From NCBI GenBank assembly GCA_964023275.1, contig OZ029916.1, positions 21,753,889 through 21,817,888 of the forward strand: DNA of 64,000 nucleotides. The letters run 5' to 3'. Of the stretch, positions 1 to 64,000 are shown in pieces (the stretch's first letter is position 1; the number at the start of each line of letters is the position of its first letter). A program made the position numbers and the translations under genes. The notes below the pieces were generated by a model, which had not been told where the DNA came from, did not search any database, and saw only the letters and a program-made list of their open reading frames with translations. Source of the DNA: Norana najaformis (taxonomy: Eukaryota > Annelida > Clitellata > Crassiclitellata > Hormogastridae).

Positions 1-2136
1 GGGCCGACATTCAATTACGTTTTTGGGCTTGTGATGAATAGGGAAGTGAAATGGTAAGGCCAGGTCCAGGAAATCGGGGCTCGGCTGGTCCCGTTCTGAG
101 CTGTAGTCTGAAATTCAAAAATAGTCCAGCCCATTCCAGGCGCCATTTTGAAACAAATGTCGTGACTTGTTTCATTTAAGCTAGGCTATGGTATACTTGC
201 ACCAGATTCGCCAAAATAGGTAACAGCCGGCTTAGTAAGACCTGCTGTAAATCAGAATTGGTAATTTTGACAGCTCAGTAAAGCACAGTAACACCGACAA
301 CATCACAGAATCCGAGTAGCCATATTTAGCCAAATGCAGAAGAGCCCTATGGAGGACACCTGCAAAGATAATTACCACTTTACCCCTTGTCAGTTGAAAG
401 TCACCAGGCCGGTTGACACCAGAACTTCTTGATAGGTCGCATTTGTCTAGCAACTGGTCACAGTTTTGTTATAACAAAATGTGGGCCTACGTAGTTCTGA
501 ACATTAGACAGCAGGGCTTAATGTCAGCAGAATGTTTGCCATGTCTTTGCCCTTCTTCATTACTATATACGGGCTTTCAGTTCATGTGTCAGTTCATGTG
601 TCAGTTTATCAGTTTATGTGTCAGTGTCATCGGTATAGGTTATGTGAACTTCGTTTCTTATTTCTTAACATGATAAAATAAGATACTGTGATTTTACACT
701 TGAGTTCTTGGATTGTCATGGTGTATCACTAGTCCATATTGTGTAATACAGGTTTAAGCTGTTCACACCCTTTTTTGGTTCATATACCATTGCATGCATA
801 GTCTTAGTTTAATTTGTACATAGAGCTCCTCAGTATGCAATGTCTATTATTTTTTTTAGATATTGCTTGAATTTAACAAACAGAATTTTTTAGTATTTGT
901 TTTCTTCCCAAGATTTCTTTTCATTACCTTGCTTCCATAGATTTGAAGAGTCTGCTCGTTTGTTTTATAATCTGAATGGTTTATTTCTGAATCAGATTAA
1001 CAAATTCTTCAAATCATGCTCACCAGTTTAATGCCCAGAATAGTTTGTTTATATAGACAGTCACAGTATTCACAATAAACAGATCTCACTCGGATTTTAT
1101 ACAGAAGTGCCTCCTATGAGTTAAGTTTCAAGATGTTATTTGCTGTTGTTTAGAAGCTGGTTTCCCAAAGTCAGCTTAATGCATGCCTCGTTTCACTTGA
1201 CATTTCTTTCCACAGACATCTTTAGATTACATTTAGATTAATTACCAGTTTACATTAATTTTCTTGTAATGAGTTAAAGAGTTACACTGCATTTACAAAG
1301 CACTCATAGGCTAAATGACATCAGTGTTATTATGTTAGCAGTGATAAGTAGTTATGTTAGCTCAGGCAATAAGTGTAACTTTGTGAGTGTATGCGGGCCA
1401 TTTGATATAAGTTAACAAGTAAACAGACATGAAAGCGGCCGGCTCATGTGATGACGCCGACACGATGACTAACTTTTCTGTGCGTAACGGACCTCTTGAT
1501 CTTCTTACTTATTTTCCGTATATGCTAACGATCTCTTCTCATGATGAGGCGGCTGAGAAATTAATTGACGAAGATTCTTGTCATAGTTTCCCATCAGTCT
1601 TTAAAAATTGAGGATAATGGTCTGATGTTAATAGTCATATCCTGTTTGCTTCTTACTTTCCCACGGGATTGTAGTAGACTGTCGGAGGCTCACGGGGTAG
1701 GGGGAGGGTGACCAACACTACTAAGAGCGACTTGAGCTCGAAGTCTGTGCAGTTCATATGGGTCTCGCGCACTTGCAAGATGCTTCTTTGATGCCCGTAA
1801 TTAGCTCAGACTAATTACGAATTTTCTGACTAGCCTGTTGTCACCACCACCACCACCTCCTTCCCCGCTGTGCCGACACTGGCTGTGACGAGGGTCGATA
1901 AAGACCGACCCGGATACGTTATAGTCTCGAAGTGGGAAACAAAAACCCTCTGAGTGAGAAAAAGTGTCCAGGTGTGGAATAGGAAGAGGCTGACGGCTGG
2001 AACATTTATTTAGGCAAGGGAACTGGCTGAAAAGTGCATGCAAGCATATAACCTACCTGAGTGCTGATCAAATCAACCCAGACTACTGCTCTGCATGAAC
2101 ATTGACCAGTTTGATGATGTTGCCTATTAACTTCAT

Positions 2137-2205
2137 GTGATGATGATGATGGTGATGATGATGCTGCTGCTGCTGATGATGCTGATGCTGATAGGATGAT
2201 GATAC
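2137..2205. repeat. Trinucleotide (TGA/GCT)n microsatellite
   Basis: Imperfect runs of TGA, TGG and GCT triplets. The stretch gives a spurious serine/alanine-rich frame on the minus strand. Confidence 0.85.
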
Positions 2206-3554
2206 TTGGTCTTAACTTTATTTCCCATGTACACTTGGATGCCCCAATAAAAATCTTGTCATGTATTGTAATGATATGCATAATCTATGCACTAACTTGG
2301 TATCCATATAATTAGAAAACAAGTGTCACGGATAGGTTGATGTTACCACATGACTGTAAGTCATCAGAAATCTCTTGCCACATTGTCTCATATCTTCTGC
2401 TCGTGACTTGGAACCTTTGGCTTTTAATACTTAAGAATAACCCTATTATAGACTTAACATGTTGTATATAACAGGACAGTAGTGGTATTTTATTTAAAGT
2501 TGAGATGAAGGAAAGCAGTCCCTTTAAGCTAACCCTAAGAGGCAGACATGGGTATGAAATGTTAGCAAGTTCATTTTCTTAGCTTTGGAACATGGGAGTG
2601 GGTAACCAGGCCTCTCCCTTGCAGCCTGATCTTCCCAATGACAGTGCACAGTCAGGTGATGCGTTTATAGTTTTTCAAGCTCTACCAAAATTGATGTCAT
2701 TAGAACCTACAAGAATAACTGTTAATGAGCCATACCACTCAAGTCGTCCAGCTTGAACTTTGAGGCTGTAATTCACTCTGTCCAGGGAAAGTGCTGGAGA
2801 GCTCGGCCTGTACTTAAATTGAAACCCTTCAGTTGAGAGAAGAAACTGCTTAGCATTGTTCTCCATGCTTCTTTACCAGAGCTGAGTGGGTACTGTTAAG
2901 TCAACAGCTGTTTGTTGTCATTTATGTAATGGTCCTTTTTCGCAAACTCAGTGGGTGCAGTCACAATGTGTTTCAGAAAATTTGAGGTATCATTCGAGGA
3001 AAACTAATGAGACCCCTTCCGTTTGTTGAACAGTATTGGCTGAAGATCAGATGCGGGCAAAAGGGAAATTTTCCACTGTTTTCTTCTTTTCTTTGCCTTC
3101 TACGTTTATGCAGTTTCTTTTTTCCTGACTCACATGGCTATTATATGCTTCTGAAATGTTGCCAAGGAATGATAGGTCCGGCGCAGGAGTGCAGCCTTTT
3201 GGGCCATGCAGAAAGTGAAGCTAAATACACACTTATGATGTCAGCTACAGTCCAGACATGTTTTCTTTTTGTTAAGCTGGTGTCAATATCATCATGCTTT
3301 GTTGGTCTTGGCAGCCAATACTTCTCCTCGTTTCTGTCATCTTTTTAGAAAAATTACTTTGAGTGAGGTGTTCAGAATTTATTATGCTTGCAAACTAAGC
3401 TGTATTTTTGAGAGAATGAGCTTCAAACTGAGCTTAAAACACCTTAGTAGGTTTACATTAAATGAATTACAGGTTGACAGCCTAGCTATCTCACCTTTTC
3501 TTAATAGCTTGCTCAGTTATATATCCACTCATGCTTACTCATGTTTATTCACTT

Positions 3555-3586
3555 TGATGGATTGATTGTTTGACTGACTGACTGAC

Positions 3587-3647
<61 letters not shown>
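3555..3647. repeat. (TTGA/CTGA)n tetranucleotide microsatellite
   Basis: About twenty tandem TTGA units, with CTGA units at the 5' end. The array ends some 20 bases before the PROX start codon. It carries the last in-frame stop upstream (3643-3645), and a CAGCAG tandem acceptor follows at 3651-3656. The array therefore probably sits at the 3' end of a 5'UTR intron. Confidence 0.9.
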
Positions 3648-3669
3648 CAACAGCAGCAAATGCAAAGCC

Positions 3670-6378
3670 ATGTCTGAAGAAACTGCCTGTGAGAATCTAT
3701 CACCAGCATTGCAGGCTACTGCAAAGGAGCCTTTGATGGTAGACAAGTCTGAGGTGACCATTCAGGACACTGACAAAAAATCCTTAGAGTTGCCCACAGC
3801 AGATGGTTTGTCTTCAAGATCAGACTTCAGTTCAAGTGAAAATTCAGGGAATCCCCACTCGAATGAGAGTGGAGAAGAACTGCCAAAAGTTACAAAGGAA
3901 CCAACAGAAGTGTTGAACAGTGAGCACAATGGGGAAAAACTCACAGAGGGGAATATTTCATCATCCGCAATCAAGATGCAGATGGAAGATGAAAAACGGC
4001 CACAGCTTAAGGCACTGGAGACCAGATCACAATATCATTCTATTCAGCAACTGTCGTCACCTTCAACCAAATGGAATAAATCTGTAAGTTGTGCTCCTCG
4101 AATTTCCTACAAGATCTCTGACATTGTAACTCCATCAAGGTTCTATGGTGAAAGTGGAAAACATTCTTTCAGTAGCAGCACTTGTGAAAACATGGAAATT
4201 GCAGCCCAGTCAGAAGATGAAGATGAGGTTCAGAGGAGAGCTAGGTATTCTGGAAAATTGCTTCGTGATGCCCAGGTTATGAATTATGGTTGGAGTGCAC
4301 ATGAGGCTCGAAAGCCTGTGTACCAGGGAAACCTGTGTGACTTTTCCGATGAGGAGGAGGAGTTTCTGCAAACCAACATTCATTGTGATAGTGAATCCGT
4401 AGAAGACATGAGTGACATGGAAATGTCTGATGGTGGAAGTAGAAGCCATGATGGGTCTGTAGGTGAAGTACAGGAGCGGGAAGCACTGCCAAATGTGGAG
4501 GAATCAAGTCAAGGACTGGATGGAGTAGATGAATTTGTGCTGACAGATGTTGGATTCGAAGGCAAGATGGAGGCAAAGAAAGCCAGAGTTGAGAATATTA
4601 TAAAGACAATGACACCACTGCACAAAGGAGTTCTGCACTCGTTTCCAATATGTCAAAGTTTTTCAGCTGTGAGCAAGCTATCTGAGAACCGTGACAAGGA
4701 GTTTTCTCTGGGTTCTGTCCATGATCAGGCAGCTGAGCTGAGGCGACCAAAGCGGAAACAGTACATTCCGCAACAGGTTGATCCACGAGGCGAACAGCAT
4801 GACCTTCCACCAGCTGCCAAGGTCTGTGTCATGGAGAGGGATGCTGTAGGCAGTGAGCTGCTGAAGGTGCAAGAAGGTCTCAATGAAATGCAACAGAAAT
4901 ATAAGCAGATGCTAGATTGTGACCATGAGGTATCATTTAGTTTTTCTGACCATGATGATTCCAAAGACGACAGTGAAGAGAGATCAGAGAAGGCACACGG
5001 CCTGTCAGATGTCAATCAGAATGATGTAAAGAGTGTATCAAGAGAATTTCATCAGGCATTGAGCAATGGTGGTGATTGGCTGCTGGACATGGCAAATGAA
5101 AACACAAAGGATCTTGGACTCAACGGTTCAGTAACCAGCCTGGAGCAACTCACAAGAATTCTCAAGACCCAGATTACAAGTGGTGTGGAGCGCTTGGTTG
5201 ACAACTTTTTGAAAACGTTTCTAAGGAAGTGCTTTCAAAGTACTTCGAGAGATGGAGCAAAGAGTATGGAAATGATGTCACCCAAAGTAGCTGCTCCTAA
5301 ATCTTCCAGAAAAGAAGGCTTTGCCAGGCATGACTTGAAGCTAAAGGATGAATTGATTAGGATGGATAGCCGCATGAAAGATGAAGTAATTGGGCAGCTA
5401 CAGAGAGGTGATTTGTCAGGAACAGGGAGCAACGTTAAGGATGATTTATCAGGATCAGGAAACCATGTCCAAGATGATTTCCCTATTGCAACCAGTCAGA
5501 CAAGGGACAATTCAAACTTTCCTGAACGAAAAAGAAAAGCAACAACTCCACTTACCTTCACAGCACCAGTCTACCATGCTACTGGTAGAAGTGGTGTTGA
5601 TGTCAGTAGTCACCTGCCAACACTGCCACCACAACTAACAATGCAGCCACCATTTCCAGTTCACAGTTCAATCCAAGATGGTGGCCGCCCAAGTCTTTCT
5701 TGTGAGCGCAACAAAGCAGCCGAGAAATATCGCGAGCACTACTTCGACCCGCACAATGGAGGTGCATTTGGGATCCCACAGTCCCATCTGTCATTGTTTG
5801 GGCCACACCACCCACACCTCTACTATTCCCCGTGCATTGGGAAATTTCCACCCGCTTTTGTGAAGGAGCAAGAGCAGATGGAGCCACTGCCACTTATTGT
5901 TGGAGCACCAAAGAAACCAAAAAGAACCAAGGTTATTGACAGGGTTTCACCTCGAGCCATCCGATCAGTTCCCCAGGAGACTGCAACCCAGAGTGATGAT
6001 GGATCAAGGCAACTTCAGGATTCACCTGGAAAGTCTTTCCATCCAGCACCACGCTATCATCCTGCTGGACCAGTGCACGATGCATTTCCACACCCATCAC
6101 TGCTTCCTTTTGGTCTCGCTCCATCTGTAGCTCTTCACAATCAAAGTCTTCAGCAACATTCCTCACTTCTCCAAGCCATGTACTCTCAGATGCCCGCCAT
6201 TAACCATCGAGAAAAACCCTCATCTTTGTCATCACCTTGCCGGAAAACCCCACCATACAGTTCATCATCTGACTTGGCCAGTGCACCCAAGTGTTTCCAG
6301 AAATGTGAGTCAGATGCTTCAATGTACGACCAGATGATGTCCGACTCTATGATGGCAGTTGGCAGCAGCCACAGTTTC
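3670..6378 (+). CDS. prox1: PROX coding exon 1 (N-terminal regulatory region)
   Basis: Encodes 903 residues ending SSHSF, phase 0 at the 3' end. Rich in Ser, Asp/Glu and Pro, with acidic runs ([15 protein letters not shown]) and basic clusters (PKRKQ, PERKRK, KKPKRTK) that are candidate nuclear localisation signals. The frame stays open to 6525, but residues after 6378 lie in the U12-type intron: the sequence at 6379 is the minor-class donor ATATCCTTT. The 5' boundary may include untranslated bases after the CAGCAG acceptor at 3651-3656. Confidence 0.92.
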
Positions 6379-9300
6379 ATATCCTTTGGTTTAAAATTGC
6401 TTTTCATTTGCACAATAAATATCCATAATTCAGAGTCTGTTCAGACAGATTCAAGTAGTTTAATTGATTCACGTCCTTTCCGTTTTCCCTTTCTGCAAAA
6501 TCTTTACTATTTGCATAAAAGCTAAAATTATACAGCCAGAGCTGTAAATTTTCATAACCCTGCAATTGCTGTCGTGGTGTTGCACAAGTGCTAGTTAATT
6601 CTGCTGAAAGTATTTAATTGATGTGAAAATTTTAGTTGCCCCTTAATTACAAATTCGGAAATTCGGACAGCCCTTTGTATATGCAACCTGCATGCCTGGC
6701 AAAAAACCGACCGGGTCATTAGTACTGAGTTGCATCGTCTCTCCTTACGTTACAGTACTATAGCTTGTAGCTCCTCTGTGTACTTCACTTACGTGTGAAA
6801 TAGAAAAAATCATTTTGCATTATTTGGTATTAGGGAAAATTATGCTGTGGTTTTGCATTGCATAACACATCAAGTTACACCAAACAACGCCGCTCACAGT
6901 GACTTTCTGCATTAGTTTCTGAGGTATACACATGCAAGTATCTGTTCGGTTTAAGGTTATATTTGGCCATTTGAAATCTGTCATGGGTTTTGTCACAGTT
7001 TCAATCCTTAACATTGGTTTACACCAGCACGCTAACACCAATGCATCTGCGCAAGGCAAAGCTCATGTTCTTCTATGTCCGATATCCGAGCTCTGCGATC
7101 TTGAAAGTTTACTTCCCAGATGTGAAGTTCAACAAGAACAACACTGCGCAGCTCGTTAAGTGGTTCAGCAACTTCAGGTAGGGCATTTTAAACTTATGGC
7201 TTTTTATTGCAGTTGTAATTACACAATTATATAGAGCCACTTCATGAGAAACTAATCAGAAGTACTGTTGACACTAGCCTTAGTGGTGTTAAATGTCGTT
7301 AAGAACAGGAACTCGTCAGTACATCACAAGCAATGCTCAATTAGCTAGAAAAATCACCAGTTGTGGGCCCCCATGCACACACTGAGCTCAACCAACGGAT
7401 TCCCATCCAGAGTTGATAGTTGACGCCATAATCAGAGTTCCTGAACGGCATTTAACGATGATTACAAAATAACTTTGATACCTGGATGCTGTGTTGTCTT
7501 CCATTTACAAGGGACTGACTGACAGTGAGACAACCATGAGCCTTTGACGAGAGGGGCCTCTGAACATGCTTCAGGAACTCTGAACATGCTGTGGTCTTTC
7601 AAGTCTAGTTGGGAATCTGTTGATAGGGCTCTATGTATGTGCGTGTGCTTGCCAGTGGTGACTTTTGTAGCTATCTGAGCAATGTTTGTTGACAGATGAA
7701 TGTTCTGTTCGTAATGACATTTAACAGAGGGACTATACAATTACAACTTCATCTTATGTATGTATGTATGTAAATACGTACGTATGTATGTATGCGCGTA
7801 TTGTGGTATGTGGAAAATCTTCCTCTTGGAACAGTATTCCCGTGTATATAAATAGGCAGCCTTTACATGGCTCAGTTCAACTTGTATTTACTGCGTTCTT
7901 TTAATCCCACCTGTTTTCCTCTGTTTGACAGCTTTGTATACATCTCTTTAAGAGTTCCTATGAAGGCCCTATGTGAATATCTTCATAAAAACGTGTATAC
8001 CTTATTTATTTATTTATTATATTTATTTAAAGCACTTGTAATGTGCCCAGTGTCAGTGTCCCGAATCGGAGGACAGAAACACATGCTGTATGTATGGTTC
8101 ATTAAATGTTGTCATGAATGCATTAAAAATCTAAAAATGAAATATTATGCATCATAATACGGTGGCTCCACATTGTGGCTTCCAGAGGCCTACAGCCTGA
8201 ACAAACCCTAGAAGTAGCTTGCTACGTATGGTACTAAACAAACTGTCATTATTAAATTGCAGTACATTGCAAATCTTGTGTATGGTTCATGCACATGATT
8301 CGGGTGTTTCAGAGGTAAGAAGGCCTGTAGCCTGGTAATCGCTGCTTGACTTTGATTTGCAGGGTTAAATGTTTTCGACTGTATTGTATTCTTAAAATGA
8401 CATTGTGAAAGCTTAAGAGATGTTTTGTCGAAGAAAACTGGTTGCTCGAATCACGGTGCCGAGTGAAGATTCTCAGTCAAAAGAGATTCATTGATACACG
8501 TATCTCAAGGCGCCGTCGTCAGCAGCAGCAGCAGCAGCAGGGATGCGCATCTGTCTCTTTTTGATTCTCTGTTCAAAAGTGTCGGCCGTTCGGCGTTATA
8601 GCGAATTGATTGCCGTATTGAACCGGCCTTTGCGGTCTCATCCATTTTTGATGATGAGATGCGAATTCCCGGCCGGCGTAGCCGTTCGTCTTTGGTCGAC
8701 GGTGCGTCTCCGAATCGTTTTGACACCCGATCGACCTTGTTGATCGTCGCCTTCCCAGTTGAATAACAGAAACGCCGGTGCTGTTGACTTAGCTGGTGTC
8801 GGTCGACTCGCTCGTATTTTTCATCTCCTCGAAAGCACCTTAGATGAATTAACTTATTAATATTAGATCGCGGCTAAACATCGGCTTCATCACTTGAGTC
8901 GCAGATTCGGTTCCCGAAGGTCTCCTATTGGATGCTGTCGATAAACAGACGGTTGTGTACACGTGGGCGATACTTGTGAGGCGACCAGACAGCGGCAGAC
9001 AGGCAGATCGGAGAGGCAGACAGGCAGATCGGAGAGGCAGATAGACAGACGTACGGAGGCGCCCAGATGGCAGGATTGTGACGCCGAGTTGTTTTAGTGT
9101 AGCCCTATGCTGTCGGCAAACAGATCATCACTCGTCAATATCAAGTGTATCTCATTTGACACAAGTACTTCCACGAGCTTACTTAAATACTAATGGGCGG
9201 GTTGGTGTTCCACGGGGTCTTTCATCTAAGCAAATCCCTGTGTGTATGTTTTAGACATTTCTATTACACCAATTACTGAACATGCCCTAAAAGCCGAATG

Positions 9301-12300
9301 CCCGAGATGTGGGTGGAGGTTTGGCTTTAATCAGTAGGTTTGAGATTTAGTTTGCAAGACATTTGAAAGGTTAGGGAAAATTATGCTCTTGTTTTGCATT
9401 GCATAACACATCAAGTTACACCAAACAACACCCCTCACAATGGTCTGGTTGCCCAGGAATACATTTTTGTGTTTTCACTCAAATCAAAAGACCCTTCAGT
9501 TCATATGTGGACTGTGCCCATGACGGCAGAGCTCTGTCTACCGGTAATAACCATGCTTTACTTTACCTTATATTTTTCTGGTTTTTTATCTAGAAAGAAT
9601 TAGATGATAATGTGAAGAGTTAAATTAGTGGAAATGTACTTGAGGACAGGCCAGCATAACATGGAAAACATCCTGGATATTGCCTTGGTCTTCCTTTTGA
9701 AACACAAAACAAAGGCATGCGGTCGTTGCTATTGACTGACTTGCAGACAGCACTGAGCAGTGCCTTGTTCAATTCAATGTCCGTGTTCCCATTGTCACAA
9801 AGAAATTGCACTGCTCGATTTTCTTGGCATTCAGCTCAAGAGACGTTGCTGCGTCTTGTGGCAGAAATAAAGGAAATTCAAATTGTGGCAATACGCAATT
9901 CAGTAGTGCAGTAATCGTTGTGCACGTCACCAGCTATGATTTAGCATTCCGTTTACCTTGATGTTTGCTTGTCTTTATTCGGCTCGCATTGATCACCACT
10001 GCAGATTGTGGTCGAATGATAATACAGGAAATTGTTGAGATGGCGGCAAATAATTAAAAACAATCCGAGGTCTACGCTTCCGTTTGCCAGTGATGGGTGG
10101 CAGCATTGATCACCAGCTAATTGAGAATGTGTTGCGGACAAAAGGAATTGGGCAAGTGCACTTGGATACCTGCACCGACAATGATGACTCGGGACGTTTC
10201 AGTTGATGCGGGTCAGGTAGAAAAGTCCTCCCTTCTTACACAAATTATATTTGCAATTCTTTTCGTCGAAGGTATACCACTGCGAGTGCACGATGGAGCG
10301 AGACACGGTTGCATGAATGGACGGCTTTTTGCTGAGGGTAGTGCTGCTTTTATGATCAGTCGCCTTTTGTGCTCAAAGTGTATTTGATTTTGATCCAAAG
10401 TCACTCCGGGTCCGATCAAGATGGCGACGTAATTGGCAAGTGAATCGACGGTCTTCCTCAGGACAGTACATTAGCGGCATTGTCGCCTCGGATTCATTCG
10501 CGATCCTCTCGTTATGTAAATATTGCTTCAACAACGCGGGACTGGCGACGAAGTTGATATTGTTTTTCTTTGCTGGTCTCTGGAGCTGCGTGTGCCGGAA
10601 AAGCTAGCCGCGCGGCGCAGGGCACGTCCAATGTCTTTATAAATCATTTCGATGGCTTGCAATCGCATAAAGCAACGCTGTCTGCGTGGTTATCAACCTA
10701 CAGAAGTAGGGCGAAAATGAGTGCATTCATGATCCCGTTCGCAATCACGGGTCATCTTGTTCGCAGTCAAATGCTGTTAGTGGGACAAGGGGGGTTATGG
10801 TGGGACAAGCGGGGCCTTGCCTTGTTGTCACACTCAATAAAACTAAATGAGACTGTCTCCGATCGAGTGTGAATTATGTCCAGTCGGAACTGAGAACTGA
10901 ATATTTGGAATTGAGAACAGCGACTGGCCTTTATAATATGCACATTATGGTACGAACTTATAACATTTTGCTACTGTCTGCAGTCTATATAATTTCTTTC
11001 ATTTACTTAGCGCTATGTTGCATTCCAGGTATGCTTTTTATGTATCAAATGTTTGCCATTAGTATTGAACCAAACATGTTATAATACTTGTCACTTCGAA
11101 CAACGAAATAATAAGATTTGAAGTTTTTTAAAAATAAAAACCTTTGTAATATAAAACCTCAAAGACTTGACCTTGGAAGAATTTTCCTTCAGTACTCTTC
11201 TCAGAGACTCTCTGTTTGAAGCAGTTGCAAGAGATGTTCCTGAGTTTTACAGTTTCACTCGTGCGGCGTATTCCTGTAGTCCAAAGTTAAGGCTTGGATC
11301 AAATATTATTTAATCAGAACAGGATACCCAGCAGGATGATCTGATGGACCCCCTGGGGTTCTGCATCACCATACAGCCGATCCTATGGCTGCTAAATCCA
11401 AGTTGAAGGTAGAGTTCCTAGTAGACCTGACACTGAGAGGCAATGTGGATGTGGTGGCCCAGGATGTTCAGCTGATCGCCCGGGAATTGGCTAAACTTGG
11501 ACTTCAGATCAACCCTGCCAAATGCAGTGGCTGTCTTCCATGATGAAAATAAAGTCAAAACTCTTGCTTTTTATGGCTTCTAGTACACACCATTAGGAGA
11601 GGTGATATATGGGAGCGTTTGGCACAGTAAACACCCATGCTCAGAAAGAACCATTAGGCCTAACCCGAGATATGATGGCAAACGAATGGATGGCGGGACT
11701 TTTATCCCATGATCTCACAGAAGGTGTCTCGTATGGGATGTGACAGTTTTAGACACATTTGCAGCATCATTTCTAGAATTTACATCAATGGGACCATGTG
11801 AAGCCGCAAACCGGGCAGTCTCAGCCAAAAGATCAAAATACATTGCCATAGCTCAAACCTATGCTTTCGTAGCACTGGAAACTAGCAGTGGTGCATGGAG
11901 TACAAAAGGGTTGGATTTGGTGTTGGAATTAGGATGTAGTTTGACTAGTGCAACCCACGATCCATCAGAAACCAGGTACCTGCCACAAAGTCTCTCGGTG
12001 GATGTCCGGGGTAGGAATGCCATCTGCTTTTTCAGAACTTTACCTTGTTAACCTGTTAAATACTCAAACATTTGCCTGCCATAGTTATTTCTTAGTAATA
12101 GTAATAACAATAATACCAGCAGCAGTAGTAGTAATAATAGTAGCATTAATAAAATAATAATAGTAATAATATTAAGCAACTTCTATATAATGTCTAATGC
12201 ACAAGGCATTAATGGGAATAATAATAACATTAATACGAGGCACATTCTCTGGCACAGTTTCACTAGAAGGGGCGCTAAACAAATTTCTAATAAAAAATTA

Positions 12301-15300
12301 CAATAAGATTTATTATTATTGTTATTTATTCTGGAAGTAGATATGATCCCTTATAAGATTTAGAAAAATGGGTGGAGAAAAAATCGTCTGTAACGGCTAC
12401 ATTACGCCAAGTTCAATCATAGCAAAAGAGCCATGGAAGGTAACGGCAGTGAAGCGCTGAATTATTATTTCTGTTTTTGTTATTATTTTTACCAGAGGTT
12501 AGAATGATCCCTAGGGAACAGAAAAGTACATTAAGGGGTAGATTGTTATTTCTGGGAAATCAGGCTGCATCCCTGATACCATCCGAAAAAGCACCTGAAG
12601 ACAATGGCTTTGTGGTGTTGGACACAGATGGAAAGGATTTTTTTTTATTATTATTATTATTATTCAGCTTATCAGTTTAAGATATTATTATTATTTTGTT
12701 TATTATTATTATTACTGTTGTTACTGCAACTACTACTACTATTATTTTTATTATTTTTTCAAGTATGAAAATAAAGTAACGATGAGAAAGGGAAAATGAA
12801 AACACACAATGATGGTGATGACAATAATTATAATCAGTTCAGAATGATTAGAGTAATCCAGGCCTCCGCTCAAACGTCCGTTTCAAGCAAGCAAAAATTC
12901 TCATTTGTGCCGAGGTTGTTTATGCTGGCCGAGTGGGGCCCTATAAAACTACTGCAAGAGCGTCGTTACTAACGTACCATCGAATATCCGGTACCGTAGT
13001 CGGTCGCCTGAGCGTCTGCAAGGCTCTGTGATAAGTGTTGCTAACTCCCGTCGTGGGATGATGAGGCCGAGGGACAGTCGTCGTCGTCGTTGGATAAACG
13101 ATATTTGTCTTGCAGGAAGTTTGAGGACTGAGTTGCAGCTGCATGCTGTGGAGTCAGATAATACTTCGTATGTGCCTACGATAAGGATGTGAAAAGGATA
13201 CGGCTGATGATGGTGTCGTGCCCTTTGCTTGATATCAAATCTGGGTTCATGCCTTGCAGCATCTGTTCTTGGGCCATGCGTCTGTTTTCTTTGCAATTAT
13301 TCAGCTCATCTTCCCCTCCTCCTTCCCTCCACCACCTTGTGCACTCGTCCACGTCCTCCTTCTCCGCCTCCTCCTCCTCCTTCTCCTCTTTGGTGATCAT
13401 GCACTGCTGAGTCCCCTGGATGCCACACACTTCTCGGTGTTTTCTTTATTAAAGTGAATATGGGATGTTTACAGCGGGAAGGGGGATGCCAATATGGCGT
13501 CCTTCATCATTTTGATATCTCGGCAGACCATAAGATTTGACAAAGTATGTTTAATTATCATGCGTGTGGAATGGCTTGTAATACTGCCAGAGAGTTTGAG
13601 TGCACTGTCGTTTCTCGATACAGCATCTGAGAAGTGCTGTAGATGTAAATATACAGAAAATAGGACATTGGCAAGGACTGGGCATTGGCATATGTTGAGG
13701 ATTACGAGTACATTGTAGGTGCCTTTTACATTCATTTCAGAAATTTCAAAAATGCAAAGATATAATGGCCTACAGGACTATAGGTAAGTGTAACAAGTGG
13801 GATTTCAGTTTTACCTGGTGCAATAAACATCCTATGATAAAGCAGTGGCTGAAACGAATCCCTCTTGTGACATAAGTGCATTTACTTTGATCAATCAGTT
13901 CTACAATCAGCTGTGTCCTGTCAACTAGTTATGTAGGGCTAAAGCAGTGTATGGCATTAAGGCTTCTTGAAGATCACTACTTATTAGGCCTAATAAAACC
14001 AATGTATGGCAGACAGACTTGAATCTGATGACAGTTAAGTTCTGTATCTTGTCTTCCTTTGTTTGCAACCGATGCACAAGATATTACTGATGCAGATAAA
14101 ATTGAAAATGTTCCTTGTGTTCAAGAGTACTTGATTATTAGTGTGTTAGTAATTACATACTTTTCACTTAATGCTGTTCCACAGTCCAAATGACTCACCT
14201 GCTTATATACGTGGGGTAAGTGGTCATTTAGAATTTGTTTTGAAGTCATATGAAATTACAGAATTAGCCCTTAGAAAAGTTCTGCATTCCTGATTTTTCA
14301 AAGCCGTTATTTTTGGTTTTAGTCATCCTTTGTTTCTGTAAACAGTTGTACCAGTAGATAACCATAAGTAATTGTATTGTATGTGTAACCCATAATACCG
14401 GTATTCAGGGTTACCACTTCCCAAGTTGGAAATATATGCCTACATTGTTTACATTATCAGGCATATGACCTTATGCATATATTATTGCAAAAAGAGTTTT
14501 TAGGTTGTTATTATTTTGTCATATATTACCCTTGTTTAGATGCTAGGATTATCTTTCAGTGTAGGGGTTTCATGGTAATTCTTCCTCCTTCAGGTTTTAG
14601 TAGCTTTGGGGTGATGGGTAATTGTTCTAAAAGTTACCATATGCATCTGTTAGACTGTCTAATATATATGCATTTGTAATATACCACATATTAGTTATAA
14701 CTAATTATTTTACCAAGACTATAGGGGCTGCCTGCTCAAATGTCTGGCCATGTGGTCCAAAGCCTGTGAAGCGAAGATAAGATGGCATTCAAATGAAGGC
14801 AGTAATTGAATAATTATGGCTAATTATGTCTTTATATCCTCTTACTAGTTTCTTCCACTAACTTGAATGCTTTGTAAATACTTTATATAGACAGGGCAGA
14901 CTTTATCAGTCTCTTTAGGATGTTCTTGATGCTGTACTTACTGCATCTGCATTCAGACGGACAGTTTTTAGCATCCTTTTTGCTGGAATTGTCCGACTCA
15001 AGTGATACTCAAAGACAAGTGGTTGATAACATCCACAGATGCCTTGCACTCTTCTTTCTAGTGAAAAAATCAAGAAAGTTCACATCATGTATCATCTACT
15101 TTCTAAAATCCCACGATCAACATATGCTCAAGGATGTGGCATTTTTCAGCATTTAATGTATCTTAGAAATTATTTGGTAGGACACTACTGACACAAATAG
15201 AAATATCTTTTGTGACTAATACATTATTCACCACAATTTACTCTGCACCAAGAAACAGAATATAATAAACAAGTTTTTAAATTTTTGTTTACGAATTCAG

Positions 15301-18300
15301 TGACTAACTTTATAATTTCTTCCAACCATCAGAATATCAGTTCCTTTACTGTAACTCAATTTGAAATGAACAAGTAGTGATGTGCATCAGTTATATTTTA
15401 TTGTTGTAATTACTATCATCATTATGATCATCATAGTCATCATTTTATTACTGCTACATTTATAGTTATTACAGGATATAAAGATTATCAGGCAGGCGGC
15501 CAAATGGTAATTTCCTTTCCCTGTAGTCTCGGTGGAATTTATTTTAAAGCCATTGCCTCCATTCTATGGGGTAATAGCCAGTATGTACCATTTGATCTGG
15601 TAAAATTCATGAAGTACCTGTCAAATAGGCTACTTTCATCATGGGGGTGGTTCTCAAATGATTTGACTTTTTTCCCTTATAAGGAATCCTGTTTTAATTA
15701 TGTGTACCAATGCATAATTAACCAAACGCATTTTATGTTTTCTTTTTCCCCATAAAAAATTATCAAAATCATCGTAGGGTTATTAGTGCCGACTTCATAT
15801 GCGGGCTTCCTCTAAAGTAAAAACCTCAGTGTGTGACAAATGATGATGGGTCAGGGATCCTTTTTTAGCAAAACCAAACTGTAGTGGAAATACAGTAATC
15901 ACAACTAGATTACTGTTTGCGCAGTCATTAACCGAGTAATTCAGTTCATTTTACGGCCTGAAAGAGAAACAGTTTCGTTCTTTCTGTTTAGCTTGATTAC
16001 GATTTTGGGAAAATCCTAAAAGTTTGCTTGTTTCTAGTTTTTTCCATGCACTGAGGCACGAAAATTGCAAGCTGCCAGTGGTGAACGAGGAACAGGGAAA
16101 CGGCACCGGCGTCTTAGCAGGAAGTTTGGGAAGTGTGTGGCATTATAATTGACAGTATCCGTTATCATCGTGGGTAATATTCAACAAGTGAATCAGTTTT
16201 CATCTTGGTCACTGAGTGGCTAGGAAATGTAGAGACAAATGTTTGAATTGAATGCACAGGCTACCAGAATATTTTTATTCAAGTTAGTACAGCAGGGTAG
16301 GAAATGGCGAACAGCCGTGTGACATTAGCATCAGGAAGTAAGTCAAGCTGATGCCCTGAAATGTAGGATTTAATGACTTGAGGCAACAGTGCCTTTCCCA
16401 AGCATACTCATCTGAACCTGAACGACGGATTTTGTTTAGGAATGGCAATCATTACTACTGCTTTGCACTACTTTATTACTTTACAAATTTTAGATGAGTA
16501 AAGAAATCGAAAATCTGACCAAGTGATTCACTGAATTTCATTGGCAAAGGAAAGGCGGAGGAGAGCATGATGGATGGCAGCATGTACCAAGAACTTGACC
16601 GACTACAGCTATATAAATACTAGCCTAACCCATGCAGACCATCTGCACTCTGGTGTTCCTTATGGGAAAATCCCGAGTTGCTCCCCATTGCTTAGGGTCA
16701 TTAAAGCCATTGCCAGAAACTCTCCCAATTTTGAAAATATTACCCCAGCATACCTCTGACAAACACAAAACCATTACATAAAAGATCTCCCTCGATAAAT
16801 TCACTGACAAATGAACTGGGCCAAGGCCTTACGATTCCCGTAGAAAACCGTGTAGATTTATATTTACATACATAAGAATGATGAACAGTTTATTATGAAA
16901 CTAATCTAGTCATTCAACAATGTTAATAAATTTCTTTATCCACACTATTTTCTGATCTGGTGAAACGATAGTTAAAGAGTAAAATGACCTTACTCATGAG
17001 AGAGCTACATGAAGGCAAGCATGAATAAATCTGGTTTTGATGAGTAAAGACAAATTCTCTCAAAAGTTTGATAGTTATAGAAAAGCTAATTATCTAAGGA
17101 ATTTTTTTATGTTTAAATTTAAAGGACATGTTAGTATCTGATGGGATAAGTGGTATTCAGAGTATGAAAATAATCTTTGCATTAACCATAACAACCATTC
17201 TAACTTTCACTATTGGATACATTTGCAATATACTATGTATTTGTTTCAAAGATTTGTCAAATGGAGTTTTGTTTCATAACTTCAAGTCCAATCTAAATTA
17301 TAATTTGTAATCAGCCTAGGTTACCATCTATATGTTTGTCTGTTGCTTTTCTGAATCTATGTAGTTGTCCGTACCCTGGTTTATTCTGTTTGTTCATGTA
17401 CAATGGAGAAACTCAATGGTAAATTTGTCCATGAATACAAAAACAGTAAGATCCTTTTCCTGGAGGTGCTTTAATTTCGGCTCCAACTGACATGAAGGCT
17501 TAAGAATAAATGTTCTCCAAAAAATTGTTCAAGTGAAACTTTTCCATTGTGACAGCATTTGGTGTATTTCTGAGAAATGTTGTATTCATTCAGCAATAAA
17601 TTGCACCAGAGTAATTGCAAGTGTGAGTAATATTTCCACATTATATTCCTTAATGCTTTCAAGATTTTTAAGCTGAAAGTTATTAACACCTTTCATTATA
17701 ATTTCTGGAGCATGTTCTTTTATCTATGTAGTTTAGATTGAATAGTCAATTTTTGGTTGCATAGTCAATTTTCTCGTGTGCACAAACTGTGATTGGCCCA
17801 TTTTCTTCAATCTCTATCAGCTTGCTTTCTTTCGGTTCTTCGTGTCTCCTTTGGCTGACTCGTTTGCTCTTTTCTTGCTTCTTTAATCTCTGTCGGCTTG
17901 ATTTCTTTCAGCTTTTCTGCTGTTTGTTTCTCCGCAGACATACTGGCTTACTTCACTCTGCATCTGGCATTCCTGTCACAATTCATCTTGAAACAATAAC
18001 AACAGAAATATTTTGCAGCTAAAACAATGCAACATCACCAGCTAAAATAACTTGTACATGCTACATTTCCTTACATTTTATAGCTTACATAACCTTTGTA
18101 GTCTTTGACATCACACTAACATGAACTATTTTGTGACTGACTGATGCCAGCCAATCAATCAGTCGATTCGTCAATCAAGTAATTTAGGTAAATCAGTGAC
18201 TGTATTCACTGGGAACATGGTTCTGTCAAATATACTGCCCGTTAACTGTGACGGGTAGTTGCAAAATTATATAGTCTATGCTTATTTACATAGCAACTTT

Positions 18301-21300
18301 AACAAATCACTCAGTGGCACTAGAATGTGAAAAAGTGAAGACAGTTGCTGGTTTTAAACCTCATCAAAAATAATTAGGCAACACCAATTCTTTTTATGGG
18401 TGTAAACTTACAGAAATCTGGCACTACGTCATTCGTGTTACCCCAACTGCATGCATCAGACTTATTGATGTCACTAAGGGAGATTTTCACAAACTACAAA
18501 TCGTTGAAACTCTCACGCCAAAGCCATAACTAAGACCCCTAAATATCAGCATACTAAGCCAATATTATATTTATTGCACTGGCTTCCCATTGAGCAAAGA
18601 ATTCATTTCGAAATCTGTTCTACCTAAAGTTCGAAAAGTACTGTTTAAATCAGCCTATCTGTCTGCGTTCCATGCTCACCCCTCACACTAATTGATATTG
18701 CCTTCGATCCTTGGACACTGTGACTCTGGATGTGCCCCGTACCCAAACAGCGTTGGGTTCTCTGACCTTCTCGGTAGCTGGTGCTAAAGTTTGGCATTCA
18801 ATTCAGTTCGTTCTGTTAGTTCTTTGATGCCACTCAGGTCTTAACTAAAGACGCTTCCCTTTCAACTTGCTTACCCACCGAAGTATGAGTACTGGTTTCT
18901 CTGATCTATCGGAATTCGACCCGGCTTCTCCAATGGATTATGATTTTGATTGCATTTTGACTGAAGCGACCCTCGAATGATATCTTGGGCATTTTGATAA
19001 CGGCGCTATAGAAGTCTTTCAGACGTCGGGGAGCCATGGCAACAAAGGCGCCGATGCTCTCACAAGTTTTGGCTCTGTAACGCCGAGGTAGAAGCATGCT
19101 CACACAACTTTTTGGGACAACAGAGATATCTACCTATACCACAGAATAAACATTAATATTATAAAAAATATTATAAAACATTAATATCATAAAAAATACA
19201 GTGATATATACTCTGGTATTACGTCACAAATTTTGCAAATGACGAAATATTCTTTTCCAGTGGTTGCAAAAAATGACAAAAATATTCTTGTAGATTATAT
19301 CGGATATAATGTATAATTTTATCCACCTAAGGTCTGTACTTGGCTGAGGTTGGCTCACACAACTTTTAAACACTTCCAAGTCTTTAGATTTGATTAGCAA
19401 TGACTCTGAACTGTTACGACTTATGTGCGCTGGTTAACTCCAATCTGGTTTATAATTTACATAGAACGCGGACTTGTCTGGATCCAGATTTTGACCTACC
19501 AAACTCAACCTATGAAACAACATTAGTGTGCGAAATTTTCTGTTTGAGCCGCGCCTGTGTATCTTTTGCAGTTACGGATTACGCAATTGCAGCGCCATAC
19601 ATCAGTGGCAGATGGCATTGTAATCTCGACTGATTGACTGACATGGCGGCATGTGTTATTGTCATCTCAGTTGTGCTTGCCATGGCTGAGACGACGACTT
19701 TCTAAAACGATATTTACTACCGAACTTACAATACTTTACATCTTACCATATCATAAAATTAAAGAATGTCATCTTAACATGAAGTAATATCTTACATTTG
19801 GTCCTGTATGTCGCCTTATTTAGCCTATAAGTCTCATATTATTCACCAGAACACTAACTTTTCCCTAAACATCCAGCAGGCAAATTGTCTAAGCTTCAGT
19901 TTCATTTGCATAGGGCTCCACTCAGTTGTGGATTTAGCTATAGGCGTGGGGACGGTTCGCCCGCCCCTGCACCTTTTGGTTATATGCCGGTACCCCTCAG
20001 ACCAGACCTGGGCATGGTGGATTGCCAGATTTTGAATGTGGCGCTCATCTGGAAATGCTCGCCCCCCCACGCAAGCAATCCTGGAGCCGCCACTGGCTCC
20101 ACTGTCGACTCCCAACGTGCCCACTTACAGCTGTAAGCCTTATATATAATGTATATGTAAATTTATGCGTATTTATAGGTAAATATATAAGTTATGTGTA
20201 GTAGCACACTAAGTGTATAATAGAACATTTAGAAGGCGGTTTGCCTAGAAAAACAGCTATGTTTATCGTGTTTAGAAGCGGGTGTCATGTAGAATGGGGA
20301 GATGTTCACGGAAGAGATTTTCATTGACCCTTCGACAACCATTGTATCTACAGAAAAGCTTATGGCCGACATGTCAGCGCTAGCAGGATCTGCCTATTGT
20401 CTTACTCTGTCGGAGGTTATTAACTGACAATGGGTGGATGTCTCAAATGATCTCTAATCGCCTCTGGTCTTTATGAAGAGGGGTAATTGGCTGTGTTGGC
20501 GCCATGCACTGTTGGCCGGCAACTCAACTTTTAAATATACGGAAAGGTTGTGAAGTTTATTAGAATTTTTATTTGTGGGATATAGCACTTTCTTCATGCA
20601 TGTGGCAGTCAGGGTGGTCATTAAGTTTAGGGTTCATAGCACTCTAAAACTTAATGAAAATTGAGTATAAGTTATCTGTTACTTCAGGACAGACACCCGC
20701 AATTGGCATTGAGCAACGGATACAACAGTTGCTAGCTGTTGAAATAGGCCAATACAGTTCCGTAATTGTAGAGGTATAACATCCCAAATGATAATAATAA
20801 ATCAATCAAACGTTCTATGAAACGGCTTGTACCAGTAGTTGGCTGTTTTCGGTTGCTGTTGTGTTTGTGTCATAAACATTTATTTATAAATGTCAATGTT
20901 TAATTATGTGTTGCATGAGTATGTGCTACAAAAGTTTCGCTGTTCAGTTTTACTTGAACAATTTTCGACAGGGAGTTCTACTACATTCAGATGGAGAAGT
21001 ACGCACGTCAGGCCCTTGCGGAGGGTGTCAAAAGTGCAAAAGACTTGGTGGTCACGACTGACGCTGAGCTTTACAGGATTCTTGTTGTCCATTACAATCG
21101 TAACTGCCAGATAGAGGTAAATATCAGAGAAATTGTGATTAGTTACATTAGTTACTTTAAATTGTGTAATCATGTGAATGTGGTTATACAAACCGGTCTA
21201 ATTGGAGCAGATCTTAAAATCTGAATATGGACTTTTTAGATATTTGGATGTAACGAAAAATAAGCGATATTTTCAGAGTGTTTGAGAGTTTGTTTAAGAA

Positions 21301-24300
21301 CACTATTAATTTTTGCAGATAACTTTTTGAAAAATTACTATTCATTCCATTAAGTTTAACATCAAGTAATGTAATGCAGTCTTTTAAATGAATGGTAGCA
21401 AATGCCAGCAATTCAAGTTTTAAGAACTTGCGTGCGACATATCCTACATTCATAATTCCTCCTCTCCCCTTATTTGTCTTGCTGCTCCAATTCCAAACAT
21501 CGTCCACCTTAGCCTTCTGGCTGTCTGCATGCCTGACCCTTGGATCTTAACAAGGAATCCAATCGAATCTGACCCTACCTGTGTGGATAACCGCGGGGGT
21601 GTGACTTAGCCCAGTTCTACGCTTAGAGCCACCCACATCACTCCCCTTCCACTCTCAATGTAAGATGGCCGTTCCATACCATCTCTGTCAATAGTGTGCC
21701 TTCGCTCCAAGGAAGTTTCGGGATTGGCCGCTTCCTTGAGGGAGTCAAGGATGTAAACCTCTGGCTAGGGGTCCGACTGTGCCGCTTCCGCGGTCTCCGG
21801 ATGGGCAGAGTCCTGAGTATGGCCGTTCTCAGAACAGGGCTTGTTCCTTTGCCGGCAATAGCCATTCCCTTTGTGTGTGCCTTCTTTAATATGGGTTTCC
21901 TTTTCACCACCACTCTGCTTCTTGTAACTCTGGAAATACCGCCATGTATATGAGACGCCAGTCGTTCTCTTAGTTCCTGGCAAAGGGGAGTCTTACGGCA
22001 AGTCTCTGTCACTCCTTTCTAGTAGGCTAACTAGGGTATCGGGCAACGCATCGCCCTACTATCACACTTCTCACTCCATTTCCGTGTGTAGGACTCCCAG
22101 CCTCACGCGTGTATGTGTCATGCACCACTGCTTGAGTAGTAAGTTCGCGTACCAGAACTATGTTGGCAATTCCGGACCGAACAACTTAATTATAAATCTA
22201 TTAGGCCTATCCGGGCATCACTGAAATAAAATATTATTCATAAATCTTATCTATAGACAAGCCTTGTGGTCGATTCACCACACCTACCTATCGATTTTGT
22301 TTTGACTGAGCGCCTGTGAATTTAATTGGTTTCTGCGACGTAGAAGAAGATGCAAAGTGGCGGGCTTTCTTTGGGCGCTGTGGAAATCTCGAGTTTACGA
22401 TTACGATAATGTGACAGTATAGGCCTTAGCTGCGAGCCTGCAACGTACGAGAAACGGACAATTGCCGCGTGTTGGGTAATATGTAGGGAGATGTTGCGGT
22501 ACGTTTGCAAACGGTTAGTAATAGCTAAGACTAGTAGGGTTATTGACAATAATTATCGTTTTACATTTACAGTTGTTTGTTTAAGCGATGCTACGTGTTA
22601 CCGCACGCAATGTTGTTTAACCAGTCCTGAGCAAAGCGTTCTGGGGATGTGAGATAAGTTGCTTTGAGGCAAAGCACCTGCCTATAGGCAGCTCACGTGA
22701 CCAGACTGAAGCCAAGAGGATGGCGGAGTAAGAGGAGCTGCGGTGCCTGAGTTCATTTATGTGGGAGATCATGTGACGGGTGAACTGTTGTTGGCTCTTG
22801 ATATAGGCGAGACTTCTTCCAGGGTCGTGGTGTCTGTTAGGGTTCGCGCATCATTTAGGCGATGACGCATAAGAGACGAGTTGGAATTCATCTTGGCAGC
22901 CGGAAATGATGTGGCCGGTTCTCTGATTAAGACGCCTTTGACCTTCGCTAATAATAATTTAATAGCTAGCTGAATGATTCCCACTTAAGTGTGCATTGTT
23001 ATTGTTAGTGGATTTGTTGTTACAGCTGACGATGTTTTTATATACTGTTACCGTCCTCATTCCCATTGAAATTTTCTGCTAAGCGATAATAGAGGAAAGA
23101 ATAGACTTTGAAAAATTCTATAACGAATAACAACTGAAATGAATATTTATTATTGTCACTGTTGGTTATTATTAAGTAAACTGTTCGTCTTGCTGTATTA
23201 AACCCGTTGACCCAAATTTCTTCAAAATCCAATTGGAGATAGCCGAAGCTGTAGCTAGCATCAATAGATTTGCTGGATGTTACCATGAAAGCTGTGCCCT
23301 TGGGTGCATATGGACACGAACAGAACTACGGCCTTGCCTCAGACGGAGCTAATGCCACGAAAAAAGCAAAATTCTGCAATCGTTTCTGTTCCATTCGCAA
23401 CACCGGCGCTTGTTCTGTGGTCGTCTGCTTTGGTTATCTCCTCCCACCCATTCACTCGACCGTTCGCCCCATCAGCCTGGTTCCATCCGCCAAAGTGGTC
23501 GGTTTCCTGCTCCCGCGTTTCTTTGTCCCACCGCGCATTTTCTCCGATTGCTACGCGCGCTTGTTATTCGAGCGGTCTTCACCCGATTTTTGCGAATGAA
23601 TGGCTGTCTGTCCACTGCAAATTGATTGATTGCCTGATTGTTTAATTGACCTTTTCATTCGTCTGTCCGCTTATTCATTTGTTCTGTCGTTCCGTGCGTC
23701 CGTTATACGGTCGACTCAAGAATTACCGACATCATCGCGCGTCGTCTCTGTTTCAGTGGCTCGCTTCACGCATGCGCAGGTGATTAACCGGAATAATGGC
23801 CGCGTTTTCGGTTTATAATAAGTAAGATGAGCGTTGATGTTTATGGTGTGCGGTCGGTTGGAGACAAAATGTGACGGCTTCTGGCAAAACAATAAGTAAT
23901 TTCCCGTAGGACAATTAGCAACAATAAATTGTGACAGGATGACATCAATCATTTCTTTGAGGCGACTATCTGGCGACGATCATAAATTGTCATAAGCGCC
24001 GTAGTTGTGTGGGCTTCCTTGGCTGTTCCGCAACCTGTCGACAAACTGCCCTACGGATAAAAAGGTTCGATGTTTGGTAAGAATACCATTGCACAGTATT
24101 CGCGTCTCTTCGGAGTTAGGCCTAAGTCAAAATTCCGAACAATTCAGGATGATGGGGTAGTTTGGTGGCGACGCGCTGCACGTGCAAAGTGCCAGCGCAT
24201 GAAAGAACAAGCAGGTGTAAAACAGTGCAGTAGAGACTGCTCCTGTCCGTGGCATTCAAGCTGCTTGAATTGTTTGCTGCAGCCGACGGGAAGATGTGAA

Positions 24301-26743
24301 AAATTGCAAAGCATTTACAGCAGCTGCCATGCTTGCTACAGTTGGCAAAATGTCACTATAAAGAGTAGTAATTGTTAAGAAGGTATTTAAATGCTGACAG
24401 TTATGTTTTACTCACAGACACTGAGTTTCTGTTATATTTGATAACTTGATACAAAGTAATACAGCAGGATGATAATTATTGCAAAATTTCTGAATCTCAG
24501 AGATAAATTAGCATTTCCCTGGTCCATGTATAATAGAGACAGAAATCTGATGGGATCTTTGATTAGAGCCACTGTTTCAATGATTACAGTTTTTGAAATA
24601 TTACAAGACTTACAGAATTTCACACTGTAACACCTTTTTATATATTAAGATTGTATGTGACTATGGTGGATATAAGGGACCACTTGTTATGAATGGACTT
24701 AACATTTCTCATAAGCTGATACCTTAAGGAAATCAGGTTAAAAATGACAGGACATTTGGTCAAAAATTTGTATACACTTGTTACAAAATTATAAATTGCA
24801 TATGAAAGTTCAACCTGTCTCTGCTCGATGTTTCCCTAACAGAAATTGGCTGTAACGTAGCATACGGCATAATGGATACAGTTTGTAGTACAATGAACTA
24901 GAGATGTAAATGCATTAATTAGAGGCAAAGATCAATTTCATGGTACTAGGGAAAGACCATATTCGGCTGATACAGTAAGCGATTAGTGGTCCCTTTTCTC
25001 CCCCAAGGGTCACATATATGCAGGGCAAAGAACATAACACAACCAGTTGAGGCTGTGCACTTGTGCATTACCCATGGGGCTGGGCTGTTTTATCGGCTCC
25101 ATGAGACCTAGCAGCTGACCTGCTTGTTTTTGCCCACATCTAATCTGTCAGGAATTGAATTTTTTCATTGGTGAGTTATCCTTCCCTCCATCATGAACTT
25201 GCCAAAAGTTGATTGTCCATCGGTAGGCTTGTCTGACAATACATACAAAGTCTTACTTCTTTTTTATTTAACAAACTCTGTCTTAGGCCAGAATGTAGCC
25301 AAAATGTAGAAGTTTTCAGTCAGTCAGTCGGTCAGGCATTCAATTGGTCGGTTGGTCAGAGTAACATTGAGTGCAAGAAAAGATTTATTGTTTGTTCTGT
25401 TGGCGCTATAAAAGTTTAATTGATCATCTGTAAATGATAGCTAGAATTAGTTTGCTCAACTTTACTGTAAGTTGGAGTTACAATTAGCAGGGACCAGGTG
25501 TGCAGTTCATCACTTACCTTGAAGTCTTGGGTCATAAAATTTTGCCCTGTGGCCATAGCAGAGACAGTTGTGTAGTGGACAGAGCTATTGTGGTCAAGAC
25601 AGACTGACCGTTGGTAGTAGCCTTTTGCACGAATTATTTGCTGGTGGCCATTTTGATTGCAACAGAAATTTTCATTGTCCATCCATTCTTTGTGACTGTC
25701 AAAACTTGGCCAACTTCCCAAAAAATTGGGACACTTACTGCACTATTATGTATGTATATATATATATATATATATACACATACATATATATACACTGTGA
25801 CATGCAGTCCTGTATCAACAAATTAAACACTAGACCTGCTCATGATTGTGCAGCGTTCTGCTGCCAGGAGGAGGGACACTCCCTAGTGAGTGAAACAAGC
25901 AATAACATAGTCTTCAGCCATGAGGACATATCAAGCAGCATGAAACTGAATAAATGAATATGATTCTGGCATATACTGCTCATAATTTAAGGCATTATGC
26001 ACCGAAGCCTAATCCAGGGCTGGGTTCCGGGAGGACAGATGGACTTGCCCCCCCCCCCCTTATTGAGGCAGGAGTGCAGAGGACACACCATGCATTTGTC
26101 CCAATTATACTGACTACATTAAAGTGTCGTTTTCATCAATTTTTCACTTTTAATAGCCCAAAGCCAGTTAAGGGACGAAAGTAAAAGTACATTAGCAACA
26201 CTGAGAAGTGATATAAAAACGTCTGTTGTCTGACATGTCCCCAACTTTTCTAACCAGATAGCTGCCATTGGCCTGATCACAAATCTGTATGTTAAAACAT
26301 ACTGCATAATTATTAAAATATGATAATTTAATAGGATTGTTACTTGATCAGTGAAAATATGCAATAAAACTTCTTCTGCCCTTACCCAAGGCTCATTTAT
26401 AGGCTTCTTTATGTATATTCTGCTGATGTTATCTCTGCTTTGTTTATAATCTGTTTTTTTACTTTACAAAGTGATTGTTCATTTTGACATGCGAGCTGGG
26501 GCAGTTCAAAGCAAAGCTGTTGTTCTAAACGTGTTTGATGTTGTTGTTATTAATTAGGTTCCGGAAAACTTCCGTTATGTCATTCAGGCAACGCTGCGTG
26601 AGTTCTACACATCAATCGTTGCAGAGAAGGATCAGGAGCCATCTTGGAAGAAAGCCATCTACAAGGTGATTGCCCGGATGGATGATCCTGTCCCAGATTA
26701 CTTCAAGAGTCCAAACTGGATGGAACGACTTGCTGATGGATGA
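3670..26743 (+). CDS. prox1: Prospero/PROX homeobox transcription factor (whole spliced gene)
   Basis: Sequence-specific nuclear transcription factor of the Prospero/PROX family, which controls cell-cycle exit and differentiation in nervous and other tissues. The coding exons 3670-6378, 7023-7177, 20972-21116 and 26558-26743 join in frame to 1064 codons plus TGA. Exon 1 carries the weakly conserved N-terminal half, including family motifs: [12 protein letters not shown] at about residue 302, a basic PKRKQY motif at about 359, an amphipathic segment at about 492-516, and EPLPLIV at about 738. Exons 2-4 encode the homeo-Prospero domain (about 905-1062), with [43 protein letters not shown] and PDYFKSPN. 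The protein is longer than human PROX1 (737 aa) because of the N-terminal region, and closer to insect Prospero in size. Introns are AT-AC (644 bp), GT-AG (13.8 kb) and GT-AG (5.4 kb). ATG 3670 is the first start after the in-frame stop at 3643. Confidence 0.95.
6379..6387 (+). promoter_or_regulatory. U12-type (AT-AC) 5' splice site of PROX intron 1
   Basis: The nine bases ATATCCTTT match the minor-spliceosome AT-AC donor consensus exactly, and follow codon TTC in phase 0. No GT donor of reasonable strength in the right phase lies near the end of exon 1. The partner branch site and AC acceptor are at 7004-7022. Confidence 0.85.
6831..6900 (+). repeat. 70-bp direct repeat, copy 1 (inside PROX intron 1)
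   Basis: Begins TAGGGAAAATTATGCT and includes TTTTGCATTGCATAACACAT. Nearly identical to 9372-9441 (roughly 90% by eye), in the same orientation, 2.5 kb apart. No similarity continues beyond either end. Confidence 0.85.
7004..7012 (+). promoter_or_regulatory. U12 branch-point sequence
   Basis: ATCCTTAAC matches the minor-class branch consensus TTCCTTRAC at all but the first base. It lies about 11 bases before the AC acceptor at 7021-7022, inside the tight window U12 introns require. Confidence 0.85.
7023..7177 (+). CDS. prox1: PROX coding exon 2 (start of homeo-Prospero domain)
   Basis: Encodes residues 904-954 plus two bases of Arg955, beginning [20 protein letters not shown] and ending KWFSNF. 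This is the divergent homeodomain with its recognition-helix residues. Donor AG|GTAGGG, phase 2. The start is set by the AC acceptor, which restores the frame exactly to exon 1. Confidence 0.95.
7757..7794. repeat. (GTAT)n microsatellite
   Basis: Tandem GTAT units with a few CGTA variants. Confidence 0.8.
8520..8541. repeat. (CAG)n microsatellite
   Basis: Seven uninterrupted CAG triplets. Confidence 0.9.
8985..9050. repeat. 21-bp tandem repeat
   Basis: The unit GCAGACAGGCAGATCGGAGA (20 bases shown) starts at 8995 and again at 9016, with degenerate GGCAGA/TAGACAGAC continuation. Confidence 0.85.
9372..9441 (+). repeat. 70-bp direct repeat, copy 2
   Basis: Second copy of 6831-6900, in the same orientation, in PROX intron 2. 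Differences cluster at TGTGG versus TCTTG and near the 3' end. Confidence 0.85.
11310..12052 (+). mobile_element. Decayed non-LTR retrotransposon: reverse transcriptase fragment and C-terminus
   Basis: One frame reads [12 protein letters not shown], then [20 protein letters not shown] and INPAKC, the block around the reverse-transcriptase active site. The catalytic (F/Y)xDD has decayed to FLVD. After a gap, 11740-12052 reads [25 protein letters not shown] and [14 protein letters not shown], and ends [12 protein letters not shown] before a stop. I recognise this as the C-terminal tail that follows such reverse transcriptases in marine invertebrate genomes. Stops and frame changes show it is dead. 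A trinucleotide-rich tail follows. Confidence 0.75.
12095..12260 (-). repeat. (AAT)n tract with 3' end of a dispersed element (family A)
   Basis: AAT/AGT repeats run directly into AGCAACTTCTATATAATGTC and TAATGCACAAGGCATTAATGG. The same junction occurs at 41108-41200 and 56105-56240. On the minus strand this reads as an element body ending in a (TTA)n tail. Confidence 0.65.
12640..12760. repeat. (ATT)n / AT-rich trinucleotide tracts
   Basis: Runs of TTA/ATT and ACT triplets flanking a short unique stretch. Confidence 0.85.
13310..13395. repeat. CCT-rich polypyrimidine tract
   Basis: Nearly pure C/T on the plus strand (CCTCCT, CTTCTC units). Frames across it are compositional artefacts. Confidence 0.8.
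18545..18860 (+). mobile_element. LINE reverse-transcriptase C-terminal remnant
   Basis: Reads [22 protein letters not shown], the well-known 'LHWLPV..RI.FKI' block downstream of the RT domain in CR1/L2-like non-LTR elements. Frame-broken sequence follows ([12 protein letters not shown]). 5'-truncated and inactive. Confidence 0.7.
19915..20103. mobile_element. hAT-type MITE, copy 1, with perfect 8-bp target-site duplication
   Basis: Element 19923-20095 (173 bp) has terminal inverted repeats: the left end is CAGTTGTGGATTTAG and the right end reads CAGTGGCGGCTCCAGG on the opposite strand. It is flanked by exact 8-bp duplications GCTCCACT (19915-19922 and 20096-20103). The 8-bp duplication and CAGTGGCG-type termini fit the hAT superfamily. 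It has no coding capacity. A related copy in inverse orientation is at 27319-27492. Confidence 0.85.
20972..21116 (+). CDS. prox1: PROX coding exon 3 (homeodomain / Prospero-domain junction)
   Basis: Completes Arg955 and encodes [20 protein letters not shown] and HYNRNCQIE (to residue 1003). Acceptor TTTTCGACAG|G, donor GAG|GTAAAT, phase 0 at the 3' end. The intron after 'HYNRNxxIE' falls at the start of the Prospero-specific half of the domain. Confidence 0.96.
21478..21560 (+). mobile_element. LINE 3' end (family B), first part of interrupted copy
   Basis: CCAATTCCAAACATCGTCCACC and CATGCCTGACCCTTGGATCTT align with the family-B 3' end seen complete at 40015-40205 and again at 43526-43700. 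Similarity stops near 21560 and resumes at about 22282. Confidence 0.6.
22282..22405 (+). mobile_element. LINE 3' end (family B), second part with GATTAC tail
   Basis: Starts CTATCGATTTTGTTTTGACTG and ends GGCGCTGTGGAAATCTCGAG then TTTACGATTACGATAA, the terminal (GATTAC)n-like tail of family B. It carries a short extra insertion relative to other copies. Confidence 0.65.
25743..25797. repeat. (TA)n/(TATG)n microsatellite
   Basis: Alternating TATG, TA and ATACAC units. Confidence 0.9.
26558..26743 (+). CDS. prox1: PROX coding exon 4 (Prospero domain C-terminus)
   Basis: Encodes [40 protein letters not shown] and [13 protein letters not shown], followed by TGA at 26741-26743. Acceptor TTAATTAG|G, phase 0. 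The whole exon is the Prospero subdomain, and the protein ends two to three residues after the conserved 'FKSPN..E.L' motif, as in the family. Confidence 0.97.
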
Positions 26744-27310
26744 GAAGAATCCTCTATGTGTTTTATGTGTGTTGGATTTTCTGAGCTTTTTGTACTTCTT
26801 TGAGGAGGCCACAGGCATGCCGTGCGGTGTAACTGTGGTGTTAAGGAAAGAGATTTAATGAGGAACAACTTTAGAGACAGTGCACCTGAAGGAGATGCAA
26901 GTCTTCTTGAGTGCAAGCAGTTGAAAGTTGTTTATCAGTACTTCTGTGTTGTTTATACACAAGACTTCATGTTCACAATAGTTGTACTGAGCTTGTTTTG
27001 GAGGTGATGACATTTATTGATCACAGTTTGATTTTCATGTCTGTAGTTGAACCATCTCATTATAGCAGACTTTGAAGACTTGGATGTGATCATGGATACT
27101 TCCTCGTGACCAGTGGTTGGACAGAATGAAAAGGTTTGTGATTTTGAATCTGCAACAATGAGATTCTTGCAAATGGAAGAATAGAATATATTGTATGGGG
27201 TATTGCTCAACAGCAACTTTCACTCATCTGGCATTCAGTTATACTTTGGATGGGCTAAAGGTAACCCCTCCTTTTCTTCTGTCTCTGTTTAAGACTCCAT
27301 CATCTAGGCA
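26744..27310 (+). other. PROX 3' untranslated region and flank
   Basis: Directly after the stop codon, AT-rich, without a convincing coding frame. No canonical AATAAA can be assigned confidently before the MITE at 27319, so the transcript end is undetermined. Confidence 0.5.
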
Positions 27311-27500
27311 GGACGAATCAGTGGCGGCTCCAGGATTGCTTGCATGGGGAGCAAGAGCATTTCTGGAGGGGCGTCACATTCTGGGTCTGGTCTGAGGGGC
27401 ACCGGCATATAACCAAGAGGGGCACCGGCATATAACCAAGAGGGGGCATATAACCAAGAATCGCCCCAGGCCTGTACCTAAATGCGCCACTGGGACTAAT
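27311..27500. mobile_element. hAT-type MITE, copy 2, with near-perfect 8-bp target-site duplication
   Basis: Element 27319-27492 (174 bp) starts CAGTGGCGGCTCCAGGATTG and ends GCGCCACTG. The flanking octamers GGACGAAT and GGACTAAT differ at one base. It is the inverse-orientation relative of 19923-20095. A 23-bp internal motif (GAGGGGCACCGGCATATAAC, 20 bases shown) is tandemly repeated at about 27394-27460. Confidence 0.85.
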
Positions 27501-29480
27501 GTCAAATGTAATGTCGGTTGAAGACTCGGTCCTTTGATGAGTGCAGATGGCTAATTTCTTTCAGCCTTTTTAGATAGATAGTACATCCGCAAGTTTAAAT
27601 AATCTAGAAATTCTTTCTGTTATGCCTCGCATCCGGCCTTCGTGACTCATATTTGAGCTAGAACTGAGCTAAATTACTTCGTATGACAGTTAAACTGGTG
27701 GACCAACTGTAATATACAGACCAGATCGTGTTATCGCTTATTTGTTTGCTGCTGTTTCTGTTGGATTCAATTTTGATGGAAAAATTTGTTTTGACTATTA
27801 TATACTTACGTGAATATATAGGAATTGTTTTATATTGCTTTCATTATTCCTGTGAAATTCAGTAATTCAGTGAATTTTTGTCTTTGTATATTTTCTGTTT
27901 TAAGGTAAACTGTGTTATTTGGAAATCTTAACTTGTAAGATAAAAATGAAAACAAAACTATGGGATGACAGAAACTAAAGGTGACAGTTGTGTCAGGATA
28001 CATCTGGCTTGGAATACTTTTTCAACCTCATCATGACATAAGTATTTATATCAGACAAATTAATTTACAATTAATTACAAATCTTTACAAGTAACTATGA
28101 TACTGAAGATAATGAAAAAGTACTGGAGAGGGTCAGATAACCTAATTTAAACAAGAAATGCAGCATTTACAAGATGTTCCTTATCAACGGATTTATTTGT
28201 AGTGCAAAAAACATTCCCTGCCTTGTAAAACAAACCTACCCTACATAATAGCTAATTAACCATTGGCAGCACATCTATAGCAATATATGTGGCTATATTT
28301 GTCCTGTAAAATTATGAATTTGCAACCAGTTTTCCCATCAATTATTCTGTGTTAACATTTGCCACTATATATCTGAAATTGTTCAATTTATGTACAGCAT
28401 GCTGTTTTATTTCTTCTATTTAAACTGTGTTCAGAAGACTGCTACAAAAAGAATTATTGTTACAGTGTTCACAACATTATGTTTTAAAATGATGTTAATT
28501 GGAACATATGTTCAGTTGTTGTTATGTTTAGACCATTCTGATCTTGAAAGTATATCATACAATAACATTATACGGATTTATACAATGTCTGTGTGATTTG
28601 TTGATTTGAGGAGGAGGAGGTGGTGGTTGTGGAGGATTGCAGTTACGGCACAAAAATTCCAAATTTCCAAATAGATTTTACAAAGATTTTAACGGTATTT
28701 ATATTTCAGATCTAGATCAGATTAAGCTAGAGATAGCACGTATATATGTTGTTTGGTGCGATCTTCTTTGCGTCAGTTTCAGGAAATTAGGGAACCAGCG
28801 TCGCGCCATTAATCATCGGCGCAGACGACTTTCGTGACGTCGCTTATCATACGAAATGCATGCTGGGATTTCTTAGCCGTTGACCGCAAGTTCACAGTGG
28901 CTTGCAATGGTCTCCCGAGAGTCGTTCCAGCAGTCTAGGCTGAACTAATTAATTGGGGTGCTCAAGTCGCTTTATTTGCGTGTTTTTCTTCTATCGATCT
29001 TTCGTCTCTATACGAACGATGTTCGTGCTAAATGACCATTCGATGCAAGAACATTCGACCAATCTCCCAAAGGCTAGGTCTTTCGTATACAGCAGCATCA
29101 AATGGCTATTTTATTCCTGTAGTAGTACAGTCCTAACTCTTTCGGTTGATTTGAAGGAGCAGCCAGTGTACTCGTTCCTATGCCAAAGCAGTCGAGTTTA
29201 TTCAATTTGTGGGGCCTTTCAGTATAAGCTTAGCGTCTGAGGCGTATAGGCCTACTATAGCAAGTTCTTGTAGACCCTTGCTGGCGCTTCTAGTTTTTCC
29301 TGTTTGTGTTTTACTATAAACGACTGTAATTTATGCCTGCTTGTATGGCGCTCCTCCGGGAGTCTTGCTATGACGAATGCCCTGGTCGTGGGCTTATGTC
29401 CTGGATCTCATGTGGGCCTACTTTGCTTATTTTTAGTTCTTGCTGTGCGTGGCACGCACTCTTCCTGTCGTAAAATTCTG
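27501..29480. other. Intergenic, nothing identified
   Basis: AT-rich to about 28600, then a more CpG-rich stretch at 28780-29300 with an ATTAATCATCGGCGC word and a TGACGTCG CRE-like word near 28850. No gene, RNA or element recognised. Confidence 0.5.
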
Positions 29481-29488
29481 CAACCTAT

Positions 29489-29610
29489 GCTATATTTATG
29501 CTGCGCCAGTTCTTTGGAACGAACTCCCAAACAACTTCCGCCAGTTCGCTGATCTTCCATTTTTACCAGTCAATGAGCTCTTCTCCGCGCTGGTCCGTCT
29601 GATGCGGTTT
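29489..29610 (+). mobile_element. LINE C-terminal remnant
   Basis: Reads CAPVLWNELPNNFRQFADLP and ELFSALVRL, matching the 'APxLWNxLPxxIR' block of CR1/L2-like LINE proteins. Short and truncated. Confidence 0.6.
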
Positions 29611-30384
29611 TCTGTGACACTGGAAAAATGGGATATCTACATTTACACGCTGTGTGATAAGTATTGTCCTCTGTACCTTTGAAGTAGGCATATTTACATA
29701 CATTGCATGCATGCTTGCATACGTGCATACATATACGCATATAGCCGTACGCAGCCGTGCGAGCGTCGTAAGGAGAAAGGATGCGATTGGTTGCTGCATT
29801 GCAGCCCATCAACTTCCTCGTTGACCAAAGAAGCTGTTGAAGCTGGCAAGACGCTGACTACGCGCCTTAAGACGTAGCCGCCTGGACGCCTTCTGATTGG
29901 TCAAGATCGCTCAGCCAATGGCCAAACAGACTCGCCACGCAAGCAGAAAAGAAAACATTAGCTCTAGCAAAAGCCACACGAATTACGTGTAGGGGCCTAT
30001 ACTAAAATGATTGGGTCTACCTTTGTTCTTTTAACAACAACAGCCAACAGGAGATGACGTGAATTAATTTCATGTTTAGGCCTATGTACGTAAGCATGTT
30101 CGCATCGATGCATGCGGTCTATTTTAGCAGAGATTTATATAGCGTCTTTAAGATGTTGCAACTAAGGCTGTCTACATATGTCTTCTGCCCATAGACTACA
30201 GCCCCGAGATTATTTAGCTCTTCGACGTCAAACAAGGATTTAAAAATAGGCGCTGTATAAATGCTTATAAAATAAAGACTCAAGTGATTCTATAAAAAAA
30301 CCTATTTAAAATATGTATTAAATATATTTGCTTAAAGGATGGCATACAATAATATCTGCCGGATGCGATTTGTAAGAGAATTTA

Positions 30385-30574
30385 GAGCAAGCTCCCCTAC
30401 TGACCTCCCCCAGTCCGCTTTTCATTCCCTTTTTCTCCTGTCAATAGGCCCCACGAGCGAGCACTCCTCCGTTTGCCCTCTCTTCTGCAGCCCTTCACTC
30501 AAGAGTGAAAGCCGAACTTTTAAATCTATCTTGTCCTGCTTCCCCTCCCATGACCACCATCACCAATTATTTCC
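30385..30574 (+). mobile_element. LINE family-B C-terminal remnant feeding a minisatellite
   Basis: TTCACTCAAGAGTGAAAGCC and the downstream CACCATCACC correspond to the family-B copy at 39940-40050 (TTCACTCAAGACTGAAAACA, CAAGCACCATCCACCGCAG). The following 3'-UTR segment is amplified as the 73-bp array at 30575-31090. Confidence 0.6.
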
Positions 30575-31090
30575 ACCGTAGCACTATGTTGCTTCCTCCG
30601 GCTTGACCATCCCCGGATTCTGACTTGGTACTAAAACTGACCAACCAACCGTAGCATTATGTTGCCTCCTCCGGCTTGACCATCCCCGGATTCTGACTTG
30701 GTAATAAAACTGACCAACCAACCGTAGCATTATGTTGCTTCCTCCGGCTTGACCATCCCCGGATTCTGACTTGGTACTAAAACTGACCAACCAACCGTAG
30801 CATTATGTTGCCTCCTCCGGCTTGACCATCCTCCGGATTCTGACTTGGTACTAAAACTGACCAACCAACCGTAGCATTATGTTGCCTCCTCCGGTTTGAC
30901 CATCCCCGGATTCTGACTTGGTACTAAAACTGACCAACCAACCGTAGCATTATGTTGCCTCCTCCGGCTTGACCATCCTCCGGATTCTGACTTGGTACTA
31001 AAACTGACCAACCAACCGTAGCATTATGTTGCCTCCTCCGGTTTGACCATCCCCGGATTTTGACTTGGTAATAAAACTGACCAACCAACC
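30575..31090 (+). repeat. 73/74-bp minisatellite, seven units, derived from a LINE 3' end
   Basis: Units start ACCGTAGCATTATGTTGCCT at 30575, 30648, 30721, 30794, 30868, 30941 and 31015, ending GACCAACC at 31090. Spacing is 73 bp, or 74 where CCTCCGG replaces CCCCGG. Variants alternate (GGTACTAA/GGTAATAA, GGCTTG/GGTTTG). The unit resembles the 3' end of the adjacent LINE (CCACCGcAGCcgTcTGactg, GGATTtTGACcTGG). It is not CRISPR: there are no unique spacers. Confidence 0.95.
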
Positions 31091-32137
31091 TTGGGGACTT
31101 GATTTGATATAGCGATAGGAATAAGCTGGTCTTACTGGCGCGGCTTTTGTGTGATTTCGGAGATGTCCGTTTACATTTACTGGTTCGGACTACAGACCGT
31201 GTCTCCCACTGAAGGTACATTTCCCATACATTGCTCTCCGATGCAGAGGCACAGGCGGCGATCTGCCAGATAGGCCTAAGCCTCTCTAGAAACTACATGC
31301 TCTACTGTTAGGCCTACTATTCGCATCTGCAGCTCATACAGAGCTCACAGGCTATAATGATATTGTTTCATCGGCATAATATCTAATTTAGCTAAGCTAC
31401 ACCATAACCCCCTCGCATTAACCCTGCAAGACACCACTCCTCACCACACTCCTGACAGTCTTGTAGAAGCACCGTGTGGTGTTAAGTACAGAACACGTGA
31501 TCATATTCGAAAACGAGAATCGAGGACCAGCCAAAAGACGGGACTTACGATACTTAACATACTCGCTGTGAATCTGACATGCGCCACTAATGAGGTCCTG
31601 CATATGTTTGGATTCATTAAACCCAGAGCACACTTTTCTTGCAGCATGCAGTGACCAGAGCCTGTACACAGGCCACAACATATCGCCTATAGAGATTATT
31701 TTTATCCGGATATCGCTAAGTGCGACTTTCCCAAATAAGTGAAGTCATGTTTCGTGTATACCAGAATGGTGTGTGTTTGTGTGTGCGCTCTGGCGCACTC
31801 AAAGCATATGAGCATGTACACACTGGTCTACATGTAGACTATGCAGCCTGCAGTATGATGTTCGTGTGTAGACCTACATGCATGTGACAGCATGTCACTT
31901 AGTCGGTTATGCTAAACAGCTTTATACTGGTCTGTTTAAATTTTAACAGTAATAAAATAGCAGGGTGTATTTAAATTTCAAAAGTAATCAATTAAGAACA
32001 AATACAGTAATTGTAGCACAACTTTAATTTCCTCACCCGTAGCCGACGTACAGATAAGAATTAAATTTTGGTAAATTCTGGTGCGCATGTGGGCAAAGTT
32101 AAAACTCATCCTGCAGTTTGCATATGTGGGAGAGACA

Positions 32138-32170
<33 letters not shown>

Positions 32171-32280
32171 TAACAATATATGTCTATATATAAGTAGATC
32201 ATAGTTAAAATATAGGCCGTATACATAAGCGTGTCTTTTGCAACAAAGTTTTGCGTGCGTGTATGTGCAATGTATATGCA
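31091..32280. other. Intergenic, nothing identified
   Basis: Mixed unique sequence with a (GT)-rich stretch near 31770 and a (CTGT)n microsatellite at 32141-32170. Short frames on both strands have no recognisable family. Confidence 0.5.
32141..32170. repeat. (CTGT)n microsatellite
   Basis: Seven consecutive CTGT units. Confidence 0.9.
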
Positions 32281-32400
32281 TGTGTGCATTTGTATTTGTA
32301 TCTGTGCATTTGTATTTGTATCTGTGCATTTGTATTTGTATCTGTGCATTTGTATTTGTATCTGTACATTTGTATTTGTATCTGTGCATGTGTGTTTGTA
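32281..32400. repeat. 20-bp tandem repeat, about six units
   Basis: The unit TGTGCATTTGTATTTGTATC is repeated without gaps, with point variants in the last units. It produces threonine/asparagine/glutamine- and cysteine/valine-rich spurious frames. Confidence 0.95.
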
Positions 32401-32488
32401 TGGTTGAGTGGTCACTCTTCCTCTGCTTCACAGATTGAAAAATTGCGACTATAATCGTCCCCGATTCCTTTTCACGCGCAGTACAATT

Positions 32489-33070
32489 ATCCTTTCTTCT
32501 TCTTGTCCCTCATCTTCCTCCTCCTCTAAGCCTCTTCCTCACGCAGCACCTCCTTTACTTTAATCGCTGCACCCCTTCCCACGCTATTCGAGCCCGCTTT
32601 AGGAAACGAAGCAGACGACAATATAATTAGATCTATATATGATCGCTTTCCCGCTTCAGTCTTCGAAAGTCTATCTCCTCTTCCTCCGCTTTCCCTTCAT
32701 CTTTCTCCTCTTAATTCTTATTTACTTCCTCCTCCTTCTCACCTTCCTCCTTCCCTTCTTCCTCCGTATCCCCTCTTCTCTTTCTCTACTTACCTTATAC
32801 AGCTTTGAGTCTTTTCTCTTCCTCCTCCTCCTTCTTCTTCTCCTCCTCCTCCTCCTCCCTTCTTCCTTTTTCTTACAAGCTAAACTTTCCAACTTTTTTC
32901 TTGCTCCTCCTCCACTTCCTCCTCCTCTTAATCTTCCTCTTTCTCCTCCTCCTCTTCCTTTTATTCATTGGCGTGTAAGGATGATAAAGAGGTGGAGAAG
33001 GAACAGTAGGCCTATAAGGACATACTTCTGCTTCTCTTCCTTATCCTTCTATTCCTTTTAATTCTTCTCA
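32489..33070. repeat. Long polypyrimidine (CCT/CTT) tract
   Basis: About 580 bases strongly biased to C/T on the plus strand, with runs of CCTCCTCCT and CTTCTTCTC, broken by a purine-rich island at about 32975-33010. The long leucine/phenylalanine-rich frame at 32639-33061 is a product of this composition. Confidence 0.9.
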
Positions 33071-33920
33071 TCGTTCTTTTCCTACGCCTCTTTTCTCTCC
33101 TTCCGTTCGCCGATCAATACAACTCGCTGCGCAAATTTTATGGAACAGAAAAGGAGAAACACTTAAAACCCTATACAGACCGACAGACAAACAAACAGAC
33201 AGACATACACACAGTGTCACATGAGTAAAAACCGTCTGGACAGTCATGCAGTCATGAAAAAGGAGTAAAACGGTTGGGCTCATTGCTTATATTAACTTCT
33301 TTCAAGTTTCCACACTGGGAACATAATTCTTACCATTATCAATAAGATTTACGCATTTATTTCGCAGAAGCTTTCAAGGAACGCTTTCGGAAGACGAGTA
33401 ATAAAATTGCAAATCTCCGGAGACGGCGCCAGATGGCAGCAATTATTATTAAGACGCGAAAATGTTTCTCTGAAACCGTTATAACGGCCGATTGCTGTGT
33501 TGATCCATATTTACGACGTCGAATAGCAACGAGAGTGCATAGACTAATACTAGGCTACATACGCGCATCTTTTCGTGACATGGTATCATAAAATGGAGCG
33601 CGGATCCGTCAGCTTGGTATAGGCCTAATTATTAATTTATAAATGTTTATTATTTTCTGCAATTTGAGGGAACCGTAATTTTTTCCCAATGGGATCGGTT
33701 GATGGCGTTGAACGTCTATCGCCTTAAGCCGGTAAATTCGACCAACTTGACTCGAAACCTATAGGTTAGGAAGACAACTGTAGGCCTACAAGGCTTGTCA
33801 ACGCCAACACTTAAACTAAACTATGACAAGATCATTCGCCACTGTCATTACCACAACGCTAGCGGTTAGCTTCCGAGAACTCGCTGTAACAACAAAACTG
33901 AGCCCGGAATAAGTGGAGGG
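33071..33920. other. Intergenic, nothing identified
   Basis: Moderately CpG-rich unique sequence with short (ACAG) runs near 33185. No gene or element recognised. Confidence 0.5.
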
Positions 33921-33947
33921 TTTTTGTCGATGTTAGTAGAGAAACTA

Positions 33948-34180
33948 CTGGCCTGGTTAGCTACATCAGCAAATGAGTACATCAAGGAGCCTCTATGCGC
34001 GAGGATCCCTGGTTCGTGTCCCGGTAGTGGCTTTTTTCAGAGGTTTGAATCTCAGGCTAGTATGGTCCGTGCAGGGGACCTTAAATGCCGCGGCGCCCAT
34101 TCAAACGGGCAGCGATGGTGAAGTTTCTCATCCTATTAATTCATTGAATTATAAGCAGAGTCGATGCCATATGGTCGCTA
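33948..34180 (+). repeat. Possible tRNA-derived SINE
   Basis: A box-A-like word (TAGCTACATC) is followed about 50 bases later by a box-B-like GGTTCGTGTCC, as in a tRNA-derived Pol III promoter. No full cloverleaf folds by eye and only one copy is seen here, so this is weak. Confidence 0.25.
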
Positions 34181-34204
34181 TATAAAACCTTTACTTTTAC
34201 CTAT

Positions 34205-34390
34205 TTATAATTATTGCAGACCGGAACTCGTTTTCAGCTCAAACGGAATTTAGCGACACCTACCGAACGTATATACTTGCGAATAAACTTCTGGCGTGTG
34301 TTAGAAATTCCCAGTGACCGCCTGAAGACACGCAGCACTTACTGCTTCCACCTAGGGATTAACCACAAACTACCATACATAAACAGCTGA
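34205..34390 (+). pseudogene. Protein-like fragment, inverted homologue of 35251-35690
   Basis: The plus-strand frame reads TRFQLKRNLATPTERIYL, then RINFWRVLEIPSDRLKTRST and YCFHLGIN. The minus-strand frame at 35420-35560 reads TRFKVKSNLATPAERIRL, then PINFW, and STYCFHIGIN. Differences include synonymous changes and an in-frame two-codon gap, as expected for diverged coding copies. I do not recognise the family. Confidence 0.4.
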
Positions 34391-34463
34391 CTGAGGTTAA
34401 GATCGTAATCGTAAACCCGAAAGTTCTAAAGCGGTACTTAAAATCTAAGCGCAGGGGACCAGC

Positions 34464-34477
34464 TTATTCACGAGTGC

Positions 34478-34536
<59 letters not shown>

Positions 34537-34905
34537 GACAATTTATATAGCGCCGTAACACGGCCGAGGCCGAAGAAAAGGGCGCTGTACATAAGTTCAG
34601 GCGACAATAGAAAATTAACTACAGTCATACGATAATTTAAATAGAAACGTTTTAAGCCCTTTCTTAAAGTTATCCAAGGATGGAGCATTCTTCACGTGGT
34701 CGGGAAGGCTATTCCACGCAGTGGGTCCGGCAATCGAGAAAGAGCTTTCGACAAACCGCGTGGTAGACCTTGGGACCTGCAGATGGTTCCTCGACGAGGA
34801 CCTCAGCCGACATCTGTTCTCATTATCTCCGACTGCGTCAAGATCTTCCGTAACTAAACACGCTTCGGTGTTCGCGTTTTGGCGGAAGCGCCTATATGCG
34901 GTCAT
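34464..34905 (-). mobile_element. LINE C-terminal remnant with (TTA)n tail
   Basis: The minus frame reads SSSRNHLQVPRSTTRFVESS, AGPTAWNSLPDHVKNAPSL and DNFKKGLKTFLFKLSYDC, then stop. This is the classic C-terminus of CR1/L2-like non-LTR reverse transcriptases. The following 3' UTR includes GGCGCTATATAAATTGTC-type sequence and ends in a (TTA)n tail (34479-34536 on the plus strand as (AAT)n). 5'-truncated. Confidence 0.85.
34479..34536. repeat. (AAT)n microsatellite, LINE 3' tail
   Basis: About nineteen uninterrupted AAT units at the 3' end of the minus-strand LINE remnant. Confidence 0.95.
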
Positions 34906-35250
34906 GGCTTAGCCAAATCATATTCACTACATCAAATGTGCGAATGACTTTGATAATAACTTGATTTTCGACTACCTATAGTTCAAATGAAACGCTGACA
35001 GCTCTTGCCGAGAAACAAAGGCGTCGGCCTCTATGCACACAGCTATAGCTTGATCCAGAAGTCTTTTAGCTCCCCACCCACGCTTTTGGGCTAAAGTTTT
35101 AAATTTAGGCCTTGTTGACCAAAATGTCATAACTATTCTTACCATTATCAAGTCGAATACGAGTCGAAGCTATTCATAAACGAAATAAATATTTTCTAAA
35201 TATTATTCAGATATGTTTTCTCTCAGTGATGATAATCACGATTCTTTCAT

Positions 35251-35676
35251 TCAAAGCAACCACACATTCCAGCCTGATTTGGGCTGGACCAAGCTCAGGG
35301 CTTGTCCCAAACGGGAACGGAGAACTTTATGGCCGATTTGACACTTTGGATCCGAAAGGCAAAACCAGTGTGTTTTAGTTACATGTAGATGGCAGACTCG
35401 GTCAGCAGTGTTTATGTTAATTCCTATGTGGAAGCAGTAAGTGCTGTGCGGCTTCTGGCGATAGCTGCCAAGTTCTAAGACATGAAGAAGCCAGAAATTT
35501 ATCGGTAATCTTATACGTTCGGCAGGTGTCGCTAAATTCGATTTGACCTTGAAGCGAGTCTTACTCTGCGCAGTAATGAAGTAGTTTTTCCACAAACATC
35601 GATTTTTATAAAAACCCAGTTCTCCGGACTCGGTTTTGTTAAGCGAGTCTGTCGGAGCTACTGGATAGCGCTGCAC
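35251..35676 (-). CDS. Hypothetical 141-codon frame, partner of the inverted fragment at 34205
   Basis: An ATG-initiated frame of unrecognised family. The central segment (NLATPAERIRLPINFW and HSTYCFHIGIN) is conserved at protein level with the plus-strand fragment 34205-34390. An A/T-rich TATA-like stretch precedes the ATG. No signal peptide, membrane segment or known motif is seen. It could be a remnant of an unknown repetitive gene or transposon rather than a working gene. Confidence 0.25.
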   Translation of the reverse strand: MQRYPVAPTDSLNKTESGELGFYKNRCLWKNYFITAQSKTRFKVKSNLATPAERIRLPINFWLLHVLELGSYRQKPHSTYCFHIGININTADRVCHLHVTKTHWFCLSDPKCQIGHKVLRSRLGQALSLVQPKSGWNVWLL

Positions 35677-36286
35677 ATTACGAACTTCTATAAATAATTA
35701 TACCAAGCTGACAGATTCGCGCTCTACATGCATTTACAAATTGTCAGACTTCATGAAAATGGTCGGGCCCAAAATACAGGGTAAGACGATGACAGAACTT
35801 TACCGTTTTCCAAGAATTAGCTCGACACTTCTGCACAAGCTCGAGACTTCAAGAATTACTCAGAGTTACTCATTTGTGCAGGTCTTTTGGGAGGTCCTAA
35901 AATGCACCAATAATTTCAATCCTAGCAATTAAACGATCCAAGAAGATTGCAAAACTGGATACTATCCAGCCATCAGGTTTCGTCTTCAAAGGTTGCCCAG
36001 TACACCAGAATCATTCACTTTAATAACAGAACAATTTTTTTAAACTTCTACCACTCAGCATACACATACCAGAGGTTGCTTAGAGAAATCATCACTCTTC
36101 CATCATCAACAGGACCACCAGCGAGTACCATTTACAAACTCTCTTAAAAGGCATACATAGGCCTACAATTTTTCGTCCGGATTATCCATATGTCTATGTT
36201 TTAACTGCATTATGGATTACTTTATTCAGTACAGTTGTATTCTTTAAAATTCATAACATTCAACAAATTAAACAAGTTTTCGGTTG

Positions 36287-36292
36287 TTTATT
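36287..36292 (-). terminator. Polyadenylation signal of RPL18
   Basis: AATAAA on the minus strand (TTTATT on plus), about 83 bases after the RPL18 stop codon. Confidence 0.7.
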
Positions 36293-36374
36293 TGCAACAA
36301 ACAAAATCGGTTGAGTTTTTCTATTTCTGATTTGCTGCAATGTCAACAGAAAAATGACTGTTCTGTCATCAGAT

Positions 36375-36450
36375 TTAGTTCTTGTAGCCTCGGCTCTTAC
36401 GACGACCACGAGCACGCTCAAACTTGCGTCCTTTGGAGTGAACGTATGGC
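36375..36450 (-). CDS. rpl18: RPL18 coding exon 7
   Basis: Completes the Lys codon, then encodes [20 protein letters not shown] and GYKN, then TAA at 36375-36377. Acceptor TGTTTTTCAG. Confidence 0.96.
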
Positions 36451-39229
36451 CTGAAAAACAAACAAAGTAATATCTGTTCAGACATTCATGTTTATTTACC
36501 TTTCTGTTAGCCTCAGGCTCATCAAATCTGTGAAGAAAAACGGACTAATAAAACCACCACTGTCAAACAATGCATGATTAGGGCTTTTTACTATCTGTCA
36601 AAAAGCCATTGCACTAATAATAGTACTGTTAATAGCACAGTAGCGTAACTGGTTTTGTTTAACCTTTACAAATCATTGTCCAGTTTCTTACCATGTATTA
36701 TGCTGCCAACATCTGTGTAAGATCAGTTTGGACAGAGAGAGACAGAGAGCGAGAGAGTAAAATATCTTGAATAGATATGGCCTTTAAATTAAATATCCAA
36801 CAATGATAAGTTAGTGTAGAGAGTAACAGTATTCAAGTGCTGAATTACATTTTAAAATGCATCTTGCAGTTTGTTTTATATGAAAAGCATCATAGTTTCA
36901 TATCATTAAAACAATTTCTATTAATAAAGGATTCCAAAATTAAAACACATACTTAGTATGGCTGTGGGGAACTCCAGGAGCTACTCCAAAGTGTCTGTAT
37001 GCCTTCCTGGCCTTGCGTGGCCCTGAAAGTTTAACACAATTAACAGAACCATTAGTTAGTTCAAATGTAAAATACATATCTACCATAGCAGTTGAAAATC
37101 TGAATATGAACGACAATTGTACATGCATGCATGGTTGGAAGCCATTGTTTTGTTTTCTTGTTTGATTCTTTAATAAATTAAGACTAATAATTATCAGTAC
37201 AGTGATTTCATAAGATCATAAAACACAATGACAATTTCACCACTCAAAAATATTTGCTGTTGAAAATGACTTTCTTACCTTGCAGAAGCACGCTGTTCTG
37301 ACCCTTAGGACTCTTCAAAGCCAGCTGATCAAATGTCAAGATTTGACCTCCGTTTTTCAGAATGCGAGCGCGAGCACGCTCAGTAACATGAAGGGCACAC
37401 ACCTAAACAATCACACTACAATTCATCAATTTTGCTTGTTAAGCAGCTAGTATACCTGGCATCAAAGATATGAAATTATTTTAGGAAATCAACTCTTTTC
37501 AAAATCTATAGCAAAATCACCATTTTTGCCTAACCATCTAGTTTTGCCACCTAGTTTTGTTTATCGTACTTCCAACTGCACACAGCCAAATTTTCAACTG
37601 TAGTCATATTACTCTTGATCAAAGTATTAATGCACCACAGAAGGATAAACTGTATGACTGGCTACAAGAACTTCATAGAATTAGTGCTTTAAAAGTGATT
37701 ACACATATGAGTAACACTTAACAGACAAAAGGATTAAGTAACTTGCTAGCTTACATTCAACTTTGGAATTTCAAAGATCCTGGGATCATCAGTGACCGTG
37801 CCAACGACAACAGCGATCTTTCCCTCGCGTCCATCCTTCTTCATGTGTCTTGCCTATAATTAAAAATTGAACATAACAAATATGTACATCAGGCCCTCCA
37901 GCTTTACTGCATCATGAAATTGTTTATTTGCACAAGAAAGAACCATTTGTGAGTCTCTGCTTAGAATAAACAGAAACAGTACTGCTAAATATTTTAGCTG
38001 TTACATCAATGTAGGCTTTAAAAGACAACTGGTATAGCAAACAGATTATCAGAAAAAGTAGTTTCACCTTAGCAGAAATGTTCAGACTACCGAACATTTT
38101 GAATGTATCAAAGTTTTCGGAAAAATTTACACAAAGCTGATTTTAATTTCAAAATTGATTTGGAGACCTAAATAAAAATTGTTTTCACACAGGCCAACAT
38201 ACCAGGATTGAAGCACACTTACCAAGCGTGACAGAGAAAGAGGAGGGCGGTTTGTCTTGCTCATAAACAGTCGCTTAAGAACAACTTTGTTGAACTTAGA
38301 GTCAGTTCTTCTGCCCAGAAATCGGTAGAGCTACAAGCATCGAATGCTAGTTTATTAGCACAAATTACACAGCATAGTAATTCACTGTTCAGTTTAAAAA
38401 ATAAAATTGCAGAAGACGAGCTTCTAGATGCACAAACATGGCCTCAGCAATCCAACATTGGGATACCAGTTTAACCTCTAAAGAAGCTCTGGGCACAAAG
38501 TGGAACGGCATTCCACAGACGGTCACCAATTCAAGTACTAACCTGCCTTGTTGGTTAACTTCACTGCACATGCTAGCATTGCATTAACAAACAAAAGGAG
38601 CCACTTATTAAACCTGGCCTATATTTTCATAATGGAAATAAAATTGTGATATCAGGATTTCAAAGTATGCACAACCTAAGCTGAATCTCACTTAACTACG
38701 TTAAGCATTTAACACAAACCAACAGCATAGTAAATTGGCTACAGCATTTCTCATCTCCACAAGAATGCATTATGTGCTTTAGAAAATTTGCTTTGTTTGA
38801 CCATTACTCTTTTTCTTATATATTACAGCATTCTCTGATAAATACATTAACAAAATTTGCACGACTGCATGCTCGAGTGCTTACCAGTCGTTCGCGGCAA
38901 CGTGGTCTCGTTGTAAAAGAAACCACTACTGAAATTTTTTGTTGAAACATAAAAGTCTGGGTATATGCAAACCCGATGATTTCTATCAAATCTGTTATTT
39001 GTCATTACGGTCGTACCTTAACAAGAAGTCTAAGATACACATTCTGAGACTTCGGCTTGTCGCGATGGACTTTTCGGTCCTTGTTATGGCGGATGTCGAT
39101 ACCCTACAATCAAAATGAAACTCTTTATTTCTGAACCATATCAGACAATTTTGTTCTACAAATAGTTACCAGCTATTATTTAAGATGTTGGTGGATTTTT
39201 AGAGTAGGCAAAACAACACTGCTCACCAT
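36375..39229 (-). CDS. rpl18: Ribosomal protein eL18 (RPL18), whole spliced gene
   Basis: Component of the cytosolic large ribosomal subunit. Seven coding exons (39229-39227, 39103-39017, 38330-38223, 37853-37755, 37402-37279, 37022-36953, 36450-36375) join to exactly 188 codons plus TAA, the same length as human RPL18. Recognisable blocks are [74 protein letters not shown] and the terminus SRGYKN. The first coding exon is only the ATG, as is common in ribosomal protein genes. All introns are GT-AG. The leader just upstream has a pyrimidine run (CCTTTCTTG on the minus strand) that might be a 5'TOP, but the start site is unknown. Confidence 0.97.
36733..36762. repeat. (GA)n/(GACA)n microsatellite in RPL18 intron 6
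   Basis: GAGAGAGACAGAGAG-type run within the intron. Confidence 0.8.
36953..37022 (-). CDS. rpl18: RPL18 coding exon 6
   Basis: Encodes [20 protein letters not shown] and SHT, entering in phase 1 and leaving in phase 2 before a GTATGT donor. Confidence 0.96.
37279..37402 (-). CDS. rpl18: RPL18 coding exon 5
   Basis: Encodes [20 protein letters not shown] and [20 protein letters not shown]. Phase 0 in, phase 1 out, donor CAAG|GTAAGA. Confidence 0.96.
37755..37853 (-). CDS. rpl18: RPL18 coding exon 4
   Basis: Thirty-three codons, [20 protein letters not shown] then [13 protein letters not shown]. Phase 0 at both ends. Confidence 0.96.
38223..38330 (-). CDS. rpl18: RPL18 coding exon 3
   Basis: Thirty-six codons, [20 protein letters not shown] then [16 protein letters not shown]. 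Phase 0 at both ends, donor GTAAGT. Confidence 0.96.
39017..39103 (-). CDS. rpl18: RPL18 coding exon 2
   Basis: Twenty-nine codons, [20 protein letters not shown] then NVYLRLLVK. Phase 0 at both ends. Confidence 0.96.
39227..39229 (-). CDS. rpl18: RPL18 coding exon 1 (initiator ATG only)
   Basis: ATG immediately followed by the donor GTGAGC. The next exon starts with the conserved Gly-Ile-Asp-Ile, so Met + GIDIRHN gives the canonical N-terminus. Confidence 0.9.
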
Positions 39230-39420
39230 GTTCTATCGAATCAAGAAAGGCGGAAGCACCAGAGAACTCTGGGTACGTGGTAGAGTCAAGCACGGGAACG
39301 TTATGAATCAAAGATCTCAAATATATATGATCGACGCAAGTTGGTCAGCCAGTCAATACAAATTTATTTGATAAATGTTTGTAATAGAATAATTTGGAAA
39401 CAACTTATACTGATGTTTAA

Positions 39421-39476
39421 TTACAATAATAACAATAATAATAAGACGATTTATAGAGCTCTGTAGTGCGGCCGAT
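39421..39476 (-). mobile_element. LINE 3' tail fragment
   Basis: (AAT)n followed by AAGACGATTTATAGAGCTCT and GCGGCCGA, matching the tail of the element at 34530-34570 (AAGACAATTTATATAGCGCC, CGGCCGA). Only the 3' end remains. Confidence 0.6.
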
Positions 39477-39739
39477 TTTTCTCATTTATTTACCAAAAAC
39501 GGGTTTTTATCATGTTAAAATTTAAACACCAGAAGCTTCTAAATTTTATGCAGTTTTACTAAAAAAGACTAAACTTAGAAAGAACTCGGAGTCGTGCGAT
39601 ATAAAACAACTACAGCAAGAATGCCCAGTTAATGTATGTAGAGATAGGCCAAAACTATTGAAGTAAGTAGTCTGTGCTATCTAAATCTAGTCTAAGAACT
39701 TCAATGCGCCACTAATAACTTTTTAGTAATTATTTACTA

Positions 39740-40210
39740 TCCAACCACTCCGTTCAACCCGCTCCTCATCTGTCCTAACATTTCTTTTCCCTCCCGTCAC
39801 CTCATCTTTGAAATGTGGAAATCGCTCCATAGCCATAGCTGCCCCACCCCTTTGGAATAAACTCCCGCCAGATTTACGATAATTATCTGATCCATCATAC
39901 GAACTCACCAACACTTCACCTCTTTCAGCTTCAGCGCTGGTCTTTCACTCAAGACTGAAAACATTTCTTTTCCAAAAATCTTATTCTGATTCTTCCTCTT
40001 CCTCGCATCTCTCTTCTCGCTTCAATTTCAAGCACCATCCACCGCAGCCGTCTGACTGTCTTACTGGCTGACCTCTGGATTTTGACCTGGAACCGAACCC
40101 TTTTGCCTATTGAATTTGTTTTGACTAAGCGCCTGTGAATATGCTGGTTCCCGCGACTTAGCTTTGTTGGGCGCTGTAGAAATCTCGAGATTACGATTAC
40201 GATTACCATT
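39740..40210 (+). mobile_element. LINE family-B remnant: protein C-terminus, 3' UTR and GATTAC tail
   Basis: The plus frame reads IAAPPLWNKLPPDLR, then SALVFHSRLKTFLFQKSYSD, the 'LWNxLP...FKxxLKTFLF' end of a LINE protein. A 3' UTR follows (GACTAAGCGCCTGTGAATAT, GGCGCTGTAGAAATCTCGAG), ending in tandem GATTAC units near 40190-40208. It is the best-preserved family-B copy in the window. Confidence 0.8.
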
Positions 40211-40299
40211 ACTCGTCCATGGAATATTCAGAATTAGACAACCAGAAGACCTGGTCGAGTAGAGACAAGTCTTGGGATCTCCAATCTGATCGAATAACT

Positions 40300-40760
40300 T
40301 CTATGTCGCTGTTATCATAATGCCAAATGCATCAATCGATGGTCTCTTCAAATCAAAATTGCAATCCAAAATCATAATCCGTTGGAGAAGGGGGGTCGAA
40401 TTCCTATATAGAGCAAGTACAGAGTGAAGATACTGAGGTTGGCTGAAACGTACAGTCTTGTATACAATTAGCCCAGTCTTGAACATTATTAGCTTTTCTG
40501 TGGGCAACCAATGCTGTGATATAGAGTCAATGATATATGACCGCATTTTGGAGTTTTAGTGATAGCTCTGGCCCATGTATTTGAACTATTTGAAGATTCA
40601 TCAAATTAGCTTTTGAAATGCCAGTAAGAAGCGAACTGCAGTAGTCAAGACGGCTGCAGACCAGGGCAATAGCCAAACTAACCGTGGCAGAAAAGAGAAC
40701 GTGGTGCCCAATCTTATGGCTATCACGGATGTGGCAGTAGGCAGACTTATACATGGAATT
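40300..40760 (-). mobile_element. LINE reverse-transcriptase C-terminal remnant
   Basis: The minus strand reads SLAIALVCSRLDYCSSLLTG, LMNLQIVQ and then, after a frame change, SISQHWLPTEKLIMFKTGLI and YLHSVLALYRNSTPL. This is the standard RT-to-tail order (SRLDYCNSLL, LQRVQ, HWLPV, YL..LL). Truncated and frameshifted. Confidence 0.8.
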
Positions 40761-41107
40761 TCATATGCGTGACGTCGATAAGCACCTAACTAGTAATTTG
40801 AAAATGCAATACTTAAAGAACTCTGCAATAAAACATATTCATACAGTACGCATATGAACTTATATTTAAAAAATCGAATATTAATTTATGTTATTAATTA
40901 TGAATAATAATAACATTAAGCAAAAATGAGTTGTGTATAAAAACCAACTATAGGCCTACCTAATAACATATTCTGAGGTGCAGAGAATGTTGGCATCTCT
41001 GTCAGTCAAGGGTTTGTCCCAATATAATTGCTTGTGGACAAAGGCATTGTCTGGGTTTGAAACTGCATGTGCATGCAGTCAGCTCACCAGCGGAGTTTTT
41101 GACATAA

Positions 41108-41690
41108 TGATAATAATTAGCAACTTCTAATGCGCCGGTGTCTAATGCACGAGGCATCAACCGATGGCACACCAAAACCAAGCCACAATCAGGTCGATAT
41201 CCAGAAGGTCACTCCGCACGACAGAGAGGCAGCCTATGGTGGATAAGCAATTTGAAACAGGTAAATTTTAAGCTGAGAACGAAATGACAGAAGCGACTGA
41301 GCAGAACGAACAGACATATGGAGGGAATTCCAGAATTTTGGTCCAGCAACCGAAAATGCTCGTTTACCCAGAACAGTTCTAGCCCAAGGTATGACCAGAG
41401 AAAGACAATAGGCCTATTAGTCTTCGGGTACCTGATAGACAGGAAGGGTTTAGTTCTAGGTCAAGGTCCAAGAGTGAGGCAGGTAGTCAGACCGATAAGG
41501 TGAATAATGTTTGAAATTGGAGCGGAAAGAGAGATAACGGGGAAAGGAAGAATCAGGATAGGATTTGTGGAAGAGGAATGTTTTCAGTTTTGATTGAAAG
41601 ACCGACGCATGTATTGCAAGGGATGAGGTTTTGTTGAGCAATGACGAAGAAGCTGCTTTCGCCGACACTGCATTTGAGCGGCGTCGAAAA
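41108..41690 (-). mobile_element. LINE-like remnant with family-A 3' end
   Basis: The minus frame near 41500-41690 reads HASVFQSKLKTFLFHKSYPD, a LINE C-terminus. Toward lower coordinates it passes through a conserved 3' segment (TGCCATCGGTTGATGCCTCG, TGCATTAGACACCGGCGC) and ends in an ATT-rich tail at about 41110. The same 3' segment recurs at 12180-12215 and 56195-56320. Confidence 0.65.
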
Positions 41691-41812
41691 ATAGCAGATA
41701 TTTAAAATAACGTTAGTTCGTATCAAACTGCGTTCTTGTATAACGTTTGAAAATCGTTGTTACTGACAGGCTTACGTTAGCCTATTTACCTACTTGACCT
41801 GTCACGTGGCGC

Positions 41813-41818
41813 GCGAGG
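41813..41818. promoter_or_regulatory. Canonical E-box CACGTG upstream of MAX
   Basis: Perfect CACGTG in the context GTCACGTGGC, 99 bases before the MAX ATG. CACGTG is the preferred site of MAX homodimers and MYC/MAX or MXD/MAX heterodimers, so self-regulation is possible. Occupancy is inference. Confidence 0.5.
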
Positions 41819-41847
41819 CAGTGATATGATTTGGTGATTAGGCTGAG

Positions 41848-41855
41848 TGACGTCA
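41848..41855. promoter_or_regulatory. Palindromic CRE TGACGTCA in the MAX promoter
   Basis: Full CREB/ATF consensus within the 10-base palindrome GTGACGTCAC, 62 bases before the ATG. A GC-rich, TATA-poor context is typical of a housekeeping promoter. Confidence 0.55.
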
Positions 41856-41916
41856 CGCAGGCCTGCCTGAAACAGCAACGAAAGCTACTTCAGAACTGGA
41901 GGATTCCTTGTATAAA

Positions 41917-41973
41917 ATGGCCGACCGAGGCGACATCAGTGATGAAGATCAGGAAGTAGACATCGAAAGCGAC
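41917..41973 (+). CDS. max: MAX coding exon 1
   Basis: Nineteen codons, [19 protein letters not shown], then donor GTAAGC, phase 0. The ATG is the first after the promoter-like segment and gives the family's acidic N-terminus. Confidence 0.95.
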
Positions 41974-44900
41974 GTAAGCATGATTTATAATTTTATTTTG
42001 CGTTTCTAGCATTTGATTAGAATTTTGCCAGTGAAGGTTGAGCTGTGTAAACGTACTGCTGCTTTGTCGTTTTTAGGATGACGATGCCAGTTCATCCGCA
42101 GGGGGTAGTACCTATATGTCAGAAGTGAGTGTGACTTTTTATTGCTTCTTAGTTGCTATATCACACTTTCAGTTGATATTTTTAGTTTAATAGTGTGCAC
42201 TGTATTGTGGAATCAGGTGCATGACTCGATTGCTAATTTTCCTCTTATGTAATGATCATTTTCGTACCTTTTGCCAAGAATGGACCCTTCCGCTATCTGA
42301 TTGATTTGTATCACGTGTTCGCGTATGATGGATAAACAAATGCTAATATAACAAGTAGATCGTAGTCCCTCAAATTTGTGAATTCTTAAGTCAACTGATT
42401 GACTTACATCAAATTCGTGGGTTCGAAAGTTGAAACGCGAGATAAAGTAGGTATAAAAACGACACTGCTTTTTGTAGTTTATTCTGGCCCAAGGCTTTAA
42501 TAGAACTCGATATAAAATATGTGGTTGTGTGGGCTGAATGGGACTAGGTAGGCTGTATAAATTGTATTATTGTAACTTAAAATTGCGCTCACCACATTAT
42601 AGCAGGTAGGTTAACTGGTGATAAAAGGCTTAATTTCATATTTATCAGGTAATCCACCTTTAACATGTTTCTGCATGAAATTTCTTACCATCCAGTCAGT
42701 TAACCAAACCCTTCTTGCTAGGGCTGCCAGCCATCCCGGATTCACGTGGACAGTCCCAGAATCGGCCTTGTGCGTCCTGTGTCCTGGATTGATCCCAAAT
42801 TGTCTCGGAACTTGGTGTAAATATCCACTTCACCAAATGTTGTTCTTTTTTCACACATTAAACTTGAACAGCCAGCCGTAAATGAATTTTACAGAGTGAC
42901 CATAGAATAGAGGGTTGTTAGGTTAGTAGACCCAATAAATGACATCTGCAAATTGCGTGCATCATGCATGTATATGTGAACTTTCAATTCCAAACACCAC
43001 TCACTGTAGCTGCCTGCCTGACTCTTGGATCTTGACCTCAAACCAAACCCTTCTTGTGTATCGATTTTGTTTTGACTGAGCGCCTGTGTTTTGACTGTAT
43101 ATGTGAACTTTGCTCGTGCTAGGCCCTGAAGCCTGGTAGGTTACTGGAATTTAATAAACATTTTGCTTTTGAAGTTGATTCAGATTTTATATATAGGCCA
43201 CATGTCTTTTGATGATTTGAGTCAAGTCATTTGACTGCAATTTTTAACGACTGTTTGCAGTAGATCCTACATTAGGCTGACACAACATTCGTTACATACA
43301 GTAGATGCGAACAGGGTAAATTGGTACTGGCATATTGAGTGACTATGCGGGTGTCCTGGATTGGCAAAATCAAAAGTTAGCAGCCCTACTTCTTGCCTAT
43401 TGGTTTTGTTTTGACTGAGTGCCTGTGAATGAGCTGGTTGCCGCAACTTAACTTTCGTTGGGCTGTAGAAATTCTGAGCTTATGATTATGATTACTCAAA
43501 TTTCTCTTCCTCTTGTCTATCCTGTGGATTCAATTCCAAACACCACTCACTGTAGCTGCCTGCCTGACTCTTGGATCTTGACCTCAAACCAAACCCTTCT
43601 TGCGTATCAATTTTATTTTGACTGAGCGCCTGTGTTTTGACTGAGCGCTGGTTCCTGCGACTCAGCTTTTGTCGGGCACTGTAGAAATCTTGAGTTTATG
43701 ATTTTGATAAAATGCTTATGTATGTGCATGAGAACAAGCTGATTCCCTTGACAAAGCTTGCTTGGTTAATGATGAATACAGAGCCTAAAACTGTATAAAT
43801 GTGGTCCACTTGCAAACATACATTTTGCACCAGGTACTTAAAAGCATTGGTCAACATGATTTGTGTTTCCTTAATGAAATTTGGTGATTCCTGTGGATTT
43901 TGGTTGCTGATCAGCGCTGCTACATGATGATCGACTTGTATGCTAAAGCTGCTAGCTGTGTGGATCTTCATCGACAATGCTGAAACTGCAATTTGCAAGG
44001 CAATGGCTTTGAAAATAGCAATGTTCCAGAATCTCAATCAGTGTGAACTCAATCTGATAACTAGCTCAGCCTGAGTTAAATGATCTAGGTAGGGACTTAA
44101 ACTTATCTAAGAGACAAGCAGGACTGGGCTATCGTCTTCAAAGATGGTACAAGAAACTAAAATTTCTGTTTTTCGTAGCCATTATTAGGAAGAAGTGAGT
44201 AGTTATTTATACAAAGTGATAAGTTATGCTTCTGCATAGAAGTCAGAGGATTATTTAGCTCACTTGGTCATGGCTATGATCCACAGGAATGATGTCTTTC
44301 ATCAGCTCATCAATAATTAAATGGTAATGGCAGTATTTATCTGTCAAAGCTGGCAGAACACGCTGTTCACAGGAAAGAGATGTATGCTTTTATGGAGCTG
44401 TTGTTGAAATATTCACTGCACAGCAAGCATAATTGGAACATATGTGGCAACTTGAAGTTGTAGCACTTCATGATTTGGAATATTCACCAGTTGCTGTTGT
44501 TTCATGACAGTAATACAAGAGATCACTGTTAAGTCAGTTTGGCTCCAGGCCAAAAGCACATTGCACAAGTTCATTTGTTGATAGCGACAAGACGATTTAT
44601 AGTATGGCATGGCAGCAAAAAGGTGCTTTACGTGTACAGTTATGCGCCGACTGCAGCCATGTGAGGTGCAAGTGTCAGCATATACACTGAACAACAATTA
44701 ATTAAATCAAAGGTTGTTTCTGGTTTTGTGGTTATATTACACTGCAGAGGTTAATATGTTAGATTAATAAATTACTGACACATAGTTTATGTGGTTTGAG
44801 GAGCTATATATACATGCTTTAAGTGCTACAAGATAACTTTACAAATCCAGTAATTGGTAGGTGGTAGAAAAGTTTCACATGGAAGTTTTCAAGCTGAAGT

Positions 44901-47666
44901 TTTGTATGTTGGTTTTCAAGAAGTTTAGAATAAGGAAAAACGATTATGACATGGATCATTATGATACTGCTTTAAATAATATCTTATAAGCTAAGGTAAA
45001 GTTTTGTCAGCTTATTGACTTAAATCCTGGCACTCAAGAACTTTTGAAATGTATCTGCATAGTTTTTATTTTTATAAAGTTTTTATTCCATCTGGCTAAC
45101 ATTAGAATCTAATCTGATAAATTTTTAGGCCGACAAAAAGGCTCACCACAATGCACTGGAGCGGAAACGCCGAGATCACATCAAGGAAAGTTTTGCCGGT
45201 CTTCGTGCCTGTCTACCAACAACTAAGCAGGAGAAGGTAAGAACAGTTTTAAAGAACACAAGCCTGGCATATGATTTTTTGGGCATCACTGTTTGTTTTT
45301 TTGGATCATTTGTTAAACAGATTAATGCAAGTAAAGTGATGCAAGCAGTGTAACCAGAATGGTGGAATAAAAATTTTATAAGATGGGGTAATACAGTAAC
45401 AGTTTTACAACAACTTTTTAAGGACCTTTCAGTTTTATGTGCAAATGTTGTTTTGAAGAATGTAATGGTATTAGTGTGTTAGTGATCTGTAAAAAAAAAT
45501 AATGATGGTGTACTGCCAGAGAATGTAGTAGATGCAATCTCTTGAAGCCAGGCATGAATCTGAATTACATAAACAACTGACCTCCAATCTAACATTCGTC
45601 TCCAGTGATTTTAGAAAACATTATGACAGAGCTGCAAGCCTGCTTTGGTAGAGGCCATTCAACAGAGATGACAGCATGAGGGGACCTGTCGGTTATGGTT
45701 CCTCACTCCTGTAAAGCGATTCAGATGCACTGTGCTTTTATTCTGGGACAATCTCTTCCACAAAAAATTAGGAGTTTACTGCCAGAAATGGCTATGGAAA
45801 CATTTTCAGCTTATTGTAAGCGGCATCTTTTTAATTCTTTTAGATAGCCTGTTTCAATACCTTTGAGAGCTTCTTAAAAATACTACATTCAGTTTGCATA
45901 AATGTCCTGAGAGAGAGACAGAGACAGACAGACAGACAGCTTTGTAGATACTATCTGAATGTTACAGTAATATATATTGTCCTCATGGCATCAAAGACTG
46001 AACTTTGCTACCACACCCTGTTGTGTTTTTTATCTACTTTGGATGACTTTTGATAAATTTTGTTATCTGTTACACAGAGAGGCCCCAACAGAATTGGCAA
46101 GAGTGGTCCATGCCACTTTCAGATTCTGAGATTGTTTGGCCCCAGTTATACTGATATTTGGGAGGGAATTACATGCTGAAAGTAAAATTCTGAGGCTTCT
46201 TGGAAGTTGTTGTCTGGGTCTTAATGGCCCTTATGGAACTGTCTGATTGCGCCTCTCCACAAATACAAAAGTCACTTTCAAACACTGATTTTGTTCACAG
46301 GAGATTTTTCCAGAAATGCCTGAGGTATCAAGTGATGGTTATGCAGATGTCACAAAACCAGGTAATAGAGGCCAGAACAGAAAGAAAAAGACGGGTCCAA
46401 AAAATGATTGTGAAGAGAAAATGGTAGGTTTATCCTATGTCTAAATTTCAACTATCTAACAGATAAAAAGAGTTTAAAGCTTAGGGGCTGCAAAGGTTGG
46501 TTTGTGGTATTTTAAAACGATTCAGTAGCCATACTTCCTTTAGAGTGCACGTATGAGAGATAGTGTAAGTTGATTGCTGAAAAATTCCATATATGTACAT
46601 GTATCTGTTACTTTTACAAAACTTTCAAAGGAAATTATAAATGTAGTGAATATTGGTTTTGTATGCTTGGTAGGCCTCTCGAGCTCAGATCTTGAAACAG
46701 GCGACCGACTACATACAACAGATGACATCCAAAAATGTATCAGTTCAGAAAGATATTGAAAACATCAGGAAACAGAATCAATACCTGCGGCAGCAAGGCA
46801 AGTGTTACAGTTGCTCAAGCGAGTTTTATACACATATTTTTAAGATGGTCGTGATTAGAATGACATTTTGGAGTTTGAATGCACATGTTTCCTGTTGTGT
46901 GCCATTTGTTAATAGCTTGAGTTAGAAATGCATACTGAGGAGATCAATGTATTAAATTAGGTGATTGACTTTAGGAAGACTGGTAGGAAATTGCTTTTTT
47001 TGCTTAGTGCTGTTTCTGCTAAAGTAATGCACAGGGGCCAAAATTGAATTTCAGAAACCTCTGTCCTGTGTCGTAAGATTAGTTCATGAAGGACTAGCAG
47101 CCTTTTTATGTTCATAAATTAATTTCTTTGTACAGTCTATCAAATGGCCTTTTGGAGTAATCTAAAACTGTCTTCACATTTACTGGTATTCATTACTGTG
47201 CTAGTCTTATCTAACTTCTGTAGCACTGTTGTATTAGTCCAACAGGCATTAATCAATGGTAGCTTTTAAATTAATCAATTTATGTGTTGAAACCCAAGGT
47301 AAGGCTGGTTGCAGTCCACAGAAACACGGCAGCCTATGGGGAAATGCACTATTACTGTTACCCTTTGTATTAGTGCTGTTGTTACAAATTATGAAATGCC
47401 AAAGTTAGTAAAATGAAAATGCAGATACATAAGTTAATATGTCCACTGTAAGAGACCATTAACTCAGTTGCTTATTGTTTTGTCTGTTTTTTTTGTCAGC
47501 AGTGCAGACTGCAGAGAGATCAAAAGCTGCTGGGTATTCAATGACAAACTCGTTTCACGTGATGTCCGACAGCAACAATGGTTACACAGGACATTCAGAT
47601 TCAGATGACAGCTCTGATATGGACACTCCGGCAAAAAAGCCAAAGAAGCTAAAGACAGGCAAATAA
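41917..47666 (+). CDS. max: MAX bHLH-leucine-zipper protein, whole spliced gene
   Basis: Nuclear partner of MYC, MXD/MNT and MGA proteins that binds E-boxes as a dimer. Exons 41917-41973, 42077-42124, 45129-45236, 46674-46797 and 47503-47666 join to 166 codons plus TAA; human MAX is 160 aa. Domains: acidic N-terminus ([19 protein letters not shown]), basic region and helix 1 ([20 protein letters not shown]), loop (LPTTKQEK), helix 2 and zipper ([17 protein letters not shown] and following), then a Ser/Asp-rich tail ending in a lysine-rich [12 protein letters not shown]. The basic-region H, E and R residues that contact CACGTG are intact. Exon 2 (phase 0-0) matches the alternatively spliced exon of vertebrate MAX. 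Intron 4 has a GC donor. A possible extra exon lies at 46301-46423. Confidence 0.96.
42077..42124 (+). CDS. max: MAX coding exon 2 (skippable, phase 0-0)
   Basis: Sixteen codons, [16 protein letters not shown], between TTTTTAG and GTGAGT. It sits where vertebrate MAX carries the alternative nine-residue insert and can be removed without changing frame. Confidence 0.85.
42982..43094 (+). mobile_element. LINE family-B 3'-end fragment
   Basis: CACCACTCACTGTAGCTGCC through TTTTGACTGAGCGCCTGTG. Almost identical to 43526-43640. Confidence 0.75.
43385..43705 (+). mobile_element. Two adjoining family-B LINE 3' ends
   Basis: The first (43385-43492) runs from CTATTGGTTTTGTTTTGACT to ATGATTATGATTACTC. 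The second (43503-43705) runs from ATTCCAAACACCACTCACTG to a decayed GATTTTGATAA tail. A TTTTGACTGAGCG motif is duplicated inside the second. Confidence 0.75.
45129..45236 (+). CDS. max: MAX coding exon 3 (basic region and helix 1)
   Basis: Thirty-six codons, [20 protein letters not shown] then [16 protein letters not shown]. Phase 0 at both ends, donor GTAAGA. DNA-contact residues His, Glu and Arg of HNALERKRR are present. Confidence 0.97.
45545..45850 (+). mobile_element. Possible LINE C-terminal remnant in MAX intron 3
   Basis: The end reads [20 protein letters not shown] and [13 protein letters not shown] before a stop, resembling 'LWNSLPxxIR...FKxxLKTxLF'. The upstream part is frame-broken. 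Confidence 0.45.
45905..45941. repeat. (GA)n/(GACA)n microsatellite
   Basis: GAGAGAGACAGAGACAGACA-type run in MAX intron 3. Confidence 0.85.
46301..46423 (+). CDS. max: Candidate MAX cassette exon inserting 41 residues in the HLH loop
   Basis: Bounded by TTTTGTTCACAG and the donor ATG|GTAGGT. It is exactly 123 bp and open in the MAX reading phase with no stop. It would encode [20 protein letters not shown], then [20 protein letters not shown] and M, between LPTTKQEK and ASRAQILK, i.e. inside the loop joining helix 1 and helix 2. The amino-acid make-up (acidic, then lysine-rich) suits a flexible insert. It is not present in vertebrate MAX that I know of. It could be an alternative exon or a chance pseudo-exon. 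Confidence 0.45.
46674..46797 (+). CDS. max: MAX coding exon 4 (helix 2 and leucine zipper)
   Basis: [41 protein letters not shown] and one base of the next codon. The 3' boundary is CAAG|GCAAGT, a GC donor; the nearby GT two bases on gives the wrong phase for exon 5. Confidence 0.95.
47503..47666 (+). CDS. max: MAX coding exon 5 (C-terminal tail)
   Basis: Completes Val, then encodes [20 protein letters not shown], a Ser/Asp-rich run, and [12 protein letters not shown] before TAA (47664-47666). The acceptor is the tandem CAGCAG. Using the first AG would start the exon at 47500 and add one Ala. Confidence 0.94.
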
Positions 47667-47769
47667 TTGGAACTGTGCCAATCATATTGTCTGCGGTCTT
47701 GGACTGTGTTATTGCCGTCGTCATCGATCACTGGAACATTGTGTGACTCATGTGGGTTGCATTCCGAAC

Positions 47770-47775
47770 AATAAA
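47770..47775 (+). terminator. First candidate polyadenylation signal of MAX
   Basis: AATAAA, 104 bases after the stop codon. Confidence 0.55.
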
Positions 47776-48030
47776 CTTGCTGAAGCAGTCTTTATCTGCT
47801 TTTGTATGAGCGTATTTTTTGTCATCTCTTTGAGTCTGCCACATCACAGTCTTGTACAGGTGGCAGCTTGCTGTGGCCAACACAGTGCAGGGACTTCTTG
47901 TGATGCTCTAAAGCAGCATTTTTATTCTAGTAAAGTTTTTATCACAACTTGTTTGTGGTGTCATTTTTAAAATTGTGAAAGTGAGAGAATCTGATATTGG
48001 TTGGAATGAAAAAAATGTTTGTATGAGTTG

Positions 48031-48036
48031 AATAAA
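48031..48036 (+). terminator. Second candidate polyadenylation signal of MAX
   Basis: AATAAA, 365 bases after the stop codon. Alternative 3' ends are possible. Confidence 0.4.
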
Positions 48037-48133
48037 TAGTTGAATCAGAAGTGAATTTGAGAAACTAAATGTGAGGAAAGAAACAAAAACTGGTAAGTTA
48101 GTTATGATAAATGAAGATAATGACTGTGACGAA

Positions 48134-48751
48134 TTATGGGAAATGATTTTCTAAAGGTATGTGGTAGTCTGGCCTCTTCTGGATAATGGCACAATGTTGC
48201 CAACAGTTCTTGGCAATGCACCTTTTACCACATACCTTTGGACTGGCATGAGTCACACACATTGGTTTGATCCATGCCTCTTGTTGCTGTAGTCTGTGAA
48301 AGGCATGTTCCACATCAGATGTAATTATACCCAAAGCGACAGGAGGGTCTAAATGGAGGTATTCACTGGTTGGGTGCAGATGAGGCCGTCCGCTGTAAGA
48401 GTAGTGGACTGGTGGAGTGGGGTCTGGGCTGGTCTTGTGGGTGGATATCGGCCGGTGCAGCAAATAGGGTGGGAGGGCCTGACCAGCGAGACATCGACCC
48501 TGGTGGGAGAGAGTATAAACCCAAGTGTTCCTTAAACTGTGGCTTGGGGGTGCAGTGGAAGCTGCAACGGTTTCTACACCAAAGTTGTTGTTGGAAGGGA
48601 AAACAATAGGTGGCTCAACCCACTGTCCCATGGAAAGCTTAGCCGTTGGAGCATCAATCCTAGTTGTCCCTGAACTATAGTTGCAGGACCCAGTGGGGTG
48701 ATGGTGGTTTCTACAACCAAGTTGTTGGGTGGAAATACTCGGTGGTCTCAA
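48134..48751 (-). CDS. Uncertain 205-codon frame with an internal tandem duplication
   Basis: The second-longest uninterrupted frame in the window after PROX exon 1. The product is rich in Pro, His, Ser and Thr and has no motif I recognise. The underlying DNA holds a diverged tandem duplication of about 132 bp (GGTGGCTC at 48609 and GGTGGTCTC at 48741 end equivalent units, each preceded by TTTCTACA.CCAA.GTTGTTG). Both units are read in the same frame, which is compatible with a repeated coding unit but also with a non-coding repeat. It lies on the opposite strand, beyond the MAX 3' end. Confidence 0.25.
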   Translation of the reverse strand: MRPPSISTQQLGCRNHHHPTGSCNYSSGTTRIDAPTAKLSMGQWVEPPIVFPSNNNFGVETVAASTAPPSHSLRNTWVYTLSHQGRCLAGQALPPYLLHRPISTHKTSPDPTPPVHYSYSGRPHLHPTSEYLHLDPPVALGIITSDVEHAFHRLQQQEAWIKPMCVTHASPKVCGKRCIAKNCWQHCAIIQKRPDYHIPLENHFP

Positions 48752-51194
48752 ACTCTCTTTTTACATCCACTACTTTCCTGCCCAGTAACTAGTTCTGTAA
48801 GTAATTTCTTTTGAAAAGTAACTATCCAACACTGTCAGAGCATCAAGTAAAATGGACAATTCAATGTTAACCTATGCAAGCTGTATGAAAATATTTTCCA
48901 GTTATTGGACTGCTGTAGGTGGGTTTGTGCTCCAGCCACCGAACTATGCAATCACAGAATCGTGACTCTGAGGATCAGATTTAATTCGTGGGTGTAGGAA
49001 TTAAGAAGTGCTTTATTTAGCTATACCTGCACTTCTTTCAATATCAGGAAATTAAAGCAAATGCAAATTAGCAACTGGAAATTAAGCCACTCACTGGTTA
49101 TACGGCTCGACATCAAATTGTAGTTTTGTATAAACACAAGAGTTTGAATCACAGAATGCAGTGGTGTCAGAATCAGTGAACAAATTTCTGAAGATACATT
49201 TTTCAAATATTACTTTATTTTTTTCAGTTGGCAGACAGCAGCGTTTTACATGCCACATACTATTTGTCTATACAGAAAACCACCAGAATAGAAAACCTAC
49301 AAAAGTACATACAAATATCTGTTGTTATAGTTAGAAAGCTTGTCTTACACTGAAAGTTGTATTCTGTAAAACTGAAAGTCTTATGCCACAGAAACGAGAC
49401 AATACAGATTGAAATAAATTCAAGAGATCTAGTACTGATAATGATTTGAAATGAACTCAAATAAATGAATATTGGCAATGAAGTGATAAAGCAAAAGTCA
49501 TCAGCAAACATTAATAAAAGAATCTGATAAAATTTTACCAATTCAGAAATTTTCTGCAAACTGGACAATAATGCTGAGCTAAACCAGAACACAAAGTTTT
49601 AAACCATTCTGATAAATTCAAAACCAGTTATAAACAGTTCGCCAGTTTCTTGTATCAAGTATACTATTTTGTAGATTACTGCAAGCAACAAAATGCAATG
49701 AGGCAAATGCTACTAATAAAAACATGCCAAAATATCTCATTCAACGCCTATACACTGCTATGACGTGGGTAAATGCATACCTTTTTTTATAACCTTCTAC
49801 ATTTTCTAGTCATTCATAAAGAAAACCGTCTTAAAACAAACATCAAAAGATATTTCAATAGGACAAATAAATATTCCAATAAAATAAAAAATGTAGTAAT
49901 AGCCTCAATAATAGCCTCAATAGCAGCCGAGTGCATGGCTGCTGCAAATCATGGTCTAAATCGTGAGGCATTTTGTTAGTCTAATGACAAACATCTTGAG
50001 TAAGAATCTGGTTGTTGAGAAGGCTCCCATCCATAAAACTAAGGTTTACAGATACATACTTTAATTCTGACAACGACATTAAAATGTGATGAAAGTTTTA
50101 CTGAAGTGGTCCAAGTGAAGGAATAAGTATGCACACTGTATACATCAAATGCAATGCTGATTGTACAAAATGCAAGATAATGTAAACTGCAAATAAGTAA
50201 GTACGAAAAGCGACAACAGCGAAAATGGGATCCCAGTTGACCATGCAGATATCACCTTGGAGTGGAATGTTGTTGGTCTGTAGTATAGATTGATCAGAAC
50301 TATGGAAATGAAGAGCTCTACCAACAGACTCACTGATGTGGTGGTGGGTGGTGCCACATGGAAGACATAAAACAAAGTTGATTTGGATTAAAGAGAATAA
50401 CGGATGGTTAGATAGTTGACACATTTTGTCTACATTCTATTTTTCCCCATCTGACAAACCACTTAAGCTAGACAGGTAAAACTGGATGCAAAATCTGAAA
50501 TAACTTTAATTTACCCAAACCAATTTCTAAATTTAATAATTTTTACTTAAAAGCCCAAAGTTTTTCTGTATAATGGCAACATTTTCACAAGCACTTGATT
50601 GTCTCAACTAATGACAAAATACAATGCTTCTGTCAATATGATTAGCAATTTCACCACAACTATGTTGTGTTGCTTTAAACACTGAATTACCTAAACCACA
50701 TCAACATGGGATCCAAATTTGTTTTTTTTTGGCACACAGGCCAGAAAAATTGGAACGCGATCTGCTAGCGAACAAGATGTTATCAAAGTAAAATAGAATA
50801 ATAATAATAACACAGATACAAAGCTGTCAGTGACCAAAATATTCACTTGTAACTGCTGCACTGTACTTCTCAGACTGCAAGCCTTTAGAAGAACCTCTGC
50901 TTGGGTCTGATCGGTCGTCCTCTTCGACAACTTGTCTGAAATGTCAAATCCTAAAACACCAGCACTGCTCAGTTTTGATCTGAACATCATCATCAGAAGA
51001 GCAGCCATCTGAGATAATCCCGAGAGGCAGGCACGGGTATGATCAAAGTGTCAGCGACTTCATGTTTCATAGCCTTGGCATATGAACGGAAAACCAGTCC
51101 TCTCATTTACCATAAGATCTTCCCACTGACAGCATACTCATTTTGTAGACGATCTCACTAGGTCAAAACAAGTGAAGCAGGAAACTCAAACATC

Positions 51195-51265
51195 TATCTG
51201 ACCTGGTGGGGATTTGAACCCCAACTTCTGGGTTGAAAGCTGTTACATGTTCCCATCAAAGTCAA
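51195..51265 (-). repeat. tRNA-like / SINE-like remnant
   Basis: The minus strand has a good T-arm with box B (GGGGTTCAAATCCCC) preceded by a Glu-like anticodon loop word (CTTTCAA). No matching D-arm or acceptor stem folds. A degraded tRNA or SINE head is the likeliest reading. Confidence 0.3.
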
Positions 51266-52934
51266 TATAACTCTGAGATGCAGACTGTGGAATTTTTTGC
51301 TTCAGCAGTCTAACAGTAATTTCCTGTAGGTTGTCTGGGTAAAATGAAAAGAATAGTTGTTCCACCAGTACAAAGCTCTTGAACTGAAGAATATTTATGA
51401 AGAAGTTCCCATTCATTTCTTAAATTATTGATATCTTTGGCACATTGGGTTATCTTGTTCGGTGATAACTAAAAGACCTGGAACTATAGTACTGCTTCCT
51501 TTCGAGCAATGATATTCTTACTAGATTCAATCAAATTTACCACAGTCTTACCCCAAGTAAAATTACTGGTCGGCTGTCTGTTTAAACCAGGCTGGTAGAC
51601 AGAGAGATTTCCATGCTGAAAATGACATACTGAACTTAGCTAATAAAAAGCTGGGGTGAACAGTCCAAAACATTTAGCCATGCAAATGAAAAACTAACCA
51701 TCATTTTGTAAACATTGAGTTATGATATAAATTGCATAGGTAGGCCTCTACACAAACTTCTTTTAAAATAAAAATATTAATAACAGAACTTGACTTAAAA
51801 GAAATATGTTTGTGACCAAAATCATTTTTGTTATAAATTATTAGAAATTAGATTATTACCCATTTGCACAACTGTCATTATAACAAGTCGGCTTCAAGAG
51901 ACTAGAGCTCTTTTCAGTTGACTGTTAAACAACTGCATTTTGACCTGTACATTATGAAAAACACATACTGGTAACAGCTTCCTAAACCAGAAAATGACAT
52001 GGTATTAACAAGGCAGTTAAGAAAAGTGAGATGTTTAGAAGAGGCTTGTGGTCCTAGTCAAAAGTCAAACAATAAGATTCATGCAAAACATTAGAATTTT
52101 TCGACAACAGTGGCAACGCATAGACAACCTATGACGACATCTCAAAGTAAGAACAGAGGACTAGAAATGTTTTGAAACTTAAACTGCTTGCACTGCATGT
52201 TGCAACACTCATTGCACTCACTGAATAACAAGATCACTAATTAGTCAAAAGGAAGTTCTTCACAAAGCCATCGCTTAACACCAACTATTGCACTTCATCT
52301 GCACGTTGATAAGCATCACATGTAGATTAATTGACAGTACAATAGCCAAACAATTGTTCCTAACTTCTACAAAATTAACACTACATGTAAACTACAACAT
52401 TAACTGAACTTGAAAGATATGCTCATTACGGCAGTTTAGATGAAAATACTAAGAAACTGCACATTCAACATGTTGTGCCAGCTGCTATCAACATCTTACA
52501 TATCACCTAACAATGTTAATTTCCACTATCACCAGCATGACACTGGACTCTTACTCTGAAAAACAATCACTGTATCACCATAAATGATCACTTTAACACG
52601 AATCAATACAAACCAATCCAAGTAACAGTGACTAACACTACTACCTAGTAACTGTTATTCTTTTTCAGAATAAAAATGATCATCATATGATCAAGCAACT
52701 GATTGTTACATTATCAAAGTAATAGTGTCTTTTACAACATGATGCTTACAGCACAAAAATTGTTGGAGTGAAAGTAAAAACATACAATTAACAAATGAAG
52801 CTGTGCTTCAAATCTGCAGTGGGAATGTCAACCCACATTAAAATAACACTACTATAGTAGCTAGACACTGTTATATTTTTATCACTACTACAGACTGATG
52901 AGTTGTGGTCACATAAGAAATACAGATGTAAAAG

Positions 52935-53075
52935 CAATGATAATAGTAATAATAATAAATAAAAAAATAACAATAACAATACTAAATGATAATAATAATG
53001 ATAGTAATAATAATAATTTGTACCTTGGGCACAAATAATAATAATATTATTATTAGTAGTAGTAACAGCAATAAT
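52935..53075. repeat. (AAT)n / (ATA)n tract
   Basis: Runs of AAT, AGT and ATT triplets with short interruptions. Confidence 0.85.
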
Positions 53076-53107
53076 AAAACTGAGGTGGTGTAGGTTGCAG
53101 TGGGTAT

Positions 53108-53674
53108 TTACTTGGGGCCTGATCTCTGCTGCCCCACAAATGTTGATGTGGAGACGTGGTTGGCCCAGATGGTCACGATAGGCTTCTTTGCAATTTCTCC
53201 AAGGGGCACCCCACTAGCCACCATATCATAAATGACGTCAGATGGCAGTCGCTCCAGAGTGCAGAAGTTCTGATCACAAAGGAGCCCACAGATCTTCTGC
53301 AGGCTGATTTCAAATGCCCTGACTGTCCACCATTAATCCCGTGGACATCTGGTAAACACACGCCGCTTCTTACCTGTCACAGACTGCAATTCCAGAGTAT
53401 CCACAGCTGAGCAGGCTGCAATGCAGAAGTCTGCTAAATATTCCTTGCTGCCTAAAACTCACATATTTGTCCCTACTGCCCTTGAACTCTTAGCCCTATA
53501 AATGCCAAGGTATGGAATTTGTCTAAGGGGGATCGATCCAAGGTTCAGTTTCTTTTCCAACGCCTCTCCATCTGTGTCCCGCGCCATAATGCCACTGCCC
53601 TCAGAGGCACCTTTCCAGATTTCCTCCAAAACGGGGACGAGGCCTACTTCTCCAGAGATCTGCTTTCCATACAT
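53108..53674 (-). pseudogene. Protein-like frame broken by two stops
   Basis: One minus-strand frame runs for 189 codons with internal stops at 53459-53461 and 53333-53335. The last part is strikingly protein-like: EISLQKICGLLCDQNFCTLE, RLPSDVIYDMVASGVPLGEI and AKKPIVTIWANHVSTSTFVG, then stop. The first part reads GEVGLVPVLEEIWKGASEGS. SLQKICGLLC followed by LPSD has the look of a BC-box/Cul-box (SOCS-type), but this is only a resemblance. A 51-bp in-frame segment with a GTAAGA start and an ACAG end removes the second stop, which is too short to trust as an intron. Pseudogene, retro-copy or unknown terminal exon. Confidence 0.3.
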
Positions 53675-53904
53675 TTAACAATAACCACATCCATACCCCT
53701 TAACACAATTTTTCATTTCTGACAGATTATTCCTACTACTGATAAAAAATACTATCTGAATCTCTTCCAACACTATTACAATTTTGCACTTAAATGCCGT
53801 TGCCTTTCATTGCACTCTTGCAGTGCCTGAACTTGATGAGCTGTACCCTTTCCATATAATAATTCATTTTCTCCAGACAATTTTAAAAAACAAGAGATCA
53901 TATC

Positions 53905-53990
53905 TACCCCCCATTAAAAAATAATAAATAAATAAAAATAATAGCAACAACAACAATAACAACAATATATTTAACAGCGAATAATAATAA
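53905..53990. repeat. AT-rich (AAT/ACA)n tract
   Basis: AATAAATAAATAAAAATAAT and CAACAACAATAAC runs. Confidence 0.8.
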
Positions 53991-55012
53991 GAATGTTAGA
54001 TTTAAAAAAATATAATATATGCAAATGATTTTATAGACTTTTGCACTAATTTAACTAGTTCTATCACATTTACAGCATTTGATATTTGCCTCTGCCTTAA
54101 TATATCTATATTATGAATCACTGTGAAAAAACAAAGGTAAGTACTTGTGGTTACCTGGGTACAGAGTTAGCCTTTGATAAGATGAAACACAATCAGTGTC
54201 GTATTTGATCCCAGTGTAGTCAAAATGAGACAGGAAATGAAAAGCAAACTTTAAAAGAAAATTCCACACCTCAATGAATTTGTTCTTAGACCGAGTAAGC
54301 TGTCAAAAGAGCTTGGTGTAAAACAATGATAAATACAGTGAACAAAGATACAAATTACTTTGAAAAATCACAAAATTATGTGTAAATTCGTCCTATGTGT
54401 TGTCAAAAACAAGCAAACCAGTGTCTAGAGCAAACTTAAACATAACGATACAGTAATGAAATTAGGTAAACATTAGCCTTAACCTAGTGACGACCATGCT
54501 ATTCATTGTAGACATTCTGAAAGATCAAGTAAATTGTAATATTTCAATCATATTAAAAACTTAAGTCTGTAAATTGATTTCAATAGAAAAGGGTCCATGT
54601 ATCAAAGTAGCAGTTGTAGTTTGAGAAATTTGTTACCAATACCTATGAAAAAAGATGTTACCTGTTATATGTTACCTCTAAAAACTTGACCTCAGATCAA
54701 TTACAATATGAGATCAAAGCACAGATAGGCCTTGATGACCAGCTTTCTTAGCTACATGAGGCCACAACAGTTGAGGACATGTACGAATGTGCATAATGGC
54801 AGACCAGGCTATAATAACGGCAAACATGAAGGCTCAAAGGTCATCACATCTGATAAATAACACATATCTTTCTACTCATTCATCACAGACTACAGCAGAA
54901 AAATATTCAATCCACTAAATTCTTGTGTCATGTGGAAGGAACTATCAGTCCATGGCAACAAATCATTTGTCAACAACTTGAAGAAAAGTGCTCTACAGCG
55001 TGTAGAACTGCT

Positions 55013-55441
55013 TTACCCTGATTCCTGATTATCCTCATCCTCTGTTGCTTTTCTATTTCCCTCCTCTTCAGTACCATTTGCACTTTCACCAGCAAGGCCG
55101 TCTGGCACATCACGACAACGTCTGGCACGGTGACTATTTCCCAGCAGTGACTCTGATTCATTCGCTCCTTGATCTCCTTGGGTAAAGCGATTGCCTGGAA
55201 AATCATCAGTTTCACTGTTCTCTTTACTTCTGCCACAAGGTTCCTTGCTTGAGGTGTCGACTGATTCCATGTTGATGACATCCGATTCAGTCACAGGGCA
55301 ACTAGTAACCTGATCAGGTGACAAGTTACTGCCGAGCAGCTTGTTTGGCAACTTGCCAGCTACACTGCCTGCACTGGAGACTGCAACCTCCAAGCCAGCA
55401 GCTTTGTTCTTCTCAGTGGACAACGATGCTTCAACAGCATG
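55013..55441 (-). CDS. Receptor last coding exon (cytoplasmic tail)
   Basis: 142 codons starting HAVEASLSTEKNKAAGLEVA and ending ATEDEDNQESG, then TAA at 55013-55015. Acidic, Ser/Asn-rich, with no recognised P-motif or kinase. Acceptor AAATTTTAG. Confidence 0.85.
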   Translation of the reverse strand, partial: HAVEASLSTEKNKAAGLEVAVSSAGSVAGKLPNKLLGSNLSPDQVTSCPVTESDVINMESVDTSSKEPCGRSKENSETDDFPGNRFTQGDQGANESESLLGNSHRARRCRDVPDGLAGESANGTEEEGNRKATEDEDNQESG

Positions 55442-58400
55442 CTAAAATTTGCAAAGAATTTTTCAAACTGTAAAGCAAGAAACTCTTTACAAAGATATTA
55501 ACAGCATTAATAAAGAAGTTAAAGGAGCCAGGTAACAAGCCAAGGTAATATAAACAAATCAACAGTAGTGACATGGTTACAATGAGGAAAGGCAATATAT
55601 TAACAATAGACATATCAAGGTAATAATTGAAAGTCAGGCAACACACAAGATGAAAAGCAACATTAATTTAATCCAATTACCTTAAGGGTGCTGGACTGTC
55701 AGCCATGCACAAATCACCACCTGATGGCATGCCAAAGATTAGCTTCAAATTCAGTTTCATTCTAGGAGTACAGCTCATGTAGGCAGAGAGGCTGCCTTTG
55801 AGGACTGGCCTGCTCAATAAGATGAGTTCTGAGCTATTATAATTAGTAGGGCATTAGGATGACCCTATTGAGTAAAGAGTTGATGGAGAGACCAAAACAG
55901 CCCATTTCTCACCCAATGTTCTGTACATGAATGACAGTTGTATGATCAAAGACCACCTCGGGAAGGTGAAGTTATCAATGCAAAGCAATTAATTAAATAA
56001 TCATTTGCTCATCAGTAATCAAGGCAGAACAATAGGTGGCACCTCGAATGCATAAATGTTGACCTGGTTGCTTCTTACAAGCTCTTAAGAGACACTACCC
56101 ACATGCTGTAAATATAATAATAATAACAACAATAATAGTAATAATAGTAATAATAATAATAATAACAAAAATAATAATAATAATAATAATTAGTAACTTC
56201 TACTTTGCCTGTGTCTAATGCACAAGGCATCAAGTGATGGTGCACCAAAGCCAAGTCGCAGTTAGGTCAATATCCAGGTCATTCCACAAGACAGAGATGC
56301 AGCCAAATACATGCATGACAACTCTGCATAAGATTTTGAACAATTGAACAATAATTTCTGTAGAGCTTATAATAACATTATGAAACAGACACATTTCTTT
56401 CATGAAACGAATGCAGCTACTCTGTCATAAACTACTGTCACTGGTAATTAGAGCTCGCATGGGCCAGGCTCCAAAATATCTTTGCGATCTTATTCGGCCT
56501 CCACACTCTAGTACCTCATCTCGTCCTTTACGTTCTCTAGATCATCTGGATCTATTTGTTCCTCATGTTAAGTCCTTACGTTCTTATTTCCCAGGGGCTC
56601 TCATGCTGGAAGCGCCTCCGAGTAGTTCGTTCTGTAAGAAGCGCTATATAAGTTATCAAATACAATCTACAAACTACTAGTTTCTGTTGACATGGTGACC
56701 TACATGTCCATAGGTAAGCAAGTCCAATGTAAGCTACAAATATTTATGACCAGACTACACCGAACAAACAACTTCATTTACCTCATTGATAGAATTCAGC
56801 TGAACTGGTTGCTTGTCATGGAGCTGGATGCCATTGCACATTCCACTTCTGGTCAAAGCCTGAACTGGAATCCTGTCTTGCCTACCATTTTGTACATAGC
56901 CACCCTAAAACAGGTCATACAAACCACTTCAAAACATTACGATACTAACCAGGTGCTCGGACATCATGAAGTGAAACCACATGTATAACTATAATTGCAA
57001 ATAACTAATGTGTGATAAGACTAAAATGTTTTTTTTGCAATAGTAGTATACACAAGTCTGATATGCTCTTTACAAGGTAAATGCTGGTCTATACACACAC
57101 AAAGAAATTTAATGGATTTAGTTTGCAAAACTAATTTATTGTTAATGCAAATTTTTATATTTTTACAATTAATATTTAATATTTTACCTTAGTATCGCAG
57201 TTTTCATTTTCCACAAGAACCGAATTAACAGATGGAAAGTCATCGTCATCATCACCGCCAGCCATGCGCCACGTCTCACGCAAATACTCAGCCCCTGACC
57301 CATTGGGCAGATGACAACGACATGACGTCACAACATCATTAGCCAAATGGCTTCTAGTCGCTGGGGCAGCATGGTGAGCACAGCGTCTAAAAGAGAGGTC
57401 AGCACCTTAGGTGGGATAAATAATTTTATAATAAACCTGAAACAAGAATATTTGAAAAAACATGAATATACACATCCAGATGTTCTAAAAAGCTACTTAA
57501 AACAAACCAGATACATATGGCTAGTTGTGTGTATTGCAAATTAGTCTCTGTTGCCTTCAGTTATTAACGTAAAAATAATGCATAGGTATGGATGTCACAA
57601 TAAATTTATTTTCACTGTCATAAAATTAGGAGAACCTGTTAATGCAAAATTCTAATATATGCATATATACCAGGTATATATTTCAGATATCTATTACACT
57701 ACAATCTAGTATATTATAAAAATATATGAGGTATATGTAAACCAGTAGAAAACAATGCACATACAAATATATAAATATATAACAGTGAGGGAGAAAGAGA
57801 CAGAGAGATACATATATGTATATAAATATGCACATACACATGTATATATGTATGTATGCATCAAGATCCTCAGTATAGTACCTTTTAAGTACCTCACAAA
57901 AAGCACTACCTTTACTAGCATAAATGGAGTGAAATGTCATTAAGAACAAAAATTCCATCAATTAGTAAGCAGTGTTAGAATACTAGAAATGTCACCAACA
58001 GTAGGCTCACACAGACTTGCTGAGCCCAGCCAACAGTTTTCCGTCCCGAGTTGACAGATCACAACGGGTTCAAAGTTCATGGACCAAACATCATCAAAGT
58101 CATAGAACTATGATGGACTTTGGTATATGAGAGGACCACCTTCAAACTTTTAGTTGGTAGAAGACATGGCATCCAGACATAACTCGAGCCATCAGGTTGA
58201 TATGTGATGGACAGCTATTCGATTTATGGTAGAACCCCTTCCAGGTAGACAGTCAAAACACTTCCAAAGCCTCTCATCACCTTTTGATTGAGTACATAGG
58301 TCATTAGGCATGAGCCACAACTGTCAATCTGGATCCTGTCATCCCCTGAATACACAGTGGACTATTCCAATGACAAGGGGTGTTAATCACGAGCAGGAAG

Positions 58401-61400
58401 ACACTGTTGAAAAGCTGAAAATCCACGATAAACTCGTGTAACTAACATCAGAATACCAAATCGATCCCAGTAGTAGTCTGAACAAGACAGAATTATTGAA
58501 CAAATTTTGCTTTAAGACAAAGTTAAAGACAAAATGACAAGTGGCGAAAAAAGGCCACATCACGCCACCGAACACACACTCTAATAGTGTGACACAAATA
58601 GTGTTTGCAGATCAAACAGGGTTCAATTAATGTATTCTGCCTATATACAAGTAGGAAGACATGTTGCTCTAAGTTAATGGCACACCAAGATAGACAAAGA
58701 ATTTCACAAATGTGCATAACATAGCATATAAGCAGCCCATTACAGGTAACAAATAATATTACCTGTCTCGAATGATAATGACAATGATGCATAGTATAAT
58801 GCAGGTAACGCCAATGGCAGTTCCGATGATTATGCCCAAGTCCAGGTCACTCAAAATGCTGGATGTTGGCAGATCAGCTGCATCATGAACTGAAGTAAAC
58901 ATCAACTAAACACATCAACAGATGCAAGATAAGGTCCTCACCTGATCCTATGTATCTCACCTTTGAAAATGAACTTTAATCAAGGTGAGGTTATTGTTAA
59001 TTTAAAGCTTTAATGTTCTCAAGTCTGAATTAATTTTAAGCTCTGCCTGTATATGAAGTCAGATGACATCGAAAGTCTACATTATTTTATGTGTTTGTGG
59101 AAAAACCTTATCAACTGTACTTTTCATAATTTGGCCAACATTGAAGTAAGACACTAGTATTCTTTCTGATATTTAAGCTAGAAAAACACTTCAACATCAA
59201 AAGTTTAGAAAATCTGTCTTACACGGGTAAATCTATTTTGTGAACAAATATTGGGAATTCCTGCTGCAACTGTGAAACTATATGAATATTGGATAATGAA
59301 GGACCTCAAAAATAAAAAATCCATTGGCCCCATATCCTCCAGTGCTGCATTCTAGTAAAAGTTTCTGCTCATTTCAGAGCATAATTCTTTGGAATCTGAG
59401 TTTCTCAAATTTCTTAAAAAGACAACCTCTGCCTCACTTCACATCACTTATAGAGGGCGGGTCGTCTCACGTAGGAAAAACCGAGAATCTATTCCTTCAC
59501 CTGTGGCTGGGTGCAACTTGCAAATAAAATAAGCTCAGGGCCTATTGGCAATACGGCTGGTTTCCAAGGCGTAATACCCGACTCATAATTGCAGTTACAT
59601 GCAAAGCAAAATTGTATTAAACCGAACATCACAAGCAGGGCTGAATAATTAACTGTGACTAGATGGGGCTATATCTGGTTAAATGATGACTGTTTTACCA
59701 GCCTAGCCAAAGATGGCCAATGCAGGCCAAATGCACCATATGCAGCATCCAAGTACTCTTTCCTGAGGTACTCACAGTTTATATCATTAGGGTCCTGTGT
59801 CCTGATGTGGACAATGTCTGATAGTGGACCATGTCCTGCAAAAGTGGCTGCCTGCAAACGGAAGTAATAGAATGTGTTTGGCTTCAGGTATGACACAAGA
59901 CTCGACAAAGATGAGCCTGCAAAAACACAAAGCTGTAAATCATAGCATTTTCCAGGAAAGCTAGGTGAGTCAAAATGGAATGGATTCTATGGTGAATGAC
60001 TCAACATGGTTCTGGATTATGGAAATAATATATCTGTCAATTTATTTAGCACCTTTAATAGAACTTACTACTCAGAGGTGCTCATGTATTTAAAGCTGTC
60101 CCTGGAACATACTCTGCTGGTCCTGCTTATAGCAGCTATGCCAGGCATGCATCATTAAACCTATTTACTGCCACTTTGACTGGCATTCTTTCACTCATCT
60201 TTGCATGCCTGGATTTCTGCGTTTAAGTTCCTGTAGGCCTGTAGAAGTTCTGTATATATCAGCTCCACTTTGTTATCTGCCCAATTTGTTGCCAACTGTC
60301 AATTGCCACATCCAATTCTAAGCAGTTGTAGCTTGCAACCTGTGCTTTAGCCCAACACAGTGTCTGGTAACTAAAGCTACACAGCCACACTGCATTACTT
60401 AAGCCTACATTGTATTTTTCATATCTAGACAAATCTTTTCCTTGTGACTGATGGTGACATACATACACAACAATGGTTCTATACAAAAAATGTACACAGT
60501 GACTTTGAGGAGTTCTAAATGGTGCTATTCAGATTTACATACATATACATATACTAATCTAATACATACTGGTACATGCATACATACATAAGAGATAAGT
60601 CTACAGAAGTTACAATTTCATAAACTTCACCATAAAGCAAAACTTACCGCTGCTTGTTTTGGTCAGCCATTCAGACAAAGCTTTCCTATCATCATCTGTG
60701 TAGAAGATGGTGTAACGGACGATGACTCCATTACTTTGACCTGGAGGATTCCAGGTGACCTGAACAGTGGTGTCACTGTACACAGTCAGCTGGACATTAA
60801 GTGGCTCAGAAGGAACTGCAAAGTTAAGAAAAAATGATGAGGACGAATGCCAGTGGTAAAAGCCTTCTAGTCACAATTTTTATACAAGAAATGCAGCCAC
60901 TCAGCCATCAACTCATTTATTTCTACATTTATTCCATTCTTATTTCTTGTAGCTTAAAGTAAAGTCAGTCAATGATAAAATTAAAAAGTTTAAGAGAGCA
61001 CATGCAATTAGAATTAAAGTTGCAGACTTCACAAATGCAAGTAACAGCCTTTTCCAAACTTCCTAAGTCCAAATGTCTCAGCAATGCAAAGTTTCTCTAG
61101 GAATCACAGTCAACTGCTTCATTATCATGTACATTCTGGTAACTTCTATACAGCTATTACATTTACACACAGTATATCAATAAACTGTCACTCCAGAACA
61201 AAAACAACAACAGCTGCAAAGAAAAACCAGCAAATGAAACTGGTCATTCCACTCACTTCCCTCTTCAGTGCGACATTTCACAACTGAACTGAATGGACCA
61301 ATTGCATTGCTTGTATGCGTCTGAACCGACAAATCATACTGAGTGTGAGGACTCAGATCTCCAATCACAACCATTTCTACAGGACTAAGAAACACAAATA

Positions 61401-63751
61401 AATAAGAGACAAACATGGTTAAAAATGGACTTGTTGTTAAAAAGCACCAAAATCCATTCAGTTCTTTAATTTTTACTCAGCACTGACGCTTCAGTTACTT
61501 CACCAACTCTGCTCAATAAAAAGCTTCTTCTTTGCCCTAACTTAAATGCAAAATTGCCTATGCTCATCAGAAAATACCTAGTTCAGTTTTAAGTAGGTAC
61601 AGGTTTATCACTGAAGCTATCCAGCAAAGAATACTAGTTTCGTTTGTAGTTAAGTATGTTCAGTGAACCACCCACAAGCGTGGATGAATCTTTACAATTC
61701 TCATCTGTTTCTCTAACCTTGTTATATACTTGACAGGAGAAATGTCAAAGACTGCTTCTTTTACATCCAGACGATATCGAACAGTGTATCGTGTGATTTG
61801 GTCGATGTCAGTCGGTCTCTCCCACCGGACGACCATTGCACTGCTATTGACTGACTCTGCAAAGATATTGGTTGGAGGATTTGGTGGATAACTTCTGGAA
61901 GCATCCATCAGCGAACTCTTTGCATCACCTGATAAAAATTTTTTAGCAAATGATTACACAGATTTATCATTTGACATAACCACATATGTATTATTCAGGT
62001 AAGCAAAGCATCACACAAGGTTTTAGGTTGTATACGATATTCTAGCCTTTAGTAAAAAGTGTAGGTCATTCCAAGTTTTTGCCAGCATGCTCAGTAGAAT
62101 AGTAGGCTGATACAGAGCTCTGTATATACTTTATTTATTTTATGGTAAACTCTATACTGTTCATCAATGTCGTCTGAAAGACATCATCCATGTTTCAACC
62201 AAGGTTTTAAGAACCGGTATATTGATAAGTATGTTTCAGACGTAAGAACTAACCTGTTGTCAGCTTAAGGGCCTAAGAGAAGGAAGTTAGTGCTTCCCAT
62301 ATATTAGTTAAGCTCAGGGATACGAGAGACTCAACTTTTTTCTTATGGAACAACCAACAAGAGGCAACCATGAACAAACTTTCAGTTACCGTTAATCACG
62401 TAATCCATTTTGAATGTTTGGGTAATACTGTCACTCCAACCAAATTCATTGTGCGAAGCCAATGTCACCTGATACATTGCATAAGAATCTATGCAAAACA
62501 CAGCAATACACGTCAAAGTTATCAATTATAATTATGATTATAATCTGACTTATACAAAGTTAAGGGAGTTTAATTTTAACACCTTTGCTAACTGCAACCA
62601 TTATTTGTAATGAACATAAAGTCAAAATTTATTCAAATTTCATTATTTACCTAATAAGGTAACTAATAAAAGCTCTCTTTGTACTGTTCTCAATTAGAAA
62701 TTCACAGCCTCATTTAATCAAGCATTTTGAAACGATGACATAGTAAAACCAATAATGAAAAACAAAGTAAACACTTGCCTAGTTCTGTAAAGATATATCT
62801 GTCGGCACCCTTGTCAAGGCTTATAATTTTGAATACATCATCTGCTGCCATCATATGGTATTTTGGGTTTATTCTCTTGTACGCCAGCTTGAATCCGATT
62901 ATTCGTGAAGTGTTTCCAGCTATCCAACAGACCACCACGCTGTTGGAACTCACCAAAGAAATGTTCATCTCTGGAAGACTTGGAACTAAGAAAAAATCCA
63001 CAATTATCTGTACAAGCACTTGAAAATTAAGAACTATTAAGAGTTTAAACTGATTTATGATCTAAGATGTATGGTTTTATCTACTGGGCCTTTTTAGCTC
63101 CTTCTAAGAGCCTCTCAGAGGCACTCCTGGCCAGCCAAAACAATGCAGAGTCTTAATAACAATGAATTTATCTGTAAGCAAAGGAACAGCAGCAAAATGT
63201 CTCCATTGGAAGACTGTTGCATAAATGTAGGAAGTTAATAAACCCTTTAGAATATTCAAATGCATGGTAAGCATGTTTCGAGAACTTCCACAACAGCAGA
63301 ACTATAATCTAAGCATGATCCAGCAGCACAAGAAATTTGAAAATAACAGAACACCCAGCTCAAAACACACATTTTCCAGGTTCTACTAGGGTGAATCAGC
63401 TCCACCAAATCGCCATTCTATCCCTATTTGTAACTCTATTATCCATAGCATTCAATTTACAACAAATTCTCAATGACTTATAGGTCATGGGCTCTAATTC
63501 TGGTTAGTGTAATGAAATCTGTAGGTAAAATCTGAAAGTTTTTGAGAAGTTTCTGAATTTTATATCTATTTTAATACCTGTTCATTTCTAGATTTTTTAT
63601 CAAAATATCACAACCAACGAATTATTCCAACCTCCCGTTTTTTTAGCAGCTTCTGTGGTAACCGTAACCCATGATACAGAATCCAACATTGGAAATCCTT
63701 TCTTTGTGGCGGCCAAAACAACGACATCGTATTCCGTCTCAGAGCGTAAGC
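55013..63751 (-). CDS. IGDCC / protogenin / neogenin-DCC family receptor, 3' part (5' end outside window)
   Basis: Type I membrane receptor with extracellular fibronectin type III domains. Family members act in cell adhesion, guidance and signalling. Ten exons (63751-63632, 62985-62779, 62488-62390, 61928-61718, 61384-61257, 60815-60648, 59916-59776, 58889-58763, 57386-57188, 55441-55013) join in frame to about 609 residues ending in TAA. Visible are the end of one FN3, three further FN3 domains each split over two exons (WERPTDIDQITRYTVRY, WNPPGQSNGVIVRYTIFY), a membrane span (LGIIIGTAIGVTCIILCIIV), and a hydrophilic cytoplasmic tail of about 210 residues. 'IGVTCIILC' resembles the span of IGDCC3/IGDCC4/protogenin. 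The N-terminal Ig and FN3 domains must lie past 64000. I cannot decide the orthologue. Second exon shown has a GC donor. Confidence 0.85.
56105..56330 (-). mobile_element. Family-A element 3' end with (AAT)n tail, in receptor intron
   Basis: (AAT)n followed by TAGTAACTTCTACTTTGCCT, GTGTCTAATGCACAAGGCAT and a body matching 41160-41240. Best read as a minus-strand element ending in (TTA)n. Confidence 0.65.
56402..56680 (+). mobile_element. LINE C-terminal remnant in receptor intron
   Basis: The plus frame reads RARMGQAPKYLCDLIRPPHS, TSSRPLRSLDHLDLFVPHVK and SLRSYFPGA, the 'GxAPxYLxDLL...RxLRS' block of CR1/L2-like elements. The 3' end has GAAGCGCTATATAAGTTATC. Confidence 0.75.
57188..57386 (-). 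CDS. Receptor juxtamembrane cytoplasmic exon
   Basis: Encodes RCAHHAAPATRSHLANDVVT, then SGAEYLRETWRMAGGDDDDF and PSVNSVLVENENCDTK. Phase 2 in, phase 0 out, donor GTAAAA. Confidence 0.85.
57660..57880. repeat. (TA)n-rich and GAGA microsatellites in receptor intron
   Basis: Runs of TATATA, GAGAAAGAGACAGAG and TATGTATG. Confidence 0.8.
58763..58889 (-). CDS. Receptor transmembrane exon
   Basis: FHDAADLPTSSILSDLD, then the span LGIIIGTAIGVTCIILCIIV and III, followed by a basic stop-transfer RDR completed by the next exon. Donor AG|GTAATA, phase 2. Confidence 0.92.
59776..59916 (-). CDS. Receptor FN3 exon (second half of last FN3)
   Basis: SSLSSLVSYLKPNTFYYFRL then QAATFAGHGPLSDIVHIRTQ, the E-G strands of an FN3 domain. 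Donor ACT|GTGAGT, phase 1. Confidence 0.92.
60648..60815 (-). CDS. Receptor FN3 exon (first half of last FN3)
   Basis: PSEPLNVQLTVYSDTTVQVT then WNPPGQSNGVIVRYTIFYTD. Phase 1 at both ends, donor GTAAGT. Confidence 0.92.
61257..61384 (-). CDS. Receptor FN3 exon (second half)
   Basis: PVEMVVIGDLSPHTQYDLSV then QTHTSNAIGPFSSVVKCRTE. Phase 2 in, phase 1 out, donor GGAA|GTGAGT. Confidence 0.92.
61718..61928 (-). CDS. Receptor FN3 exon (first half)
   Basis: YPPNPPTNIFAESVNSSAMV then VRWERPTDIDQITRYTVRYR. Preceded by a Ser-rich linker (GDAKSSLMDASRS). Phase 1 in, phase 2 out. Confidence 0.93.
62390..62488 (-). CDS. Receptor FN3 exon (second half)
   Basis: DSYAMYQVTLASHNEFGWSD then SITQTFKMDYVIN. 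Phase 1 at both ends, donor GTAACT. Confidence 0.9.
62779..62985 (-). CDS. Receptor FN3 exon (first half), GC donor
   Basis: VPSLPEMNISLVSSNSVVVC, then WIAGNTSRIIGFKLAYKRIN, ending DRYIFTEL. The 3' boundary CTAG|GCAAGT is a GC donor; the next GT lies two bases off and breaks the phase. Confidence 0.9.
63632..63751 (-). CDS. Receptor FN3 exon (5'-most visible, partial domain)
   Basis: LRSETEYDVVVLAATKKGFP then MLDSVSWVTVTTEAAKKTG, the second half of an FN3 domain. Phase 1 at both ends. The preceding exons lie beyond 64000. Confidence 0.88.
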
Positions 63752-64000
63752 CTAATAAACAACATCTTCATCGGTGAAGGTAAGCATGCAAACTGCTGAC
63801 CATGCAGACCATCCATGATGATGGTCTACGACATTAGAACTGCATGTTTCTTAGACTGTATCAGCAACTTCTGCTATGATTTAACTAAGTTAGACACCTG
63901 TAGCACAATTAATTTAAAGTTTCCTATGCATTTTGACATTATTCACAGACCTGCCCACATTCATGGCACCTAACACTAATGCATCCTCTCGCTTTAATTC

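Follow-up and report, generated by a model that had tools for sequence, protein, structure and literature searches.

The DNA analysed here, referred to as the window, is a stretch of 64 kb that carries on its plus strand a PROX/prospero gene at 3670-26743, with four coding exons and a spliced product of 1064 residues. Counted from the ATG at 3670, coding exon 1 (3670-6378) comprises 903 codons, as read from the open frame and the spliced translation; this ATG is the presumed start codon and, like any 5' UTR exon, a putative element of the gene model. The open frame at 3646-6525 is by far the longest of the two frames of at least 150 amino acids in the window, and it consists of the long first coding exon and 48 codons of read-through into the first intron, up to the TAA at 6523-6525, just as the original prediction had warned. 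Searched alone, exon 1 matched no Pfam family at E-values up to 0.1, and its membership in the PROX gene therefore rests on frame, length and position.

Coding exon 2 (7023-7177, plus strand) encodes the first part of the homeodomain and is followed by intron 2 (7178-20971), a phase 2 GT-AG intron with the sequence characters of the U2 type (CAG/GTAGGG...CGACAG/GG). Coding exon 3 (20972-21116), which continues the homeo-prospero domain, intron 3 (21117-26557), a GT-AG intron in phase 0 (GAG/GTAAAT...AATTAG/GT), and coding exon 4 with the stop codon (26558-26743) complete the gene, all on the same strand. Exons 3 and 4 were located via text patterns in six frames and are backed by matches in the Protein Data Bank (PDB) and by the spliced translation. 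At the upstream end, a (TTGA)n microsatellite of 23.5 copies (3554-3647) is separated by 22 bases from the presumed start codon, and a CAACAG is found between the two; the microsatellite may be located directly upstream of a 3' splice site belonging to an intron in the 5' UTR.

The identity of the gene is defined by the domain encoded in exons 2-4. Exon 2 alone matched the homeo-prospero domain in Pfam (PF05044, HPD; E = 1.4e-27), and its protein also matched the structures of Drosophila prospero (1mij, 1xpx) and human PROX1 (2lmd). A query of 167 residues, consisting of the last six residues of exon 1 followed by exons 2-4 joined, recovered three distinct PDB sequences at E-values up to 0.001, all of them aligned without gaps: Drosophila prospero 1xpx (7e-83) and 1mij (8.8e-80), and human PROX1 2lmd (4e-66). 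The matches to 1xpx, 1mij and 2lmd begin at query residues 7, 8 and 7, which is where exon 2 begins. The joins between exons 2, 3 and 4 are confirmed by these alignments, which also fit an exon boundary at 7023; the exon 1 side lies outside their reach. Judged by its sequence, the gene is a prospero/Prox homeobox gene with the homeo-prospero domain in place. When prokaryotic genome contigs and viral contigs were searched for the exon 2 protein, 85 and 10 stretches, respectively, matched a pattern and none was confirmed, as expected for an animal gene.

The first coding intron (6379-7022, plus strand) is located just before the homeodomain and has AT-AC ends, a length of 644 nt, phase 0 and the sequence signals of a U12-type intron. 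Exon 1 ends with GGC AGC AGC CAC AGT TTC at 6378 (GSSHSF), the intron starts with ATATCCTTTG at 6379 and ends with TCAATCCTTAACATTGGTTTAC at 7022, its last bases being TTTAC, and exon 2 starts at 7023 with ACC AGC ACG CTA ACA CCA ATG in the same frame as exon 1. The original prediction, which had read SSHSF followed by a U12 donor and an AC restoring the frame, was exact in these coordinates. Joining 6378 to 7023 (TTC/ACC) in phase 0 keeps the frame of exon 1 open into the homeo-prospero domain of exons 2-4. Along the same path, the GC content is 0.46 in exon 1, drops to 0.365 in the intron and stands at 0.471 in exon 2.

We tried AT...AC joins from ATs at positions 6340 to 6419 with the ACs ending at 7022, 7024 and 7030, and nine of these keep an open frame into exon 2; the full ATATCCTT donor is present only in the combination of 6379 with 7022. 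For that donor, the AC at 7021-7022 is the 3' splice site, being the only one of the three that keeps the frame. The ACs at 7024 and 7030 were rejected as 3' splice sites for the donor at 6379, with which they break the frame.

The signals inside the intron were compared with the published U12 consensus, ATATCCTT for the donor and TCCTTAAC for the branch site (PMC2831892). The 5' splice site, ATATCCTTT at 6379-6387, agrees with the donor consensus in 8 of 8 positions (6379-6386), and the branch site TCCTTAAC at 7005-7012, which is spanned by ATCCTTAAC at 7004-7012, is likewise an 8 of 8 match. The two candidate branch-site adenosines, A7011 and A7010, lie 11 and 12 nt from the end of the intron, and thus inside the optimum of 11-13 nt reported for the distance between branch site and 3' splice site (PMC3584512). 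It had been stated that the branch motif lies 11 bases before the AC; this holds when counted from the second branch-site A (7011) to 7022, whereas the AC follows the motif after a gap of 8 bases. Scored as a U2 site with splice-site matrices that give only rough values, the donor at 6379 reaches -14.5 bits, as against 10.0 and 7.8 for the two GT donors of the gene. A distinct polypyrimidine tract is a feature that U12-type introns lack, but the pyrimidine content of the 20 nt before the acceptor does not discriminate, with 65% in the AT-AC intron and 60% in each of the GT-AG introns.

Could the U12 motifs be a chance match? Taken one by one they could well be, for in 200 dinucleotide shuffles of the window, counted on both strands, the donor 8-mer ATATCCTT is expected 2.7 times and was seen once, and the branch 8-mer TCCTTAAC is expected 1.9 times and was seen three times (once on the plus strand and twice on the minus strand), so that neither word is rare alone in 64 kb. 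What is rare is to find the two words as a U12 pair, in the right order and in frame, precisely at the boundary of the homeodomain exon. A donor and a branch site on the same strand, 50-1500 bases apart and with an AC close behind, were found once in the real sequence and are expected 0.025 times per shuffled window, a figure that leaves the in-frame join before the homeodomain exon uncounted. In shuffles of the intron itself, TCCTTAAC appeared within the last 30 bases in 6 of 5000 cases. Moreover, other Prox genes are known to carry the intron at this position (PMC2831892, PMC2956630), and we consider a coincidence most improbable. The alternative of an ordinary GT-AG join between outer sites, used instead of or beside the AT-AC pair, would combine a donor at 6324 (AAT/GTACGA) with an acceptor at 7027. 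This pair, of moderate strength, keeps the frame, both sites being in phase 2, and the acceptor scores 3.8, similar to the other two acceptors of the gene. The donor, however, scores 4.1, a value matched or exceeded by 9.2% of the 3668 plus-strand GTs in the window, and is therefore not notable and evidence of nothing. Such a join would also delete 20 residues and give no reason for the presence of a precise U12 donor and branch site, which makes it very unlikely. There is a similarly slim prospect that the two pairs compete, as a prospero splice switch that evolved independently in this lineage; if so, the switch would yield a protein that is 20 residues shorter just before the homeodomain.

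In a twintron of the Drosophila kind, the AT-AC intron has a competitor in the form of a U2 GT-AG intron nested inside it, and a longer form is made. Such an arrangement would need a GT in the open stretch 6380-6525 in phase with an AG located in the open part of the frame before exon 2. One in-phase AG is present, at 6997-6998 (phase 0), 24 nt upstream of the last base of the AC; its score is 4.1, comparable to the 2.7 and 4.0 of the GT-AG acceptors of the gene. The sole phase 0 GT in 6380-6525, at 6439, scores -6.4, in contrast to the 7.8 and 10.0 of the gene's own donors, and the best GT in that stretch, at 6455, scores 2.7 but is in phase 1, for which the open frame before exon 2 holds no AG. 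With all GT and GC dinucleotides of 6380-6525 scored, there is no phase-compatible usable donor, and thus no nested U2 intron of usable strength in 6379-7022. Since the nested sites are also described as having arisen early in insects (PMC3564746), a twintron at this locus is highly improbable, and the parallel to the fly that the original prediction had drawn does not extend to the nested intron. A possible U2 pair of another kind consists of a GT donor at 6305, near the end of exon 1 (AAT/GTGAGT, 8.1), and the AG at 6755, which is the best-scoring AG of 6420-7100 (8.3). Upstream of 6975, the frame leading into exon 2 is closed, and a join of 6305 to 6755 could therefore give only a truncated form unless followed by a further splice.

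We return to the AT-AC intron and its relatives. The vertebrate Prox genes and fly prospero have been described as carrying a U12 AT-AC intron where the homeobox begins (PMC2956630), and Table 2 of Lin et al. (2010; PMC2831892) lists pros/PROX1 as AT-AC, with a twintron in the fly and a U12 intron in human. The U12 intron of prospero is called ancestral and the nested U2 sites are dated to the early insects (PMC3564746), and use of the U2 intron inside the AT-AC intron is reported to make the fly protein 29 residues longer (PMC3564746; PMC8329584). The gene studied here resembles Drosophila prospero (pros, CG17228), whose intron 2 is the twintron, in having a U12 intron with AT-AC ends at the beginning of the homeobox, and its exon 2 protein is near-identical to that of the fly; it differs in that no U2 intron of usable strength was found here, whereas a competing one is enclosed in the fly intron. 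Among the vertebrate Prox genes (human PROX1, zebrafish prox1b), the coding region of zebrafish prox1b has three introns, as here, whereas the start of the human PROX1 homeodomain, LSPNHLKKAK, differs from that of the gene in the window. Competing minor and major introns have also been described in SRSF10, where the U12-type intron has AT-AC ends, as here; the gene is unrelated to PROX, however, and its U12-type intron embeds a U2-type intron.

On these grounds, the intron at 6379-7022 is very probably this animal's copy of the ancestral prospero/Prox U12-type AT-AC intron, and the sequence evidence points to a plain minor intron, with no indication of a twintron. The original suggestion of an ancient minor-spliceosome AT-AC intron shared with fly prospero thus finds support both in the sequence and in the published comparisons. 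Removal by the minor spliceosome, use of the 6378/7023 join and orthology with the intron of fly and vertebrates would follow from this reading, and the orthology is in all likelihood correct, given the place and the subtype described in print for the fly and vertebrate genes. A survey of more than 3000 eukaryotic genomes reports vertebrate-like densities of minor introns in the other deeply diverging deuterostome clades, with the exception of tunicates (PMC10639083). Among the literature matches listed, mostly from non-subscription journals, none treats this Prox/prospero intron outside insects and vertebrates, which is weak evidence of absence.

On this reading, U11 and U12 would pair with AUAUCCUU and UCCUUAAC in the pre-mRNA and the minor spliceosome would remove the 644 nt, so that at the TTC/ACC junction the long first exon would run directly into the homeodomain. 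As no U2 intron is nested inside, the region preceding the homeodomain would be expected in one form only, and PROX RNA that remained unspliced would stop at the TAA ending at 6525, with the loss of the DNA-binding domain.

The shared U12 intron of the prospero/Prox genes is already in print, and the case presented here is ordinary for the gene family. It would add one further animal to those in which a gene regulating development has retained a minor intron at an unchanged position, and it agrees with the order proposed in the literature, in which the U12 intron is the older element and insects later acquired the nested U2 sites. For annotation, the locus calls for caution, as a gene finder that allows only GT-AG introns would misjoin exons 1 and 2 or extend exon 1 to the TAA at 6525.

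Across the 64 kb, no member of the 4227 Rfam families scored up to its gathering threshold, and the window yielded no tRNA. Inside the second coding intron of the PROX gene, a short open frame at 11340-11543 (plus strand) resembles part of a reverse transcriptase, with a Pfam match to RVT_1 that stays below the cut-off (E = 0.15), and is probably a decayed retroelement. On the minus strand, at 59669-63061, two open frames show weak matches to fibronectin type III domains (E = 0.0072 and 0.34, both below the Pfam cut-off), and in the PDB the second of these frames weakly matches the netrin receptor DCC (E = 0.19); the two may be exons of an opposite-strand gene. Five of the 20 listed open frames of the window were submitted to Pfam, the other three of which were without a match. 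Finally, a tandem array at 30575-31090 is built from seven copies of a 73-base unit, with 96% matches.
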